A stretch of 64,000 nt of DNA, taken from assembly GCA_902612575.1 (NCBI GenBank), contig CACMDZ010000004.1:1-64000 (forward strand). The letters run 5' to 3'. Of the stretch, positions 1-64,000 are shown one piece after another. The translations under genes were made by a program, and so were the position numbers. How positions within the stretch are numbered: the stretch's first letter is position 1; the number at the start of each line of letters is the position of its first letter. The notes under the pieces are model-generated. The model made no database searches. It was not told where the DNA came from and saw nothing but the letters and a program-made list of their open reading frames with translations. Origin of the DNA: an uncultured Pelagibacteraceae bacterium (GTDB lineage Bacteria > Pseudomonadota > Alphaproteobacteria > Pelagibacterales > Pelagibacteraceae).

Positions 1-61
1 AAGGTTTTTTAATGGAAATAATTGATTTCCAAGTATAAAAAATAATTTCATTATTATTTAT

Positions 62-772
62 ATGTCAGAAAAATATCTAATTGTCGGTGCGACAGGTTCT
101 ATCGGATCTAATTTAGCAGAACAAATGCATTCTTCTGGGAGAGAAATTCACTTAGTTGGCAGAGATGAAGATCAACTCCAAAATCTATCAGAAAAATTAA
201 ACTCTCCATATACTGTTGCAGATGTCTTGCAGGATGGATTTGTCGATAAGATAAAATCAGATATTTCAGAAATTAAGGGTTTAGCTTATTGTGTTGGTTC
301 AATAGATCTAAAGCCCTTAAAATTGGCAACAGAAAATGATTTTAATAAATGCATGAAACTAAATTTTTATTCAGCTGTAGATTTAATTAAAGGATATCAA
401 GATAATCTAAAACAAAATAATGGTTCAATTGTTTTATTTTCAACTGTAGCTGCTCAAAAAGGTTTCACAAATCACTCAATTATTGCATCGACCAAAGCAG
501 CAATTGAGGGTTTAACAGTTTCTTTAGCTGCAGAATTTGCGCCTAACATAAGAGTAAATAGTATTGCACTAAGTCTAACAAATTCTAAAATTGCTGAACC
601 AATGTTGAAAAATGTAGCTCTCGCACAAGGAATAGCCAAAGCACATCCACTTAAGAGATTAGGAGAGGGCAAAGATGGTGCAGCACTTGCTAAATTTTTA
701 CTTACAGAAGAAAGTTCTTGGGTAACAGGACAAATCATTGCTGTTGATGGAGGAAGATCAAAACTTTCTTAA
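62..772 (+). CDS. SDR family oxidoreductase
   Basis: ORF; GATGSIG nucleotide-binding motif, C-terminal VTGQIIAVDGG typical of SDRs. Confidence 0.9.
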   Translation: MSEKYLIVGATGSIGSNLAEQMHSSGREIHLVGRDEDQLQNLSEKLNSPYTVADVLQDGFVDKIKSDISEIKGLAYCVGSIDLKPLKLATENDFNKCMKLNFYSAVDLIKGYQDNLKQNNGSIVLFSTVAAQKGFTNHSIIASTKAAIEGLTVSLAAEFAPNIRVNSIALSLTNSKIAEPMLKNVALAQGIAKAHPLKRLGEGKDGAALAKFLLTEESSWVTGQIIAVDGGRSKLS

Positions 773-773
773 A

Positions 774-1838
774 GTGAAAATAAAATTTTTAATTATAATC
801 TTAACTCTATTATTCGCCTCAAATTCCTACTGTGAGAAAATAGCTTTAGAAAAATTAGTAGAATTAGACTCTCCATGGGGATCTTCTTTTATTAGTAATA
901 ATGAAATTATAGTAACAGAGAAAAGTGGAAAAATAAAAATAGTAGATATTTTCACTAATCAAATACAAGAAGTGGATCATCAACTTGACTTTGTGGTTCA
1001 TGGTCAAGGAGGATTGTTAGATATAATTCATAAAGATAATATTGTTTGGATCTCTTACACTGAAGACAGAGGTAACTATAAAACTAGTACATCAATAGCT
1101 AGAGCAGAATTAAATAAAAAAAAATTAGTGTTTAAAAATATTTTCCAGGCTAATCCACCAATTGATTCAGGATATCATTTTGGCTCAAGGCTAGCTATTA
1201 AGGACAATTATATTTACGCTTCTGCTGGTGAAAGAGGGCAAGGTATGATTGCGCAGGATGCATCAAAGCATCCCGGAAGTATAATTAGAGTCCATTTAGA
1301 TGGGAGCATTCCAAATGATAATCCAAAGTTTGAAGGTAAATCAGATTGGTTACCAGAAATTTATCAAATAGGAATAAGAAATCCACAAGGTATGGTGCTA
1401 TCTGCATTTGATGGAAAAGTCTACATAAGCAACCACGGTGCTAAAGGAGGCGACTGGTTTGGTGAGGTTAAAAAAGGAGAAAATTATGGATGGAAAATAC
1501 TTGGATGGGGTGGAAAAAATTATTCTGGAATTCCAATTGGTCCAAAATGGAAACCTGGTTTCACAAAAGCCATTCAGTATTGGGTACCATCAATTGCTAC
1601 AAGTGCAATAACTATATATAAAGGCAAAGAGTTTGAAGAGTGGAATGGTCATGCCTTAATAACTTCACTAAAAGACAAGTCTTTAAGAAAATTGATATTT
1701 AATGATTTATCTAATGTTAGGGAAGATATTATTTTTAAAAATAAAATTGGAAGAATAAGAGATATCCAAGTCCACCCTTCAAATGGCAAAATTTACTTCT
1801 TAAGCCAAGATGCAATGTGGTTAATGCAAAAAAAATAG
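774..1838 (+). CDS. PQQ-dependent sugar (glucose/sorbosone-type) dehydrogenase, exported
   Basis: ORF 738-1838; GTG at 774 gives a signal peptide (KIKFLIIILTLLFASNSYC); GIRNPQG and beta-propeller motifs. Confidence 0.8.
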   Translation: MKIKFLIIILTLLFASNSYCEKIALEKLVELDSPWGSSFISNNEIIVTEKSGKIKIVDIFTNQIQEVDHQLDFVVHGQGGLLDIIHKDNIVWISYTEDRGNYKTSTSIARAELNKKKLVFKNIFQANPPIDSGYHFGSRLAIKDNYIYASAGERGQGMIAQDASKHPGSIIRVHLDGSIPNDNPKFEGKSDWLPEIYQIGIRNPQGMVLSAFDGKVYISNHGAKGGDWFGEVKKGENYGWKILGWGGKNYSGIPIGPKWKPGFTKAIQYWVPSIATSAITIYKGKEFEEWNGHALITSLKDKSLRKLIFNDLSNVREDIIFKNKIGRIRDIQVHPSNGKIYFLSQDAMWLMQKK

Positions 1839-1853
1839 TATATAGTAGGGTAA

Positions 1854-2957
1854 ATGGATGATGTAGTTATAGTTGGTGGAGGTATCATTGGTGCTGCTAC
1901 GGCTTACTTTATGTCTTTAGAGGGGCGAAAAGTAAAGGTAATTGAGAGAGATCCTACTTATAAGACTGCCTCATTTCCACTTTCATTAGGTGGTTTTAGA
2001 AGACAATTTTATCAAAAGGAAAATATTCTTTTAGGTAAATTTGCTAGAGAGTTTATTTTTAAAATTCCTGAATTACTTAAAACACAAAAAAATCCAAACC
2101 CAACAGCTAGCATGGTCCCGAATGGTTACTTATTGATGTTTGGACCAGAACATGCAGAAGAACAATACAGAGCTTTAGAGAATCATAAAGAGTGTGATGC
2201 TGGCACAAAAAATATTAAGGGCTCTGAATTAAATAAAATTTTTCCGTATATTAATGATGAAGGAATAGAAACAGCTACATACACTGATAACAAAAGTGAG
2301 GGATGGATAGATCCTTTTATGTTTCATAGCGCATTAAAAAGTAAGTCTATAGAGCTTGGTGCTGAATTTATAAAAGGCGAAGTTAAAGATTTATCCGAAC
2401 TTAATGCAAAGACAATTATTTCTGCAGCAGGTTGTTGGACAAAAGAACTGTTATCGGATATCCCAGTGGAACCTCAAAAACATACAGTTTTTAGAGTCAA
2501 ATGTCCTAAACATTTTCCTGATATGCCATTGACTGGGGATTTAACTACTGGTGTTTATTGGAGACCAGAGGGAAAGGAATTTTTAGCTGGTTCACCGATA
2601 TCTGTGTTTAATGCAAAAGATTTAGAACCAGCTTGGAATGATTTTGAGGAATTAGTTTGGCCTGCTTTAGCAAAAAGAGTACCAGCTTTTGAAGAACTTA
2701 AATTAACAGGAGGATGGGCAGGATTTTATGATTGTAATAAGTTAGATAACAATGCAGTTGTTGGAAAACATCCAAAGTATGAAAATGTTTATTTAGCTTC
2801 TGGATTTACGGGCAGAGGTTTAATGCAAGCCCCAGGTATTGGTAGAGCACTAACTGAGTTAATAACAACTGGCAGTTACCAATCAATAGATATAAGTGTT
2901 TTTGATGTTGAGAGAGTTTTAAAAAGTAATGCTAGACCTGAGCCTTACGTATTATAA
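1854..2957 (+). CDS. FAD-dependent oxidoreductase (DAO/sarcosine oxidase-like)
   Basis: N-terminal VVIVGGGIIGAATAYFMS Rossmann motif; C-terminal ASGFTGRGLMQAPGIGRALTELI. Confidence 0.85.
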   Translation: MDDVVIVGGGIIGAATAYFMSLEGRKVKVIERDPTYKTASFPLSLGGFRRQFYQKENILLGKFAREFIFKIPELLKTQKNPNPTASMVPNGYLLMFGPEHAEEQYRALENHKECDAGTKNIKGSELNKIFPYINDEGIETATYTDNKSEGWIDPFMFHSALKSKSIELGAEFIKGEVKDLSELNAKTIISAAGCWTKELLSDIPVEPQKHTVFRVKCPKHFPDMPLTGDLTTGVYWRPEGKEFLAGSPISVFNAKDLEPAWNDFEELVWPALAKRVPAFEELKLTGGWAGFYDCNKLDNNAVVGKHPKYENVYLASGFTGRGLMQAPGIGRALTELITTGSYQSIDISVFDVERVLKSNARPEPYVL

Positions 2958-3131
2958 TTTTTTAACATAATAGCCTAGAAAACCATTAAAAGTAGATACA
3001 GCCAAAATTAATAATTGTCCTTTAAATGAATAAAATTCAAAAGATGGATAGAAACTTATAACAATAGAGAAAAAAAGATAAGTTAAAATAAAAGGTTTGT
3101 AAAATTTTTTAAAAAAATAAATAATTTTCAT
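2952..3131 (-). CDS. Small membrane protein, 59 aa, hypothetical
   Basis: Own reading, not in ORF track: MKIIYFFKKFYKPFILTYLFFSIVISFYPSFEFYSFKGQLLILAVSTFNGFLGYYVKKL*; abuts the stop of the DMT gene (TAAATG); two hydrophobic stretches. Confidence 0.5.
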   Translation of the reverse strand: MKIIYFFKKFYKPFILTYLFFSIVISFYPSFEFYSFKGQLLILAVSTFNGFLGYYVKKL

Positions 3132-3980
3132 TTACTTTCTTGTTGCAATATAAACACCTATAGTTGCTAAAACAAAACCTATTACATCTATATTTGATAG
3201 TTTTTCTCCAAGAAATAAATAAGCCATAACAGCTGTTGTAGGAGGAACAAGAAAAAATAATGTTGAAGTCTTACTTACTGAACCTGCTTTTATTAAAAAC
3301 ATTAAAATTGTAAAAGCCCCAAAAGACACCAGTACAATCTGATGTGTCATTCCTAATATGAATCCTGTTGAAAAGTTAATATATGGAGTTTCTAAAAATA
3401 ATATTAAAATCAGATTAAAAATACAGCCACCAAATGCTTGAAAACCATTATTTACTGACAAAGGAACATTCCCACTCAATTTTTTTTGCCACAAGGTCCC
3501 TGTAGTGATTGCTGTAAGGGCAATAAAACAAGTGATAATTCCATCTTTGGGAAACTCATTTCCAAAATCAATTCCAAGTACTAATAAGGAACCAACAAAT
3601 CCAAAAACTATACCAACCCACTGCCTCCATCCAATAACTTCCTTATAAATTGGTCCTGATAATAAATTTGTTAAAATAGGTTGTAGAGTAACAATTAATG
3701 CGACTACACTTGCAGGAACCCCCACATGAAAGGCGTACCAACAACCACCAAGATACAATCCATGAAATAATACGCCTGTAGTAATACTTTCTAGGATATA
3801 TCTTATTTTTGTAAAAATTATTTCTTTTCTAAATAGTGCAAATAAAAAAAATCCTATGGTTACAATTCCAAATCTAAAAGTAAGCGCTGCAAATGGAGAC
3901 GCGTTCTGAACTATAATATCACCTGATATGAATGCAGATGACCATAATAGTATAAATAGCAAAGGAAAGGTTTTTATCAT
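3132..3980 (-). CDS. DMT/EamA family transporter
   Basis: Ten hydrophobic segments, EamA-like sequence. Confidence 0.85.
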   Translation of the reverse strand: MIKTFPLLFILLWSSAFISGDIIVQNASPFAALTFRFGIVTIGFFLFALFRKEIIFTKIRYILESITTGVLFHGLYLGGCWYAFHVGVPASVVALIVTLQPILTNLLSGPIYKEVIGWRQWVGIVFGFVGSLLVLGIDFGNEFPKDGIITCFIALTAITTGTLWQKKLSGNVPLSVNNGFQAFGGCIFNLILILFLETPYINFSTGFILGMTHQIVLVSFGAFTILMFLIKAGSVSKTSTLFFLVPPTTAVMAYLFLGEKLSNIDVIGFVLATIGVYIATRK

Positions 3981-4013
3981 TACAAAGGATTTATGTTGTC
4001 ATAAATTTTTCAA

Positions 4014-5021
4014 CTAAATTTTGACAAGCATTTTACCAGTATTTTTTCCCTTTAATAAATCTATAAATGATTTTGGGGCACTCTCAATTCCTGTATAAAT
4101 AGTTTCTTTAAATTTTACTTTACCTTCAGTTAACCATTTCAACATATCAGTTTCAAATGGCTCTCTTTCATTTTCATGATCAAATATTAAAAATCCTTTA
4201 ATGGTAAGTCTTTTAACAAGTACGTGTGCCATATTTTTTATTCCAGATCCTGGTGTTGTTACATTCATCTGAGAAATTCTACCACAAACAACTATACGAC
4301 CAAAATTTTTCATTTGGAAAATAGTGGACTCCAAAAAATCACCTCCAACATTATCAAAATAAAGATCAAATCCATCAGGACAAACTTCTTTTAAATGTAA
4401 CACAAGATTTTCTACTTTTTTATAATTGAAAGCATAATCAACTTTTAATTCATTTTTTAACCAATCAACTTTTTCATCAGAACCAGTGCTCGCAATAACT
4501 TTACAACCAAGATTTTTTGCAATTTGACAAACTGTCGAACCAACACTACCTCCAGCTGAAGATACTAAAACTGTCTGCCCAGCTTTTAATTCTCCATGTT
4601 TTAATAGTCCGATGTATGCAGTATGTCCAGTCATACCAAGAGGACCTAAATAAGATTGTATGGGTATGTTAATAGGTTTAAGCTTTTTTAGTTTATCACC
4701 ATTACAAACAAAATTATCTCTCATACCTTGGTCGCTAAATACTAAATCACCAACATTAAAACTTTTATCATTTGAAATCTCTACTTTGCCAATTGCATAT
4801 CCTTCCATTTCCTCGCCAATTTTAAATGGTGGTTTATAATTTTTTCTTTCGGTCATTCTTGCTCTCATATACGGATCAACTGATATCCATGAATTTGAGA
4901 CTAATATATTTTTTTCATTATTAATTGATATTTCTTTTGATTTTATCTCAAAATCAGTTTCTTTTGGTAAGCCTGTTGGAATATAATTTTTTAAAGCTAC
5001 ATATTTGCTGATTATAGCCAC
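4014..5021 (-). CDS. NADP-dependent oxidoreductase, MDR/zinc-free alcohol dehydrogenase-like
   Basis: GPLGMTGHTAYIGLL, VLVSSAGGSVGSTVCQIAKNLGCKVIAS. Confidence 0.88.
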   Translation of the reverse strand: MAIISKYVALKNYIPTGLPKETDFEIKSKEISINNEKNILVSNSWISVDPYMRARMTERKNYKPPFKIGEEMEGYAIGKVEISNDKSFNVGDLVFSDQGMRDNFVCNGDKLKKLKPINIPIQSYLGPLGMTGHTAYIGLLKHGELKAGQTVLVSSAGGSVGSTVCQIAKNLGCKVIASTGSDEKVDWLKNELKVDYAFNYKKVENLVLHLKEVCPDGFDLYFDNVGGDFLESTIFQMKNFGRIVVCGRISQMNVTTPGSGIKNMAHVLVKRLTIKGFLIFDHENEREPFETDMLKWLTEGKVKFKETIYTGIESAPKSFIDLLKGKNTGKMLVKI

Positions 5022-5022
5022 T

Positions 5023-5601
5023 TTAAGACCCCCAAATATTATTTAATATTGCCTCACGCCTACACGCCTTTTTATATCTTAAATAATTAACAAAATTTAT
5101 TTGGTAATAATCCTGATGGAAAGCTTCAGCTTTATAAAATTTTTCAAATTTTCTAACGTATGTTACTACTTTTTTTTTAAATTTTTTTTCTATTTCCTTA
5201 ATACTATTTTCTATTAAATTTTTTTGTTTCTCGTTCTGGTAAAATGCTACAGATCTGTAGCTGTATCCTTTATCACAAAACTGTCCTGCAGCATCAAATG
5301 GATCGATATTTACCCAAAATTCTTCTAAAAGTTTTTCATAGCTGACAACTTCTGGAATATATATCACTTCAATAACTTCAAAATGACCTGTATTTCCATA
5401 TGTGACTTCTTTATAAGTTGGATTTTCTGTAGAGCCACCTGAGTACCCAGAAATAACTTTTGAAACACCAAGAATATTTTCAAATGATTCTTCCATGCAC
5501 CAAAAGCACCCACCAGCAAAATAAGCTCTTTCAAAATTTGGTGAATTTGCAAAGCTCGTTGAAGTAAGTAATAAGAAAATAATTGATAAAAATTTTTTCA
5601 T
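5023..5601 (-). CDS. msrA: Peptide-methionine (S)-S-oxide reductase, with signal peptide
   Basis: GGCFWCMEE active site; GYSGG, NPTYKEV, GHFEVIEV. Confidence 0.95.
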   Translation of the reverse strand: MKKFLSIIFLLLTSTSFANSPNFERAYFAGGCFWCMEESFENILGVSKVISGYSGGSTENPTYKEVTYGNTGHFEVIEVIYIPEVVSYEKLLEEFWVNIDPFDAAGQFCDKGYSYRSVAFYQNEKQKNLIENSIKEIEKKFKKKVVTYVRKFEKFYKAEAFHQDYYQINFVNYLRYKKACRREAILNNIWGS

Positions 5602-5642
5602 TAAAGGTAGCTATCTGGTTTATTCATAGCTTACCTTTAATG
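5599..5642 (-). promoter_or_regulatory. Hairpin containing the msrA start codon and an 8-codon upstream ORF
   Basis: CATTAAAGGTAGCTAT / ATAGCTTACCTTTAATG inverted repeat, one bulge; uORF MNKPDSYL* (5627-5601) ends TAATG at the msrA ATG. Confidence 0.6.
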
Positions 5643-5658
5643 ATTTGTATTTAAAACT

Positions 5659-6858
5659 CTATTTTTTTTGATATTTTGCCGCTTCTTCAGAACCGCCAGT
5701 AGCACTTCCTTTACTATAAGAATGTGCACCCATACCTGCTAATTGTCCATCCTTAACAATTAAGTATTGGTTACGTATTTCACTACCTTCAAAAAAACAT
5801 TCTAAAATTTCTCTAACACCATCAGCATATCTAGCTTGTGCTGAAAGAGAAGTTCCAGAAGTATGAGGTGTCATTCCATGATTTGGCATCGTTCTCCAAA
5901 CATGATCATTTGGTGCTGGTTGTGGAAACCATACATCGCCAGCGTATCCGCTTAATTGACCACTTTTTAATGCTTTAGCAATCGCGTCTCTGTTACAAAT
6001 TTTACCTCTAGCAGTATTCACAATGTATGCACCTTTTTTCATCTTACTAATCATTGCATCATCAAATAAATTTTCTGTTTCAGGGTGTAGTGGACAATTT
6101 ATAGTTACCACATCACAAACTTTAACCATCGACTCCACTGTTTCATGAAAAGTTAAATTTAACTCTTTTTCAACAGATTCAGGCAATCTATGTCTGTCAA
6201 AGTAATGAAGATGTACATCAAAAGGTTTCATTTTCCTTAAAGCATCCAATCCAATTCTTCCAGCTGCAACAGTTCCAATATGCATTCCCTCAACGTCATA
6301 GGATCTTTGAACAGCATCTGCTATGTTCCAACCACCTTCATTAACTATTCTGTGTTGATTATGGTAATCTCTTACCAAAGATACAATCATCATTACAATA
6401 TGTTCAGCAACCGATCTTGAGTTACAGAATGTGACCTCTACAACATCAATTTTATTATCCATTGCTGCTTGTAAATCTACGTGATCTGACCCAATTCCTG
6501 CAGTGACTGCCATCTTTAAATTTTTTGCTTTTGCAATTCTCTCTTTAGTTAAATAATAAGGAAAGAAAGGTTGAGAGATCACTATATCTGCATCTACAAT
6601 ATGTTTATCAGCCTCGCATCCTTCTCCATCTTTGCTATTAGTTACAATTAGCTCATGGCCGTTACTTTCCAAAAATTTTCTTAATCCTAATTCTCCAGAT
6701 ACACAGCCTAGCAATTCTCCTGGTGTAAAATCTCTACCCTTTGGACTTGGTAAAGTCATCCCATCAGGGTATTTTTCTAGTTTTGGAAGATCTGATAAGG
6801 CATAAGACTTAGGCATACCACCTTTAGGATCATCATATAACACACAAAGTACTTTCAT
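5659..6858 (-). CDS. NAD-dependent formate dehydrogenase
   Basis: Full-length D-2-hydroxyacid dehydrogenase fold with FDH-type motifs (VTAGIGSDHVDL, AEHIVMMI, GDVWFPQPAPNDHVWRTMPNHGMTPH). Confidence 0.93.
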   Translation of the reverse strand: MKVLCVLYDDPKGGMPKSYALSDLPKLEKYPDGMTLPSPKGRDFTPGELLGCVSGELGLRKFLESNGHELIVTNSKDGEGCEADKHIVDADIVISQPFFPYYLTKERIAKAKNLKMAVTAGIGSDHVDLQAAMDNKIDVVEVTFCNSRSVAEHIVMMIVSLVRDYHNQHRIVNEGGWNIADAVQRSYDVEGMHIGTVAAGRIGLDALRKMKPFDVHLHYFDRHRLPESVEKELNLTFHETVESMVKVCDVVTINCPLHPETENLFDDAMISKMKKGAYIVNTARGKICNRDAIAKALKSGQLSGYAGDVWFPQPAPNDHVWRTMPNHGMTPHTSGTSLSAQARYADGVREILECFFEGSEIRNQYLIVKDGQLAGMGAHSYSKGSATGGSEEAAKYQKK

Positions 6859-6955
6859 TTTATCTCCTAATATTTAAGTTTAAAATTTCTCTATATAGAT
6901 ATTTTCTAAACAAAGTTTAGCACAATTGGAACATCAATCAAATGAATAGTAAATA

Positions 6956-7417
6956 TTAAGGATATTTCTTTTGAGCAACAAATTTATTTAGAAGAATTCC
7001 AAATACTATTATTATCAGACATCCAGTAAGTATTGGGGACAAGAGATATTCAAAAGATACTGATCCTAATATGACTATAATGGGGTTTCCTCCTGCAGGT
7101 GGATGAGTTACGTCTAAAAATATCATTAATCCAACTCCAAAACCTACAGCCAATGGTATCATGATATAAATAGGTAAGGGAATATAATTATAAAATAAAA
7201 TTCCAATAGCAGAAGTAACTAAGTGACCAAATAATATATTTTTTGGTTTAGCAAAAGGACTCTCAGGATAGCCATACAAAAGAACCATTGAAGATCCAAA
7301 TGAAGCAATTAAAAAAAGACCAAAATTGGTCTTATAGGTTAATAATGTTAAAATACCAATTGTTATTGTAGAAAAAAAAGCTGCCAAAAGTGACTTATAA
7401 ATTTTATCTTTTGTCAT
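6956..7417 (-). CDS. HPP family membrane protein
   Basis: Hydrophobic, THPPAGGNPII motif. Confidence 0.85.
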   Translation of the reverse strand: MTKDKIYKSLLAAFFSTITIGILTLLTYKTNFGLFLIASFGSSMVLLYGYPESPFAKPKNILFGHLVTSAIGILFYNYIPLPIYIMIPLAVGFGVGLMIFLDVTHPPAGGNPIIVILGSVSFEYLLSPILTGCLIIIVFGILLNKFVAQKKYP

Positions 7418-7420
7418 TTA

Positions 7421-7813
7421 TTAAATTATTTTTTTTAAAGCTTTAATTGGTAATGTTATACAATCTTTTCTAGCAAAATTTTTTTTATTAAAAATTTTTT
7501 TAAAATCTCTCCATTCATTTGGAAATGAAATATTTTCTTTATCATTAAACTCTTCTAGTAATTTCAAAAAGTTTTTAATTTTGCTTTTACTTTTTCTTTT
7601 AAAATTTTTTGAAGCTATGTTTGCTGATGCATTGCAATATATACAAGATTGAGATTGATAGGTAAAATCTTTAATCATATTGTCTTTTATAATCAAAAAA
7701 ATTTCGATCTCGTCTCCACAAATTTGACTTTTGAACTTTGTTGAATGAGTGCAGTTTCTAATATATTTGTTATTTTTAGTATCAGAAGCTAATTTTAAAA
7801 TATTAATGTCCAT
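7421..7813 (-). CDS. NifU/SufU-like iron-sulfur scaffold-type protein
   Basis: ICGDEIEIFL, SCIYCNASANI and RKDCITLPIKAL match the three Cys positions of SufU-like proteins. Confidence 0.65.
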   Translation of the reverse strand: MDINILKLASDTKNNKYIRNCTHSTKFKSQICGDEIEIFLIIKDNMIKDFTYQSQSCIYCNASANIASKNFKRKSKSKIKNFLKLLEEFNDKENISFPNEWRDFKKIFNKKNFARKDCITLPIKALKKII

Positions 7814-7890
7814 TAATCTAAATTTTATTTGATTGTTATTATATAAATTTATATTTATATTTTCTTACTTCTTAAATAAAAAAATAGCAC

Positions 7891-8796
7891 ATGATTGATT
7901 TAAAAAATCCAAAAGTAGCCATTCCAATTGTCCTAATAGCTGGAATTTTCTGGTCATTTGGTCCTTATGTTGTAAGGCACATCGATCAGCCGGAGACAGT
8001 TCCATGGCAATATTTATTTACTAGAGGCTTAGTTATTTTTCTCTTATTAAATATGTATTTATTTCTTGAAGAAGGAAAAGACTTTTACAAGAATTATTTC
8101 AAGGTAGGTATATCTGGTTTTGTAGGAGGAATTGGCTTAGGAACTGCAATGATTACGTTCATATGGTCTATAACTAATACTACTGCAGCTATAACATTGC
8201 TTTGTCTTGCTGCTATGCCATTTATAGCTGCTTTGTTAGGTTTTTTATTCCTAAAGGAAAAAATCTCTTTAACAGTATGGGTTGCAATAATAGTAGCTGC
8301 AGTTGGTATTTGTATAATGGCTTTTGATAATTCGGAAAAAAATACTTTAACAGGATTAGTGTTTGGACTTATTTCTGCATTAGGTTTCTCAATTTTTTCA
8401 GTTTCACTAAGATGGAGAAAAGAAACACCAAAATTTACCACTGTTGCATTGGCTGGATTATTTTGTTTTTTGTTTTCTGCAGTAATGCTTATGAGTAATG
8501 GCGCTAGCTTTTTATCTACTGGTAAAAATGAAGCTTTATTTGCAACCCATGGAACTCTAGTTTGCATGGGATTAATCTTATATTCAATTGGATCTAAAAA
8601 TATTCCTGCAGCAGATCTAACTTTGCTATCTTTAACTGAAGTTATAGGTGGTATTTTTTGGGTATGGTTGCCATGGCTTGGAATTAATGAAGTGCCATCA
8701 ACAAATACTATAGTTGGTGGATTTTTTATTTTTATGTCAATTTTCTATTATAGTTTAATAATGCAATCCAATAGAAGATTTATAGGCTTAAATTAA
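7891..8796 (+). CDS. DMT/EamA family transporter
   Basis: Hydrophobic 10-TM EamA-like ORF. Confidence 0.85.
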   Translation: MIDLKNPKVAIPIVLIAGIFWSFGPYVVRHIDQPETVPWQYLFTRGLVIFLLLNMYLFLEEGKDFYKNYFKVGISGFVGGIGLGTAMITFIWSITNTTAAITLLCLAAMPFIAALLGFLFLKEKISLTVWVAIIVAAVGICIMAFDNSEKNTLTGLVFGLISALGFSIFSVSLRWRKETPKFTTVALAGLFCFLFSAVMLMSNGASFLSTGKNEALFATHGTLVCMGLILYSIGSKNIPAADLTLLSLTEVIGGIFWVWLPWLGINEVPSTNTIVGGFFIFMSIFYYSLIMQSNRRFIGLN

Positions 8797-8797
8797 C

Positions 8798-9913
8798 ATG
8801 AGTGATGAAAAAATAATTGTTAATAGTTGGAATGAATGGGATCCATTAAAACATGTTATAGTAGGAAAAGCAGATGGTACATGCATTCCAGCTCCTGAGC
8901 CAGCATTAGACGCAAAGGTTCCTGAAGATAGCGATATGAGAGGTCAATTTGGACCACGCACAAAAGATAGTGTAGATAAAGCAAATCAACTTTTAGATGA
9001 TTTCTCAGATATTTTAAGAAAAAGAGGAATTAAAGTTGATAGACCAGACCCTATTGATTTCAATCAAAAAATATCTACACCAGATTGGGCAGCAGAAACA
9101 ATGTTTGGATGTATGCCCCCAAGAGATGTGTTATTGACTGTTGGTAATGAAATCCTAGAAGCCACAATGAGTTATAGGTGTAGATGGTTTGAATATCTAT
9201 GCTACAGACCTTTGTTGAAGAAATATTATAATTCTGATTCTAATATGAGACATGAATCTGCACCAAAGCCAAGATTAACAGATGCTGATTATCGTAAAGA
9301 TTATCTTTCAGATAAAATTGGTATTCAAAAAAGGTTGGAATGGACTGAAAAAAAATATTTTGTAACAACTGAAGAGGAGCCATTATTTGATGCTGCTGAT
9401 GTTTTGAGATTTGGTAAGGATTTAGTTGTTCAACATGGTTTTACAACAAATTTAAAAGGAATTGATTGGTTAAAAAGACATTATAAAGATCACAGAGTAC
9501 ATGCTGTTAATTTTCCAGGTGACCCTTATCCTATTCATATAGATGCAACTTTTACACCTATAAAGGAGGGCTTGATTATTAATAATCCTCAAAGAAGACT
9601 TCCTAAAGAACAACGAAAATTATTTGAGGATAATGGATGGGAAATAGTCGATAGTGCTCAACCAGCGCATAACGAACCACCACCCTTATGTTATTCATCA
9701 ACTTGGTTATCAATGAATGTATTAGTTTTAGACTCAAAAACTGTATGTGTTGAAAAAAGTGAAATATACCAAGCAGAACAACTTGATAAATTGGGAATGG
9801 AGGTTCTTCCTATTGAATTAAGAGATGCTTATGCGTTCGGAGGTGGATTACACTGCTGCACGGCTGATGTATACCGAGAAGGTGAATTAAAAGACTATTT
9901 TCCAAAGCAATAA
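8798..9913 (+). CDS. Glycine amidinotransferase-like protein
   Basis: NSWNEWDPLKHVIVGKADG, DAADVLRFGKDLVVQ, GGGLHCCTADVYREG catalytic Cys region. Confidence 0.85.
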   Translation: MSDEKIIVNSWNEWDPLKHVIVGKADGTCIPAPEPALDAKVPEDSDMRGQFGPRTKDSVDKANQLLDDFSDILRKRGIKVDRPDPIDFNQKISTPDWAAETMFGCMPPRDVLLTVGNEILEATMSYRCRWFEYLCYRPLLKKYYNSDSNMRHESAPKPRLTDADYRKDYLSDKIGIQKRLEWTEKKYFVTTEEEPLFDAADVLRFGKDLVVQHGFTTNLKGIDWLKRHYKDHRVHAVNFPGDPYPIHIDATFTPIKEGLIINNPQRRLPKEQRKLFEDNGWEIVDSAQPAHNEPPPLCYSSTWLSMNVLVLDSKTVCVEKSEIYQAEQLDKLGMEVLPIELRDAYAFGGGLHCCTADVYREGELKDYFPKQ

Positions 9914-10962
9914 TGGTGGCAAAGATTAAAACAAAAAGAGAAAGAGTAAAATTTGCTTCAGACAATGTTACTGGTGCTTGTCCAGAGGTTTTAGATGCAA
10001 TTCTTAAAGCTAATGATGAAGATAGAACTCCTTATGGTAATGATGAATTGTCAAAGAATCTGCAAAATAAATTTTCAGAAATTTTTGAAAAAGAAGTAAT
10101 AGTTTTTCCAACAGCATCAGGAACTGCTGCAAATGCATTAGCCTTATCAACTATGACACCCTCTTTTGGAAATATTTACTGTCACAGACTTTCCCATATT
10201 AATGTAGATGAATGTGGAGCACCTGAATTTTATACTGGAGGAGCAAAATTGGTTAATCTTGATGGGATTAATGGTAAGATTATTCCTGAAGAGTTAGATG
10301 ATAGCATATCTGGCAAAGGAATTGTTCATCACACTCAGCCTTCATCAGTTAGTATTACACAACTTTGTGAAACAGGTGTGGCTTATCAATTAGATGAAAT
10401 AAAAAAAATATCAGAAGTTGCCCATAAACATAAACTAAATATCCATATGGATGGTGCAAGGTTTGCAAATGCAATAGTTTCATTAAACTGTTCACCAGCA
10501 GAAATGACTTGGAAATCTGGTATAGATGTGTTGTCATTTGGAGCTACAAAAAATGGATGTTTCGCTGCTGAAGCAATAATATTTTTTAATAAAGATTTAG
10601 TCGGTAAATTACCTTTTTTAATGAAAAGAGCAGGTCATTTATTATCAAAAATGCGTTTTGTATCTGCACAATTAGATGCTTATATATCAAATGAAGTTTG
10701 GTTAAAAAATGCAAAACATGCGAATGCTATGGGGAAAAAACTAAGCCAAGGCTTCCTGAAACACAAAAATATTGAATTAGTTTACCCAACAGATGCAAAT
10801 GAGGTTTTTGTTAAAATACCAAAAAATATAATTGATCAATTTAATTTAAATGGTTACAAAATTAATGATGAAGAATGGGAGAATAAAGCGGTTAGGTTGG
10901 TTGCCGCATGGAACACAGACCCATCTGATGTTGATTCATTTTTAAATATAATTAAATCTTAA
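9913..10962 (+). CDS. Low-specificity L-threonine aldolase (beta-eliminating lyase family)
   Basis: FASDNVTGACPEVL, YGNDELS, HMDGARFANA, SFGATKNG PLP-lysine region. Confidence 0.9.
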   Translation: MVAKIKTKRERVKFASDNVTGACPEVLDAILKANDEDRTPYGNDELSKNLQNKFSEIFEKEVIVFPTASGTAANALALSTMTPSFGNIYCHRLSHINVDECGAPEFYTGGAKLVNLDGINGKIIPEELDDSISGKGIVHHTQPSSVSITQLCETGVAYQLDEIKKISEVAHKHKLNIHMDGARFANAIVSLNCSPAEMTWKSGIDVLSFGATKNGCFAAEAIIFFNKDLVGKLPFLMKRAGHLLSKMRFVSAQLDAYISNEVWLKNAKHANAMGKKLSQGFLKHKNIELVYPTDANEVFVKIPKNIIDQFNLNGYKINDEEWENKAVRLVAAWNTDPSDVDSFLNIIKS

Positions 10963-10963
10963 T

Positions 10964-11200
10964 TTAACTAGGATTTTCTCTTAGAAATTTAATATAATTT
11001 ATCACTTCATCAAATTTTTCATCCTCAATATCTTTATAACTTGCATTGAATTTACTCTTTACGCAAATTGCGACATGAGCATAAGGATTTCTGCCTTTAG
11101 GATGATTAGGATGGTCTGGAAGCTGTCCTTGTAAATAATCACCAGCTTCCTTTATTAAAGTCCAAAGTTTACGCCGATTATCTTCTGTCATTTCCCACAA
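10964..11200 (-). CDS. Conserved small hypothetical protein
   Basis: MTEDNRRKLWTLIKEAGDYLQGQLPDHPNHPKGRNPYAHVA...; start may be the internal Met4. Confidence 0.65.
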   Translation of the reverse strand: MWEMTEDNRRKLWTLIKEAGDYLQGQLPDHPNHPKGRNPYAHVAICVKSKFNASYKDIEDEKFDEVINYIKFLRENPS

Positions 11201-11210
11201 AACTTGTTTT

Positions 11211-11233
11211 ATCTCTTTTGTATCTAGTTTGTA
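11211..11233. repeat. Direct repeat copy 1 (ATCTCTTTTGTATCTAGTTTGTA)
   Basis: 22/23 identical to 13490-13512. Confidence 0.8.
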
Positions 11234-11313
11234 TCTAGTTTATCCTATAAAATCCTATAATAAAATTTATTGGCAATTTTAATTTCATCTAGTTTTTAAA
11301 TTATCATTTGACT

Positions 11314-13041
11314 TTAGTTATCTTGATAAATAGCTTTTTTATTTTCTTCGTCCTCTAGTATTTTTCTTAGTTTTGCAACAGTCATCCAACATTCTAAATA
11401 TAATGTTGCATCATTAATAAGTTTACCAAGTTCCTTTTTTGATTTTTCTCTAACTTCTGGATTAGGTAATTTCAAATTTTTTGCATTAGTAAATGCTTTT
11501 AAAACTGAAGATTTTATACCAAAGTTAAAACTTTCTATACCTTGTTCTTTTCCAAAAACTGCAACAGCAACACCCACAACATTTCCTTTAGTGTTAATTA
11601 TTGGTCCACCACTATTTCCTTGATTTAATGCTGCATCAGTTTGGAATTCTGAATAATTGTCATTATAACCAGCTAAGGCCGTGACAGTCCCAGATGATGC
11701 TTTTATGGAAGCACTTACTCTCTTACCCAGTGGAAATCCTGCTACAATTACTTCCTCTAAAAGTGTCACGTCTTCATTTGAAATTTTATAGATTTGATCA
11801 GGTCTTATATCTGATTTTAAAATTGCCAAATCATTTGATTTGTCTACTGCAATTATGTTAGCAATTTTTTCTTCACCTCTATAACTAGCTTTTACAGTTT
11901 TACATCCTTCAATCACATGATGATTAGATATTATATGACCTTGATTAGAAACAAGGAAACCGGTACCAGATGATGCAGGTACTACATCTGTATCTTTGTA
12001 TTTAGGTGTTCTTTCATCTTCTTTATCTCGTTTTTTTTTGTTACCAAACTTTTGATTGTGAGCATATAAGTCTGTTGGCCAATTTCTTATTAAAACTCCT
12101 TCTGGATGTTTAGCGTACTTTTCAATCACCTTATTACCAAAGTTTTCATTTTCTAACACTAATCTTCCTGGAGAAGTCTTGAATTTAAAACCTGATCCAT
12201 CTCTCCAAACAATTCTAGTAAAAAATGTAAATACTTTATCACTTGGTGTTTTGATATAAGTTGTTTCATGAGTACCGTTCAAACTGGAAAATCCAACACT
12301 AATTACATATTTTTTGTAATAATTTCCATCTTTTGTAATTGCAACTAAACCCCAATCAGATTCAGTCCAAACACCTTCAATAGGATCTAGAGCTCTCCCT
12401 TTAAAAAACATATCAATTGCCTCCTCCATTGAAGTAGGGCCATTTTTTTTTGTTGACCAATATCTGCTTGATATTTCATATCCATCTGACGAAGTTCCGT
12501 TTTGTTTTGTTTCTAATTTTGGTTTTTCAGCAACTACAATTGGAGCTTTTTTAGGATCAAAATAGCTTTTGTGATTAACTATAAATAAAGATGTACCATT
12601 TTTTAAAATACTATTAAACTTTTTTGGAAGTACAGATCTTCTATTATCGTATAATTTTCTTGCCTCCAAATTATTTTTTGCACAAAAATATCTGACCATC
12701 CAATGACCTGCGGTATCTTCATCTAAATCTTTTAAATATCCATATGCGCTATCAAATGCGCTAGCTATTGTTCCATATTTATCAAGAGCATAAATGCTAT
12801 TACCTTTACTATAAAATGAATAACTATCCTTAGCTAAAGATTTGCAATGACTTTGGGACATCTTGGTTGCGGTCATCATTGCTTTATCTAAATCAATTGA
12901 GTACGCTAATAAAAAAGGTCTCTCAATTTGAAGTATAATACCATACTTATTTTTTGTTATAACTTGAACATTTAAAACTTTTGAAAATGCATTAGTGGAA
13001 AAATTTAGTATAATTGAGAGAATTAATAATAACCTTCCCAT
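11314..13041 (-). CDS. Secreted trypsin-like serine protease with long N-terminal extension
   Basis: Signal peptide; SSGTGFLV, SNHHVIEG (His), NDLAIL (Asp), NQGNSGGP (Ser). Confidence 0.88.
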   Translation of the reverse strand: MGRLLLILSIILNFSTNAFSKVLNVQVITKNKYGIILQIERPFLLAYSIDLDKAMMTATKMSQSHCKSLAKDSYSFYSKGNSIYALDKYGTIASAFDSAYGYLKDLDEDTAGHWMVRYFCAKNNLEARKLYDNRRSVLPKKFNSILKNGTSLFIVNHKSYFDPKKAPIVVAEKPKLETKQNGTSSDGYEISSRYWSTKKNGPTSMEEAIDMFFKGRALDPIEGVWTESDWGLVAITKDGNYYKKYVISVGFSSLNGTHETTYIKTPSDKVFTFFTRIVWRDGSGFKFKTSPGRLVLENENFGNKVIEKYAKHPEGVLIRNWPTDLYAHNQKFGNKKKRDKEDERTPKYKDTDVVPASSGTGFLVSNQGHIISNHHVIEGCKTVKASYRGEEKIANIIAVDKSNDLAILKSDIRPDQIYKISNEDVTLLEEVIVAGFPLGKRVSASIKASSGTVTALAGYNDNYSEFQTDAALNQGNSGGPIINTKGNVVGVAVAVFGKEQGIESFNFGIKSSVLKAFTNAKNLKLPNPEVREKSKKELGKLINDATLYLECWMTVAKLRKILEDEENKKAIYQDN

Positions 13042-13047
13042 TTTATT

Positions 13048-13353
13048 TTATGATTTACACTGAACAATGATTGTTACAGTTGGTTTACCCATAAAACTTT
13101 GCTCTATATCCTGCTCTAAAATATCATATGTACCTTTGCAAAGTTCTGATGCTCTCCTTTTTGCAAAATTTACAGCTTTGCTATCGCTAGTATAACCGTT
13201 GCCAACAAAAGTAACTTTATATCTTCCACCGCCAAGTTCAACATCCTCGAAACCACCAGTTAAACCTGTTTTTTGGTATGCTGTGGCGCAACCTGATAAT
13301 ATTGATCCTGAAATAAATAAAATTATTAACTTTGATTTAAAATTTTTTCCCAT
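13048..13353 (-). CDS. Lipoprotein, CC0125/CC1285-like
   Basis: Lipobox LSGCA; GGRYKVTFVGNGYT...A..FAKRRASELC. Confidence 0.7.
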   Translation of the reverse strand: MGKNFKSKLIILFISGSILSGCATAYQKTGLTGGFEDVELGGGRYKVTFVGNGYTSDSKAVNFAKRRASELCKGTYDILEQDIEQSFMGKPTVTIIVQCKS

Positions 13354-13489
13354 AAAATGACTTTACCATTTCACCTTATCTGAGTCCACAATGATTGAGA
13401 AGTCAATTAAGGTATAAGGAATGAGGATTTGTAACCACTAACCTTGGAATTATGATAGTCTATTTGTAATAAAAATGTCTATTTGATTT

Positions 13490-13512
13490 ATCTGTTTTGT
13501 ATCTAGTTTGTA
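13490..13512. repeat. Direct repeat copy 2 (ATCTGTTTTGTATCTAGTTTGTA)
   Basis: 22/23 identical to 11211-11233. Confidence 0.8.
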
Positions 13513-13590
13513 ATGTAGTTTTTTTAATTAAATTGATGAGTCTTTAAGCGATTTATTTTAAGGTAATTTTTTAATATACGCATAAGTACT

Positions 13591-13620
13591 GTAGTTTAAT
13601 GTAGCTTAATGTGGATTAAT
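13591..13620. repeat. 10-bp tandem repeat, three units
   Basis: GTAGTTTAAT GTAGCTTAAT GTGGATTAAT. Confidence 0.65.
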
Positions 13621-13628
13621 GTGAACCT

Positions 13629-13697
13629 CTAATCCCCCAAATAATCGCCAGCTTCCTGAATAATTTTCCACAGTTTACTTGCATTTTCTTTGTTCAT
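13629..13697 (-). pseudogene. Truncated paralogue of the 10964-11200 protein
   Basis: MNKENASKLWKIIQEAGDYLGD* matches MTEDNRRKLWTLIKEAGDYLQG; stop after 22 codons. Confidence 0.65.
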
Positions 13698-13753
13698 TAT
13701 ATTCCAGACTTTATTTGTCTCAAAATGCTCTAGTTATGAGTCTAATTTAAACT

Positions 13754-13889
13754 TTAAAATCCACCCCGCCAATTATTTTTAGATTTCAAATCTTTTTCTT
13801 CTTGTTTTGAAGTAGGTCTAAATAAATAAAAAACCTACAACAACAATAACGAATATAGATAAAATAATTTCTATCATGTAAGTAGCCAT
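13754..13889 (-). pseudogene. Frameshifted small single-pass membrane protein
   Basis: MATYMIEIILSIFVIVVVGFLFI*; removing one T from the T6 run gives ...VVVGFYLFRPTSKQEEKDLKSKNNWRGGF*. Confidence 0.5.
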
Positions 13890-13964
13890 TTATTATAATA
13901 AAAAGTTTTTTCATAAATAAAGTACTATATTAAATACTTCAATTTTAATATATTTTAATTAGTC

Positions 13965-14990
13965 ATGAATAAAGACAAAATTAAAATTCATATAAGAAAT
14001 AATCACTGGAAGAAAGGACATTTGCCTTGTGATTTAGAAGGCGAAAAAAATAGCAGCGTTCCAAAAGATTTATTTGAGAGCAAACTTAATAAATATCCTG
14101 AGATTAAGAATAAAGTATCATATTTGGTTGATTGGGATGATGATAATTGGATTTCTTCGATGAAAGATGCAGATATCTTACTTGCATGGGACTTTCCAAC
14201 AAACGATTTAAGTAAAATAGCACCAAATTTAAAATGGATTCATATTGTTTCAGCTGGTGTTAATCATCTCTATCCATTTGACTGGATTAAAAAAGATTTA
14301 GTTTTAACAAATAGTAGCGGTATACATGCAAAAAAAGCTGGGGAATTTGGTTTGATGAGTATTTTGATGCTTCAAAACCATATCACAAAAATAATTACTA
14401 ACCAAAGAAAGAAAGAGTTTGTAACTTTATTAAGCAACCCTATTGAGAATAAAAAAGTTTTGGCTGTTGGTACTGGATCATTAGGAGGGTCAATGATTAA
14501 ACACATCAGTTTATTAGGAGCAAAGGTAATTGGAGTGAATAGAAAAGGTGGAAAAGTTGAAGGTTGCATAAAGGTTATAACATATGACAGAATTGATGAT
14601 GTTTTGCCTGAAGCTGATTTTCTTTATTTAGCTGTACCAGAAACAAATGAAACAAAAGGGTTAATAAACAAGAAAAGATTAGATGCTCTTAAAAATACTT
14701 GCGGAATCGTTAACATTGGACGTCAATCTGTAATGGATTATGAGCATCTTCAAAAAAAATTGATGAACAATGAAATTTCTGGAGCAATATTAGATGTTTT
14801 TTCTGAAGAACCAATAAATAGAAATTCTAAATTTTGGGATACTCCAAATTTGGTAATTACACCTCATGTATCTTCGGATTCTAAGGGAAAATACATCGAA
14901 ATGGTTTTAGAAAAGTTTTTTAAAAATTTAAAACGATTTATTGAAAAGAAAGACTTAATTAATCAAGTAGATCCAAATTTAGGATATTAA
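13965..14990 (+). CDS. D-isomer-specific 2-hydroxyacid dehydrogenase
   Basis: VGTGSLGGSMIKHI, IVNIGRQ, ILDVFSEEPI. Confidence 0.88.
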   Translation: MNKDKIKIHIRNNHWKKGHLPCDLEGEKNSSVPKDLFESKLNKYPEIKNKVSYLVDWDDDNWISSMKDADILLAWDFPTNDLSKIAPNLKWIHIVSAGVNHLYPFDWIKKDLVLTNSSGIHAKKAGEFGLMSILMLQNHITKIITNQRKKEFVTLLSNPIENKKVLAVGTGSLGGSMIKHISLLGAKVIGVNRKGGKVEGCIKVITYDRIDDVLPEADFLYLAVPETNETKGLINKKRLDALKNTCGIVNIGRQSVMDYEHLQKKLMNNEISGAILDVFSEEPINRNSKFWDTPNLVITPHVSSDSKGKYIEMVLEKFFKNLKRFIEKKDLINQVDPNLGY

Positions 14991-14993
14991 TAT

Positions 14994-15419
14994 TTAATTT
15001 AAAGATATAATTCCAATAGAAGGAGACCATTTAAAAGCAGTATGAGGACCTTCTAAAAGCAAATAAATTTTATTGTTATGGATATTTAAGTCTCTTATTC
15101 TCTCATATATTTGAACTTGTTTTAGGTTTTTCAATTTATTTTGAGCGTCTAAATCAAAAAAATATAGGGATTTATCTCCCGGTCTATCATATCCCATTGA
15201 GGCTACAACATAACTTTTTTCTCTGACTTTTCTAACTTCTGAAATTCCTATTGAGGGGACAAATGATTTTAATGGTTCTATAAATCCGTGTTCGGAATGC
15301 GATTTGTATAATGGATATTTTTTGTATTTTGCTTTATTCTTTTCTACCCGACCACCATAATGTTCACCAGCGGATGATATGGCCCATCCGTAATTTAATG
15401 GTTCATCTTCATTTATCAT
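14994..15419 (-). pseudogene. C-terminal fragment of a PQQ-type sugar dehydrogenase
   Basis: Begins at INEDEPLNYGWAISSAGEHYGG, which is internal in full-length homologues; no N-terminal part or signal peptide. Confidence 0.7.
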
Positions 15420-15655
15420 TTTTCTATTTCCTTTTTATCAATTTCATTAATAATGAATTTTGCCATTAAGTTTATGCTGTTAAAAGATTTTGCTTTATGA
15501 CTTTCGCCAAACCCTGGTAAAGCTGGAGAAATAACTCTAAAATTTTTACATAAATAATCTTTTTGAAATTTCCACATTTCTGAAGACCCAAGGTATCCAT
15601 GTACTAAAATCAGTGGAAATCCTGATCCAATATCATCTGTATAAATTTCTTGCAT
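15416..15655 (-). pseudogene. N-terminal fragment of an alpha/beta hydrolase
   Basis: MQEIYTDDIGSGFPLILVHGYLGSSEMWKFQ...SPALPGFGES, stops at about 79 aa before the nucleophile elbow. Confidence 0.75.
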
Positions 15656-15714
15656 AATTATTTTTAAAATATAGTTGTATAATGTAACTTTTAAAACAAA
15701 ATTCAAAAAATATT

Positions 15715-16422
15715 ATGATTGGTATTCTTGGAGGAATGGGAACACAAGCTGGTTTAGATTTTTGCAATAAACTTGCAAAAATAAACAGAGGTAAACTAGA
15801 TCAAGACTACCCAATGTTTGTTTTATACAATAAATCTAATACACCTAAACGACCAGAAAACATAAAAAAATATTATAATGTATTAAATGCTTTGGTTGAA
15901 GGTTGTAAGAGATTACAAAAAAATGGTTGCAAATTTATTGTAATGCCATGCAATACTGCTCACTACTGGTATGATGATCTAAGTAAAAAAATTAAAATTC
16001 CAATTCTTAGTATGCCTAAAGAAGTATACTTAGATACTCTAAAAAGTTGTAAAAAAAATTCTAAAATAGGGATATTATCTACTGAAGCTACATTAAAGAC
16101 AAAAGTTTATAATAGATATTTTGACAAAAGTTTTAATTTAGTAAGTCCAGCTTCCAGTCTTCAAAAATCATCCGTAAATAGATCAATTAAATTTGTTAAA
16201 ATGGGTAAAATTAAAGAAGCTGAAAAAGCAATTAGGCCAGCAGTAAATTATCTTATGAAAATCAAATGTAAGAAAATCATTTTAGGGTGTACGGAGTTAC
16301 CTATTGCAATTTTTGCTTACAAATCTTTTAAAAAAATCAAACAATCTAAAATATTTGTTGATCCAAATCTTCTCGTAGCAAATGTTTCAATGAAAAAATA
16401 TAAAAAGTTAAAAAAACAATAA
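15715..16422 (+). CDS. Aspartate/glutamate racemase family protein
   Basis: MIGILGGMGTQAGLDF; MPCNTAHYW; LGCTELPI. Confidence 0.92.
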   Translation: MIGILGGMGTQAGLDFCNKLAKINRGKLDQDYPMFVLYNKSNTPKRPENIKKYYNVLNALVEGCKRLQKNGCKFIVMPCNTAHYWYDDLSKKIKIPILSMPKEVYLDTLKSCKKNSKIGILSTEATLKTKVYNRYFDKSFNLVSPASSLQKSSVNRSIKFVKMGKIKEAEKAIRPAVNYLMKIKCKKIILGCTELPIAIFAYKSFKKIKQSKIFVDPNLLVANVSMKKYKKLKKQ

Positions 16423-16461
16423 CCCAGTTTCAGAATTTACTAACTAAAACTGAGATTATTG
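16417..16461 (-). terminator. Intrinsic terminator between convergent genes
   Basis: CAATAACCCAGTTT / AAACTGAGATTATTG stem followed by T7 on the minus strand. Confidence 0.65.
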
Positions 16462-16477
16462 TTTATTTTGTTACCCT

Positions 16478-17137
16478 TTATTTTGAAGGGTCAGGTACTT
16501 TTCTTAAATATGGTTTAACTGTTTCCCAACCATCTGGATAAATTTTCTTAGCCTCTTCATCTTTAACTGCTGGAAGAATAACTACATCTTCACCTTTTTT
16601 CCAGTTAGCTGGTGTTGCAACTTTATGTTTTGCAGTAAGTTGCATTGAGTCTATGGCTCTTAAAATTTCATGGAAATTTCTTCCTGTTGCCATAGGATAA
16701 GTTAAATAAAGACCAATTCTTTTATCTGGTCTTACAACAAAAATAGTTCTTACAGTCTCATTATCTACTGCAGTACGACCCATTGATGTTGTTCCTGCAT
16801 CGGCTTCCAACATATTAAAAAGTTTTGCAACTTTTAAATCTTCGTCAGCGATTATAGGATAATCTGGCATTGTTCCAGACACATCTTTAATATCATTCAA
16901 CCATTTTTTATGATCCTCTACCCCATCAACACTTAATCCAATAACTTTTACATTTCTTGCATCAAACTCAGCTTTCATTTGTCCTAATGAACCTAATTCT
17001 GTTGTACAAACTGGTGTAAAATCTTTTGGGTGAGAAAATAAAACGCCCCAACTATCTCCAAGCCACTCATGAAAAGAAATATCTCCTTCAGTAGTTTTGC
17101 ATTGAAAATCTGGACACATACTGTTTATTTTAAGCAT
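16478..17137 (-). CDS. Peroxiredoxin, 1-Cys/Prx6 type
   Basis: FSHPKDFTPVCTTELG active site; long C-terminal domain. Confidence 0.93.
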   Translation of the reverse strand: MLKINSMCPDFQCKTTEGDISFHEWLGDSWGVLFSHPKDFTPVCTTELGSLGQMKAEFDARNVKVIGLSVDGVEDHKKWLNDIKDVSGTMPDYPIIADEDLKVAKLFNMLEADAGTTSMGRTAVDNETVRTIFVVRPDKRIGLYLTYPMATGRNFHEILRAIDSMQLTAKHKVATPANWKKGEDVVILPAVKDEEAKKIYPDGWETVKPYLRKVPDPSK

Positions 17138-17215
17138 ATAGTCTCTCCTTAATTATTATTTAGAATAATTATAATCAAGATTGATTTGGTATGCAAATTT
17201 TAATAATCTTAAAAA

Positions 17216-17908
17216 ATGATATTTAATCAACTATTTGATCAAAAATCATCAACCTACACTTATATTATATCGAGTGGTAAAGGGAGAGAAGCATTAATCA
17301 TTGACCCTGTGATTGAACATACTGATGGATATATTAATTATTTAGAAAATTTAGATCTAAAATTGGTTAAAGTAATAGATACACATATTCATGCAGATCA
17401 TGTAACTGGATTAAACGAATTAAACAAAAGAACAAATTGTACTCGTATAATGGGTGAAAATTCTAAATCTGAAGTTATTGATATTAAATTAAAAGATGAA
17501 GAAAATGTGAGTATTGAAAATATTAACCTTAAAGCTATTTACACCCCTGGTCATACTGACTGTTCTTATAGCTATCTAATGAAAGATAGAGTTTTCACAG
17601 GGGATACTCTTTTAATTAATGGAACTGGTAGAACTGACTTTCAAAATGGTAGTGCTCATCAGGCTTATGAGTCATTATTTGGTAAATTGTTAAAACTTCC
17701 TGAAGAAACGCTTGTATACCCTGCCCATGATTATAATGGAAAAAAAAATTCAACAATAGGTAATGAAAAAAATAATAACCCAAGACTTCAGGTTAGCTCA
17801 AAAGAGGAGTATGTTGAAATCATGGATAATCTTAATCTAACAAATCCAAAAATGATGGATGTAGCAGTTCCAGCGAATTTAAAGGGTTTGACGCTCAAAG
17901 AACTTTAA
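17216..17908 (+). CDS. MBL-fold hydrolase, ETHE1-like persulfide dioxygenase family
   Basis: DTHIHADHVTG, TPGHTDCS, VFTGDTLLI, YPAHDYNG. Confidence 0.85.
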   Translation: MIFNQLFDQKSSTYTYIISSGKGREALIIDPVIEHTDGYINYLENLDLKLVKVIDTHIHADHVTGLNELNKRTNCTRIMGENSKSEVIDIKLKDEENVSIENINLKAIYTPGHTDCSYSYLMKDRVFTGDTLLINGTGRTDFQNGSAHQAYESLFGKLLKLPEETLVYPAHDYNGKKNSTIGNEKNNNPRLQVSSKEEYVEIMDNLNLTNPKMMDVAVPANLKGLTLKEL

Positions 17909-17962
17909 AATCAAGCTTTATAAAAGTGTTGTTTTTAGAAAATTAAGAATTATATAAGACAT

Positions 17963-18073
17963 ATGGTATGCAATAATTCACACTGCAAATGTAAAAACTG
18001 TTCTTGTGACAGATGTGTTTGTAAAAACTGTGATTGCAAACCATCATCAGAAAACTGCTGTTGTAATAAGTAG
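17963..18073 (+). CDS. Metallothionein-like Cys-rich peptide, 36 aa
   Basis: Own reading, below ORF-track cutoff: MVCNNSHCKCKNCSCDRCVCKNCDCKPSSENCCCNK*, 12 Cys in 36 residues. Confidence 0.75.
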   Translation: MVCNNSHCKCKNCSCDRCVCKNCDCKPSSENCCCNK

Positions 18074-18101
18074 TTTAATTTAAAATTTATCTTAAACATT
18101 T

Positions 18102-18683
18102 ATGAATGATTTTTTAGAGTCGATAATTAAAAGAGATCCTGCTGCAAGGTCAAAGTTAAGTTTAATACTAACTTATCCTGGTGTTAAAGCTGTATTTTTT
18201 CATAGAATTGCGAACTTTTTTGCCGTAGCAAAATTTCATCTTTTAGCGAGAATAATTTCTCAATTTTCAAGATTTTTAACTGGTATTGAAATTCATCCAA
18301 ACGCAAAAATTGGTAAAAATCTTTTTATTGATCATGGTATGGGAGTAGTTATTGGTGAAACTTCAGATATAGGTGATAATGTAACTATTTATCATATGGC
18401 AACATTAGGTGGAATTGCTCCAAGTATTAATTCAGATAATCAAAGAAATATTAAAAGACACCCAACGCTAAAAGAAAATGTAGTTGTAGGATCTGGCGCA
18501 CAAATACTTGGACCAGTTGTAGTTGGTAAAAATTCAAAAATTGGAGCTAATGCTGTAGTTACAAAAGATGTTCCAGAAAATGCAGTAATGGTTGGAATTC
18601 CTGCAAAAAATGTCGGAACCGCATCTGAAGAATTTAAACCCTATGGTGTTGCACCAGGGGGTGATACAAAGCTTGATGTATGA
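18102..18683 (+). CDS. cysE: Serine O-acetyltransferase
   Basis: Left-handed beta-helix hexapeptides; [34 protein letters not shown]. Confidence 0.94.
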
Positions 18684-19681
18684 AAACTTTACAAAATAAT
18701 TTTATCGAAGCAATAGGAAACACTCCTTTATTTAAATTAAAAGCTGCATCAGAAATTACTGGTTGTAATATTTATGGAAAAGCAGAGTACCTTAATCCAG
18801 GAGGCTCTGTAAAAGATAGAGCAGCTTTAGCTTTGATAAGAGACGCTGAAGAAAAAAAACTAATTTCAAAAGGAGGAATAATTGTTGAGGGGACTGCTGG
18901 CAATACTGGAATTGGTTTATGTCTTTTAGGAAATTCGATTGGTTACAAAACTATAATCGTAATGAATGATAATCAAACACAAGAAAAAAAAGATTTATTA
19001 AGAAGTATAGGTGCTGATTTGAGATTGGTACCACCAAAACCATATAAAGATGAAAATAATTTTGTTAAGTATGCAGGTCGTTTAGCTGAAGAATTAAAAA
19101 GTAGCAATAATCATGGTGTCGTTTGGGCTAACCAATTCGATAATACTGCAAACATGAAAGGGCATTATGAAACTACTGGACCTGAAATATGGGAACAAAC
19201 TGAGGGAAAAGTTGATGGATTTGTTTGTTCTTCTGGAACTGGAGGAACTATTGCTGGAGTTAGTAGTTTTTTAAAAGAAAAGAATAAAAACATTAAAATA
19301 TATTTATCGGATCCAACTGGTTCATCCCTATATAATTACATTGAAAATGGAGAATTAAAGAGTGAAGGTGGCTCGATAACCGAAGGTATTGGATCTAGTA
19401 GAGTTACTGCAAATTTTGCAAAAGCAAATATTGATGGAGCATTTTCAATAAGTGATCATGAGTCTTTACCTGTTTTATTCGATTTAATTGAAAAAGAAGG
19501 TCTTAGTTTAGGTACTAGTTGTGGGGTGAATATAGCTGGAGCTATTAGATTGGGTAAACTTTTAGGTCCTGGTAAAACGATTGTAACAATACTTTGTGAT
19601 AAATCTGATAAATACAACTCAAAGATGTTTAATAAATCTTTTTTAAAAGAAAAAGGCCTTCCCTATCCTCACTGGATATAA
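18680..19681 (+). CDS. cysK: Cysteine synthase
   Basis: [34 protein letters not shown]. Confidence 0.92.
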
Positions 19682-19766
19682 TCACGCATAGCAGTACTGT
19701 AATAAATTCATTACATTTCTATCTTATAATAAATTCTAATATGTCAATTAATTTAAAGGAGAAACT

Positions 19767-20150
19767 ATGGACGTAAAAGAACAAACTAAAAAAGCATATG
19801 AACTTTTTGGTTCTGGAGATATGGAAACATTTTTTAACGATATGATCGATGATGAAATCGTTTGGACTTTTCCAGGTAAAGAAGGTGTACATCCACTTTC
19901 TGGAGTTCACAAAGGAAAACAAGCTATGATGGCTGCAATGTCTAAAATCCCAGCTACTTGGCCAAATTTCCATTTAAAAGTTTTAGATATGATAAGTGAA
20001 GGAAATAAAGTTTTTGCAAGAGTTCATGCAACTGCAGATAACATGGATACTATGTTTGGTCACTATTTTGAAGTAAGTGATGAGGGAAAAACTAAAGTTA
20101 TGATGACTTTTGATGATACACTTAGCATGTTCAATGCAATGAAGAAGTAA
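19767..20150 (+). CDS. NTF2-like/SnoaL-type small protein
   Basis: KKAYELFGSGDMETFFNDMIDDEIVWTFPG; SD AGGAG. Confidence 0.8.
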   Translation: MDVKEQTKKAYELFGSGDMETFFNDMIDDEIVWTFPGKEGVHPLSGVHKGKQAMMAAMSKIPATWPNFHLKVLDMISEGNKVFARVHATADNMDTMFGHYFEVSDEGKTKVMMTFDDTLSMFNAMKK

Positions 20151-20158
20151 GGAACAAT

Positions 20159-20485
20159 ATGTCAATTTTAGAAAAACTAAATAAAGCAATCATGGAAAAA
20201 GATGGTGCAGCAGCTGGTGAGCTGGTGCACGATGACTACAAAATGTTTTCCCATCTTAAAGGAGAATATGTGCATATGGGTAAGGCAGGTATGGTTGAAG
20301 CCGTAAGTAAAGGGATGATGAGTCCCGCAAAATACAGGATCCTTTTTGAAAATGATGAAATTGGTTTTGATCATTCGTATGTTACTTATCAAGATGGAAA
20401 TACAGAAGCTTTGATGTGCTGTTGGAAGTTTAAAGACGGTAAAATCATTGAATTAGAAACTGGAGCAACAAAAATACCAAAATAA
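20159..20485 (+). CDS. NTF2-like/SnoaL-type small protein
   Basis: MSILEKLNKAIMEKD..ELVHDDYKMF..LETGATKIPK; paralogue of 22977-23297. Confidence 0.8.
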   Translation: MSILEKLNKAIMEKDGAAAGELVHDDYKMFSHLKGEYVHMGKAGMVEAVSKGMMSPAKYRILFENDEIGFDHSYVTYQDGNTEALMCCWKFKDGKIIELETGATKIPK

Positions 20486-20509
20486 CTATAAACTTACAAA
20501 GGAGTTAAT

Positions 20510-20575
20510 ATGGCCAGCATTGAGTTTAAAGCTTTTGATAAAGCATATGAATTTGCTGGGGTCTGGGGGGAATAA
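20510..20575 (+). other. Micro-ORF, 21 aa (leader peptide or gene remnant)
   Basis: AAAGGAGTTAATATG, MASIEFKAFDKAYEFAGVWGE*, stop 1 nt before the next ATG. Confidence 0.45.
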
Positions 20576-20576
20576 A

Positions 20577-20846
20577 ATGGTAAAAATGGTTGGTAACTTT
20601 GAGGTAAAAGACTGGGCTCATTGGAAAAAAATGTTTGATGAACATTCTGGCCCAAGAGAAGCAGCAGGTATTAAAACTATTTACGTTGGAAATGAAATAG
20701 AAAATCCAAATAAAGTACATATTGTGATGGAAACACCAGCAGCAGACACTATGCAAAAATTTATGCAGAGCCCAGAGAATGCTAAAGTAATTGCGGAATC
20801 TGGACATAAACAAGAGACAACAGTAATGAGCGTTTGCTCTGATTAA
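20577..20846 (+). CDS. Small dimeric alpha/beta-barrel-like protein (DUF3764/ABM-like)
   Basis: MVKMVGNFEVKDWAHWKKMFDEHSGPREAAGI...; start corrected from 20520. Confidence 0.7.
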   Translation: MVKMVGNFEVKDWAHWKKMFDEHSGPREAAGIKTIYVGNEIENPNKVHIVMETPAADTMQKFMQSPENAKVIAESGHKQETTVMSVCSD

Positions 20847-20872
20847 ATTAACAAAAAAAAAGGAGATATATT

Positions 20873-21166
20873 ATGTTTGTAAAAATAGAACAAAAACTTT
20901 TAAAAGGTTTTAATTCTTGGAAGGAAATGATGCTTGCAAATAGTGAGAAACTTAAAAAGTATGGAATGACAATAGCTTTTGCAGGTGCAGATAAAGAAGA
21001 TGATAATGCTATGACTGTAGTTATTCATTTTGAATCACCCGAGGGCTTAAAAGGTTTTGGTGGAGATGCAGAACTAACTCAAGCAAGAATAGATTCTGGA
21101 GTAATAATGGACCAATCTAAAATGACCATGATGACTGATGAATCTGTAATGAACCACAAAGGATAA
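20873..21166 (+). CDS. Small alpha/beta-barrel-like protein (DUF3764-like)
   Basis: MFVKIEQKLLKGFNSWKEMMLANSEKLKKYGMTIAFAG; SD AAGGAG. Confidence 0.65.
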   Translation: MFVKIEQKLLKGFNSWKEMMLANSEKLKKYGMTIAFAGADKEDDNAMTVVIHFESPEGLKGFGGDAELTQARIDSGVIMDQSKMTMMTDESVMNHKG

Positions 21167-21171
21167 TTCTA

Positions 21172-21657
21172 ATGATGAAAAAAATATATGTAATTATGTT
21201 TTTTTTAATATTTACAACATCAAGTTTTGCAGATGGTCATAAAGGAAAAATTGATCTTAAAGGTTTTATTGTTGGAGATAACAAATTTCTTACTGATAAC
21301 GAGGGTAACTTTTTAACTTTTACTTACGATGGAGTTGGAGGATTAATGGCAGTCGAAGGTACAACATTCATGGATAATGCTTCACAATATTGCATTGGCG
21401 CAGGTACAATCCCAGGAAAGGGATTTGAAATGGGACACTGTAAAATAAATCAAATGGATGGGGATACTATTTTTACATACTACGAAATTCCACTTGGAGA
21501 CTCAATGAATGGTACATTTAAATGCTTAGGGGGAACAGGAAAATATAAAGGTATAGAATGTAGTGGCGCAACAGGTTACACACAAATTAACTCAGCCCAA
21601 GAAAATAAATTTGCCTCATCAATTTATTTTAAAGGTGGATATTCTTTAATGAAATAA
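21172..21657 (+). CDS. Secreted small protein, possibly AOC-barrel-like
   Basis: Signal peptide KKIYVIMFFLIFTTSSFA; GGTGKYKGIECSGATGY. Confidence 0.65.
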   Translation: MMKKIYVIMFFLIFTTSSFADGHKGKIDLKGFIVGDNKFLTDNEGNFLTFTYDGVGGLMAVEGTTFMDNASQYCIGAGTIPGKGFEMGHCKINQMDGDTIFTYYEIPLGDSMNGTFKCLGGTGKYKGIECSGATGYTQINSAQENKFASSIYFKGGYSLMK

Positions 21658-21710
21658 TTGAATAATCATTAGATTAATTTAAAATACGAAATAAAAAAAA
21701 GGAAAAAAAA

Positions 21711-21998
21711 ATGAAATACTATATGGTAACTCACACTTTTAAATCTAAAGAAATGAAAGACAAATTTAACGAGGTTTTAGGCGGCATGTCCAGAGAAGAT
21801 ATGATTAAATCTTCCACTAGCGATAAAGCTAAATGCCAAATGACATATTACACTCCAGGTGATACTATGACAATGTTTTGTCATTGGATGGCAGAAAGTA
21901 CTGATGCTATTAATGAACAGCTTTCTCAGATGAATGATTTTTTTGAACCTCACCAATTTACTGAGGTTAAAGAAGAAGTTTTCGATTTTAACAAATAG
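21711..21998 (+). CDS. Small hypothetical alpha/beta protein
   Basis: MKYYMVTHTFKSKEMKDKFNEVLGG... Confidence 0.65.
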   Translation: MKYYMVTHTFKSKEMKDKFNEVLGGMSREDMIKSSTSDKAKCQMTYYTPGDTMTMFCHWMAESTDAINEQLSQMNDFFEPHQFTEVKEEVFDFNK

Positions 21999-22007
21999 GA
22001 GGAAAAA

Positions 22008-22298
22008 ATGGAAAAAGAAGTTTTAGTGATCGTAGATTTGAAAGAAGGAAAACTTGAAAAATTTATGGGATGGATGCAATCAGATGAGGGTATGAGTGTA
22101 AGAAAATCAGCAGCTCATCCAGAAAAAACTATAGGAGCAGTAAAGCCAGATAAAAGTGGTGTAATGTTTAAAGTATTTGTTCATAATATGGAAAAAATGA
22201 AAGAACTAGTATCTGGCACACATCCAGTTGCTAAGCCAATTTACGATGAGTGTGTTGAGAAAATGACTGCTTGGGATTTGACTAAAGTTGAAATGTAA
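22008..22298 (+). CDS. Small hypothetical alpha/beta-barrel-like protein
   Basis: MEKEVLVIVDLKEGKLEKFMGWM...; SD TAGGAGG. Confidence 0.65.
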   Translation: MEKEVLVIVDLKEGKLEKFMGWMQSDEGMSVRKSAAHPEKTIGAVKPDKSGVMFKVFVHNMEKMKELVSGTHPVAKPIYDECVEKMTAWDLTKVEM

Positions 22299-22299
22299 T

Positions 22300-22623
22300 A
22301 TGGCAAAATATTATGTAATTGGAAAAGTAAGTAAGGAGCTTTTACATCGAATGCAGAAAGATCCATCAGCTGACAGATTTGCTTCAACAAAAAAAGTTGT
22401 TGAAGCTGTAGGAGGTAAAATGATTAGTTATGAGTGGGTTCGTGGTAGATTTGATGTAATGTGTTGCGTTGAAGGAGACGCTGAAACTGTTGTTGGAATG
22501 AAAGTAGCTTTTTTAAATTCAGGACTTATGGATGAATTAATGATCCATGAGGTAATTGATTATAATAAAGCATTTGGAAAAGCTGCTGATGCAGCTAAAT
22601 CAGTAGTCAAACCCGCAGAATAA
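22300..22623 (+). CDS. GYD-domain-like protein
   Basis: MAKYYVIGKVS...KVVEAVGGKMISYEWVRGRFDVMCCVEGDAETV; start corrected from 22288. Confidence 0.65.
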   Translation: MAKYYVIGKVSKELLHRMQKDPSADRFASTKKVVEAVGGKMISYEWVRGRFDVMCCVEGDAETVVGMKVAFLNSGLMDELMIHEVIDYNKAFGKAADAAKSVVKPAE

Positions 22624-22654
22624 ATTATAATTAATTTATTGAAAGGAGAAGATA

Positions 22655-22942
22655 ATGAGCGCATATCTATTGGCGAATATAACAGTAAATAACCCTGAGA
22701 ATTACAAAGAGTACGTTGAGAAAGTAAAATCCATTGTTGAAAAATTTGATGGAGAGTATTTGGTTAGAGGGGGAGAAATGTCTGTTATAGAAGGTGATTG
22801 GCCTCACAAAAGAAATATTGTTATTAAATTTCCATCTCATGAAAAAGCAATGGAGTGGTACAATTCTGAAGAATATAAACCAATTAGACAAATAAGACAC
22901 GACAATGCTGTGTCAAATTCTATAATTGTTGATGGAGTTTAA
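22655..22942 (+). CDS. DUF1330 family protein
   Basis: NPENYKEYVEKV...FDGEYLVRGG..VIEGDWPHKRNIVIKFPSHEKAMEWYNSEEYKPIRQIR. Confidence 0.9.
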   Translation: MSAYLLANITVNNPENYKEYVEKVKSIVEKFDGEYLVRGGEMSVIEGDWPHKRNIVIKFPSHEKAMEWYNSEEYKPIRQIRHDNAVSNSIIVDGV

Positions 22943-22976
22943 ATATAATAATTTTACAAAAACTAAGGAGATTAAA

Positions 22977-23297
22977 ATGTCAATATTAGAAAAATATAGC
23001 GCGGCTATAAAAGATAAAGATGAAGCAGCAATGAATGAGCTTTTGCATGATGATTTTAAATTTACTATGCATAAATCAGGTAATACTTTAAGCAAATCTG
23101 ATGTGATCAAATGGGCCATGAGTGGAGATATTAAACAGAGAGACACTAGAATTATTTACGAAAATGATGAGGTTGGAGTACATCATGCCTTTGTAACATT
23201 TGACGATGGTAATGTTGAAGCAGTAATGGCAGTTTACAAATATGATAATGGAAAAATCATGAGTTTAGAGACTGGCGCAACTCCTATGCCAAAATAA
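22977..23297 (+). CDS. NTF2-like/SnoaL-type small protein
   Basis: MSILEKYSAAIKDKDEAAMNELLHDDFKF..LETGATPMPK; start corrected from 22926. Confidence 0.8.
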   Translation: MSILEKYSAAIKDKDEAAMNELLHDDFKFTMHKSGNTLSKSDVIKWAMSGDIKQRDTRIIYENDEVGVHHAFVTFDDGNVEAVMAVYKYDNGKIMSLETGATPMPK

Positions 23298-23794
23298 TGA
23301 AAAAGCTTATACTTTTATTTGTTTTAATAGCCTTTAATTCAAATGCAGCGTCAATGAAGATGATTGGATCTAAGGGTGATCCGAATGAAGTAACCAGAGT
23401 AATAGAAGTAAAGATGTATGACAATTATTATGAACCAAGCTCAATTAAAGTGAAAAAAGGTGAAACTGTAAAAATAATTGTAAAAAATTTGGGTGAACTT
23501 GTTCATGAATATAATATTGCTACAAAAGAGATGCATATAAAACATCAGCCTGAAATGGCAAGATTAATAGAACATGATATTTTATTAGGAGATAGTATCG
23601 ATCATGCTAAGATGAAAGAAATGTCTAAAAAAGATCACTCGCTTGGGCATAAACATGCTAATAGCGTGATGTTAGAACCTAGTAAAACTGGAGAGATAAT
23701 TTGGAAATTTTCCAAAGATATAGCTTTAGAAATGGCATGCAATATTCCTGGTCATTACGAAAGTGGAATGGTTGGGCCAATAATTATTGAGTAA
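23297..23794 (+). CDS. Exported cupredoxin
   Basis: Signal peptide; YEPSSIKVKKGETVKIIVKNLGELVHEYNI ... ACNIPGHYESGM (type-1 Cu ligands). Confidence 0.88.
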   Translation: MKKLILLFVLIAFNSNAASMKMIGSKGDPNEVTRVIEVKMYDNYYEPSSIKVKKGETVKIIVKNLGELVHEYNIATKEMHIKHQPEMARLIEHDILLGDSIDHAKMKEMSKKDHSLGHKHANSVMLEPSKTGEIIWKFSKDIALEMACNIPGHYESGMVGPIIIE

Positions 23795-23843
23795 CATCAA
23801 AATTTTGTAGATATTAATTTTAGATAATATTATTCTTTTTTAA

Positions 23844-24179
23844 ATGAGTAATATAACTTCTTACATAATATTAATTATTGCAGTTGCTTTAGGGACTGCT
23901 GCAAATGGATTTGCTAAAGCTGCGAATGGTTTTACAATTTTTTTACCAAGTATTTTTACTGCGATAGCTATAATTGCTTGTATGTACACATTGTCCTTAG
24001 TTATGAAAACTATACCTGTTGGAATAACTTATGCTTCATTTGCTGGATTATGTATAATTGCAACTTCTATAGTTGGAATTTACAAATTTAATCAAATTCC
24101 AGACTTATTTACAATCATTGGTCTAATACTAATCATTTCAGGAGTATTGATTGTAAATTTAGTTGGAAAATCAAGTTAA
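23844..24179 (+). CDS. Small multidrug resistance (SMR)-like membrane protein
   Basis: 111 aa, four TM segments, EmrE-like organisation. Confidence 0.75.
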   Translation: MSNITSYIILIIAVALGTAANGFAKAANGFTIFLPSIFTAIAIIACMYTLSLVMKTIPVGITYASFAGLCIIATSIVGIYKFNQIPDLFTIIGLILIISGVLIVNLVGKSS

Positions 24180-24180
24180 C

Positions 24181-24528
24181 TTATTTAATTTCACTTGGTA
24201 TTTTATGATTGCCATCTTCTTTTAGATCCAAAGAATATTCTTTAACTACACAATCTATATCAAAATCTGAGTATAGATGAGGAAACATGTCTCCAGAAGA
24301 TGATTGTTCCCAAACTAATTTCTGAAGTTTAAGTGCGTCTACTTTTAAAAGTACTAAATTAGGTTGATTTAAATAAAATTTATTAAGTGTCTGTTTTACT
24401 TGATTTATATCAGAAAAATGGATGAAACCGTCCTTTAAATCAAGGGATGTGCCTTTAAAAATTTTATTTTCTTTTGCATCATTCCATTCAGATTTTGTAC
24501 AAATTTTGTAAACAAAATCAAAATTCAT
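24181..24528 (-). CDS. DUF952 family protein
   Basis: YKICTKSEWNDAKENKIFKGTSLDLKDGFIHFSD. Confidence 0.88.
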   Translation of the reverse strand: MNFDFVYKICTKSEWNDAKENKIFKGTSLDLKDGFIHFSDINQVKQTLNKFYLNQPNLVLLKVDALKLQKLVWEQSSSGDMFPHLYSDFDIDCVVKEYSLDLKEDGNHKIPSEIK

Positions 24529-24529
24529 T

Positions 24530-24922
24530 TTATTTTAGAAAATCATCGACTTCTACTTGGTATCCCTCAACTAGTCGATTTGTTTCATTTGCCATTCCAA
24601 CTATTGCAATCATTTCATTTATCATCTCATCAGTGGCACCCTTTTTTTTTGCGGCCAATGTGTGAGATTTAATACAATACTCACAAGCATTTGTTATTGA
24701 TACAGCAACATAAATTAATTCTTTAATCTCTGGCGCTAGAGCTCCTTTTTTCATTACTTGTTGTAGTGATCTCCAAGTCCTTTCTAGCGTTTCTGGACTG
24801 TTAGCCATAGTTTTCCAGAAATTTGGAATTTCAGTAATTTGTCTTGCTTCTTTTATTTCATCAAAAATTTCTTTTACTTTTCCAGATGCTTCTTTATCTG
24901 AAATTTTGTTAAACACTGTCAT
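24530..24922 (-). CDS. AhpD-like/carboxymuconolactone decarboxylase family protein
   Basis: ACEYCIKSHTLAAKKKGAT CxxC motif. Confidence 0.88.
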   Translation of the reverse strand: MTVFNKISDKEASGKVKEIFDEIKEARQITEIPNFWKTMANSPETLERTWRSLQQVMKKGALAPEIKELIYVAVSITNACEYCIKSHTLAAKKKGATDEMINEMIAIVGMANETNRLVEGYQVEVDDFLK

Positions 24923-24934
24923 AATTTTCTCCTT

Positions 24935-26617
24935 TTAGTTATAAATTGACTCAATTTTTGGCATTAATTTTAATAGTTCCTTTGTATAATTATGTTTAGG
25001 ATTTTTAAACAATTCCTCTGTTTCAGAAACCTCACATAATTTTCCATCTTTAAGTACAGCTATTTTATCACACATTTGTCTAACTACAGGTAAATCGTGG
25101 CTGATAAACAAAATAGTTAAATTTAATTGTTCTTGTAAATCTTTTAATAAGTTTAAGATTTGAGCCTGAATACTAACATCAAGGGCTGAGGTTGGTTCAT
25201 CACAAACAAGAAGTCTAGGCTGTGTGGCTAATGCTCTTGCAATTGATATTCTTTGTCTTTGACCACCAGAAAACTCATGAGGGTATCTTATTGCAGATTG
25301 TTGACTTAATTCTACAGACTCTAATAAATCGTAAATATAATTATCTAAATCCATAGATTTTATATTTGGGTTATGAAGTTTAATTGGTTCTGCAATAATT
25401 TCTTTTACTTTGAGTCTACCATTTAAAGAGGAAAATGGGTCTTGAAAGATCATCTGAATTTGTCTTCTAAATTTTAACAAATCTTTATTTTTTTTGATCT
25501 TAGTAACATTTACATTATCAAAAAATATATCCCCAGAACTTGGTTTAAATAAATTCACAACCATTTTTGCTATAGTTGTTTTACCACTACCACTCTCACC
25601 AACTAGACCAAATGATTTACCTTCCTTAATATCAAAAGAAACATCATCTACTGCCATTACTGAATTTTTTGTATTTTCAGTGAAAAAACTATCATCGAAA
25701 GATTTACTCAAATTTTGGATTTTAACTAAGTTTTGATCTACAATACTTTTTTTAGACCATCTGTTTAATATTTTGATATTATTATTTTGATTATTTAAAT
25801 TCTCTTTTTCAATAATTGTAAACCTTGATATTTTTTTATTTGTTGGTGGTACTGAGCTAACTAGACTTTTTGTATATTTTTCTTTTGGTTCTACTAAAAC
25901 TTGCTTTGTTGGGCCAATCTCCACCAGGTCTCCATTTTTCATTACAGCTACTCTATCTGTAGTTTCTGCAATTACACCCATATCATGTGTTATGAGTATG
26001 ACAGCTAAATTTCTCTCCCTAGTTAACTTTTTTATTAATTCAAGAATTTGGGATTGTATTGAAACATCCAGTGCTGTAGTAGGTTCATCTGCAATTAATA
26101 ATTCTGGCTCACAACACAAAGCTAGAGAAATAACAACTCTTTGTCTCATACCTCCAGAAAATTGATGAGGATAATTGCTAAATCTTTTTTTTGCTTCTTT
26201 TATACCTACCTCTGTCAATAGATTGATTGCTTTGTTTTTTGCTGCATCTGTACTTATATTTAAATGAGTTTGTATTGTTTCAATGAGTTGTTCTCCTACA
26301 GTAAGAATTGGATTTAAAGAAGTTTGTGGATCTTGAAATATCAATCCTATTTTTTTTCCTCTGTATTGAACTATAGTTTCTGGATTTTCACTGATATTTG
26401 TTTCACCCATAAATATTGACCCGCTTGAAATTTTACCTGGCTCATCAATCAAGTTTACTATAGCGTTAGCTACGGTACTTTTTCCCGAACCAGACTCGCC
26501 AACTATTCCAACTATTTCACCTTTATTAATATCTATATTTATGTTTTTGGCAGCATTTACTGTTTCTTTCCTCATTTTATAGTCAATGCTTAAGTTATTT
26601 ATTTTTAGAAACGTCAT
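24935..26617 (-). CDS. Dipeptide/oligopeptide ABC transporter, fused double ATPase (DppD-DppF type)
   Basis: Two Walker A (GESGSGKST, GESGSGKTT) and two signature motifs. Confidence 0.94.
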   Translation of the reverse strand: MTFLKINNLSIDYKMRKETVNAAKNINIDINKGEIVGIVGESGSGKSTVANAIVNLIDEPGKISSGSIFMGETNISENPETIVQYRGKKIGLIFQDPQTSLNPILTVGEQLIETIQTHLNISTDAAKNKAINLLTEVGIKEAKKRFSNYPHQFSGGMRQRVVISLALCCEPELLIADEPTTALDVSIQSQILELIKKLTRERNLAVILITHDMGVIAETTDRVAVMKNGDLVEIGPTKQVLVEPKEKYTKSLVSSVPPTNKKISRFTIIEKENLNNQNNNIKILNRWSKKSIVDQNLVKIQNLSKSFDDSFFTENTKNSVMAVDDVSFDIKEGKSFGLVGESGSGKTTIAKMVVNLFKPSSGDIFFDNVNVTKIKKNKDLLKFRRQIQMIFQDPFSSLNGRLKVKEIIAEPIKLHNPNIKSMDLDNYIYDLLESVELSQQSAIRYPHEFSGGQRQRISIARALATQPRLLVCDEPTSALDVSIQAQILNLLKDLQEQLNLTILFISHDLPVVRQMCDKIAVLKDGKLCEVSETEELFKNPKHNYTKELLKLMPKIESIYN

Positions 26618-27543
26618 TTTTTAAGCTTTGGATTAAGTGTGTCTCTCATCCAATCTCCTAATAAATTAATTGAGAACGCAAGAATAACTAAGAATATTGC
26701 TGGAAAAAAAGTTATCCACCACTCACCTGAAAATAAAAAGTCATTTCCTAATCTAATTAATGTACCTAATGATGGTGTTGTTGGAGGAACTCCAACTCCT
26801 AAAAAACTCAATGTTGACTCAGCTATTATTGCAAGTGCCAGACCAATAGTTCCTATAACTAAAACAGGTCTCATAATATTTGGTAAAATATGTTTGAACA
26901 TTATCAGTAAATTTGAAACTCCTATAATGGATGAAGCTGAAACATAATCTTTATTTTTTTCTACTAAAGTTGCAGCACGAGAAACTCTTGCAAATTGAGG
27001 CCATTCTGAAATTCCTATAGCAAAAATTAAAACATAAATTGCCATCTCATCGTGCATTTCTCTTGAAATGATACCTCTTGCAATACCATCTACTAGTAAG
27101 GCCATCAATATACTAGGTACAGTCAACTGCACATCAGTTAATCTCATAACTATCATTTCATATTTTCCACCAAAGTATCCTGCAGTTAGACCTAGTGAGA
27201 CACCTAAAATTAGACTAAAAATAATTGCAGAAAATCCAACTATTAATGAAATTCGTGAACCATAAAGTATTGTGGAAAGCATATCTCTTCCTTGTCCATC
27301 AGTACCTAAAATAAATTTTGCCATACCTTCATCAGTCCATGATGGAGGTGTGAATGCTTCCATTAATGATAGAGATGCTGGATCGAATGGATTATGTGGG
27401 GTAACAAATTCAACAAAAAAAGAGCAAAAGAAAATTATTAACAATATTATTGAAGATACGATTGCAGTAGGAGATTTTATAAAACTGAAATAAATATCAC
27501 TATCTTTGAATTTTTCCCAAGCATTTAATGTTCTATTATCCAC
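26614..27543 (-). CDS. Peptide ABC transporter permease (DppC-like)
   Basis: BPD permease, EAA loop; GTDGQGRDMLSTILYGSRISL. Confidence 0.93.
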   Translation of the reverse strand: MDNRTLNAWEKFKDSDIYFSFIKSPTAIVSSIILLIIFFCSFFVEFVTPHNPFDPASLSLMEAFTPPSWTDEGMAKFILGTDGQGRDMLSTILYGSRISLIVGFSAIIFSLILGVSLGLTAGYFGGKYEMIVMRLTDVQLTVPSILMALLVDGIARGIISREMHDEMAIYVLIFAIGISEWPQFARVSRAATLVEKNKDYVSASSIIGVSNLLIMFKHILPNIMRPVLVIGTIGLALAIIAESTLSFLGVGVPPTTPSLGTLIRLGNDFLFSGEWWITFFPAIFLVILAFSINLLGDWMRDTLNPKLKK

Positions 27544-28519
27544 TAGTAACGTCTCCTTTAACTCTTATTCTTGGATCAATAAAATAATACAAAATATCTA
27601 CTATAAAATTTATCATCACAAATACAAAAGCTATAAACACCAAATAAGCTGACATAATTGGAATATCTACAAACTGAACTGCTTGAATAAAAAGAAAACC
27701 CATACCAGGCCATTGAAATACTGTTTCAGTGATTATTGAGAAAGCGACTAAAGTTCCAATATTTATTCCAGCAATAGTAATTACAGGAATTAATCCATTT
27801 TTTAATGCATGTTTATAATTAATACTTTTTTCACTTATTCCCCTAGCTCTTGCGAATTTTATATAATCAGTTTGTAAGATTTCCATCATCTCTGCTCTTA
27901 CCAATCTAATTATATAAGTCATTTGAAAAAGGCTTAGCGTTACAGAAGGTAGTATGATTGCTTTCAATCCTGAAATTGTTAGAAGTCCTGTTGACCAAAA
28001 ACCTAGATCTATCACCTCTCCTCTTCCAAAAGATGGAAGCACTCCTAATATCACTGCAAAAAGATAAATGAATAATATTCCAATCACAAATGTTGGAAGA
28101 GATACACCTAAAAGGGATACTGCTAGTATAAAATCACTCAAAAAACCTTTTCTGTTAATACCCGTATAAACCCCTAATAAAGTACCGGAAACTAATGCAA
28201 TTAATGCAGAAATTAGAACTAACTCAATAGTTGCTGGTAGTCTTTCAATTATTAATTCTGAAACCGGTCTTCTAAGTTGGTATGAAATTCCAAATTCTCC
28301 CTTAGAAGCGTTAACTACGAATCTTGAAAATTGAATATGTATAGGATCGGTTAATCCAAGTGTTTCTCTTAATTCAGCTCTTTCTTCATCTGAAGTTTCT
28401 TCACCGACCATGTTATTAATTGGATCTCCCACAAAATTAAATAAGGAAAATGAAACAAATGATACAACAAGCATCACTATTACTGATTGGATCAGACGCT
28501 TGAAAAAATAATTAATCAA
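27536..28519 (-). CDS. Peptide ABC transporter permease (DppB-like)
   Basis: FFKRLIQSVIVMLVVSF...; TDYIKFARARGISE. Confidence 0.93.
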   Translation of the reverse strand: MINYFFKRLIQSVIVMLVVSFVSFSLFNFVGDPINNMVGEETSDEERAELRETLGLTDPIHIQFSRFVVNASKGEFGISYQLRRPVSELIIERLPATIELVLISALIALVSGTLLGVYTGINRKGFLSDFILAVSLLGVSLPTFVIGILFIYLFAVILGVLPSFGRGEVIDLGFWSTGLLTISGLKAIILPSVTLSLFQMTYIIRLVRAEMMEILQTDYIKFARARGISEKSINYKHALKNGLIPVITIAGINIGTLVAFSIITETVFQWPGMGFLFIQAVQFVDIPIMSAYLVFIAFVFVMINFIVDILYYFIDPRIRVKGDVTSG

Positions 28520-28536
28520 TTTAAGAAATTTTATAG

Positions 28537-28570
28537 TTACAAGCCCTTTATTTAATTAAAGGGCTTGTAA
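28537..28570 (-). other. Perfect 14-bp hairpin 3' of the peptide-binding-protein gene
   Basis: TTACAAGCCCTTTA / TAAAGGGCTTGTAA, 6-nt loop, 11 nt from the stop; no strong U-tract. Confidence 0.85.
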
Positions 28571-28580
28571 ACAAAGTTAT

Positions 28581-30143
28581 TTATTTAAAACTTGCAAAAC
28601 GGAATAATGGTTCATTATTCGGTCTAATTGGAACATCTACATTTTTTTTAGTTGCCCAAGAAATTACTTGGTGATGTAATGGAAGATACGAAATATCGTC
28701 TTTTACAATTTTCCAAGCATTTGCAATAGCAGCGTTTCTTTTATCCAAGTCAACTTCGCCTTCCATAACTCTAATCGCAGCATCAACTTCGCTGTTACTA
28801 AAGTTTACTTTATTCCAGCTAGCACCAGACTCGTATAGGTAATGGAATACGTAGTGACTATCCAGAGTTGGAACTCCCCAACCTAACATATAGAAATCGC
28901 CTTTATCTTCTTTTAATTCCTTAAAGTGCTTACTTTTTGTTTGAGCAAATAAATTAACATTGACGCCAATTTTGCCTAACATACCAACAACAGCTGTACA
29001 AATTGCTTCATCATTAACATATCTATCGTTAGGGCATCTTAACTCAACATCAAAACCTTTAGGATATCCTGCGTCCGCTAATAATTTTTTAGCTGCGTCA
29101 ACATCATAAGGTAATCTTTTATCTAACTCTTTTGTATATCCATTTACACCAGGAAAAGTTATAATTCCTGCGGGTTCACTGAGGCCTCTCATTACTTTTT
29201 TCTTTATCGCTTCAATATCTATTGCTTGATAAAGAGCTTGTCTTACTTCTTTTTTCTTAAATGGATTATCTCCAGTATTTCCAGATCTTAGTTTATCTGC
29301 TGCTTGGTCCATACCTAAAAAGATTGTACGCATTTGAGCAGTGCTAACTACTTCATGATCTGAAGAATTTCCAATTCTAGCCAAGTCTTGAACTGGTGCA
29401 TCAGTAACTAAATCAACTTCTCCAGATAATAATGCTGCAACTCTCGTAGCTGAGTTTTTAATTGGCAATAAGTGTATTTCAGTAACACTATTATCTTTCA
29501 TTGAACCCCACCAATTACTATTTCTTTCAAATACTGTCTTGGTATTTGGCTCTCTTAAAGTAATTTTGAATGGTCCAGTTCCCATTGCATTTGTCGCTGA
29601 GAATGTCTCTTCTCCACCATCCCAGTTTTGTGAAACTGTAGCTCCAAAATCAATTGACCATTTTTTAGACATTATAAATATATTTGATAACTGATTTAAA
29701 AGAATAGGATTTGGTTTACTGGTACTAATCTGCACAGTATAATTATCAATTTCTTTTACATCTGAAATTGTACTAATGTACTCTTTAAAATCTGATGTAG
29801 GTTGTTTTGCTCTTAATATACTAAACACAACGTCTTTTGCTGTCATGTTACTACCATCAGAAAATTTTACGTCTTTTCTTAAATTAAATACCCATGTATT
29901 TGGATCTGTAGTTTTCCAATCGGTAGCAAGTTGAGGTTCAATGCTCATATCCAATCCTCTTGTCACGAGAGCTTCATAAACTTGTCTTGAAACTTGAGTA
30001 GTAGGACCTTCATTTTGTGCATGAGGATCCAAAGTTAAACTATCACCTTGCATAGACCATTTTATTGTTTTCGCGTATGAATTTGTTGATACAAAAACAA
30101 ATAAAATTGCAAAGAAAATTTTAATAAAATTTTTAAATTTCAT
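28581..30143 (-). CDS. Peptide ABC transporter substrate-binding protein (family 5)
   Basis: Signal peptide; SBP_bac_5-type sequence. Confidence 0.93.
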   Translation of the reverse strand: MKFKNFIKIFFAILFVFVSTNSYAKTIKWSMQGDSLTLDPHAQNEGPTTQVSRQVYEALVTRGLDMSIEPQLATDWKTTDPNTWVFNLRKDVKFSDGSNMTAKDVVFSILRAKQPTSDFKEYISTISDVKEIDNYTVQISTSKPNPILLNQLSNIFIMSKKWSIDFGATVSQNWDGGEETFSATNAMGTGPFKITLREPNTKTVFERNSNWWGSMKDNSVTEIHLLPIKNSATRVAALLSGEVDLVTDAPVQDLARIGNSSDHEVVSTAQMRTIFLGMDQAADKLRSGNTGDNPFKKKEVRQALYQAIDIEAIKKKVMRGLSEPAGIITFPGVNGYTKELDKRLPYDVDAAKKLLADAGYPKGFDVELRCPNDRYVNDEAICTAVVGMLGKIGVNVNLFAQTKSKHFKELKEDKGDFYMLGWGVPTLDSHYVFHYLYESGASWNKVNFSNSEVDAAIRVMEGEVDLDKRNAAIANAWKIVKDDISYLPLHHQVISWATKKNVDVPIRPNNEPLFRFASFK

Positions 30144-30214
30144 CTTTCCTCCTAATTATTACAAATAAAATTAAACCTGATTAATGGGATAACTACAAGT
30201 GCAAAATAATTGCT

Positions 30215-30946
30215 TTAGTTGTTAAGAATGATCTCATTTTTGAACTTGGTATACAAAATTTCAGAATAATTATTCATTTTTTTCATATTTTTTTTTGCTT
30301 CAAAATCAAACTTTTCAAGGGCTCCTTTACCTAATTGCTTTTCTAAAGCCACTTTATACTCTGGAACACAGCCCCAATCATTTACAGTAGTATCCTTTAT
30401 TTCAATATGAAATTGGATACCATAAGCATGATTTTTGTACCTAAATATTTGGTATTTCGTTTCCTCCGAGGAAGCAATATGTGTAACATTCTTGTTATTT
30501 TCTAAATTTTGAACCTCATAAGAGTGCCATTGTAATGAGGTTAACTTTTCAGGAAATTGTGAAAAAAGAGTATCGTTATCTTTTCCGTCTGAGAAGTTTA
30601 TATTCAACATTCCTATTTCAGGGTTTTTTGATCTTACAACATTTCCACCTATTACTTCTCCAAGTAATTGACATCCAAGACAGAAGCCTAAGTATGGTTT
30701 TTCTAAATTAACAACAAATTCTTTAATTTTATTTTTTTCTTCGATTAGCCAAGGATATTCCTGTTCCATCCAAGTATCCATTGGGCCTCCCATACAAAAC
30801 ATTGCGTCAAATTTATTTAAATCATTAGGTATTTTCTCTCCTTCATCTAATTCAATCGTTGTTAAATTTACCCCATCTTTAATCATCAAATCTTTTATAT
30901 AACCAGGATCTTCAATTTTAATGTGTTGAAGAACAATAATTTCCAT
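30215..30946 (-). CDS. Type 1 glutamine amidotransferase
   Basis: YLGFCLGCQLLGEVIGG nucleophile, YGIQFHIEI. Confidence 0.88.
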   Translation of the reverse strand: MEIIVLQHIKIEDPGYIKDLMIKDGVNLTTIELDEGEKIPNDLNKFDAMFCMGGPMDTWMEQEYPWLIEEKNKIKEFVVNLEKPYLGFCLGCQLLGEVIGGNVVRSKNPEIGMLNINFSDGKDNDTLFSQFPEKLTSLQWHSYEVQNLENNKNVTHIASSEETKYQIFRYKNHAYGIQFHIEIKDTTVNDWGCVPEYKVALEKQLGKGALEKFDFEAKKNMKKMNNYSEILYTKFKNEIILNN

Positions 30947-31752
30947 TATTTAACTATAGGTTTTAGTAAACTCTGAATTTTAATGTGAATATTTTTATTT
31001 GAAGATGCAAGAATATTACCTGCAAATTTGGCATCCCTATTATCAATTGTTGAAACAATTCCACCTGATGCATTGATAATCGGTATTAATGGATGAATAT
31101 CCCAAATTTTATTACTGCATTGAAATACAACATCAAGCTTACCTTCGCAAACCTGTGCGTAAGACAAAGCATCAGAACAAGGAAATTGCATTAAATTTAA
31201 AAATTTTGTAATTTTTTTTTGTTTTTTTAAAGAAATTGCACCATGTAAACCTGCTGCTAATTTTAAATCTATATATTTAGCTTTTTTATTTACGCTAATT
31301 TTTTTTCTTTTATTATTTTCAACTACATATGCAACTTTATCAGATTGGTTATAATAATATTTTTTGAGTATTGGAAAATTAGCCAAACCATATATTGGAT
31401 TGCCTTTATAATTTAATGAAATTAAATTACTCCACGTTGGGCTTCCAATTACGAAAGATCGTGTTCCATCGATTGGATCAATAACCCAAGAGTAATCACT
31501 TTTTGATTTTTTATATCCAAATTCCTCACCAATGATTTCATGATGTGGAAACTTTTTATTTATTTTAAACCTAATGAATTTCTCAAATGCTTTGTCTGCT
31601 GTAGTAACAGGATCATACCCTTTACCCTTAATTTTATTTTGAACTTTAAATTTCTTACTTAATTTGTTGTAATAAAACTTGGATAAATCTTTAGCCAGCT
31701 GGTTTAAAAATCTAGGAAATTCATTATTATTTGGAATAATTTTTTTTTTCAT
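30946..31752 (-). CDS. Inositol monophosphatase family (histidinol-phosphatase-like)
   Basis: IGEEFG, VIDPIDGTRSFV, WDIHPLIPIINASGG. Confidence 0.88.
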   Translation of the reverse strand: MKKKIIPNNNEFPRFLNQLAKDLSKFYYNKLSKKFKVQNKIKGKGYDPVTTADKAFEKFIRFKINKKFPHHEIIGEEFGYKKSKSDYSWVIDPIDGTRSFVIGSPTWSNLISLNYKGNPIYGLANFPILKKYYYNQSDKVAYVVENNKRKKISVNKKAKYIDLKLAAGLHGAISLKKQKKITKFLNLMQFPCSDALSYAQVCEGKLDVVFQCSNKIWDIHPLIPIINASGGIVSTIDNRDAKFAGNILASSNKNIHIKIQSLLKPIVK

Positions 31753-31807
31753 TAAAAGGAATTACTATTTTATTTATCTTGATTAAAGATAAATTTAAAT
31801 TATTTTT

Positions 31808-32923
31808 ATGAAATACCTCATGAATATAGAAGTTGAAAAAAATAGAATATTCTTTAACGATGGCAATAATAGACAAGAAATTCACCCTTTCTGGCTTAGA
31901 GAAAGAGTTGAAAATAAAGAGTTCTTAGACGAAATCACACAACAAAGATTATTTGATCCCAGCATTTTACAAACCAATATTTTAATAGAGAAGGTAAAAT
32001 TAGAAAATGATGAATTAGAAATAAATTTCAATGATGGCGTCAAATCATATCTAAAAGTAAGCAATATTATTAACGAGTATTCTAATCAAAAAATGGTTAT
32101 GAGCTCTATAAAAAAAGTTAAATGGGACTCTAACTTAAATAATTTAAAAAACTTCATCTACAATGCTGATATTAGTGAAACTAAGGAAATGTATGACTTG
32201 CTTGTTTCTTTTTATCAATACGGATTTGTGATTATTAAAAATGTTCCAACTCAAGATAATTTCATTATAAATTTTGCTAATTCAATTGGAAGCGTAAGAA
32301 GGACGAATTTTGGAGAGTTTTTTAATGTAAGATCAATACCTAATCCTAATGATTTAGCATACACATCTTATAATTTGGCTCCTCATACAGATAATCCTTA
32401 CAGAATACCAGTACCATGTATTCAGCTTCTTCATTGTATTGAAAATGAGGTATCTGGTGGACTGTCAACTCTTGTGGATGGTTATACTGTTACCGAAGAT
32501 CTAAAAAATGAATTTAAAGATTATTATGAAATTCTTACTAAGATAAAAGTTAAATTTAAATTTATTGATAAAGAAGTCATATTAGAAGATTGGTCTGAAC
32601 TTATTAAGTTAGATGAAAAAGGAGAGTTTAAGCAAGTGAGATTTAGTCCAAGATTAGATTATGTGCCAATATTAAATAAAGAAAATTTAGATTTATATTA
32701 TAAAGCAAGGAACAAACTTTCAGAATTTTATAATTCAGATAAATATAGGATAGAATTTAAATTGAATCCTGGCGACTTGTTAATGATGGATAATTATAGA
32801 TTACTTCATGGTAGAACTAGTTTCGATTCAAATGAAGGAAATAGATTCCTTCAAGGGTGCTACATTGATTATGATAGTACTGAGGGAAAAATTAGACATC
32901 TTAAAAGAAAATTTAATATCTAA
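31808..32923 (+). CDS. Gamma-butyrobetaine hydroxylase-like Fe/2OG dioxygenase (TauD superfamily)
   Basis: N-terminal HPFWLRERVEN domain; HTDNPYR...; LLHGRTSFD. Confidence 0.85.
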   Translation: MKYLMNIEVEKNRIFFNDGNNRQEIHPFWLRERVENKEFLDEITQQRLFDPSILQTNILIEKVKLENDELEINFNDGVKSYLKVSNIINEYSNQKMVMSSIKKVKWDSNLNNLKNFIYNADISETKEMYDLLVSFYQYGFVIIKNVPTQDNFIINFANSIGSVRRTNFGEFFNVRSIPNPNDLAYTSYNLAPHTDNPYRIPVPCIQLLHCIENEVSGGLSTLVDGYTVTEDLKNEFKDYYEILTKIKVKFKFIDKEVILEDWSELIKLDEKGEFKQVRFSPRLDYVPILNKENLDLYYKARNKLSEFYNSDKYRIEFKLNPGDLLMMDNYRLLHGRTSFDSNEGNRFLQGCYIDYDSTEGKIRHLKRKFNI

Positions 32924-32924
32924 C

Positions 32925-33632
32925 TTATCCAAGATTTTGCATAAATGGAATATATTCTAGTAGGTAATACCCTAAAGCTTGAAGTTGATTTGTAATCATT
33001 AATACTCCAGTAATCAAAAGGAGAGAACCACCTGTTTTATTTATAACATTCATTTTTGTTTTTAAATTTTTAGAAAAAATCATAAATTTCTGAATTAAAT
33101 ATCCCGATAAAATAAAAGGTAACGCAAGACCTAATGAATAAAATGATAAAAGTAAAATTCCTTTATTTATGCTTTCCTCTGTAGATGCAATTGCCAATAT
33201 TGATCCAAGAATAGGTCCAATGCAAGGTGTCCAACCAAAACCAAATGCCATACCAACTAAAATTGAGCTAAATACACCTGATTTTTTATCTGCTTGGAAC
33301 CTTTTCTCATAATTTAAAAACTTTAAATTAATCAAGCCTATTATTTGAAGTGAAAAAATTATTATAATTGTACCAGCTACAATTCTGAGAGTGTTTGAGT
33401 TATCTAAGACTAATGATCCTAAAAATGTTGCTGTTGCTCCAAAACTAATAAAAACAATTGAAAATCCAACCGTAAAAAGAACTATTGGAAATAAATTTAT
33501 ACTCTTTTTTTCTAGAAGTTCGTTTAAAGTTGAGCCAGATATATATGAAATATATCCTGGAATAAGTGGTAATACGCAAGGGGATAAAAAACTTATCAAA
33601 CCTGCGCTAAATGCAAGAAATATTTCGATCAT
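32925..33632 (-). CDS. ccdA: CcdA-type cytochrome c biogenesis/thiol-disulfide transmembrane protein
   Basis: LSPCVLPLIPGYISYISG; GWTPCIGPILG. Confidence 0.92.
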   Translation of the reverse strand: MIEIFLAFSAGLISFLSPCVLPLIPGYISYISGSTLNELLEKKSINLFPIVLFTVGFSIVFISFGATATFLGSLVLDNSNTLRIVAGTIIIIFSLQIIGLINLKFLNYEKRFQADKKSGVFSSILVGMAFGFGWTPCIGPILGSILAIASTEESINKGILLLSFYSLGLALPFILSGYLIQKFMIFSKNLKTKMNVINKTGGSLLLITGVLMITNQLQALGYYLLEYIPFMQNLG

Positions 33633-36319
33633 TATCCTGTATTTTTAATCGCTGCAGAAATTCCTGCAATAGATGTCATCATCGCATCATCAAGTAACTT
33701 TTTGCTTTTTTTATCTAATTTCTTTTGTTTTTGCTTTTTCATCACGGTTACTTGTAAAACATTGAGTATTTCTGAGTAGATATTTCTAATAATTGCAGGT
33801 CCCCGGAAAGCTTTTCTTTGTTTAAGTATTTCTCTAGGAGTAATATCATGATTTAATTTTTTTACTGCATTAAACTGATATCTTAGTTTATCACCTACTC
33901 TAACTAATTTTTGGTCTGCTAAATTTTTTTCATAAATTTTTGAAATTTCAGGATCAACTTTTGATAAGACCATGTCTAATAAATCCATTGTAGAATTAAA
34001 ATACGGCCAATTTTTTTCCATATCTGTTAAAGTTTTTTTAAATTTTTTAATTGATGAGTACCTTAAAGCTTCAGCGGTTCCTAACCAGGCAGGCAACATC
34101 AGTCTTATTTGTGTCCAAGCGAAAACCCATGGTATGGCTCTTAAACTATTAATGTTATCTACATTCTTTCTTTTGGATGGTCTTGATCCTATCGATAACT
34201 TACCAAGAGCCATATGTGGCGTAACGGTTTTAAAATATCTGATGAAGTCAGAGGTTTGATTAATATTTTTTCTATAAGAACTAGTTGAGACATTTGACAT
34301 GTTTTGAATAAGATTTCTCCATTCTTTTTTTGGATTTGGAGGTGGATTTAGAGTTGCTTCCATGACAGAGCCAATATAACTACACAGGTTATACTTTGCT
34401 AATGGCTCATATCCGTATTTTTGTTGTATTACTTCACCTTGGTCTGTAATTCTTATTTTTCCGTTAACAGAATAAGGTGGCTGCGATCTTAAAGTTGCTT
34501 GAATAGGTCCTCCTCCTCTACCAGCAGAACCACCTCTACCATGAAAAAATGTAACGTTAATTTTATATTTTTTTGCTAATTTAATAATTTCTTCTTGTAA
34601 TTTATATTGATGCCAACTAGCTGATAATTTACCTGCATCTTTACTAGAGTCTGAATACCCAATCATAATTTCTTGCTTATTTAGTATGTATTTTCTGTAC
34701 CATTTTAATGAGAATAATTTTTCCATTATTTTTTTACCATTTTTCAAATCATCTAAAGTCTCAAATAAAGGAACTACTCTTAACTTGCTTTTGATATTAG
34801 CCTCTTTTTGCAAATGCATTACAGATAAAATATCTGAGGCAGATGAAGTCATTGATATAACGTACGCTCCTAAACACTCTTTTGGTTGACTAGACAAAGC
34901 TTTAAAAGTTGACCAAACTTCTTTATTTTCCTTATTTTTAAAAATAAATTTATTAATTGAATTTTTACCTCTAATTTTATCTGATAAATACTTTATTTTT
35001 TCTGTCTCACTCCAAGAATTATAATTTCGCCTAGATTTTCTTTTTATAAATTCATTCAGTAATTGTGAATGTCTAGATGACTCTTGTCTTATATCCAGTC
35101 TTGCAAGATTGATTCCAAAACATTTTGCTCTTCTCATTAAATCAAGTAAATCACCACTAGCTATATTTTCGTTCTGATTTTGCTCTAAAGACTCTCTTAC
35201 AACTCTTAAGGGTTTTAAAATTTCTTCTCTTTCAGAAAGTAATATTTTTTCATTTAATGGTTTGCCATAATTAAGATGTTGTTCTATTTCTCTATGGGTT
35301 GTTCTTAGTTTATCTCTTAATGGTCTTAAATAAACTCTATATGGCTCAAAGGTTTTTCCTGTAGCTTTTAATATTTTATTTGAGCATTTTTCCATAGAGT
35401 AAGATCTAATTAATTTAGTTAAAGACTTTTCATAAAGTTTAGCAGCTTCCCATCTTGATAAAAGAATAACTCTTTTGGTAACCTCGGAAGTTACAAAAGG
35501 ATTCCCATCTCTGTCGCCTCCCATCCAAGACCCAAATTCAATTGGATTAAAATTTTTTGGAAGTCCTTTGCCCATATTTTTTTCAAAAATTTGATTTAAT
35601 CTTCTGTAAACTTTAGGTATTGTATCCCATAAACTATCCTCAATAATTGCTAATCCCCATCTAGCCTCTTCTGGAGGAGTAGGTCTAGATCTTTTAATTT
35701 CATCTGTATTCCAAATGATTGTAATTTCATCGTATAGTTTTTTATCTAAAATTTTTAATTTTGATGGATAATTATTTAGAAGAATTCTTTGCTCAAGAAT
35801 TTCTGTTAATGTATGATATTTTTGAATCAAAGTTCTTCTTTTAACTTCAGTAGGATGAGCTGTTAAAACTATTCCAATATTTAAACTTTTTGCAATATTA
35901 TAAATTTTATTATTTGAAATTTTTTTATTTTTAAAAAAATTTTCAAAAATTTCTTCTATAAATATATTTTGGAATTTTTTATTTGATTTTATATTTTCAT
36001 ATTGATCTAAAGTTCTAGATGCATCTATTGACTCTGCTAAATTATAAAAATTCATGAAATGATTAAATGCTCTTGTTAATTTAAATAAAGACTGTGGGCT
36101 AAGTTTATTAACTTCTCTTAGAATTTTCTTAAATGGTTCTTTCCTACTTTTATTTGCAACATTTGCCTTTGACAAAAGTCTAATTTTTTCAACTAAGTTA
36201 AAAAAGTTAGAGCCCTCCTGTTTTTTTATTACTTTACCAAGAATATTGCCCAAATGTCTAACGTCATCCCTAAGTGATTTGGTTGGAATTCTTTCGTAAT
36301 AAAGATCTCGTTTTAACAT
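33632..36319 (-). CDS. ppc: Phosphoenolpyruvate carboxylase
   Basis: LTAHPTEVKRRT; GYSDSSKDAGKLSASW; FHGRGGSAGRGGGP. Confidence 0.96.
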   Translation of the reverse strand: MLKRDLYYERIPTKSLRDDVRHLGNILGKVIKKQEGSNFFNLVEKIRLLSKANVANKSRKEPFKKILREVNKLSPQSLFKLTRAFNHFMNFYNLAESIDASRTLDQYENIKSNKKFQNIFIEEIFENFFKNKKISNNKIYNIAKSLNIGIVLTAHPTEVKRRTLIQKYHTLTEILEQRILLNNYPSKLKILDKKLYDEITIIWNTDEIKRSRPTPPEEARWGLAIIEDSLWDTIPKVYRRLNQIFEKNMGKGLPKNFNPIEFGSWMGGDRDGNPFVTSEVTKRVILLSRWEAAKLYEKSLTKLIRSYSMEKCSNKILKATGKTFEPYRVYLRPLRDKLRTTHREIEQHLNYGKPLNEKILLSEREEILKPLRVVRESLEQNQNENIASGDLLDLMRRAKCFGINLARLDIRQESSRHSQLLNEFIKRKSRRNYNSWSETEKIKYLSDKIRGKNSINKFIFKNKENKEVWSTFKALSSQPKECLGAYVISMTSSASDILSVMHLQKEANIKSKLRVVPLFETLDDLKNGKKIMEKLFSLKWYRKYILNKQEIMIGYSDSSKDAGKLSASWHQYKLQEEIIKLAKKYKINVTFFHGRGGSAGRGGGPIQATLRSQPPYSVNGKIRITDQGEVIQQKYGYEPLAKYNLCSYIGSVMEATLNPPPNPKKEWRNLIQNMSNVSTSSYRKNINQTSDFIRYFKTVTPHMALGKLSIGSRPSKRKNVDNINSLRAIPWVFAWTQIRLMLPAWLGTAEALRYSSIKKFKKTLTDMEKNWPYFNSTMDLLDMVLSKVDPEISKIYEKNLADQKLVRVGDKLRYQFNAVKKLNHDITPREILKQRKAFRGPAIIRNIYSEILNVLQVTVMKKQKQKKLDKKSKKLLDDAMMTSIAGISAAIKNTG

Positions 36320-37205
36320 GATTAAAATTAAATTTTTTTTGATTTATACCTTTCGTATTTGTTTCTATTTTAAATAAACTTCCTGAGAATTTAAATTTTT
36401 TAATTTCACTTTTTTTCATACCTTTTAAGGCTGAAGTTACAAATAATTCTGAGTTATTTTTACCACCAAATGCACAGTTTGTTATATTTTTTGCGGGTAA
36501 TTTTACTTTATGTAGTATTTTTCCAGATTTACTAAAAATTGAAATACATGCTCCGTGAAAATGACAAACCCAAAGATTTTTATTTTTGTCTAAAGTCATT
36601 CCATCAGGTACACCTTGATTCTTTGTAAATTTTTTAAATACAATTTTTTTGGTAATATTTAAATTTTTATTTATTTTAATTTTATAAATAGTTTTTTTCC
36701 TACTATCTGTATGATAAAAATTATTGCTATCTATAAATGCTGGACCGTTTGTTATGTAATAAGTGGTATCAACTTTTTTTAAATTTAATTTTTTATCAAG
36801 GCAATATAATGATCCATTTGTCAAATTTCTTTCAGGATTATCCATAGTACCAAACCATAATCTACCTGATGGGTCTGTCTTACCATCATTAATACGATTT
36901 GTTTTAATGTCTTTTTCTATATAAATTGACTTTAAAATTTTTTTCGTTTTTAAGTTTAAAATTCTTAACTCACCCTGAAGACCTAATATAAAAATGTTAT
37001 TTTTAATATGTGCTAGAAAACCTATCTCTTTATTAATTTTAATTATTTTTCTTTTATTATTTTTTATATTTAAGATATTTATTCTTTTTTTTTTTATATC
37101 AGTAAAATAAATCGATTTATGTTCTTTTACCCATAATGTTCCCTCACCTAATATACATTTAGCGTTCCACAAAACTTCAGGTTTTGAGGTTTTTATTTTA
37201 ACCAT
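36270..37205 (-). CDS. SMP-30/gluconolactonase family lactonase
   Basis: LGEGTLWVKEHKSIYFTDI; NDGKTDPSGRLWFGTMD; start placed at internal Met (MVKIKTS). Confidence 0.85.
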   Translation of the reverse strand: MVKIKTSKPEVLWNAKCILGEGTLWVKEHKSIYFTDIKKKRINILNIKNNKRKIIKINKEIGFLAHIKNNIFILGLQGELRILNLKTKKILKSIYIEKDIKTNRINDGKTDPSGRLWFGTMDNPERNLTNGSLYCLDKKLNLKKVDTTYYITNGPAFIDSNNFYHTDSRKKTIYKIKINKNLNITKKIVFKKFTKNQGVPDGMTLDKNKNLWVCHFHGACISIFSKSGKILHKVKLPAKNITNCAFGGKNNSELFVTSALKGMKKSEIKKFKFSGSLFKIETNTKGINQKKFNFNHVKTRSLLRKNSNQIT

Positions 37206-38370
37206 TGTATTCGTATTTTTTAATGAAATCTTTATTTGGATTAATTCCAATCCCTATATTTTCTAATGGAGATGCGAACCCATTTTTATTTTTAACTTGA
37301 TCTAAAATTGAAAATTTTTCCTCTGCTAAATCAGTTATGAAAATATTTTTTTCTGTTGTATCAAACTCTAACATAGACTTTGTTGGAAATAGTCCACCTG
37401 GCATATCGGGTAATGTTGTTAGCAAATGAAGATTAACCGCCACACTTAAAGCTGAACCCCATACATGATTTACTATTGGAATAAAATTAGACTGTGCTAA
37501 CGCTGATACTTTTAAATATTCAGTAATTCCACCTAAACCACAAACCTCAGGTTGAGCTATATCAATACAATTATTTTTTATAAGTTGGTTCCAACCATAT
37601 TTTGTAAACTCAGCCTCACCTCCAGCAATATTAGTTTTTAATTTTTCTTTAAGTTCTTTGTAGCTATCATAATCTTCTGGAGCAACAGGTTCTTCAAACC
37701 AGTAAATATTCATTTCATCTAATCCTCTTCCAACATATAATGCATCATTTTTATTATAAGCATGATTTGCATCCACCATGAGTTTAAATTCAGATCCAAT
37801 TGTATCTCTTACAGCGCTAACCAACTTTAAATCTTCTTTAGGACCCATGCCAATTTTCATTTTCATAGCTTTAAAATTCTTTTCTTTTATTTGATTAGCC
37901 TCATTTTTGAACAATTCACAAAGTTCATCGACTGTTTTTTTTTGCAACATCATGCCGTACCCATAAACTGGAATTTTATCATTAGTTTTACCTCCTAGTA
38001 GTTGATAAAGAGGTAAATTAGATTTTTTTGCCAATATATCCCACAATGCTATGTCAATTCCTGACAATGCTTGAATTGGCATTCCCTTTTGACCACTGTC
38101 TCTGAGTAAATTGTATACTTTGTGCCAAATATATTCTTTTTTAAGTGGATCATCTCCTTTTATTAAAGGTTGAATAACTTTTTCTACAATATATTTATTT
38201 GCAAGAGCTATATTTCCAGGCCCAAAACACTCTCCCCAGCCTGTGATTCCTTCATCAGTCTCTACTTCAACTAAGTGGGCCGTTCTATGTTTGTAATATT
38301 GTTGTGAGTATCCTAGTTCTTTGTCTAACTCATATCTAAGTACATGACTTTTGATTGAGGTTATTTTCAC
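37198..38370 (-). CDS. Mandelate racemase/muconate lactonizing enzyme family (sugar-acid dehydratase)
   Basis: KMKIG, VDANHAY, GGEAEF, NHVWGS. Confidence 0.92.
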   Translation of the reverse strand: MKITSIKSHVLRYELDKELGYSQQYYKHRTAHLVEVETDEGITGWGECFGPGNIALANKYIVEKVIQPLIKGDDPLKKEYIWHKVYNLLRDSGQKGMPIQALSGIDIALWDILAKKSNLPLYQLLGGKTNDKIPVYGYGMMLQKKTVDELCELFKNEANQIKEKNFKAMKMKIGMGPKEDLKLVSAVRDTIGSEFKLMVDANHAYNKNDALYVGRGLDEMNIYWFEEPVAPEDYDSYKELKEKLKTNIAGGEAEFTKYGWNQLIKNNCIDIAQPEVCGLGGITEYLKVSALAQSNFIPIVNHVWGSALSVAVNLHLLTTLPDMPGGLFPTKSMLEFDTTEKNIFITDLAEEKFSILDQVKNKNGFASPLENIGIGINPNKDFIKKYEYNG

Positions 38371-38375
38371 AAATT

Positions 38376-39218
38376 TTAAACAGCAACTACTTTAGAGTTC
38401 TGTTCTCCTAAGTTCTCTATTGATAGTTTCATTTGGTCACCTGCTTTCAGAAATACTTGTGGTTTTCTACCCATTCCAACTCCTGGAGGTGTTCCAGTTG
38501 TGATTATATCCCCTGGTTGTAATGACATAAATTTACTTACATAAGATACAATGATATCAACGTTAAAGATCATAGTACTTGTATTTCCCGTTTGCATTCT
38601 CTCACCATTTACATCCAACATCATTTTTAAATTATTTATGTCCTTAATTTCATCCTTAGTTACTAGGTAAGGTCCAGTGGGCCCATACGTATCGTGAGAT
38701 TTGCCTTTAACCCATTGTCCCATTTTCTCAATTTGCCATTCTCTTTCACTAACATCGTTTACTAAACAATATCCTAAAATATGATCTTGTGATTGGTCTT
38801 CTGAAATATGTTTAGCCTCTTTTCCTATTACAATTCCAAGTTCAACTTCCCAATCTAGTTTTTTTGATCCTGAAACTATTTCCACATCATCATTAGGACC
38901 ACACATAGAACTAGTAGCCTTCATAAACATAATTGGTTCTTTTGGAATATCAGCGCCAACTTCAGCAGCATGGTCTGAATAATTAAGCCCTATTGCAACA
39001 AACTTTCCCGGGCTTGTAATGCAAGAACCTATTCTTTGATCTGATGAAATTTCTGGAAGGCTTGATGTATCAACAGTTTGAATGTTTGAAATTGTTTCAA
39101 AATTTAAATTATGTGGGTTTAAATCACTTACATGTGAGCTAATATCTCTTATTTTTCCATCACCATCTAGTATTGCTGGTTTTTCTTTTCCCTTTTCACC
39201 TACTCTTAATAGTTTCAT
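38376..39218 (-). CDS. Fumarylacetoacetate hydrolase family protein
   Basis: IGLNYSDHAAE; DWEVELGIVIGK; GDIITTGTPPGVGMGRKP. Confidence 0.93.
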   Translation of the reverse strand: MKLLRVGEKGKEKPAILDGDGKIRDISSHVSDLNPHNLNFETISNIQTVDTSSLPEISSDQRIGSCITSPGKFVAIGLNYSDHAAEVGADIPKEPIMFMKATSSMCGPNDDVEIVSGSKKLDWEVELGIVIGKEAKHISEDQSQDHILGYCLVNDVSEREWQIEKMGQWVKGKSHDTYGPTGPYLVTKDEIKDINNLKMMLDVNGERMQTGNTSTMIFNVDIIVSYVSKFMSLQPGDIITTGTPPGVGMGRKPQVFLKAGDQMKLSIENLGEQNSKVVAV

Positions 39219-39234
39219 TATTTCTCCTTTATAT

Positions 39235-39975
39235 TTAAATTGTCATTCCACCATCAACAGAAAAAGTATTTCCTGTTGTAAATGTTGATTCATCACTAGC
39301 TAAATAAATAGCAAAATCAGCTATTTCTTGTGCAGTTCCTAGTCTTTCCATGGGTTGTCTTGCTATGAAATCTTTTTTTGCCTTAACTGGGTCCGGGCTT
39401 TGTTTTACTCTATCTTCCCAAGAAGGAGTGAATACGGTTCCAGGTGCAATTGCATTACATCTAATTTTTTGCTTAACAAAATCAGATGCGATTGATTTTG
39501 TTAGTCCAATAATAGCTGCTTTACTTGCTCCATATACAAATCTGTTTGGTAGACCCTTAATACTAGATGCAACAGAGGCAACGTTAATAATACTGCCTCC
39601 ATTATTATTAATCATTGTTGGTAATGTAGCTTTACACATAAAGTACATAGATTTAATATTAGTATCGAAAGAAAAATCCCAATCTTTCTCCTCACAATCT
39701 AAAATTGTTCCATGATGAACAAATCCTACTGCATTAAATAATACATCTATATTTCTAAATGTATTTATGAATTCTTTGATATCTTCATTTTTTGTTGAGT
39801 CTAATTTTTTTACTTTAATTTTTGGGTATTCTTTATTTAGTTCACTTAAAGTATTTTCATTAATGTCTGTAGCAGTGACATTGGCACCTTCATTATGAAA
39901 AGTTACAGCTGTTGCTTTTCCTATCCCTTGTCCAGCTGCAGTGATGATTACTTCTTTTCCCTCAAGTCTTCCCAT
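39235..39975 (-). CDS. SDR family oxidoreductase (sugar-acid dehydrogenase-like)
   Basis: GQGIGKATA; YGASKAAIIGLTKS; VDGGMTI. Confidence 0.9.
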   Translation of the reverse strand: MGRLEGKEVIITAAGQGIGKATAVTFHNEGANVTATDINENTLSELNKEYPKIKVKKLDSTKNEDIKEFINTFRNIDVLFNAVGFVHHGTILDCEEKDWDFSFDTNIKSMYFMCKATLPTMINNNGGSIINVASVASSIKGLPNRFVYGASKAAIIGLTKSIASDFVKQKIRCNAIAPGTVFTPSWEDRVKQSPDPVKAKKDFIARQPMERLGTAQEIADFAIYLASDESTFTTGNTFSVDGGMTI

Positions 39976-40837
39976 TATTTATCCTTTCAATTTCTTTATA
40001 TAGTGAACTATGATCTGTTTCACCATGTCCATTCTCAACTAGTGATTTATACATTTCTTTAACTAAATTTGAAATAGGTAATTGAGTATTATAATTATTT
40101 GCACATTCTAAGATATTATTCATATCTTTTAGCTGACTTGAAGTTTTACCTTTAGGACTAAAATCTTTATCTATCATTCTTTTTCCATGTGTTCTAAGAA
40201 CTTTACTATCAGCCCAACCTCCAGATAAAGCCTTAATCATTTTATTTGGGTCAGCTCCTGCCTTTTCACAGAGAGTAACTGCTTCAGCAACAGCACCAAT
40301 AGCTAATCCAACAATAATTTGGTTTGCTAATTTTGAGACCTGGCCACATCCTATTGGGCCAACAAGAGTTGGGTTTCCCATTGATTTTAAAATATCTTTA
40401 ACTGATTCAAAGACTATCTGTTCTCCCCCAATCATTATAGCAAGAGATGCTTCTTCGGCTCCTATTGTTCCACCTGAAACTGGTGCATCTAAGTAATTAA
40501 TTTTTCGAGATTTTAAATTTTTTCCGTGATTAACTGCTGTAGTTTGTTTTACAGAGCTCATATCAATTACAGTTGAATTAGGTTTTAAATTATTTAAAAA
40601 TTCATCGCTACCTATAACTTTATTGACCGCATCATCATTAGTTAACATTGTAATTACCACATGACTTTCTTTAACAAGTTCTCCTATTGAATTTGAAATT
40701 TCGGCACCAAAGTGTTTTAGTGGCTCAGCTTTATTTTTAGATCTATTAAATGCTCTAACTTTGTATCCAGCTTTTAGAATGTTTTTTGCCATTGGAAAGC
40801 CCATAAGGCCAGTACCAATAAAACCTATATTTTGCAT
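39962..40837 (-). CDS. NAD(P)-dependent 2-hydroxy-3-oxopropionate reductase/3-hydroxyisobutyrate dehydrogenase family
   Basis: IGFIGTGLMGFPMAKNI; DAPVSGGTIGAEEASLAIMIGG. Confidence 0.92.
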   Translation of the reverse strand: MQNIGFIGTGLMGFPMAKNILKAGYKVRAFNRSKNKAEPLKHFGAEISNSIGELVKESHVVITMLTNDDAVNKVIGSDEFLNNLKPNSTVIDMSSVKQTTAVNHGKNLKSRKINYLDAPVSGGTIGAEEASLAIMIGGEQIVFESVKDILKSMGNPTLVGPIGCGQVSKLANQIIVGLAIGAVAEAVTLCEKAGADPNKMIKALSGGWADSKVLRTHGKRMIDKDFSPKGKTSSQLKDMNNILECANNYNTQLPISNLVKEMYKSLVENGHGETDHSSLYKEIERINNGKT

Positions 40838-42159
40838 TATTTTCTAGGGACAAAATCGTGGAAGTTTTGCGTCATTGCTTCTGGAAAGAACATAACACAA
40901 GCCAAAACAATCAATTGGATTACTATAAATGGTGCAAAACCTCTGAAAATATCAGTTAGTGAAATGTGTGGTGGAGCAACAGATTTTAAATAGAATGCTG
41001 CAGGACCAAATGGTGGGCTTAAAAATGAAACTTGCATATTTACACAGAATAGTATTCCAAACCATATGGGATCAAAACCTAGAGCTAGTACTATTGGTAA
41101 AAAAACTGGCATTGCTAATAGAACTATTCCAACCCAATCCATGAATGCACCCATTATTAAAAACATTATTTGCATCATAAAAATAAGATACATTGGCTTT
41201 AAATCGTAGGCTAAAATTGTTTCAGCAACATAAGTAGGTCCTCCTGCAAGAGAATAAGCTCCTGCTAAAACTGTAGCACCAAAAGTAATTGTTAATATAG
41301 TTCCTGAAGCTTTAAAGGTTCTAACAAGTGCATCTTTAAACAAAAACCATGTTAACTCCTTTCTGGCAGCTATTATTATTAGCGTTGCAACTACACCCAT
41401 ACCAGCTGCTTCTGTAATACCAGTCATACCAGAATAAATTGATCCCAAAACAATTATTACAATACCAATTGGTGGTAAAAGACCAGGAAGGTATGACATC
41501 TTTTCTTTCAAAGTTAAAGCTGGTTCATCGCTTAATGGTGCAAGATGTGGTTGTAATCTTGTTCTAATAAGAATGTAAGTAATTATTAAACCGGATATCA
41601 TTAGACCAGGAACGATTGCCTCTTGGAACAACATTGTAATTGAAGTTTCTGTTGTTAAACCATAAATAATTAAAACAATCGATGGTGGGATCATTGTGCC
41701 TAAAGAACCTGATGCACAAATAATACCTATCGACATATCTTGATCATATTTCAATCTCAACATCTGAGGCAGTGCAATCAGTCCTAATAAAACTATCTCT
41801 CCTCCAATAATTCCGCTCATAGCTGCCATGATTGTTGCCATGATTGCTGTTACTACACCTACTCCACCTCTAGTTTTTCTTAACCAAGCATTTAATGCAT
41901 CATACAAGTCTCTGGCAATATTCGAGCGTTCCAGTAAGGAGGCCATAAATATAAATAATGGTACAGATAAGAATGAATATGTTACAACAAGAGAATAATA
42001 TCTTGAAAGCAAAATTCCTAAAGCATGTTCACCTATATATAAAAATACAAGCACTGCTCCCATAAAACCAGAAGCAAAACCCATAGGCACACCTATTGAT
42101 ATCAATGCTAATAGTCCTACTATCAGTATTATCGAAAGTGTCCCTATCTCAAATTCCAT
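40837..42159 (-). CDS. dctM: TRAP transporter large permease
   Basis: DctM-type hydrophobic protein; SGIIGGEIVLLGLIALPQML. Confidence 0.94.
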   Translation of the reverse strand: MEFEIGTLSIILIVGLLALISIGVPMGFASGFMGAVLVFLYIGEHALGILLSRYYSLVVTYSFLSVPLFIFMASLLERSNIARDLYDALNAWLRKTRGGVGVVTAIMATIMAAMSGIIGGEIVLLGLIALPQMLRLKYDQDMSIGIICASGSLGTMIPPSIVLIIYGLTTETSITMLFQEAIVPGLMISGLIITYILIRTRLQPHLAPLSDEPALTLKEKMSYLPGLLPPIGIVIIVLGSIYSGMTGITEAAGMGVVATLIIIAARKELTWFLFKDALVRTFKASGTILTITFGATVLAGAYSLAGGPTYVAETILAYDLKPMYLIFMMQIMFLIMGAFMDWVGIVLLAMPVFLPIVLALGFDPIWFGILFCVNMQVSFLSPPFGPAAFYLKSVAPPHISLTDIFRGFAPFIVIQLIVLACVMFFPEAMTQNFHDFVPRK

Positions 42160-42160
42160 T

Positions 42161-42745
42161 TTATTTTAAATCTTTGGCAGGTTGATACTGTTTTTCTTTA
42201 GGATTTTTCCAATCAATAATTAAATTATTTATTGATTGTAGAGCTATAAGAAATATACAAATAAGCGTCAGTGGCTTCATGGTTGCAGGAATGGGTGGAT
42301 CCCAATAAGTTGCAAATCTCTCCCAATTTATAAATGATCTATATGCATCTTCCATTCCTCCATAAATTACGGCAGCTGCAAAAGTGACAATAATTACAGT
42401 ACTAATTAGATCAAAAATACGCTGAGTTGGCCTGCTTACATAGTCATATAATAGGACAATTCTGATATGACTTCTAAGTCTTGTAGCATATATTCCGCCA
42501 ACTAAATAACAAACACCAGCTAACCATAAACATAATTCATTAGCCCATAATGTTGGTTTAAATAGAACATACCTCATAAAAATTTCATACATCATGACAA
42601 TAACAATTATGGGGATTAAATATTTTATAGTGTGGCTTAAAAATAAACTAATTCTATCAATCCAATTTATTGGAAAATCGTCTTTACTTGCAACCTTCTC
42701 ATTTTGCTCTTGTAATTGCTTATCTTGTAATTCTTTATCACTCAT
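42161..42745 (-). CDS. dctQ: TRAP transporter small permease
   Basis: Four-TM DctQ-like; ATG at 42745. Confidence 0.88.
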   Translation of the reverse strand: MSDKELQDKQLQEQNEKVASKDDFPINWIDRISLFLSHTIKYLIPIIVIVMMYEIFMRYVLFKPTLWANELCLWLAGVCYLVGGIYATRLRSHIRIVLLYDYVSRPTQRIFDLISTVIIVTFAAAVIYGGMEDAYRSFINWERFATYWDPPIPATMKPLTLICIFLIALQSINNLIIDWKNPKEKQYQPAKDLK

Positions 42746-42764
42746 TGGCAAAAAAAATTTTATA

Positions 42765-42789
42765 AGAAGGGCCTATTTCAGGCCCTTCT
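42765..42789 (-). terminator. Hairpin/intrinsic terminator-like element 3' of dctP
   Basis: AGAAGGGCCT / AGGCCCTTCT, 5-nt loop, then TATAAAATTTTTTTT on the minus strand. Confidence 0.8.
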
Positions 42790-42811
42790 ATATTTTGTTA
42801 AGTGCTTTTTG

Positions 42812-43828
42812 TTATAGGATACCGTTAGCTTTCATGTAAGCTTTATGTATCTCTATAAGAGCAGCAGCTTCTGGAGATTTAGTCTTCCATTCTTCCCATG
42901 CGCCAAGTGCAGCATTTCTGAACTTAAGTCTATCTTCTCTTGACCAGTCATGAAGAGTAACGCCCATTTCATTCAAAGCTTTTACAGCTTCAGCGTTTTT
43001 TCTCTCAACTAAGCTAGTAATAGTTCTTCCTGCTATTTCTATTCCTGCTTTCATTGCACCCTGTTCATGAGGCTTTAACTTGTTCCAAACTTTTGTGTTA
43101 CAAGCTAAGTGGTCAGCTGGCATAGAGTGGAAACCTGGATATGTAGCATATTTATTTTGCTCATAGTGTCCACCAGCATAGTTTGTAGCTAATGATGAAT
43201 AGTCAGCACCATCGATTAGACCAGTTTGTAAAGCAGTTGGAACTTCACCAAAGTCCATAACGATTGGCTTAGCTCCTAATGCTGTAAAGATCATACTTTC
43301 CATTCCTGGAGGAGATCTAAATTTAAAGTCTTTTAGTGAAGCAACATCTGGAATTGGTCTGCTAGAAATTAAAGACTCATGTCCTGGTATCCACCAACCA
43401 ATTAATGTCATTCCATATTTATTGTAAAGTGCATCAACAGCTTCTTGAGCTCCTGGGAAATTCAAGAATTCATATTGTTGATATGGGTTATCATATCCAC
43501 CCATTACATCGCCTGCAAATTGGAAAGCTGCGTTTTTACCAGTTTGGTAACCAGCCCCTGTCATATCACAGTCAATAATTCCAGTTTGTGCAGAGTTAAA
43601 TACCTCGGCTGACTTACCTGTTACAGATGACGAGTAAAACATTTGTATTTTCAAACTTCCACCAGAAAACATTTCAACGTTTTTAGCAAATTGCGCTGCA
43701 ACTTCACCATTTGGTGAGCTTGCTGTAAAGTGAGTTTCTATTTTAAGTGTTTTTGCATGAGCAGAACCAAATAAAGCAATAGATACCACAGCAATAGCAG
43801 CTGTTAGTTTTGATATTAATTTTAACAT
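42812..43828 (-). CDS. dctP: TRAP transporter substrate-binding protein
   Basis: Signal peptide; FRSPPGMESMIFTALGAKPIVMDFGEVPTALQTGLIDGAD. Confidence 0.93.
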   Translation of the reverse strand: MLKLISKLTAAIAVVSIALFGSAHAKTLKIETHFTASSPNGEVAAQFAKNVEMFSGGSLKIQMFYSSSVTGKSAEVFNSAQTGIIDCDMTGAGYQTGKNAAFQFAGDVMGGYDNPYQQYEFLNFPGAQEAVDALYNKYGMTLIGWWIPGHESLISSRPIPDVASLKDFKFRSPPGMESMIFTALGAKPIVMDFGEVPTALQTGLIDGADYSSLATNYAGGHYEQNKYATYPGFHSMPADHLACNTKVWNKLKPHEQGAMKAGIEIAGRTITSLVERKNAEAVKALNEMGVTLHDWSREDRLKFRNAALGAWEEWKTKSPEAAALIEIHKAYMKANGIL

Positions 43829-43952
43829 TATTTCCTCTCAGTTGTGTTATTAGTTAAATTTAAACACAAAGAGAAAAAGATTTCAAATAAAAGAGAGAAT
43901 TTATATATTTGTAAAATATATAATTTTGAATATTACAACTTTTAGTCGAATA

Positions 43953-44921
43953 TTAAACCACTTCTGAAAGTAATGGTTTATTTGAGAAAAAACACTTTAA
44001 ATTATTAACTGCTAGCATGCTCATAGCTAATCGAGTTTCATGTGTCGCACTACCAACATGAGGTAAGACAAAACAATTATCTAATTCTAAATATCTTTTA
44101 TCTAGATTTGGTTCATTATTAAATACGTCAAGTCCAGCACCATAAATTTTTTTGTTTTTCAAAGCCTCTATTAATGCATCGTCATCTACGGTTGAGCCTC
44201 TTGATGTATTTATGAATACTGAATTTTTTGGAAATAATTTCAATGTTTCTGAATTAATTATATTTTTGGTTTCAGGAGTAGCGGGTGTATGTAAACTTAT
44301 ATAATCACAATTAGGTAGCATAGATTTTAAATCTGAATAATAGGTAGCATCTTTTTCAAAATCTTTAGGTAATTTGTTTCTATTGAAATAAATTACTTTC
44401 ATTTTAAAAGCTCTTGCTCTCTCAGCTACGATCTGACCAATTCTTCCCATTCCTATTATACCTAAAGTTTTTCCTGTAATTTCATTACCCACCATTAATT
44501 TTGTAATATCAGGTTTATGATCTTTCCAAGTATTTGTTTTTACTAAATTGTAAGCTTCTCCAATTCTTCTTGAAGATGCTAAAATTAGTAGAATAGTTAT
44601 TTCCGCTACAGCATCATTTAATACATTCGGTGTATTCGATACTTTTATATTTTTTTCCTTAGCTGATTGAGTATTTATATTATCATATCCAACTCCAACA
44701 TGACCAATTACTTTCAACCTCCCTGTCAAACTATCAAAGAAATTCTTATCTAATTTGTCAAAACTTGTTGAAATTAATCCATCATAATTATTTACAAGTT
44801 TAATTAATTCCTCATACGGGTAAGGTTTGTCCTTCAAATTTAAAGTAACATCGAATTCTTGTTTTAATATTTCCTCTGCTCCATCAGAGATTTTTCTAGA
44901 AACTAGTATTTTTGGTTTCAT
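43953..44921 (-). CDS. 2-hydroxyacid (glyoxylate/hydroxypyruvate-type) dehydrogenase
   Basis: GKTLGIIGMGRIGQ; FINTSRGSTVDDDALIEAL; GLDVFNNEP. Confidence 0.92.
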   Translation of the reverse strand: MKPKILVSRKISDGAEEILKQEFDVTLNLKDKPYPYEELIKLVNNYDGLISTSFDKLDKNFFDSLTGRLKVIGHVGVGYDNINTQSAKEKNIKVSNTPNVLNDAVAEITILLILASSRRIGEAYNLVKTNTWKDHKPDITKLMVGNEITGKTLGIIGMGRIGQIVAERARAFKMKVIYFNRNKLPKDFEKDATYYSDLKSMLPNCDYISLHTPATPETKNIINSETLKLFPKNSVFINTSRGSTVDDDALIEALKNKKIYGAGLDVFNNEPNLDKRYLELDNCFVLPHVGSATHETRLAMSMLAVNNLKCFFSNKPLLSEVV

Positions 44922-46700
44922 CTAATGGGAGTTTCTTAAAATACCCTTAGTTTTAGTAATATCTAAATATTGATCTCTTGACATTATACATGCACCATCT
45001 TCGAGTTGGCCAACATTTGATCTAGAAATTTCTTGCCAAGGAGTTTGGTTAGTAAGTTTTTTTATTTTTTTCTTTTTTCTTCTTTTTATAAATTCTAATT
45101 TTGTTATTTGAAGGTCTACTCTTCTTTTATTTAAATCTATTGTCATTTTATCACCAGTCTTAACAATTGCTAAATCTCCACCTACTGCAGATTCTGGTGA
45201 TACATGAAGTATTGATGGACTTTCTGAGGTACCGCTCTGTCTACCGTCACCAAGGGTTGGTAAAGCATTTATGCCCTTTTTTAATAATCTATCTGGTGGT
45301 TGCATGTTCACCACTTCAGCAGACCCTGGATATCCAACAGGTCCACATCCTCTTATTATTAAGATTGAATTTTCGTCAATCTTTAACTTTTTGCTATTTA
45401 TTCTATTATGATAATCTTCAGGACCTTCAAAAACTACAGCTTTACCTTTAAAGACATTTGGATGTTTAGGATTTGACAAATATCTTTCCCTAAATTCTTT
45501 GCTAATAACTGAAGTTTTCATGATTGCTGATGAAAAGAAATTACCTTTCATAACTAAAAAACCAGCCTTATCAGTTAAATTATCTTTGAAAGTTTTTATT
45601 ACATCTCTATCGACATTGATTTTTTTTCTTAAGTTTTGAGCAACTGTTTTTCCTGTTACAGTTATTAAGTTTTGGTGGATTTTTTTATGCTTCATTAATT
45701 CTTTCATGATTGCAGGTATACCGCCTGCTCTGTAAAAACCTTCCATTAAATGCTCTCCAGCAGGTTGGCAGTTCGCCAATAAAGGAATTTTATGTCCTAA
45801 TTTTTGCCAATTAGATAAATCAAATTTTACACCCATGTGTTTCGCAATTGCAATTAGATGAGTAGTACAATTGCTTGATGCACCTATAGCACTAGCAACC
45901 ACAACTGCATTTTCAAAAGCTTTCTTTGTCATTATTTTAGAGGGTGTAAGATCTTCATGGACCATATTCACAATTCTCGATCCTGTCTCAAAAGAAATTT
46001 GTTCTCTTTCTCGATAAGGTGCCGGTATCACAGCACATCCAGGTAAAGACATTCCCAATGCTTCCGCCACTGAATTCATTGATGAGGCAGTTCCCATTGT
46101 ATTACAATGACCAGGACTTGGTGAAGATGCAGCTGCCATATCCATAAATTCCTCGTAATTAATTTCTCCTTTAGCATGTAATCTTCTTGCCTCCCAAATA
46201 ATGGTTCCTGCTCCAGCTTTTTTGCCCTTGTAATTTCCATCAAGCATTGGGCCACCAGATAAAACAATTGCTGGAATATTTACAGTAGCAGCTGCCATTA
46301 AAGCTGCTGGAGTAGTTTTGTCACAACCAGTTGTAAGTATTACTCCATCTATTGGATAACCGTAAAGAACTTCAACCAATGATAAGTAAGATAAATTTCG
46401 ATCCAACATTGCAGTAGGCTTTTTTCCAGTTTCTTGGATTGGGTGAGTAGGAAATTCCATCGGAATACCGCCTGCTCTTCTAATTCCATCCTTTATTCTT
46501 TTGCTCAAAGATAAAAAATGTCTATTGCATGGTGACAAATCACTACCTGACTGTGCAATACCTATTATTGGATTGCCTGATTGAAGTTCTTCTCTTGTAA
46601 GTCCATAATTTAGATATCTTTCTAAATACATGGCTGTCATTCCTGGATCTTTAGGATCATCAAACCATTGTTTGCTTCTTAAATTCTTTTTTTTCATCAA
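44922..46700 (-). CDS. IlvD/Edd family dehydratase (sugar-acid dehydratase-like)
   Basis: TTGCDKTTPA; PSPGHCNTMGTASSMN; ASSNCTTHL; GCGPVGYPGSAEV. Confidence 0.92.
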   Translation of the reverse strand: MMKKKNLRSKQWFDDPKDPGMTAMYLERYLNYGLTREELQSGNPIIGIAQSGSDLSPCNRHFLSLSKRIKDGIRRAGGIPMEFPTHPIQETGKKPTAMLDRNLSYLSLVEVLYGYPIDGVILTTGCDKTTPAALMAAATVNIPAIVLSGGPMLDGNYKGKKAGAGTIIWEARRLHAKGEINYEEFMDMAAASSPSPGHCNTMGTASSMNSVAEALGMSLPGCAVIPAPYREREQISFETGSRIVNMVHEDLTPSKIMTKKAFENAVVVASAIGASSNCTTHLIAIAKHMGVKFDLSNWQKLGHKIPLLANCQPAGEHLMEGFYRAGGIPAIMKELMKHKKIHQNLITVTGKTVAQNLRKKINVDRDVIKTFKDNLTDKAGFLVMKGNFFSSAIMKTSVISKEFRERYLSNPKHPNVFKGKAVVFEGPEDYHNRINSKKLKIDENSILIIRGCGPVGYPGSAEVVNMQPPDRLLKKGINALPTLGDGRQSGTSESPSILHVSPESAVGGDLAIVKTGDKMTIDLNKRRVDLQITKLEFIKRRKKKKIKKLTNQTPWQEISRSNVGQLEDGACIMSRDQYLDITKTKGILRNSH

Positions 46701-46762
46701 ATTATAAATATTTTATTTAAATTAAATTAATTTATAATGTTTTATAAAACTTATATTAAAAA

Positions 46763-48268
46763 ATGAATAGTCTAATTGTTCTAAATAAAAATGACAATGT
46801 TGGTGTAAGTCAATTCATTATGCCAGAAAAAACAAAAATTAATGGACAGGATATTAGTACTATTGATCCAATACCTTTTGGACATAAAGTTTGTTTAAAA
46901 CCAATAAAAAAAGGTGATCCAATAATCAAATATGACCAAATAATAGGATTTGCCTCTAAAAATATAAGCGCAGGCGAGCATGTTCACACGCATAATTTAG
47001 AATTCAAAGAATTTGAAAGAGCCTTTAAAGTAAATAATAAAAAAACAATTGTTGATGAAAATGCAGATACTTTTTTCAACGGAATTTTGAGAGAAAATGG
47101 CCAAGTTGCTACAAGAAACTATATTGGAATTGTAAGTACAGTTAATTGTTCAGCAACTGTAACAAAGATGATTGTTGAAAAGATAAAATATTCAAACATT
47201 TTAAATGATTACCCTAATATAGATGGAATCGTTCCAATTACGCATTCTACTGGATGTGGCATGAATACAGTTAGTGAAGGAATGCAAATGTTTCAAAGAA
47301 CAATTGATGGTTTTAAAAATCATCCAAATTTTTCACATGTTTTTGTCATTGGCTTAGGTTGCGAATGCGCACAAGTAAGTTTATTTGATGAGTCTGTCAA
47401 AAAACATAATAGGATACATTTTTTAACAATTCAGGATGAAGGTGGCACAAAAAAAATTGTAGAGAAAGTCTTATCTCAAATTAAAAATCTGTTATCGGAA
47501 GCTAATGATATTAAAAGAACTCCAGAGTCAGTTAGTCATTTAACTTTAGCTCTTCAATGTGGTGGCTCAGATGGATATTCGGGTATAACTGCAAATCCAG
47601 CTTTGGGTGTAGCAGCTGATATGTTGGTAAAAAAAGGGGGAAGTTCTATATTATCAGAAACTCCTGAGATTTATGGTGCAGAACACCTTTTAATTAATAG
47701 AGCAAACAGCCAAGAAACAGCAGATAAACTTATGAAAAGATTAGAATGGTGGAAGCATTATACTTCAATAAACAATAGTACAATGGACAACAATCCAGCA
47801 CCAGGAAATAAAAGAGGTGGCTTAACTACAATTCTTGAAAAATCTCTTGGTGCTGTTGCAAAGGGCGGTAAATCAATTTTAGAAGATGTATTGGAATATG
47901 CAGAGCCATTGAAGAATAAGGGCTTTAATTTTATGGATTCTCCTGGCTATGATCCAGTTTCTGTGACAGGTCAAGTTGCTTCCGGCGCAAATGTTATATG
48001 TTTTACTACAGGTAGAGGTTCTTGCTTTGGATGTAAACCAGTACCAAGTTTAAAATTGTCAACCAATTCTGCAATGTATGAAAAAATGGAAGAAGATATG
48101 GATATTAATTGTGGAACAATAGCTGAAGGAAAAGAAGATATTGAAAAAGTTGGAAGTAAGATATTTGATCTTGTTGTAAATACGGCTTCAGGAAATAAAT
48201 CAAAAAGTGAAATTAATGGCTACGGTGATGAGGAATTTAATCCTTGGCAAGTTGGCGTTGTAATGTAG
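46763..48268 (+). CDS. UxaA family hydrolase (altronate/galactarate dehydratase-like)
   Basis: N-terminal SAF domain, THSTGCGM, LQCGGSDGYSGITANPALG, TTGRGSCFGCKPVPSLKLSTN. Confidence 0.92.
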   Translation: MNSLIVLNKNDNVGVSQFIMPEKTKINGQDISTIDPIPFGHKVCLKPIKKGDPIIKYDQIIGFASKNISAGEHVHTHNLEFKEFERAFKVNNKKTIVDENADTFFNGILRENGQVATRNYIGIVSTVNCSATVTKMIVEKIKYSNILNDYPNIDGIVPITHSTGCGMNTVSEGMQMFQRTIDGFKNHPNFSHVFVIGLGCECAQVSLFDESVKKHNRIHFLTIQDEGGTKKIVEKVLSQIKNLLSEANDIKRTPESVSHLTLALQCGGSDGYSGITANPALGVAADMLVKKGGSSILSETPEIYGAEHLLINRANSQETADKLMKRLEWWKHYTSINNSTMDNNPAPGNKRGGLTTILEKSLGAVAKGGKSILEDVLEYAEPLKNKGFNFMDSPGYDPVSVTGQVASGANVICFTTGRGSCFGCKPVPSLKLSTNSAMYEKMEEDMDINCGTIAEGKEDIEKVGSKIFDLVVNTASGNKSKSEINGYGDEEFNPWQVGVVM

Positions 48269-48295
48269 CTTTTGATTGATTAATAAACACCTCCA

Positions 48296-49180
48296 ATGTC
48301 TAAAAATCCAAAAGCTTCCTTGTTTAAAGTAATTTTTCTATCTGCTTCAGGTTTTTTTTTATTTGTTTGCATGGACTCTACAGCAAAATATTTAGGAAGT
48401 GTTATGCCTGTTACTCAAGCAGTATGGGGTAGATTTTTTTTCCATTTTATTGCACTTTGTATTTATTTTTTACTTTTTAAGCCAAAACTAAATTTAACAA
48501 GAAACTTTAAAATTCAAATTGTTAGATCTTTATTAATGGTGACAGCAACATTCTTTATGTTTAACTCATTACAAAGATTTGATTTAGTTGATATATACGT
48601 GGTTTTTTTTAGTGCACCATTAATTGTATCATTATTATCAGCATACTTTTTAAAAGATATTTTATCTCCCAAAGGTATAATTTTAATGCTGCTAAGTTTT
48701 GGGTCAATTATTTACGCTTTAGGTCCTAGTATGAAAATATTAACACCTGAGCTAATCTTTCCAATAGTTCCTCCATTATGTTGGGCACTTTATCAATTCT
48801 TTACCAAACTTATTTCTGGGAACAATGAGCCTTTTTCAGCGGTTTTTTATACCGCTGTTACTGGTGCTTTAATTTTTACTATTTATATTTCTTTTAATTG
48901 GACATCAATTGAGAATAATTTTTATTGGATAGGATTAGTAGCAATGGGTATTTTTGGTTTCATAAGTCACTTTATAATTATTTACGCGATTCAATTATCA
49001 AATTTATCTTTTGTAACTAACTTTCAATATTCACAGTTATTATGGTCAACCATAATTAATTTTTTAATTTTTGGTGTACCTGCAGATACAAGTAAAATAA
49101 TAGGTCTTATAGGTATTATAATTTTTGGAGTTATGTTTATTAGAGTTGAAGGATCAAAAAAGGTCAAAAAAGTTAGTTAA
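48296..49180 (+). CDS. DMT/EamA family transporter
   Basis: 10-TM EamA-like ORF. Confidence 0.85.
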   Translation: MSKNPKASLFKVIFLSASGFFLFVCMDSTAKYLGSVMPVTQAVWGRFFFHFIALCIYFLLFKPKLNLTRNFKIQIVRSLLMVTATFFMFNSLQRFDLVDIYVVFFSAPLIVSLLSAYFLKDILSPKGIILMLLSFGSIIYALGPSMKILTPELIFPIVPPLCWALYQFFTKLISGNNEPFSAVFYTAVTGALIFTIYISFNWTSIENNFYWIGLVAMGIFGFISHFIIIYAIQLSNLSFVTNFQYSQLLWSTIINFLIFGVPADTSKIIGLIGIIIFGVMFIRVEGSKKVKKVS

Positions 49181-50213
49181 TTTTTATTTTTTTTCCTGAT
49201 TTTGAACTTTTATTTATTGCATCAAAAATAATAAGAGAGTTTAGACCATCATTACCTGTCACTTTGGGTTTTTCTTTTTTTATTACCACTTTAGATAAAT
49301 GATCAATTTGATTAATTAAAGTTTCATTACTCTTTTGAACATTTATTTTATTATTATGAATTCTATTCCACCAACTTCTTTCTTTTTGATAATACCAATA
49401 TTTTAAATTCGGAAATTGAACCGAGCCTTTTGTTCCTCCTATAAAATAAGATGATTGATCAGTTATTGGATAAGCAGGATTTTCACCAGCGGTTAACTCA
49501 TAACTCCAGGGAGAAGCAATAGTGTCAGATATATTTAAAGTACATAAAGCACCAGACTTAAAAAATAGATTTACAGAAGCTGTATCTTCAACCTTGTATT
49601 TTCTTATACTATTTGATTTAAAAGCCTGAACATATTTTACTGGGCCAAGTAAATAACAAATCATATCAATATCATGAACTAAATTAATACCTAATGGACC
49701 TCCACCGTCACTTATTCTCCATTTTTCATTAAAATAATTTTTGTGTTTATAAAGCCAACATAAAATATTTGCAGATACAATTTTGCCAAGTTTTTTACCA
49801 TCTATTATTTTTTTTACTTTATTAACGATAGAATTATGTCGTCTATGATATCCTATTAATAAAGATGTTTTGTTTTTATTTGCACTACTTATAATTTTTT
49901 TTGCTGATTTAATATTATCTGAAATAGGTTTTTCTAACAAAACAGGTATTTTTGAATTTAAAAATTGTACAGTATCCGTTTCATGTAAAACATTTGGAGT
50001 TGCAACTACAACGGCATCAGGCTTATCACTTTCTAATAGTATTTTAGTGTTTTTATATAGTGGAACTTTGAATTTTTTCGCTAATTCATTGCCTGTTTTT
50101 TTTATTTCTACAATTGAGTGAAGAGAAGCATTTTTAGATCTTTGGATTGCTTTAATATGCTGCAATCCCATTAAACCAATTCCGATAACTGAGATTTTTA
50201 CTTTTTTTGGCAC
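49173..50213 (-). CDS. Gfo/Idh/MocA family oxidoreductase
   Basis: VKISVIGIGLMGLQHIKAI; LLEKPISDNIKSAKKI; start likely GTG at 50213 (VPKKVKIS), which removes the overlap with the upstream gene. Confidence 0.88.
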   Translation of the reverse strand: MPKKVKISVIGIGLMGLQHIKAIQRSKNASLHSIVEIKKTGNELAKKFKVPLYKNTKILLESDKPDAVVVATPNVLHETDTVQFLNSKIPVLLEKPISDNIKSAKKIISSANKNKTSLLIGYHRRHNSIVNKVKKIIDGKKLGKIVSANILCWLYKHKNYFNEKWRISDGGGPLGINLVHDIDMICYLLGPVKYVQAFKSNSIRKYKVEDTASVNLFFKSGALCTLNISDTIASPWSYELTAGENPAYPITDQSSYFIGGTKGSVQFPNLKYWYYQKERSWWNRIHNNKINVQKSNETLINQIDHLSKVVIKKEKPKVTGNDGLNSLIIFDAINKSSKSGKKIKIN

Positions 50214-50224
50214 AAATCTATATC

Positions 50225-50986
50225 TTAGGTGATACCAGCATCTATAATAAAGTTCTGTTTGGTGCATCCTGAAGACACATCAGAAGAGAGATGAACAACT
50301 AAACTAGCTACATCAGCTGGTTTTAATTGCCTTTTTAAACATTGTTTATCAAGAATAAACTTTTTATATTTAGGTGTTAACCAATGCTTTATTTGGCGTT
50401 CAGTAGCAATTGATCCTGGAGTAACAGAGTTGCACCTAATATTGTATTTACCAAATTCTCTTGCAAAAGATCTAGTTAAACCAATAACAGCTGATTTTGC
50501 TGTTTCGTAAGCAACCTTGTCACCTTCTCCTAACATCCAAGAAACTGAACTCAAATTTATAATAGCTCCACCTTTTTTTTGAATCATTCCTCTTAAAACA
50601 GCTTTAATTGTAAAGAAAAAATGTTTTAAGTTTACATCCATTCTATTGTTCCAATATTTTTCATCTACCTGTTTAGTTGAATGCCTATCATCATTAGCTG
50701 CATTATTTATTAAAATATCAATAGGCCCTTTTGATTTTATTATTTTTTTAATTATATTTTCTAATTTTTTAATTTTTAAAAGATTACATTCAATAAAGTG
50801 TGGAGCTTTAATTTTTTTTTTTTTTAAATTTGAAATTAATTTTTTGGATTCTTTTATATTTATATCCACAAAATAAACTTCGCATTCTTGCTCACAAAAA
50901 TGCTCTACTATAGAAGCGCCTATTCCAGATCCTCCTCCTGTAATAAAAACTCTTTTATTTTTAAGATCAAAATATTTTACTTTCAT
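50225..50986 (-). CDS. SDR family oxidoreductase
   Basis: FITGGGSGIGASI; NLSSVSWMLGEGDKVAYETAKSAVIGLTRS. Confidence 0.9.
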   Translation of the reverse strand: MKVKYFDLKNKRVFITGGGSGIGASIVEHFCEQECEVYFVDINIKESKKLISNLKKKKIKAPHFIECNLLKIKKLENIIKKIIKSKGPIDILINNAANDDRHSTKQVDEKYWNNRMDVNLKHFFFTIKAVLRGMIQKKGGAIINLSSVSWMLGEGDKVAYETAKSAVIGLTRSFAREFGKYNIRCNSVTPGSIATERQIKHWLTPKYKKFILDKQCLKRQLKPADVASLVVHLSSDVSSGCTKQNFIIDAGIT

Positions 50987-52081
50987 TTAAATCCTTTCCT
51001 CCGTTTTAGCATCAAATAATGAAATTTGTGTTAAATCAAAATATAATTTCGTGTTTTTTGATAATTCAATTTTTATTGTAGAAGGAAATTTAGCTAACAC
51101 TTCTTGATTTTCATAATCAAATGTCATTATTTGCTCATGACCAATATACTCACTTAAGTCAGCTCTTAGATTAATTTCAAAATCTCCCTCATTAGATTTT
51201 TTGGAGAATATATGCTCTGGTCTAATACCAAAATAAACTTCTTTGTTTTCTAAATTAGATTTTTCTTTAAAATCATATCCATTTATTGGAATTTCAAAAT
51301 TTGAGCTATTGGCAACAAATGAAATTTGATTTGAACTTTGTTTTAGATTACCTTTAATCAAATTCATTGATGGTGAGCCAATAAAATCTGCCACAAATGT
51401 ATTGCTAGGCTTGTTGTAAATATTTTCTGGCGTATCATTTTGTTGGATTACACCATGATTCATTATTGCAATATTGGTACCTAAACTCATAGCCTCAGTT
51501 TGGTCATGAGTAACATAAACTACAGTTGTTTTAAGCTGTTGATGAAGTTTTTTAATCTCTCTTCTCATTTCAACTCTTAATTTTGCATCCAAATTAGATA
51601 ATGGTTCATCAAATAAAAATATTCTAGGCTCCCTTACTAATGCTCTTCCAATAGCAACACGTTGTCTTTGACCTCCTGAAAGTTGCGAAGGTTTCCTTTC
51701 TAGTAAAGCATCTACTTGCAAAAATTTTGAAACTTTTTGTAACTGTTCCTCTATTTTTTTTTTTGATACTTTGGCTTGTTTAAGGCCAAATATCATATTT
51801 TCTCTGACATTCATGGATGGATACAAAGCATAGGACTGAAATACCATTGCAATATTTCGGTCTTTTGGTTCTACTTTGCTTACATTGTAATCATCTATAT
51901 AAACGTTCCCCTCATTTATTGTTTCTAAACCAGCTATAATATTTAATAACGTTGATTTTCCACAGCCCGAAGGACCTAAAAGTACTAAGAAATTTCCTTC
52001 GTCTATTTCTAAATTAATTTTTCTTAAAACTTCTGTTGTTCCAAAATTTTTTGATAATTCATCAATTTTTAACGTTTTCAT
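50987..52081 (-). CDS. Carbohydrate ABC transporter ATP-binding protein (UgpC/MsmK type)
   Basis: GPSGCGKSTLL; LSGGQRQRVAIGRALVR; C-terminal TOBE region. Confidence 0.94.
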   Translation of the reverse strand: MKTLKIDELSKNFGTTEVLRKINLEIDEGNFLVLLGPSGCGKSTLLNIIAGLETINEGNVYIDDYNVSKVEPKDRNIAMVFQSYALYPSMNVRENMIFGLKQAKVSKKKIEEQLQKVSKFLQVDALLERKPSQLSGGQRQRVAIGRALVREPRIFLFDEPLSNLDAKLRVEMRREIKKLHQQLKTTVVYVTHDQTEAMSLGTNIAIMNHGVIQQNDTPENIYNKPSNTFVADFIGSPSMNLIKGNLKQSSNQISFVANSSNFEIPINGYDFKEKSNLENKEVYFGIRPEHIFSKKSNEGDFEINLRADLSEYIGHEQIMTFDYENQEVLAKFPSTIKIELSKNTKLYFDLTQISLFDAKTEERI

Positions 52082-52083
52082 CT

Positions 52084-52986
52084 TTATCCTTTCACTGCTC
52101 CTGAAGTTAATCCTCTAATAAAATATTTACCTGCTAATACGTAAACAATAAGTGTAGGAACACCTGCAATTATTGCTGAAGCCATATCTACATTATATTC
52201 CTTAACACTTGTACTTGATAAAACCATATTATTTAATGCAACTTGAATTGGTGCGGCCTCTCCAAATGAAAAAGTTGATCCGAATAAAAAGTCATTCCAT
52301 ATTTGAGTAAATTGCCAAATAACTGTTACTACTATAATTGGTGCTGATATAGGAAGCAAAATTTTGAAAAATATTTTAAAAAAACCAGCTCCATCTATTC
52401 TTGCAGCTTTTACTAATTCTGTTGGAACAGAAATATAATAATTTCTAAAAAATAAAGTTGTAAATGGAATTCCGTAAACTGTGTGGACTAACACAAGTCC
52501 AATTACTGAGTTCGATATTCCTAAAACTCCAAGAGTTCTAGCCATCGGTAATAAGATTGCTTGGAATGGAATGAAACATCCAAATAATAAAAAAAGAAAT
52601 ACCCATTGATCTCCTTTAAATCTCCATTTTGTTAAAACATATCCTGTCATTGCTCCAATAAATGTTGAAAAGAATACAGCTGGAACAACCATCTTAATTG
52701 AATTCCAAAAGTATGGTTTTAAAAATGTATCACCAGCACCATATCCTCTACCTCCCCAAGCAACAGCCCAAGAGTCAAAGTTTAATCCACTTGGCCAGGT
52801 TAATAATGTACCTTGGCGAATTTCCTCCATTGTTTTTAATGAAGTTACAATCATTACGTATAATGGAAATATAAAATACAAAGCAAAAAGTATAAGTACT
52901 AAGTATAAAAACCATCTTAAGAACATGTTTGTATATTTAGATCTCTGCTCAAGTTGCTTATAAGAAGTGTGTATCTTATCTTGCAT
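52084..52986 (-). CDS. Carbohydrate ABC transporter permease
   Basis: EAA loop ELVKAARIDGAGFFKIFFKILLPISAP. Confidence 0.93.
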   Translation of the reverse strand: MQDKIHTSYKQLEQRSKYTNMFLRWFLYLVLILFALYFIFPLYVMIVTSLKTMEEIRQGTLLTWPSGLNFDSWAVAWGGRGYGAGDTFLKPYFWNSIKMVVPAVFFSTFIGAMTGYVLTKWRFKGDQWVFLFLLFGCFIPFQAILLPMARTLGVLGISNSVIGLVLVHTVYGIPFTTLFFRNYYISVPTELVKAARIDGAGFFKIFFKILLPISAPIIVVTVIWQFTQIWNDFLFGSTFSFGEAAPIQVALNNMVLSSTSVKEYNVDMASAIIAGVPTLIVYVLAGKYFIRGLTSGAVKG

Positions 52987-53851
52987 TTTCTCTCCTCAAC
53001 TCAGAATATAAGTATGGTATTATTACCGCTGCTACCGCCATAAACATCATCATTGCACTTGCAGCTGATAAACCAACTTGACTTTTATGAAAAGCAGTTT
53101 GAGTCATATATAATGCAGGCATAGTTGTGGATATTCCTGGACCACCCTGTGTTAACGCAACTATTAAATCATAACTTTTAATTGATATATGAACTAAAAT
53201 TACAAAACTTGTAAAAAATACTGGTCTCATCATTGGAAGTAATATTTTCCAATAAACTGTGAACAGATTTGCTCCATCTATTTTAGCTGCTTTAACAATT
53301 TCATCTTCAACTGATCTCAATCCAGCTAAAAATAATGCCATTACAAAACCAGCAGATTGCCAGACACCCGCAATTACAATAGTATAAATGGCCATTTCCC
53401 GATTAACCAACCAATCAAATGTAAAGTTTTCAAATCCCCAATCAATAAACATTTTTTGGATACCAAGAGTTGGATTTAAAATCCATTTCCATGCGGTACC
53501 TGTTACAATGAAAGATAAAGCCATAGGGTATAGGTAAATTGTTCTTAAAACACCCTCTGCTCTAATTTTTTGATCCAAAAATATTGCAAGAATAATTCCA
53601 ATTACCACACAGAAGATTAAAAATAATGCAGTAAAAATAAGTAAATTATCTACAGCTATTAGCCACTTTCTTGACCCCCAAAGTTTAACATACTGGCCAA
53701 CGCCCCATAATTCATATTTGGGTAAAATTTTTGAATTAGTAAAAGATATATATAAAGTCCAAAGCACAAAACCATATACAAACCAACCAATTAATCCAAC
53801 AGCAGGCGCCATTACAATTTTTGGTAAGTTTTTTTCCAACCACTTGAACAT
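52976..53851 (-). CDS. Carbohydrate ABC transporter permease
   Basis: EAA loop DEIVKAAKIDGANLFTVYWKILLPMMRP. Confidence 0.93.
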   Translation of the reverse strand: MFKWLEKNLPKIVMAPAVGLIGWFVYGFVLWTLYISFTNSKILPKYELWGVGQYVKLWGSRKWLIAVDNLLIFTALFLIFCVVIGIILAIFLDQKIRAEGVLRTIYLYPMALSFIVTGTAWKWILNPTLGIQKMFIDWGFENFTFDWLVNREMAIYTIVIAGVWQSAGFVMALFLAGLRSVEDEIVKAAKIDGANLFTVYWKILLPMMRPVFFTSFVILVHISIKSYDLIVALTQGGPGISTTMPALYMTQTAFHKSQVGLSAASAMMMFMAVAAVIIPYLYSELRRENAR

Positions 53852-53882
53852 TATAAATATTTTTAATTTTGATTAAAAAAAA

Positions 53883-53907
53883 AGGCCACCTAAAAATTAG
53901 GTGGCCT
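53883..53907 (-). terminator. Intrinsic terminator 3' of the carbohydrate-binding-protein gene
   Basis: AGGCCACCTAA / TTAGGTGGCCT stem, 3-nt loop, followed by T8 on the minus strand. Confidence 0.9.
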
Positions 53908-53920
53908 CAATTTTTATTTT

Positions 53921-55177
53921 TTACATATTATCTAATACAGAGTCAGCTAAAGCATTTGCAGCATCAACAGATGACATATCAGAATTAAAGTGTTCTGTTA
54001 TTACATCTTGAAGTGCAGCTTTCATAGTATTGCCTTGAGCCATTCCATGAGCAAAACTTGGTACTAAACCACCACTAGCACCTGCAGTTTTAATGTCAGA
54101 ATTTGAGGTTTTTGCACATTTATCAAATTCATCCATAGAAACATCTAATCTTGCTGGAATTGATCCTTTGTATAGGTTAAAAACTTTTTGGAAGTTTTTA
54201 CCCATCATTAACTTAGCTAATAATTTTTGACCTTCTTGTTTTTCTGGATCACTAGTTTTGTAGAATATGAAACTATCAACATTGTATAAGTATCCATTAT
54301 TAGAAGGTGTTGGAGCACAATAGTAATCTACACCTGGAACTTTTCCAGCAGCTGTAAATTCACCTTTTGCCCAATCTCCCATAATTTGAAAACCTGCTTT
54401 ACCTTCAATAACCATTCCAGTCGCAACGTTCCAATCTCTTCCTGGGCTACCTTCATCTGTGAAGCCTTGAAGTTTTCTCATTTGATCAAAAACTTTAACA
54501 GTTGTTTCACTTCTTAAACAAGTTTCTTTAAGATCAACATAGCAGTTTTTATAATAGTTGTTTCCACCGATACCCATAGCAACTGCTTCAAATACTGTTG
54601 CATCTTGCCAAGCTTGACCACCATGTGCAAATGGAATTACACCAGCTGCTTGTAGTTTTTCTGCTGCTGCATTTAATTCATCCCATGATGTTGGAACCGA
54701 AATTCCATTAGCATCGAATACTGCCTTGTTTGCCCACATCCAGTCAATTCTATGAATATTTACTGGAGCTGCACAATATGGACCGCTATTATTTTGACAT
54801 TTGTGAACTGCTGCAATCATTGGATCTAATAAATTATCCCAACCTTCTGACTGTGCAATTGGATCAATATTATAAGGAGCAACTACACCTTCTTGATCGT
54901 ATTCTTGAATTGTTGGTCCTTTAATTTGAGAAGCTGACGGAGGATCTCCTGCAACTATTCTTGCTTTTAAAGCAACATTAGCAGCATCTCCACCACCACC
55001 TGTTACTGGCATATCTAGCCACTCACCACCGTTAGCAGCGAAATCATCTTTTAATACTTTAAGAGCAGCAGCTTCACCACCTGATGTCCACCAGTGCAAA
55101 ACCTCAATTTTTGGTCCAGCAATAGAAGAAGTAGATGTGAATGCAAATGCTATTAAAGCAATTAACATTTTTTTCAT
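53921..55177 (-). CDS. Carbohydrate ABC transporter substrate-binding protein
   Basis: Signal peptide; HWWTSGGEAAALKVL; SBP family 1. Confidence 0.93.
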   Translation of the reverse strand: MKKMLIALIAFAFTSTSSIAGPKIEVLHWWTSGGEAAALKVLKDDFAANGGEWLDMPVTGGGGDAANVALKARIVAGDPPSASQIKGPTIQEYDQEGVVAPYNIDPIAQSEGWDNLLDPMIAAVHKCQNNSGPYCAAPVNIHRIDWMWANKAVFDANGISVPTSWDELNAAAEKLQAAGVIPFAHGGQAWQDATVFEAVAMGIGGNNYYKNCYVDLKETCLRSETTVKVFDQMRKLQGFTDEGSPGRDWNVATGMVIEGKAGFQIMGDWAKGEFTAAGKVPGVDYYCAPTPSNNGYLYNVDSFIFYKTSDPEKQEGQKLLAKLMMGKNFQKVFNLYKGSIPARLDVSMDEFDKCAKTSNSDIKTAGASGGLVPSFAHGMAQGNTMKAALQDVITEHFNSDMSSVDAANALADSVLDNM

Positions 55178-55360
55178 ATATTTCCCTCTTATTTGTTAAA
55201 TTAAGTAAACTTAAAAAAATCAAGTATAGATTGTTTTAGGGTTAGTCTACAATAAAAAAAATTACAACCCAGAATTGATTCAAAAAATTTAATAAATTTT
55301 ATAAGCACTGAGATTTAAAGGAATTTTATTATAAATTTTTTTTAAATTCTAAATTGTATT

Positions 55361-56263
55361 TTAATAAATAGATTTCCTACCCAACCTAGCCGCACCCCTA
55401 ACACCACTAGCATCTCCATATTTTGGTTTAAGAAAAACACCTTCATATTCTCTTCCAGTTACAAATTTTCTTACAATTGTTTCAATTTCACTCAAAAAAT
55501 CAATTTCGTTTGAAACTCCTCCACCAAAAACAAAACAATCTGGATCAAGAATATTAATTATATTTGCTAATGACATTGCTAAATTTACTTTAAAGTTATC
55601 TATTAAATTTTCTGCATCTAAATCATGTTTTCTATACAGCTCAAAGATCTCATTAGTTTTTAAATTTTTTTTATATTGTTTATTAAATTTTTTAGCTAAA
55701 CTTAAACCTGAAATAAAACTCTCAATCTCTCCTTCTCTCAAGTTTGTAGATTGAAAATTTTCTTTTTTTGCTATTAAATGAGTAATTTGATTGTGACCCC
55801 ACTCTCCTGCTACACCATTTGGGCCGGTAACAATTTTTTTATCAATTACCAAACCTCCACCTGCACCTGAACCGAGTATTATACCATAAACTATTTTATA
55901 ATGTTTCCCAGATCCATCAATAGCTTCTGATAAAGCAAAGGAGTTTGCATCATTTTCACAAAACACTTCCTTACCTAGTATTTTTCTTAGATCTTTTTGA
56001 AATGGTTTTTTTTCTAACCAGAGACAATTTGGTGCATTTTTAACTAATCCTGTTTGAGGAGAATGAATTCCAGGATGACAAACACCTATAGGTAATTCTC
56101 TTTTTAATTTTTTTTCTAATTTATCACTTATCTCTTTTATTGTCTTAATTATCTTTATGTAATCTTTGGGACAATCAGTTCTTTCACGATTACTTTCGTT
56201 GCCATTTTCATCAAGAACCACACTCTCAATTTTTGTTGCTCCAACATCTATACCTATCTGCAT
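55361..56263 (-). CDS. ROK family sugar kinase
   Basis: IGIDVGATKIESVVLDENG; GSGAGGGLVIDKKIVTGPNGVAGEWGHN. Confidence 0.92.
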   Translation of the reverse strand: MQIGIDVGATKIESVVLDENGNESNRERTDCPKDYIKIIKTIKEISDKLEKKLKRELPIGVCHPGIHSPQTGLVKNAPNCLWLEKKPFQKDLRKILGKEVFCENDANSFALSEAIDGSGKHYKIVYGIILGSGAGGGLVIDKKIVTGPNGVAGEWGHNQITHLIAKKENFQSTNLREGEIESFISGLSLAKKFNKQYKKNLKTNEIFELYRKHDLDAENLIDNFKVNLAMSLANIINILDPDCFVFGGGVSNEIDFLSEIETIVRKFVTGREYEGVFLKPKYGDASGVRGAARLGRKSIY

Positions 56264-56266
56264 AAA

Positions 56267-57016
56267 TTAATAAGTTGCTCTGCCACCACTTAAATCAAAT
56301 ACTGCAGCTGTTGAAAAAGAGTTTTCCTCACTTGATAACCAAGTAACTAAAGATGCCAATTCATCTACTTTTGCAAATTTATTTCTAGGAATTTTGGATA
56401 ACATGTAATTGATATGCTCTTCAGTCATTTGATCAAAAATTCGCGTTTTTGCAGCTGCTGGTGTAACGCAATTTACTGCAATATTTTTTAGCGCTAATTC
56501 TTTTCCTAATGATTTAGTTAATCCAATTACTCCTGCTTTTGATGTACTGTAAGCACTCGCATTAGGATTGCCTTCTTTTCCAGCAATTGAGGCAATATTT
56601 ACAATTCTTCCATAATTATTCTTTATCATGTATGGGGTTACCGCTTTACAGCAATAAAATACTGCATTTAGATTTAAGTCTATTACCTTTTTCCATTCTT
56701 CAAGTGGGTAATCAACCACTGTAGTATTTTTTCCTGCAACTCCTGCATTGTTAATAAAAATATCGATTTTTTTATGTGTTTTTTCAATTTCGGTTAAATT
56801 TTTTTCGATACTTTCATAATTTCCAACATCAACAATCTGATATGAGACTTTATCAGAATTAATTTTGCTAATTGCCGTTTTAATCGCTTCTTCATCTATA
56901 TCCCAAATTACTACACTTGCTCCAGATTCTATAAACCTTTCAGTTATAGCCAATCCAAAACCTTGAGCTCCTCCTGTTACTATTGCAACTCTATTTTTTA
57001 AATCAAAATTGATCAT
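56267..57016 (-). CDS. SDR family oxidoreductase
   Basis: VTGGAQGFGLAIT; YSTSKAGVIGLTKSLG. Confidence 0.92.
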   Translation of the reverse strand: MINFDLKNRVAIVTGGAQGFGLAITERFIESGASVVIWDIDEEAIKTAISKINSDKVSYQIVDVGNYESIEKNLTEIEKTHKKIDIFINNAGVAGKNTTVVDYPLEEWKKVIDLNLNAVFYCCKAVTPYMIKNNYGRIVNIASIAGKEGNPNASAYSTSKAGVIGLTKSLGKELALKNIAVNCVTPAAAKTRIFDQMTEEHINYMLSKIPRNKFAKVDELASLVTWLSSEENSFSTAAVFDLSGGRATY

Positions 57017-57017
57017 A

Positions 57018-58490
57018 TTAATCTTTTTGTTTTTTTGTTCTTAATAAAGGAAAAGCCAACGCAATTAAAGATAAAATAAAAAATGTTAAAGCTATTGGTC
57101 TAGTTAAGAACATGAGCCAATTTCCATCAAATATAACTAAAGACTGTCTTAAAGTTCCCTCAACTAGTTCTCCTAAAATTAAACCTATAATTACTGGGAC
57201 CACTGAAAATCCAAATCTTCTCATAAAAAATCCAAGTACACCAAAGAATAACATAATCCAGACATCAATTATTGACTGGCTTAAAGAATAAGTTCCACAA
57301 ACAGATACAGCAAATATCATAGGCCATAAAATTTTGTTAGGAACAAGAGTTATCCTCGCAAATAATTTAGCTCCAAAAAATCCAAATATAAAAAATAAAA
57401 CATTTGCTATTAACATGGCTCCAAAAATTCCATATAAAAAGTCTGGCTGTTCTCTAAACAAGTCTGGGCCAGGTCTAACACCATGAATAATTAAACCAGT
57501 TAATATTACTGCTGTTGTAGCACTTCCAGGAATTCCGAGAGCTAATGTTGGAACCATAGCGCCCCCAGTAGCAGCATTATTGGCAGCTTCTGCTCCAGCA
57601 ATTCCTTCTATTGATCCTTTGCCAAATTCTTCTGGTTCTTTAGAAAATCTTTTTGCCTCTGAATAGCCAATTAAGGATGCAACTGTTCCTCCCTCAGCTG
57701 GTAAAACACCAATGAAAGAACCTATTCCACTTGATCTAAGAATTGTTTTCCATGTTTTTTTATAATCATCTAGAGATGGAAGTTTTACAGCTTTTAGTGC
57801 AACTCTTTTGAAAACTTGATCAAGAAGTGTGGACTGGGTTAACATTTCGCTTATAGCAAATAAGCCAACTACTACAGGAATAAATCCAATACCAACCGAA
57901 AGTTCATTAATTCCATAAGTAAATCTGTCAATTGAAGTCATAAAATCTTTTCCAATAGTAGAAATTAAAATTCCAAACGCACCAGCAATTAAATTTTTAA
58001 TTGGACTTCCCTCACCAATTGATGCGAGCATTGTTAAACCAAAAATAGCTAATGCAAAATATTCTGGCTGGCCAAATTCATAGGCAAGTTTAGCTAATAC
58101 AGGTGCAAAAAATACCAAAACTATCACACTAAATATTCCACCCACTGTACTTGAAACTGTTGCCATACCTAAAGCTCTTCCTGCTTCTCCTTTTTGAGCT
58201 AAAGGATAACCATCTAGACAAGTGGCTGCTGCGGCTGGAGTTCCAGGAGTATTTATTAAAACAGCAGTGATTGCGCCACCATATGTTCCGGCGCAATAAA
58301 TTGACGTTAAAAGAACTATTGCCGACAGAGGGTCCAAAGTCATGGTAAATGGTAAAATTAATGCTCCACCAGTTGTGGGACCTAATCCTGGTAGAACACC
58401 TAAAATTAATCCAAATAAAGTTCCAAAAAGTAAAACAATTAATAACTTGGAACTAAATAAAGGCGCCATCATTAATAAAAGATTTTCCAT
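57018..58490 (-). CDS. Tripartite tricarboxylate transporter, TctA family permease
   Basis: LPGLGPTTGGALILPF; GTYGGAITAVLINTPGTPAAAATCLDGYPLA. Confidence 0.95.
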   Translation of the reverse strand: MENLLLMMAPLFSSKLLIVLLFGTLFGLILGVLPGLGPTTGGALILPFTMTLDPLSAIVLLTSIYCAGTYGGAITAVLINTPGTPAAAATCLDGYPLAQKGEAGRALGMATVSSTVGGIFSVIVLVFFAPVLAKLAYEFGQPEYFALAIFGLTMLASIGEGSPIKNLIAGAFGILISTIGKDFMTSIDRFTYGINELSVGIGFIPVVVGLFAISEMLTQSTLLDQVFKRVALKAVKLPSLDDYKKTWKTILRSSGIGSFIGVLPAEGGTVASLIGYSEAKRFSKEPEEFGKGSIEGIAGAEAANNAATGGAMVPTLALGIPGSATTAVILTGLIIHGVRPGPDLFREQPDFLYGIFGAMLIANVLFFIFGFFGAKLFARITLVPNKILWPMIFAVSVCGTYSLSQSIIDVWIMLFFGVLGFFMRRFGFSVVPVIIGLILGELVEGTLRQSLVIFDGNWLMFLTRPIALTFFILSLIALAFPLLRTKKQKD

Positions 58491-58491
58491 A

Positions 58492-58998
58492 CTAGTAATA
58501 ATAAAGGTTTGTAATTATTCCTGGAGGAAATCTAAGACCTAGTATCATTTCGAAAAATATAAAAACTACTAGTGGAAATATAATTCCAACCAGCAGTAAA
58601 TAAAAAACTCTCCTTTCACCCCAATTATAAGAAACAAATATAGAAAGTACTGAAATAGCTAAGAAAAAATCTAATGTTTTAGAAATTACTACAAATAAAA
58701 TAAAACTTAAGATTGTTAAAAAAAATGGTTTTGGAAGTTTTTTTTCTTTTTTCCAGGGATTTTTGAATGATAGATAATAAATAATTGTTGTCAAAAACAT
58801 TATCAATACTAACAATCCTTTTGGGAAAGTAGCAGGCTGAATACCTCTGTTTAAAATTGGTGGGACCTTATCAAAGGTAAAAGTAGAAATTAATAATATT
58901 GTAGAAAAAAAAATTATTACAAAAAATACTTTAAATTCATCTTTAAAAAAAAAGGGCAAACTTTTGTTTGCCCTTTTTTTATTTTGTACATTATTCAT
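58492..58998 (-). CDS. Tripartite tricarboxylate transporter, TctB family protein
   Basis: Four-TM protein between TctA and TctC; start region coincides with a terminator hairpin. Confidence 0.8.
   Translation of the reverse strand: MNNVQNKKRANKSLPFFFKDEFKVFFVIIFFSTILLISTFTFDKVPPILNRGIQPATFPKGLLVLIMFLTTIIYYLSFKNPWKKEKKLPKPFFLTILSFILFVVISKTLDFFLAISVLSIFVSYNWGERRVFYLLLVGIIFPLVVFIFFEMILGLRFPPGIITNLYYY
58945..58980 (-). terminator. Intrinsic terminator-like hairpin inside the 5' coding region of tctB
   Basis: AAAGGGCAAAC / GTTTGCCCTTT with TTTT loop, A/T-extended stem and U9 on the minus strand; encodes KKRANKSLPFFF. Confidence 0.85.
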
Positions 58999-59022
58999 AA
59001 AAAAAAATGTACTTTCTTATGA

Positions 59023-59997
59023 CTAATTAATGTAACCCAAAGCTTTAAGTTGAGCAGTCATTTCTGCAAGCATTACTTCCATTTGCTTACCCCACTCATC
59101 AGCTCCAACAACACTAGTTGAGTCAAGTCCGATATCAGTTAAAAAGCTTTGGAAATATTTATGCTCCATTGCTTTTATCATAGCATCTTCCAATTGTTTC
59201 TTTCTATCAGCTGGAACTCCTTTTCTTGTTACAAATCCTCTAACAGTTGATAACACAACTGGTATTCCAAGCTCTGTAGCAGTAGGAACATTACTTAATT
59301 TTTCCATTCTGTTACTTGCAAGAACAACTGAAACACATAATGTTCCATCTTCAATTTCAGTAACTGCTTCACCTAAGTTTAAAACACCTACATCAATATC
59401 TCCTTTGATAAGGTTAGTTTTAATTGGACCAACACCTTTATAAGGAACAATTGTTGGGTCTGTTAATTTTCCTTTTTTTGTAAAAGCAATCGCGCTTACA
59501 TCATCAATACCACCAACATGAGTAGTACCATATTTTAATGATTTTGATTTTTGAGCGCTAATAAATTTTTTAGCATCTTTAATATCATTTTTACAATTTA
59601 CGACAAATAACTGAGGATCATCAGTTCCTCTAGCAAGTGGTTGCATATCACTTAGTTTAACTTTTGTTTTTCCTAATGCCATAGAAACAGCATGTCCTGT
59701 TGTCCAAGTTAAAGTATGTTGACCGTCTGCTGGTAAAGTCATCATGTAATCCATAGATGCAGCTCCACCACCACCTTTTTTGTTAACTAATTGCATATCT
59801 TGTTTTAGATACCTTCTAGTTCTTAACAACATCATTCTAGTAGTTACGTCAGTACCACCACCAAAACCAGCGTGTGTAATAGCTTGAATTGGGTGACCAT
59901 CTGCTTTTGCAGAAGTAATCATAAGTGGAAGTGCAACAACAAAAAATTCAGTTACCAAAAATGCGGCAGCTAAAAATAATTTAAAACTTTTTTTCAT
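59023..59997 (-). CDS. Tripartite tricarboxylate transporter substrate-binding protein, TctC family
   Basis: Signal peptide; PFAM Bug/TctC-like; GGGTDVTTRMM; VPYKGVGPIKTNLIKGDIDVG. Confidence 0.93.
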   Translation of the reverse strand: MKKSFKLFLAAAFLVTEFFVVALPLMITSAKADGHPIQAITHAGFGGGTDVTTRMMLLRTRRYLKQDMQLVNKKGGGGAASMDYMMTLPADGQHTLTWTTGHAVSMALGKTKVKLSDMQPLARGTDDPQLFVVNCKNDIKDAKKFISAQKSKSLKYGTTHVGGIDDVSAIAFTKKGKLTDPTIVPYKGVGPIKTNLIKGDIDVGVLNLGEAVTEIEDGTLCVSVVLASNRMEKLSNVPTATELGIPVVLSTVRGFVTRKGVPADRKKQLEDAMIKAMEHKYFQSFLTDIGLDSTSVVGADEWGKQMEVMLAEMTAQLKALGYIN

Positions 59998-60069
59998 TAT
60001 TTCCCTCTTTTTTAGTTAATTTATATTTAAATATATAAACATAATCTGATACATAGCGTAAAGTAAAAA

Positions 60070-61068
60070 ATGGCTCAAAATAAAATTAACATAGCAGTTC
60101 TTCTAGGGGATCCTTCTGGTATAGGCCCCGAATTGGTCTCAAAACTATTATCTGATGAAATCACAAACAAGGCTAATATAATTATCATAGGTGAAAAAAA
60201 TATTTTAGAAAGTGGAAATAAAATTTCAGGTATAAATCATAATTTAAATTTTGTTGAAAATTTTGATAGTATTGATTTTGCAAAAGATAATAAATTTTTT
60301 CTAGATATCTCTGAAGGTAAAAATTATAATTATAAATTATCTGAGTGCTCTAAAGAGGCAGGAGAAAGTGTTTTAGCTTCTTTGAATTTAGCTTTAGATC
60401 TTGCTAAGGAAAATAAAATTCATGCAATAAACTTTGGACCATTTAACAAAACAAGCCTTAAACTTGGAGGAAATAAATATTCTGATGAATTACATTTAAT
60501 GGCTGAAAAGTTAGAGGTTAAAAATTTTTTTTGTGAGTTTAATGTTATTGATAATTTTTGGACTGCAAGGGTATCATCTCATATTCCAATAAAAGAAGTA
60601 CCAGAACATGTAAAAAAGGAAAAAATTATTAAGCCAATTAAGCTTATAAATGAAACTATGAAGTTAAATGGTATTAAAAATCCAAGAGTAGCAGTTCAAG
60701 CATTAAATCCTCATGCTGAATTTGGAACAGAAGAAAAAGAAGAAATTATACCTGCAATAGAGGAGGCAAAAAAACTAGGTATTGATGCTGATGGACCTTT
60801 GCCATGTGATACTTCTTTTATTACTGCTTATAAAAATGGAAATCATGATTGTATTGTTGGTATGTATCATGATGCTTTGCAATCAGGTTTAAAAGCATTT
60901 GGATTTGATAGAGGAGTAACTGTACAAGGAGGTTTGCCAGTCCCTATAACCACTCCTGCCCATGGTACAGCTTTTGATATTGCTGGTAAAAATAAAGCAA
61001 ATTTAGAACCAACTTTGAATTCGTTTAAAATTGCACTTACAATGGCTGAAAATAAAAATAGATTATGA
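60070..61068 (+). CDS. PdxA family 4-hydroxythreonine-4-phosphate dehydrogenase-like protein
   Basis: LLGDPSGIGPELV; ALNPHAEFGTEE; GMYHDALQSGLKAFGFDRGVTVQGGLPVPITTPAHGTAFDIAG. Confidence 0.92.
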   Translation: MAQNKINIAVLLGDPSGIGPELVSKLLSDEITNKANIIIIGEKNILESGNKISGINHNLNFVENFDSIDFAKDNKFFLDISEGKNYNYKLSECSKEAGESVLASLNLALDLAKENKIHAINFGPFNKTSLKLGGNKYSDELHLMAEKLEVKNFFCEFNVIDNFWTARVSSHIPIKEVPEHVKKEKIIKPIKLINETMKLNGIKNPRVAVQALNPHAEFGTEEKEEIIPAIEEAKKLGIDADGPLPCDTSFITAYKNGNHDCIVGMYHDALQSGLKAFGFDRGVTVQGGLPVPITTPAHGTAFDIAGKNKANLEPTLNSFKIALTMAENKNRL

Positions 61069-61089
61069 AATTAAAAAATTTAAAAAAAA

Positions 61090-62265
61090 ATGACAAAGAT
61101 TAAAAGCATAAGAACAAAAGTTTATCAATGGAATGGCAAAACTGTTCCACCACAAAATAATTTTTGTACAAATGCTTCTGACCTTTTATTTGAAAAATCT
61201 GATGCAATGGGATCTTTTAGATTTCATGAATGGTTGATATGTGAAGTTGAAACAGACGATGGAATTATTGGAATTGGAAATGCAGCGCTTGCTCCACAAT
61301 TAGTAAAAAAAACCATTGATACTTATTTAACTCCTTTAGTTATTGGTGAGGACCCTTTTGATTATGCTTATATTTGGGAAAAAATGTACAGAAGAACTCA
61401 TGCATGGGGAAGAAGAGGATTAGGAATGGTCGCTATTTCAGCAATTGATATTGCTCTGTGGGATATAATGGGAAAAATTACAAATAAACCAGTTTTCAAA
61501 TTATTAGGTGGAAGAACTAAAGAAAAAATTCCAGTTTATGCCTCAAAACTTTATAGCCAACCAATAAAAGAACTACAAAAAGAAGCTGAAAGTTACGTTA
61601 ATCAAGGTTTTAAAATGTTTAAAATGAGATTTGGATGGGGACCAAAAGATGGACCTGATGGAATGAAGAAAAATTTGGAACTAGCAGAGGCTGTTAGAGA
61701 AGTGATTGGCTATGACACAGACCTTATGATGGAATGTTATATGGGATGGAATTTAGACTACTCTAAAAGAATGATTCCTAAATTAGTAAAATTTAATCCT
61801 AGATGGTTAGAGGAGCCTGTGATAGCAGACGATATTCATGGTTATGCGGAGCTAAATAATATGAACGCTATTCCAATTTCTGGTGGAGAGCATGAATTCA
61901 ACTTATTTGGATTTAAACAACTATTAGACTTAAAAGCAGTTAGTTATATTCAATATGATAATAATAGGGTTGGTGGTTTCACTATTGCAAATAAAATAAA
62001 TGCGTTAGCTGAAGCTTATCAAGTTCCAGTCATTCCACATGCTGGGCAAATGCATAATTATCATTTAACAATGTCTAACTTTAATTGTCCTATATCCGAA
62101 TTTTTTCCTGTACACGATGTAGAAATTGGTAATGAGCTATTTTACTATATTTTTGAAGGTGACCCAGCTCCTGAAAACGGATTTATTAACTTGGACGACA
62201 ATAAACCTGGCCTAGGTTTAACTACAACTGATAAATTTAAATCAGATTTCAAAATAATCGAATAA
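61090..62265 (+). CDS. Enolase-superfamily sugar-acid dehydratase (L-rhamnonate dehydratase-like)
   Basis: [50 protein letters not shown]. Confidence 0.88.
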
Positions 62266-63180
62266 CTAATAATTTTCTACTTCATTAATACTGGGCATTG
62301 AATTTGCTGCGCCTGCTTTTGTTGTGGAAATTGCAGCTACTTTATTTGAAAATTCTAAAGCATCTTTGATTTTTAAATTATTGGATAAAGCATAAGCAAA
62401 TGCTCCATTAAAAGCATCACCTGCTCCCGTTGTATCTATAACTTTATCCTTTAAACTATAAACATCTATAAAAAAACTTTCATCAGAATTTGCAAAGTAA
62501 AGACCTTTTGGGCCTAATGTTATGACTATATTTTTTACTCCTTTTGTTAAAAAAGTTTTTGCAGCTACTTCAATTTCTGTTTTACTTTCAACCTTTTTGC
62601 CTAAATAAAAACTTGCTTCAGTTTCATTAGGAGTAAAATAATCAATACATTTAAAATCACTTTCTTTAATATCTGATGCAGGAGCTGGATTAAAAATAGT
62701 AATAGACCCTGTCTCTTTTGCTCTATTTAGTGCATAACTAGTTACTTCATTAGGTGTTTCAAGTTGTGTTAAAAAAATTTCTGATTTTTTTATAAAATCA
62801 ATATTGTTATCAATATCTTCATTAGATATCGACCCAGCTGCTCCTGGTACAATATTGATTGCATTATCCCCTGTTTTTTCATTTATCATTATGCCCGCAA
62901 CACCAGTTGACTGATTTGGGTCTTGGATTATTGAGCCTGTATTAATTCCAGCTTCTTCATAAAGTTCTAGAGCCATCTTTGCATTTTGATCTTTTCCTAT
63001 TTTAGTGATAAAATTTACGTTTCCACCAAGTCTTGCAGCAGCAATCGCTTGATTAGACCCTTTGCCGCCTGGTCCAATTATATGATTTTTACCTAAAACT
63101 GTTTCTCCTTTAACAGGAATTTTTTCAGCAAAGAAACATAAGTCAGCTACGAATACTCCAAAAATGCATATAGAGTTCAT
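62266..63180 (-). CDS. rbsK: Ribokinase family sugar kinase
   Basis: GPGGKGSNQAIAAARLGG; DTTGAGDAFNGAFAYAL. Confidence 0.9.
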   Translation of the reverse strand: MNSICIFGVFVADLCFFAEKIPVKGETVLGKNHIIGPGGKGSNQAIAAARLGGNVNFITKIGKDQNAKMALELYEEAGINTGSIIQDPNQSTGVAGIMINEKTGDNAINIVPGAAGSISNEDIDNNIDFIKKSEIFLTQLETPNEVTSYALNRAKETGSITIFNPAPASDIKESDFKCIDYFTPNETEASFYLGKKVESKTEIEVAAKTFLTKGVKNIVITLGPKGLYFANSDESFFIDVYSLKDKVIDTTGAGDAFNGAFAYALSNNLKIKDALEFSNKVAAISTTKAGAANSMPSINEVENY

Positions 63181-63644
63181 TATTTATCAAGAACCCAAAC
63201 GCTACCATCTGGTTTAATTACTCCTTTTGTTAGTATAAAACATCCATAAGGTCTTGTTTCAGAAGTAGATACGATTAATTGAGATTTCTTTGCTACTTTA
63301 TAAAATTCTTGTCTCTCAATTGAGCCTACTTTCCAATTTTCTCCAGAAGTTTCTCTCACAGCTTTTATAAAATCTTTGTGACACTCTGTTAATTCATCTG
63401 GTTTATTATCAACTTGCATTCTCTCTGCAGCAGAGTCAATAAAACTATCTAATGGAAAAACTGAAAGAATAGCTTTTGCAGCTTCATAGATATTAACACC
63501 ATCTAATCTAATTACTTTATTATTTAAAGAATGAGAATAAGCAGGAAAATTTGCATCTGTTAACACTAATTTATCACCATGTCCCATGGCTCTTAAATGA
63601 TATAATAGTTTAGGATTTAAAATTGGATTAATATTAATTAGCAT
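63180..63644 (-). CDS. RbsD/FucU family protein
   Basis: LRAMGHGDKLVLTDANFPA; RPYGCFILTKGV. Confidence 0.92.
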   Translation of the reverse strand: MLININPILNPKLLYHLRAMGHGDKLVLTDANFPAYSHSLNNKVIRLDGVNIYEAAKAILSVFPLDSFIDSAAERMQVDNKPDELTECHKDFIKAVRETSGENWKVGSIERQEFYKVAKKSQLIVSTSETRPYGCFILTKGVIKPDGSVWVLDK

Positions 63645-63667
63645 TAGAATACTATATTACATAAAAA

Positions 63668-63696
63668 AAAAGGGTGAAATAAAATTCCACCCTTTT
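63668..63696 (-). terminator. Intrinsic terminator 3' of the sugar-binding-protein gene
   Basis: AAAAGGGTG / CACCCTTTT stem followed by T-tract on the minus strand. Confidence 0.88.
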
Positions 63697-63716
63697 AATT
63701 TTGTTTTTTCTAAAGA

Positions 63717-64000
63717 TTATTTAAAATCGTTAGCGTTTTCTTTAGTTACTAATTGTGTTCCTGTATCAATATTAGGATCAATACTTCCACCATTAGCTAA
63801 CTCAAGAGCATATTTAACTCCATATGCACCCATGTTGTATGAGAACTGAGCTATTGTTGCAGTCATCTCTCCTTTTAAGATACTTGTAGCAGCATCAGGA
63901 GTAGCATCAAAACCAACAACGATTACATCATTCATATCAGCATCCTTAAGAGCTTGCATTGCACCTAAACCCATATTGTCGTTAGAAGCAAATATTGCTT
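63717..64000 (-). CDS. Ribose-type sugar ABC transporter substrate-binding protein, partial at window edge
   Basis: IFASNDNMGLGAMQALKDADMNDVIVVGFDATPDAATSILKGEMTATIAQ; continues past 64000. Confidence 0.9.
   Translation of the reverse strand, partial: AIFASNDNMGLGAMQALKDADMNDVIVVGFDATPDAATSILKGEMTATIAQFSYNMGAYGVKYALELANGGSIDPNIDTGTQLVTKENANDFK

Follow-up and report, generated by a model that had tools for sequence, protein, structure and literature searches.

SAR11 bacteria are the most abundant in the ocean, and their genomes are among the most reduced of any free-living organism. The locus described here, from a Pelagibacter (SAR11) genome, raises the question of what is gained when several kilobases of such a genome go to an operon whose make-up differs in almost every lineage, and of whether its genes form one fixed system or a changing assortment. 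The window, i.e., the whole 64,000-nucleotide stretch of DNA that was analysed, had been annotated initially as holding a block of about eleven small-protein genes at this site, encoding three NTF2/SnoaL-like proteins, DUF3764-like, GYD-like and DUF1330 proteins, a secreted barrel and an exported cupredoxin, most of them behind strong SD sequences.

Anatomy of the array

All eleven open reading frames are present and intact on the + strand, and the described families were recovered, with the matches for a2, a4, a6 and a8 lying below the Pfam cut-off; a5 and a7 gave no usable Pfam match. The features of the locus are as follows.

18102..19681, + strand: cysE-cysK-like genes (Hexapep and PALP domains), left anchor, outside the array
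19682..19730, + strand: conserved promoter/operator-like element, directly 3' of cysK
19767-23794, + strand: the array, eleven co-directional small-protein genes, a1-a11
19767..20150, + strand: a1, SnoaL/NTF2-like, variable allele, near-core in the window's clade (Pfam SnoaL_2, E 2e-11)
20159..20485, + strand: a2, NTF2-like paralogue of a10, optional (DUF4440, E 7e-5, below cut-off)
20510..20575, + strand: remnant of an optional cupin gene (family F11), a 21-codon in-frame ORF recognised by alignment with intact alleles
20577..20846, + strand: a3, DUF3764 protein, optional (Pfam, E 3e-10)
20873..21166, + strand: a4, DUF3764-like, optional, recently spread (Pfam, E 7e-4, below cut-off)
21172..21657, + strand: a5, predicted secreted AOC/dirigent-like barrel, optional, recently spread (AlphaFold2 pLDDT 85)
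21711..21998, + strand: a6, SCO4226-like, optional (Pfam, E 6e-4, below cut-off)
22008..22298, + strand: a7, core, ABM-fold, without a Pfam family (AlphaFold2 pLDDT 96; Foldseek)
22300..22623, + strand: a8, GYD-like (Pfam, E 4e-6, below cut-off)
22655..22942, + strand: a9, DUF1330 (Pfam, E 4e-33)
22977..23297, + strand: a10, core, NTF2-like (DUF4440, E 8e-7)
23297..23794, + strand: a11, exported cupredoxin, clade-specific member (Pfam Cupredoxin_1, E 9e-9)
23844..24179, + strand: SMR small multidrug transporter, probable downstream member (Pfam Multi_Drug_Res, E 9e-14)

The cupin remnant, the promoter-like element and the SMR gene did not figure in the initial annotation. The paralogues a2 and a10 are 47% identical, and the cupredoxin a11 carries the copper-ligand motif C-x4-H-x4-M. 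The best relative of a1 in the PDB was 1TUH 'EGC068' (E 1e-4), which we take to be an integron cassette protein; no close solved structures were found for a3, a6, a7, a10 or the cupin. The model of a5 matched dirigent proteins, the cyclase PloI4, pyocyanin demethylase and allene oxide cyclase (AOC) in Foldseek (best E 6e-5), and a5 is thus predicted to be an AOC/dirigent-like barrel with a signal-peptide-like N-terminus, in line with the secreted barrel first described. SD matches of at least 5 nt precede 8 of the 11 array genes vs 10 of the 50 other genes of the window (Mann-Whitney P = 0.005 for match length). Decay of all members, raised initially as a finding that would refute a system, was absent; the genes are under purifying selection (median dN/dS 0.04-0.16, with a5 the exception at 0.33), and these ratios rule out decay of the array, the cupin remnant excepted. 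These data support the view that the genes of the array are functional and make up a single operon-like unit.

Variation of gene content between strains

Gene content was compared across 126 distinct Pelagibacter loci, mostly from single-cell genomes, in the interval between cysK and the SMR gene; the window's clade (54 loci) is over-sampled in this set because the 80 public loci are nearest relatives of a10. The cysE-cysK anchor is syntenic in nearly all relatives having an assembled flank, and the SMR gene, which starts 49 bp 3' of the array in the window, lies within 60 bp of the array on the same strand in 109 of the 126 loci. By domain, the neighbours of the array comprise peroxiredoxin, MBL-fold, CMD and SMR proteins. 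While the flanks are syntenic, the interval between them varies: the 126 unique intervals hold 72 gene orders drawn from approximately 25 mostly small families, which include ABM, NTF2/SnoaL, cupin, DUF1330, GYD, DUF3764, AOC-like barrel, glyoxalase and DsbA-like proteins. Within the window's clade, 20 different contents occur in one constant order. Members carried by most but not all of the 54 clade loci are a2 (49), a3 (45) and a5 (34); a4 is carried by 20 and a6 by 13, and family F15 often occupies the position of a6. Across the full set, a9 is carried by 102/126 loci and the a11 family by 59/126; the window's allele of a8 shares only approximately 71% identity with the allele found in close relatives. 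Among pairs whose cysK genes share at least 85% identity, gene content was identical for the interval in 4-12% and for the flanks in 49-60%, a noisy comparison whose contrast is understated because edge and spurious ORFs depress flank similarity. Larger unrelated genes, judged by eye to be dehydratase-, lactate-dehydrogenase- and glutathione-reductase-like, sometimes lie inside the interval.

Each optional gene requires 5-17 presence/absence changes on the cysE-cysK tree of the 54 clade loci. Strain pairs in which cysK has a median dS of 0.23-0.27 show one of 0.02-0.08 for a4, a5, a6 and F15 (0.055 vs 0.266 for a4); with synonymous divergence so much lower than in cysK, these genes have spread recently. 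Gene dS correlates only weakly with cysK dS, and this decoupling would favour homologous recombination between strains. One gene loss is caught in the window itself: the cupin remnant is the product of a deletion of approximately 287 bp at the 5-bp microhomology AAGCA, its 3' end bears the SD of a3, and the same deletion is common to nearly all cupin-less alleles that retain a3. Comparisons between clades suggest that genes may also have been gained at new positions.

The core pair and the element upstream of the array

Sequence searches of Pfam and the PDB returned no match for a7; by fold, it belongs to the ABM/dimeric alpha-beta barrel superfamily (Foldseek E ~5e-4). It is carried by 107 of the 126 loci and the a10 family by 116, and a7 precedes a10 in 107/107 loci holding both. 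Furthermore, a7 was also found in another alphaproteobacterial order, where the arrangement a7-(cupin)-(F14)-a10 recurs at unrelated sites, often with the cupin included. Well-supported branches of the a7 tree force at least two label changes, and the tree requires transfer between orders. The proteins a7 and a10 constitute the core, with other members optional, and together with the cupin they offer a concrete core for biochemistry. The expectation that the block would be conserved as a whole was borne out in part: the pair stays together, also in a second order, but the full eleven-gene set varies between strains.

The conserved element contains the palindrome TGTAAY-N6-RTTACA at 19698-19715 and precedes the array in approximately 97 of the 126 loci, irrespective of the leading family (F4, F8, F1, F10, F18 or F0). 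It is probably a promoter, but its role is uncertain because some loci have an imperfect palindrome and no recognisable copy is present in 18 loci where an antisense gene follows cysK. A terminator of cysK is disfavoured, since in two loci (L077 and L105) with extra genes between cysK and the array the element adjoins the array and not cysK. An Rfam search of positions 17000-25000 at E up to 1 matched neither a riboswitch nor any other known RNA family in front of the array. In the window's genome the exact palindrome is found a single time, at the array, and its count per genome is 0-3; its occurrences elsewhere resemble chance matches and pointed to no regulator.

Interpretation and comparison with known systems

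We consider it likely that the region is a modular, hypervariable Pelagibacter operon, a reshuffled toolkit rather than a fixed machine. The fixed element after cysK would probably drive the whole array, presumably as one transcript; the genes, which encode small single-domain proteins, would lack promoters of their own, and most have an SD each. Optional genes may be lost through microhomology-mediated deletion, and presence/absence and sequence alleles would be reassorted between strains singly or in small groups of genes, with homologous recombination as the putative vehicle and with relative gene order kept within a clade; new members would be imported occasionally.

The alternative anticipated initially, a fixed multi-protein system or biosynthetic pathway with all eleven proteins as one assembly, would account for co-directional, tightly spaced and intact genes with strong SDs and for the order conserved in the clade; however, optional members are absent from many close relatives with otherwise near-identical flanks, and therefore an obligate eleven-part complex is untenable and the broader idea very unlikely, given 20 contents within the clade and 72 orders overall. 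An ordinary gene-gain hotspot, i.e., neutral build-up of small horizontally acquired genes in an insertion-tolerant operon lacking functional unity, is a more serious contender, though we judge it unlikely. SAR11 recombines freely (PMC12374537), optional genes turn over fast and have spread recently, and larger genes sometimes enter the interval, all of which speak for a hotspot; it sits poorly with a gene pool strongly restricted to small single-domain ligand-binding folds, with purifying selection, with a regulatory-like element that stays with the array and with a core that recurs at a different locus in another order.

A hypervariable locus at a fixed chromosomal site could also be related to phages or defence, but PADLOC gave no defence match of weight, a3 and a9 had no relatives in 2.9 million viral contigs, and a10 had one weak 33-residue match there and none in phages; nothing close was thus found to indicate phage origin, and the explanation is scarcely credible. 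Equally improbable is a row of integron-like cassettes mobilised by site-specific recombination, despite the single promoter-like element before presumably promoterless genes and the presumed integron identity of 1TUH, the best solved relative of a1. A search with TIGR02249 (IntI) gave no match over the cut-off in five Pelagibacter genomes (the window's own, 73% complete; two others single-contig and 99-100% complete), spacers (n=871; median 8 nt, 96% <57 nt) fall short of the minimum length of an attC site, order is constant within the clade and the deletion scar is a microhomology event. The integrase search and spacer lengths effectively rule out an integron.

As to what the favoured modular operon does, we tentatively propose that it could supply each strain with its own selection of small ligand-binding or cofactor-light enzymes for rearranging or detoxifying reactive small organic molecules; a7 and a10 would carry out the central step, and the adjacent SMR exporter would remove the products. 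This proposal draws on the ABM, SnoaL, cupin, glyoxalase, AOC-like and DsbA-like members and on the domains of the neighbours, with which an oxidative-stress or small-molecule role would agree; the folds are promiscuous and name no substrate. Should a single promoter and a single substrate class be common to the genes, the array would amount to a natural combinatorial library, from which strain-level ecological differences missed by core-genome studies would be likely to arise. It also offers a compact system in which to follow how genes are gained and lost in a population that recombines.

The block appears to be real, unusual and undescribed: no description of the locus was found in the open literature on SAR11 hypervariable regions, flexible islands and the array families, subscription papers being outside the scope. 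The SAR11 regions HVR1-4 likewise occupy fixed chromosomal sites in the same organisms, vary in gene content and have no reported attC sites; however, the genes tabulated for them concern LPS, secretion, transport, pilin, bhmT/osmC and others, and by these published lists, in which HVR3 holds several unknowns, the cysK-flanked small-protein set is in none of them (PMC2217521). Additive flexible genomic islands resemble the array in gene cassettes present or absent among strains, but are flanked by integrases or transposases (PMC4033161), neither of which was recognised among the recurrent interval families. Replacement flexible genomic islands also vary at one site, which in their case is put down to homologous recombination between strains and in the array is putatively so, but they exchange complete clusters, mainly for surface structures, and not individual genes (PMC4033161); in the array, genes for small cytosolic or secreted proteins are individually present or absent, in constant order within the clade, inside one operon. 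The array recalls integrons in its single fixed promoter-like element, followed by small single-domain protein genes that are presumably promoterless; it differs from them in that no integron integrase was found, in spacers too short for attC sites and in its constant order within a clade. It is conceivable, and we suggest it with reserve, that the locus is a recombinase-free cassette operon, a dedicated chromosomal platform on which a streamlined bacterium reassorts genes for single-domain ligand-binding proteins individually, with one regulated promoter in front of them and a transferable a7-a10 pair as their core. If so, it would give the population a combinatorial small-molecule capability, integron-like without integrase or attC.

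Genes of the array in the window

All eleven small ORFs that the initial annotation had claimed (a1 to a11, in order) were found on the + strand, in a genome of 0.99 Mb that is 73% complete. Loci with a name that match a10 belong to Pelagibacteraceae single cells, which places the window in SAR11, genus Pelagibacter. The features referred to below are as follows.

19767-23794, + strand: the array, a1 to a11
19767-20150, + strand: a1
20510-20575: cupin remnant, a 21-codon ORF between a2 and a3, made of the fused start and end of a cupin gene
22300-22623, + strand: a8

The family assignments proposed at that stage largely held in Pfam searches; a2, a4, a6 and a8 fell below the Pfam cut-offs, and a5 and a7 lacked a usable family match. 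Structure prediction was run for these last two, and gave a confident ABM/dimeric alpha-beta-barrel fold for a7 (pLDDT 96) and, for a5, a barrel like those of allene-oxide cyclase and dirigent proteins, with an N-terminus that resembles a signal peptide (pLDDT 85). The enrichment of strong SD sequences was borne out: 8 of 11 array genes have one, vs 10 of 50 genes elsewhere in the window (P = 0.005). Decay of the members was not what was found; instead, Nei-Gojobori estimates (used throughout for dN/dS and dS) indicated purifying selection on every member, weakest on a5. The a8 gene is ~71% identical to the a8 of strains with flanks that are 90-100% identical, and 83% identical to that of a more distant strain (L049); judged by these identities, it is probably an imported allele.

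The closest solved structure to a1 is 1TUH 'EGC068', which is encoded by a gene cassette of an environmental integron; that the array should overlap in this way with what integron cassettes carry is curious. Elsewhere in the window, 36270-46700 and 50987-55177 hold large clusters for sugar-acid and ABC/TRAP transport, together with dehydratases and dehydrogenases, and are possibly another flexible island.

Variation of the locus among relatives

The locus was collected through whole-genome matches to a7, a10 and CysE, plus 80 public contigs; ORFs were called mechanically, and families were defined as BLAST clusters at E < 1e-8. The flanking genes, cysE-cysK on the left and SMR (small multidrug transporter)/DUF952/CMD on the right, largely kept their synteny, and what lies between them did not. 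Removal of identical intervals left 126 loci with 72 gene orders, in a sample where the window's clade is over-represented because the public loci were the 80 nearest to a10, and where draft assemblies can hide genes. The set of eleven genes is not fixed. These orders draw on ~25 recurrent families, most of them small and with almost every gene on the same strand. Beyond the window's families, the pool contains cupins, a glyoxalase, a DsbA-like protein, a further ABM protein, small membrane proteins and small secreted ones. Chimeric metagenome assembly does not account for this variation, since most loci come from single-cell genomes; in addition, two single-contig genomes (G012 and G122) have arrays that are short and different.

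Some Pelagibacter lineages (L096, L100 and L105; L097 and L104) have arrays at the same site without a7 and a10, and one array type of this kind carries a glutathione-reductase-like gene (F27). Two SMR genes, not one, stand at the right end in 44 of the 126 loci, resembling heterodimeric SMR pairs.

Gene a7 precedes a10 in all 107 loci having both. Among 399 evenly drawn Pseudomonadota genomes, a7 occurred only in the window's own. In one other alphaproteobacterial order, whose genomes are small and which we guess may be HIMB59, a7 was present in 46 of 120 genomes. One family of that order has a10 after a7, often separated by the cupin gene and F14, and this arrangement occurs in two or more unrelated genomic contexts; a second family has a7 without a10. 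Since the orders are not separated in the a7 tree, a7 was probably transferred between orders at least once. At L210, in another order, the neighbours of a7 are F9 and an SMR gene. The Pelagibacter array has this combination around it too, which suggests that the SMR gene belongs with the array.

Optional genes, a cupin scar and a candidate promoter

Among the 54 loci of the window's clade, whose arrays end in the cupredoxin, 20 contents occurred in one constant order (a1 a2 cupin a3 a4 a5 (a6 or F15) a7 a8 a9 a10 a11). Each optional gene, present in some strains only, changed state 5-17 times on the cysE-cysK tree, which is not equated with the clonal tree because cysK history is possibly recombinant itself. 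Synonymous divergence between strains both having the gene was 0.055 for a4, 0.049 for a5, 0.020 for a6 and 0.081 for F15, far below that of cysK in the same pairs (0.23-0.27); a1 and a9 comprise old allele classes (0.8), and for most array genes divergence correlated poorly with that of cysK. Such a pattern is the signature that reassortment by recombination would leave.

The cupin gene is intact in 21 clade loci. Its deletion (~287 bp) joined two AAGCA copies and kept the reading frame, and the same scar is common to nearly all cupin-less alleles retaining a3, some mutated further since and that of L154 slightly different. The SD of a3 lies inside the remnant, which may be why the remnant persists. 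As read from these alleles, it is a gene loss caught in place.

Directly 3' of cysK is a conserved stretch with the consensus CGCATAnCaGnnnTGTAAtAAAnncaTTAcATTT, containing in many loci the palindrome TGTAAY-N6-RTTACA. It precedes the array in ~97 of 126 loci, despite six possible first families, and in L077 and L105, which have other genes between cysK and the array, it adjoins the array; those of the 126 in which cysK is immediately followed by an antisense gene lack it. On sequence grounds, the stretch reads as a candidate promoter/operator of the array.

Mechanism, putative role and relation to known flexible regions

The best-supported mechanism combines a single promoter-like element upstream of the array, several small proteins that would each be translated independently, gene loss that would proceed through short-homology deletion, and presence/absence alleles that would spread by homologous recombination via the shared neighbouring genes. 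An integron mechanism was excluded because no integrase exceeded the cut-off in five Pelagibacter genomes, and because of spacer length. Tentatively, the array may be a strain-variable kit to handle reactive small organic molecules, a reading based on its folds, which it shares with cofactor-light cyclases, isomerases and ligand binders, as well as on neighbours that include a 1-Cys peroxiredoxin, an MBL-fold hydrolase, a CMD protein and the SMR exporter.

Published tables for SAR11 HVR1-4 contain genes other than these (PMC2217521). What is exchanged in replacement islands is the entire cluster, coding for surface structures, and integrases are a feature of additive islands (PMC4033161); neither was seen at this locus as far as tested. 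Because it differs from all of these, and because no paper describing it was found in the open literature, we regard the locus as a new form of flexible genomic region, in which variation is unusually fine-grained and operon-internal.
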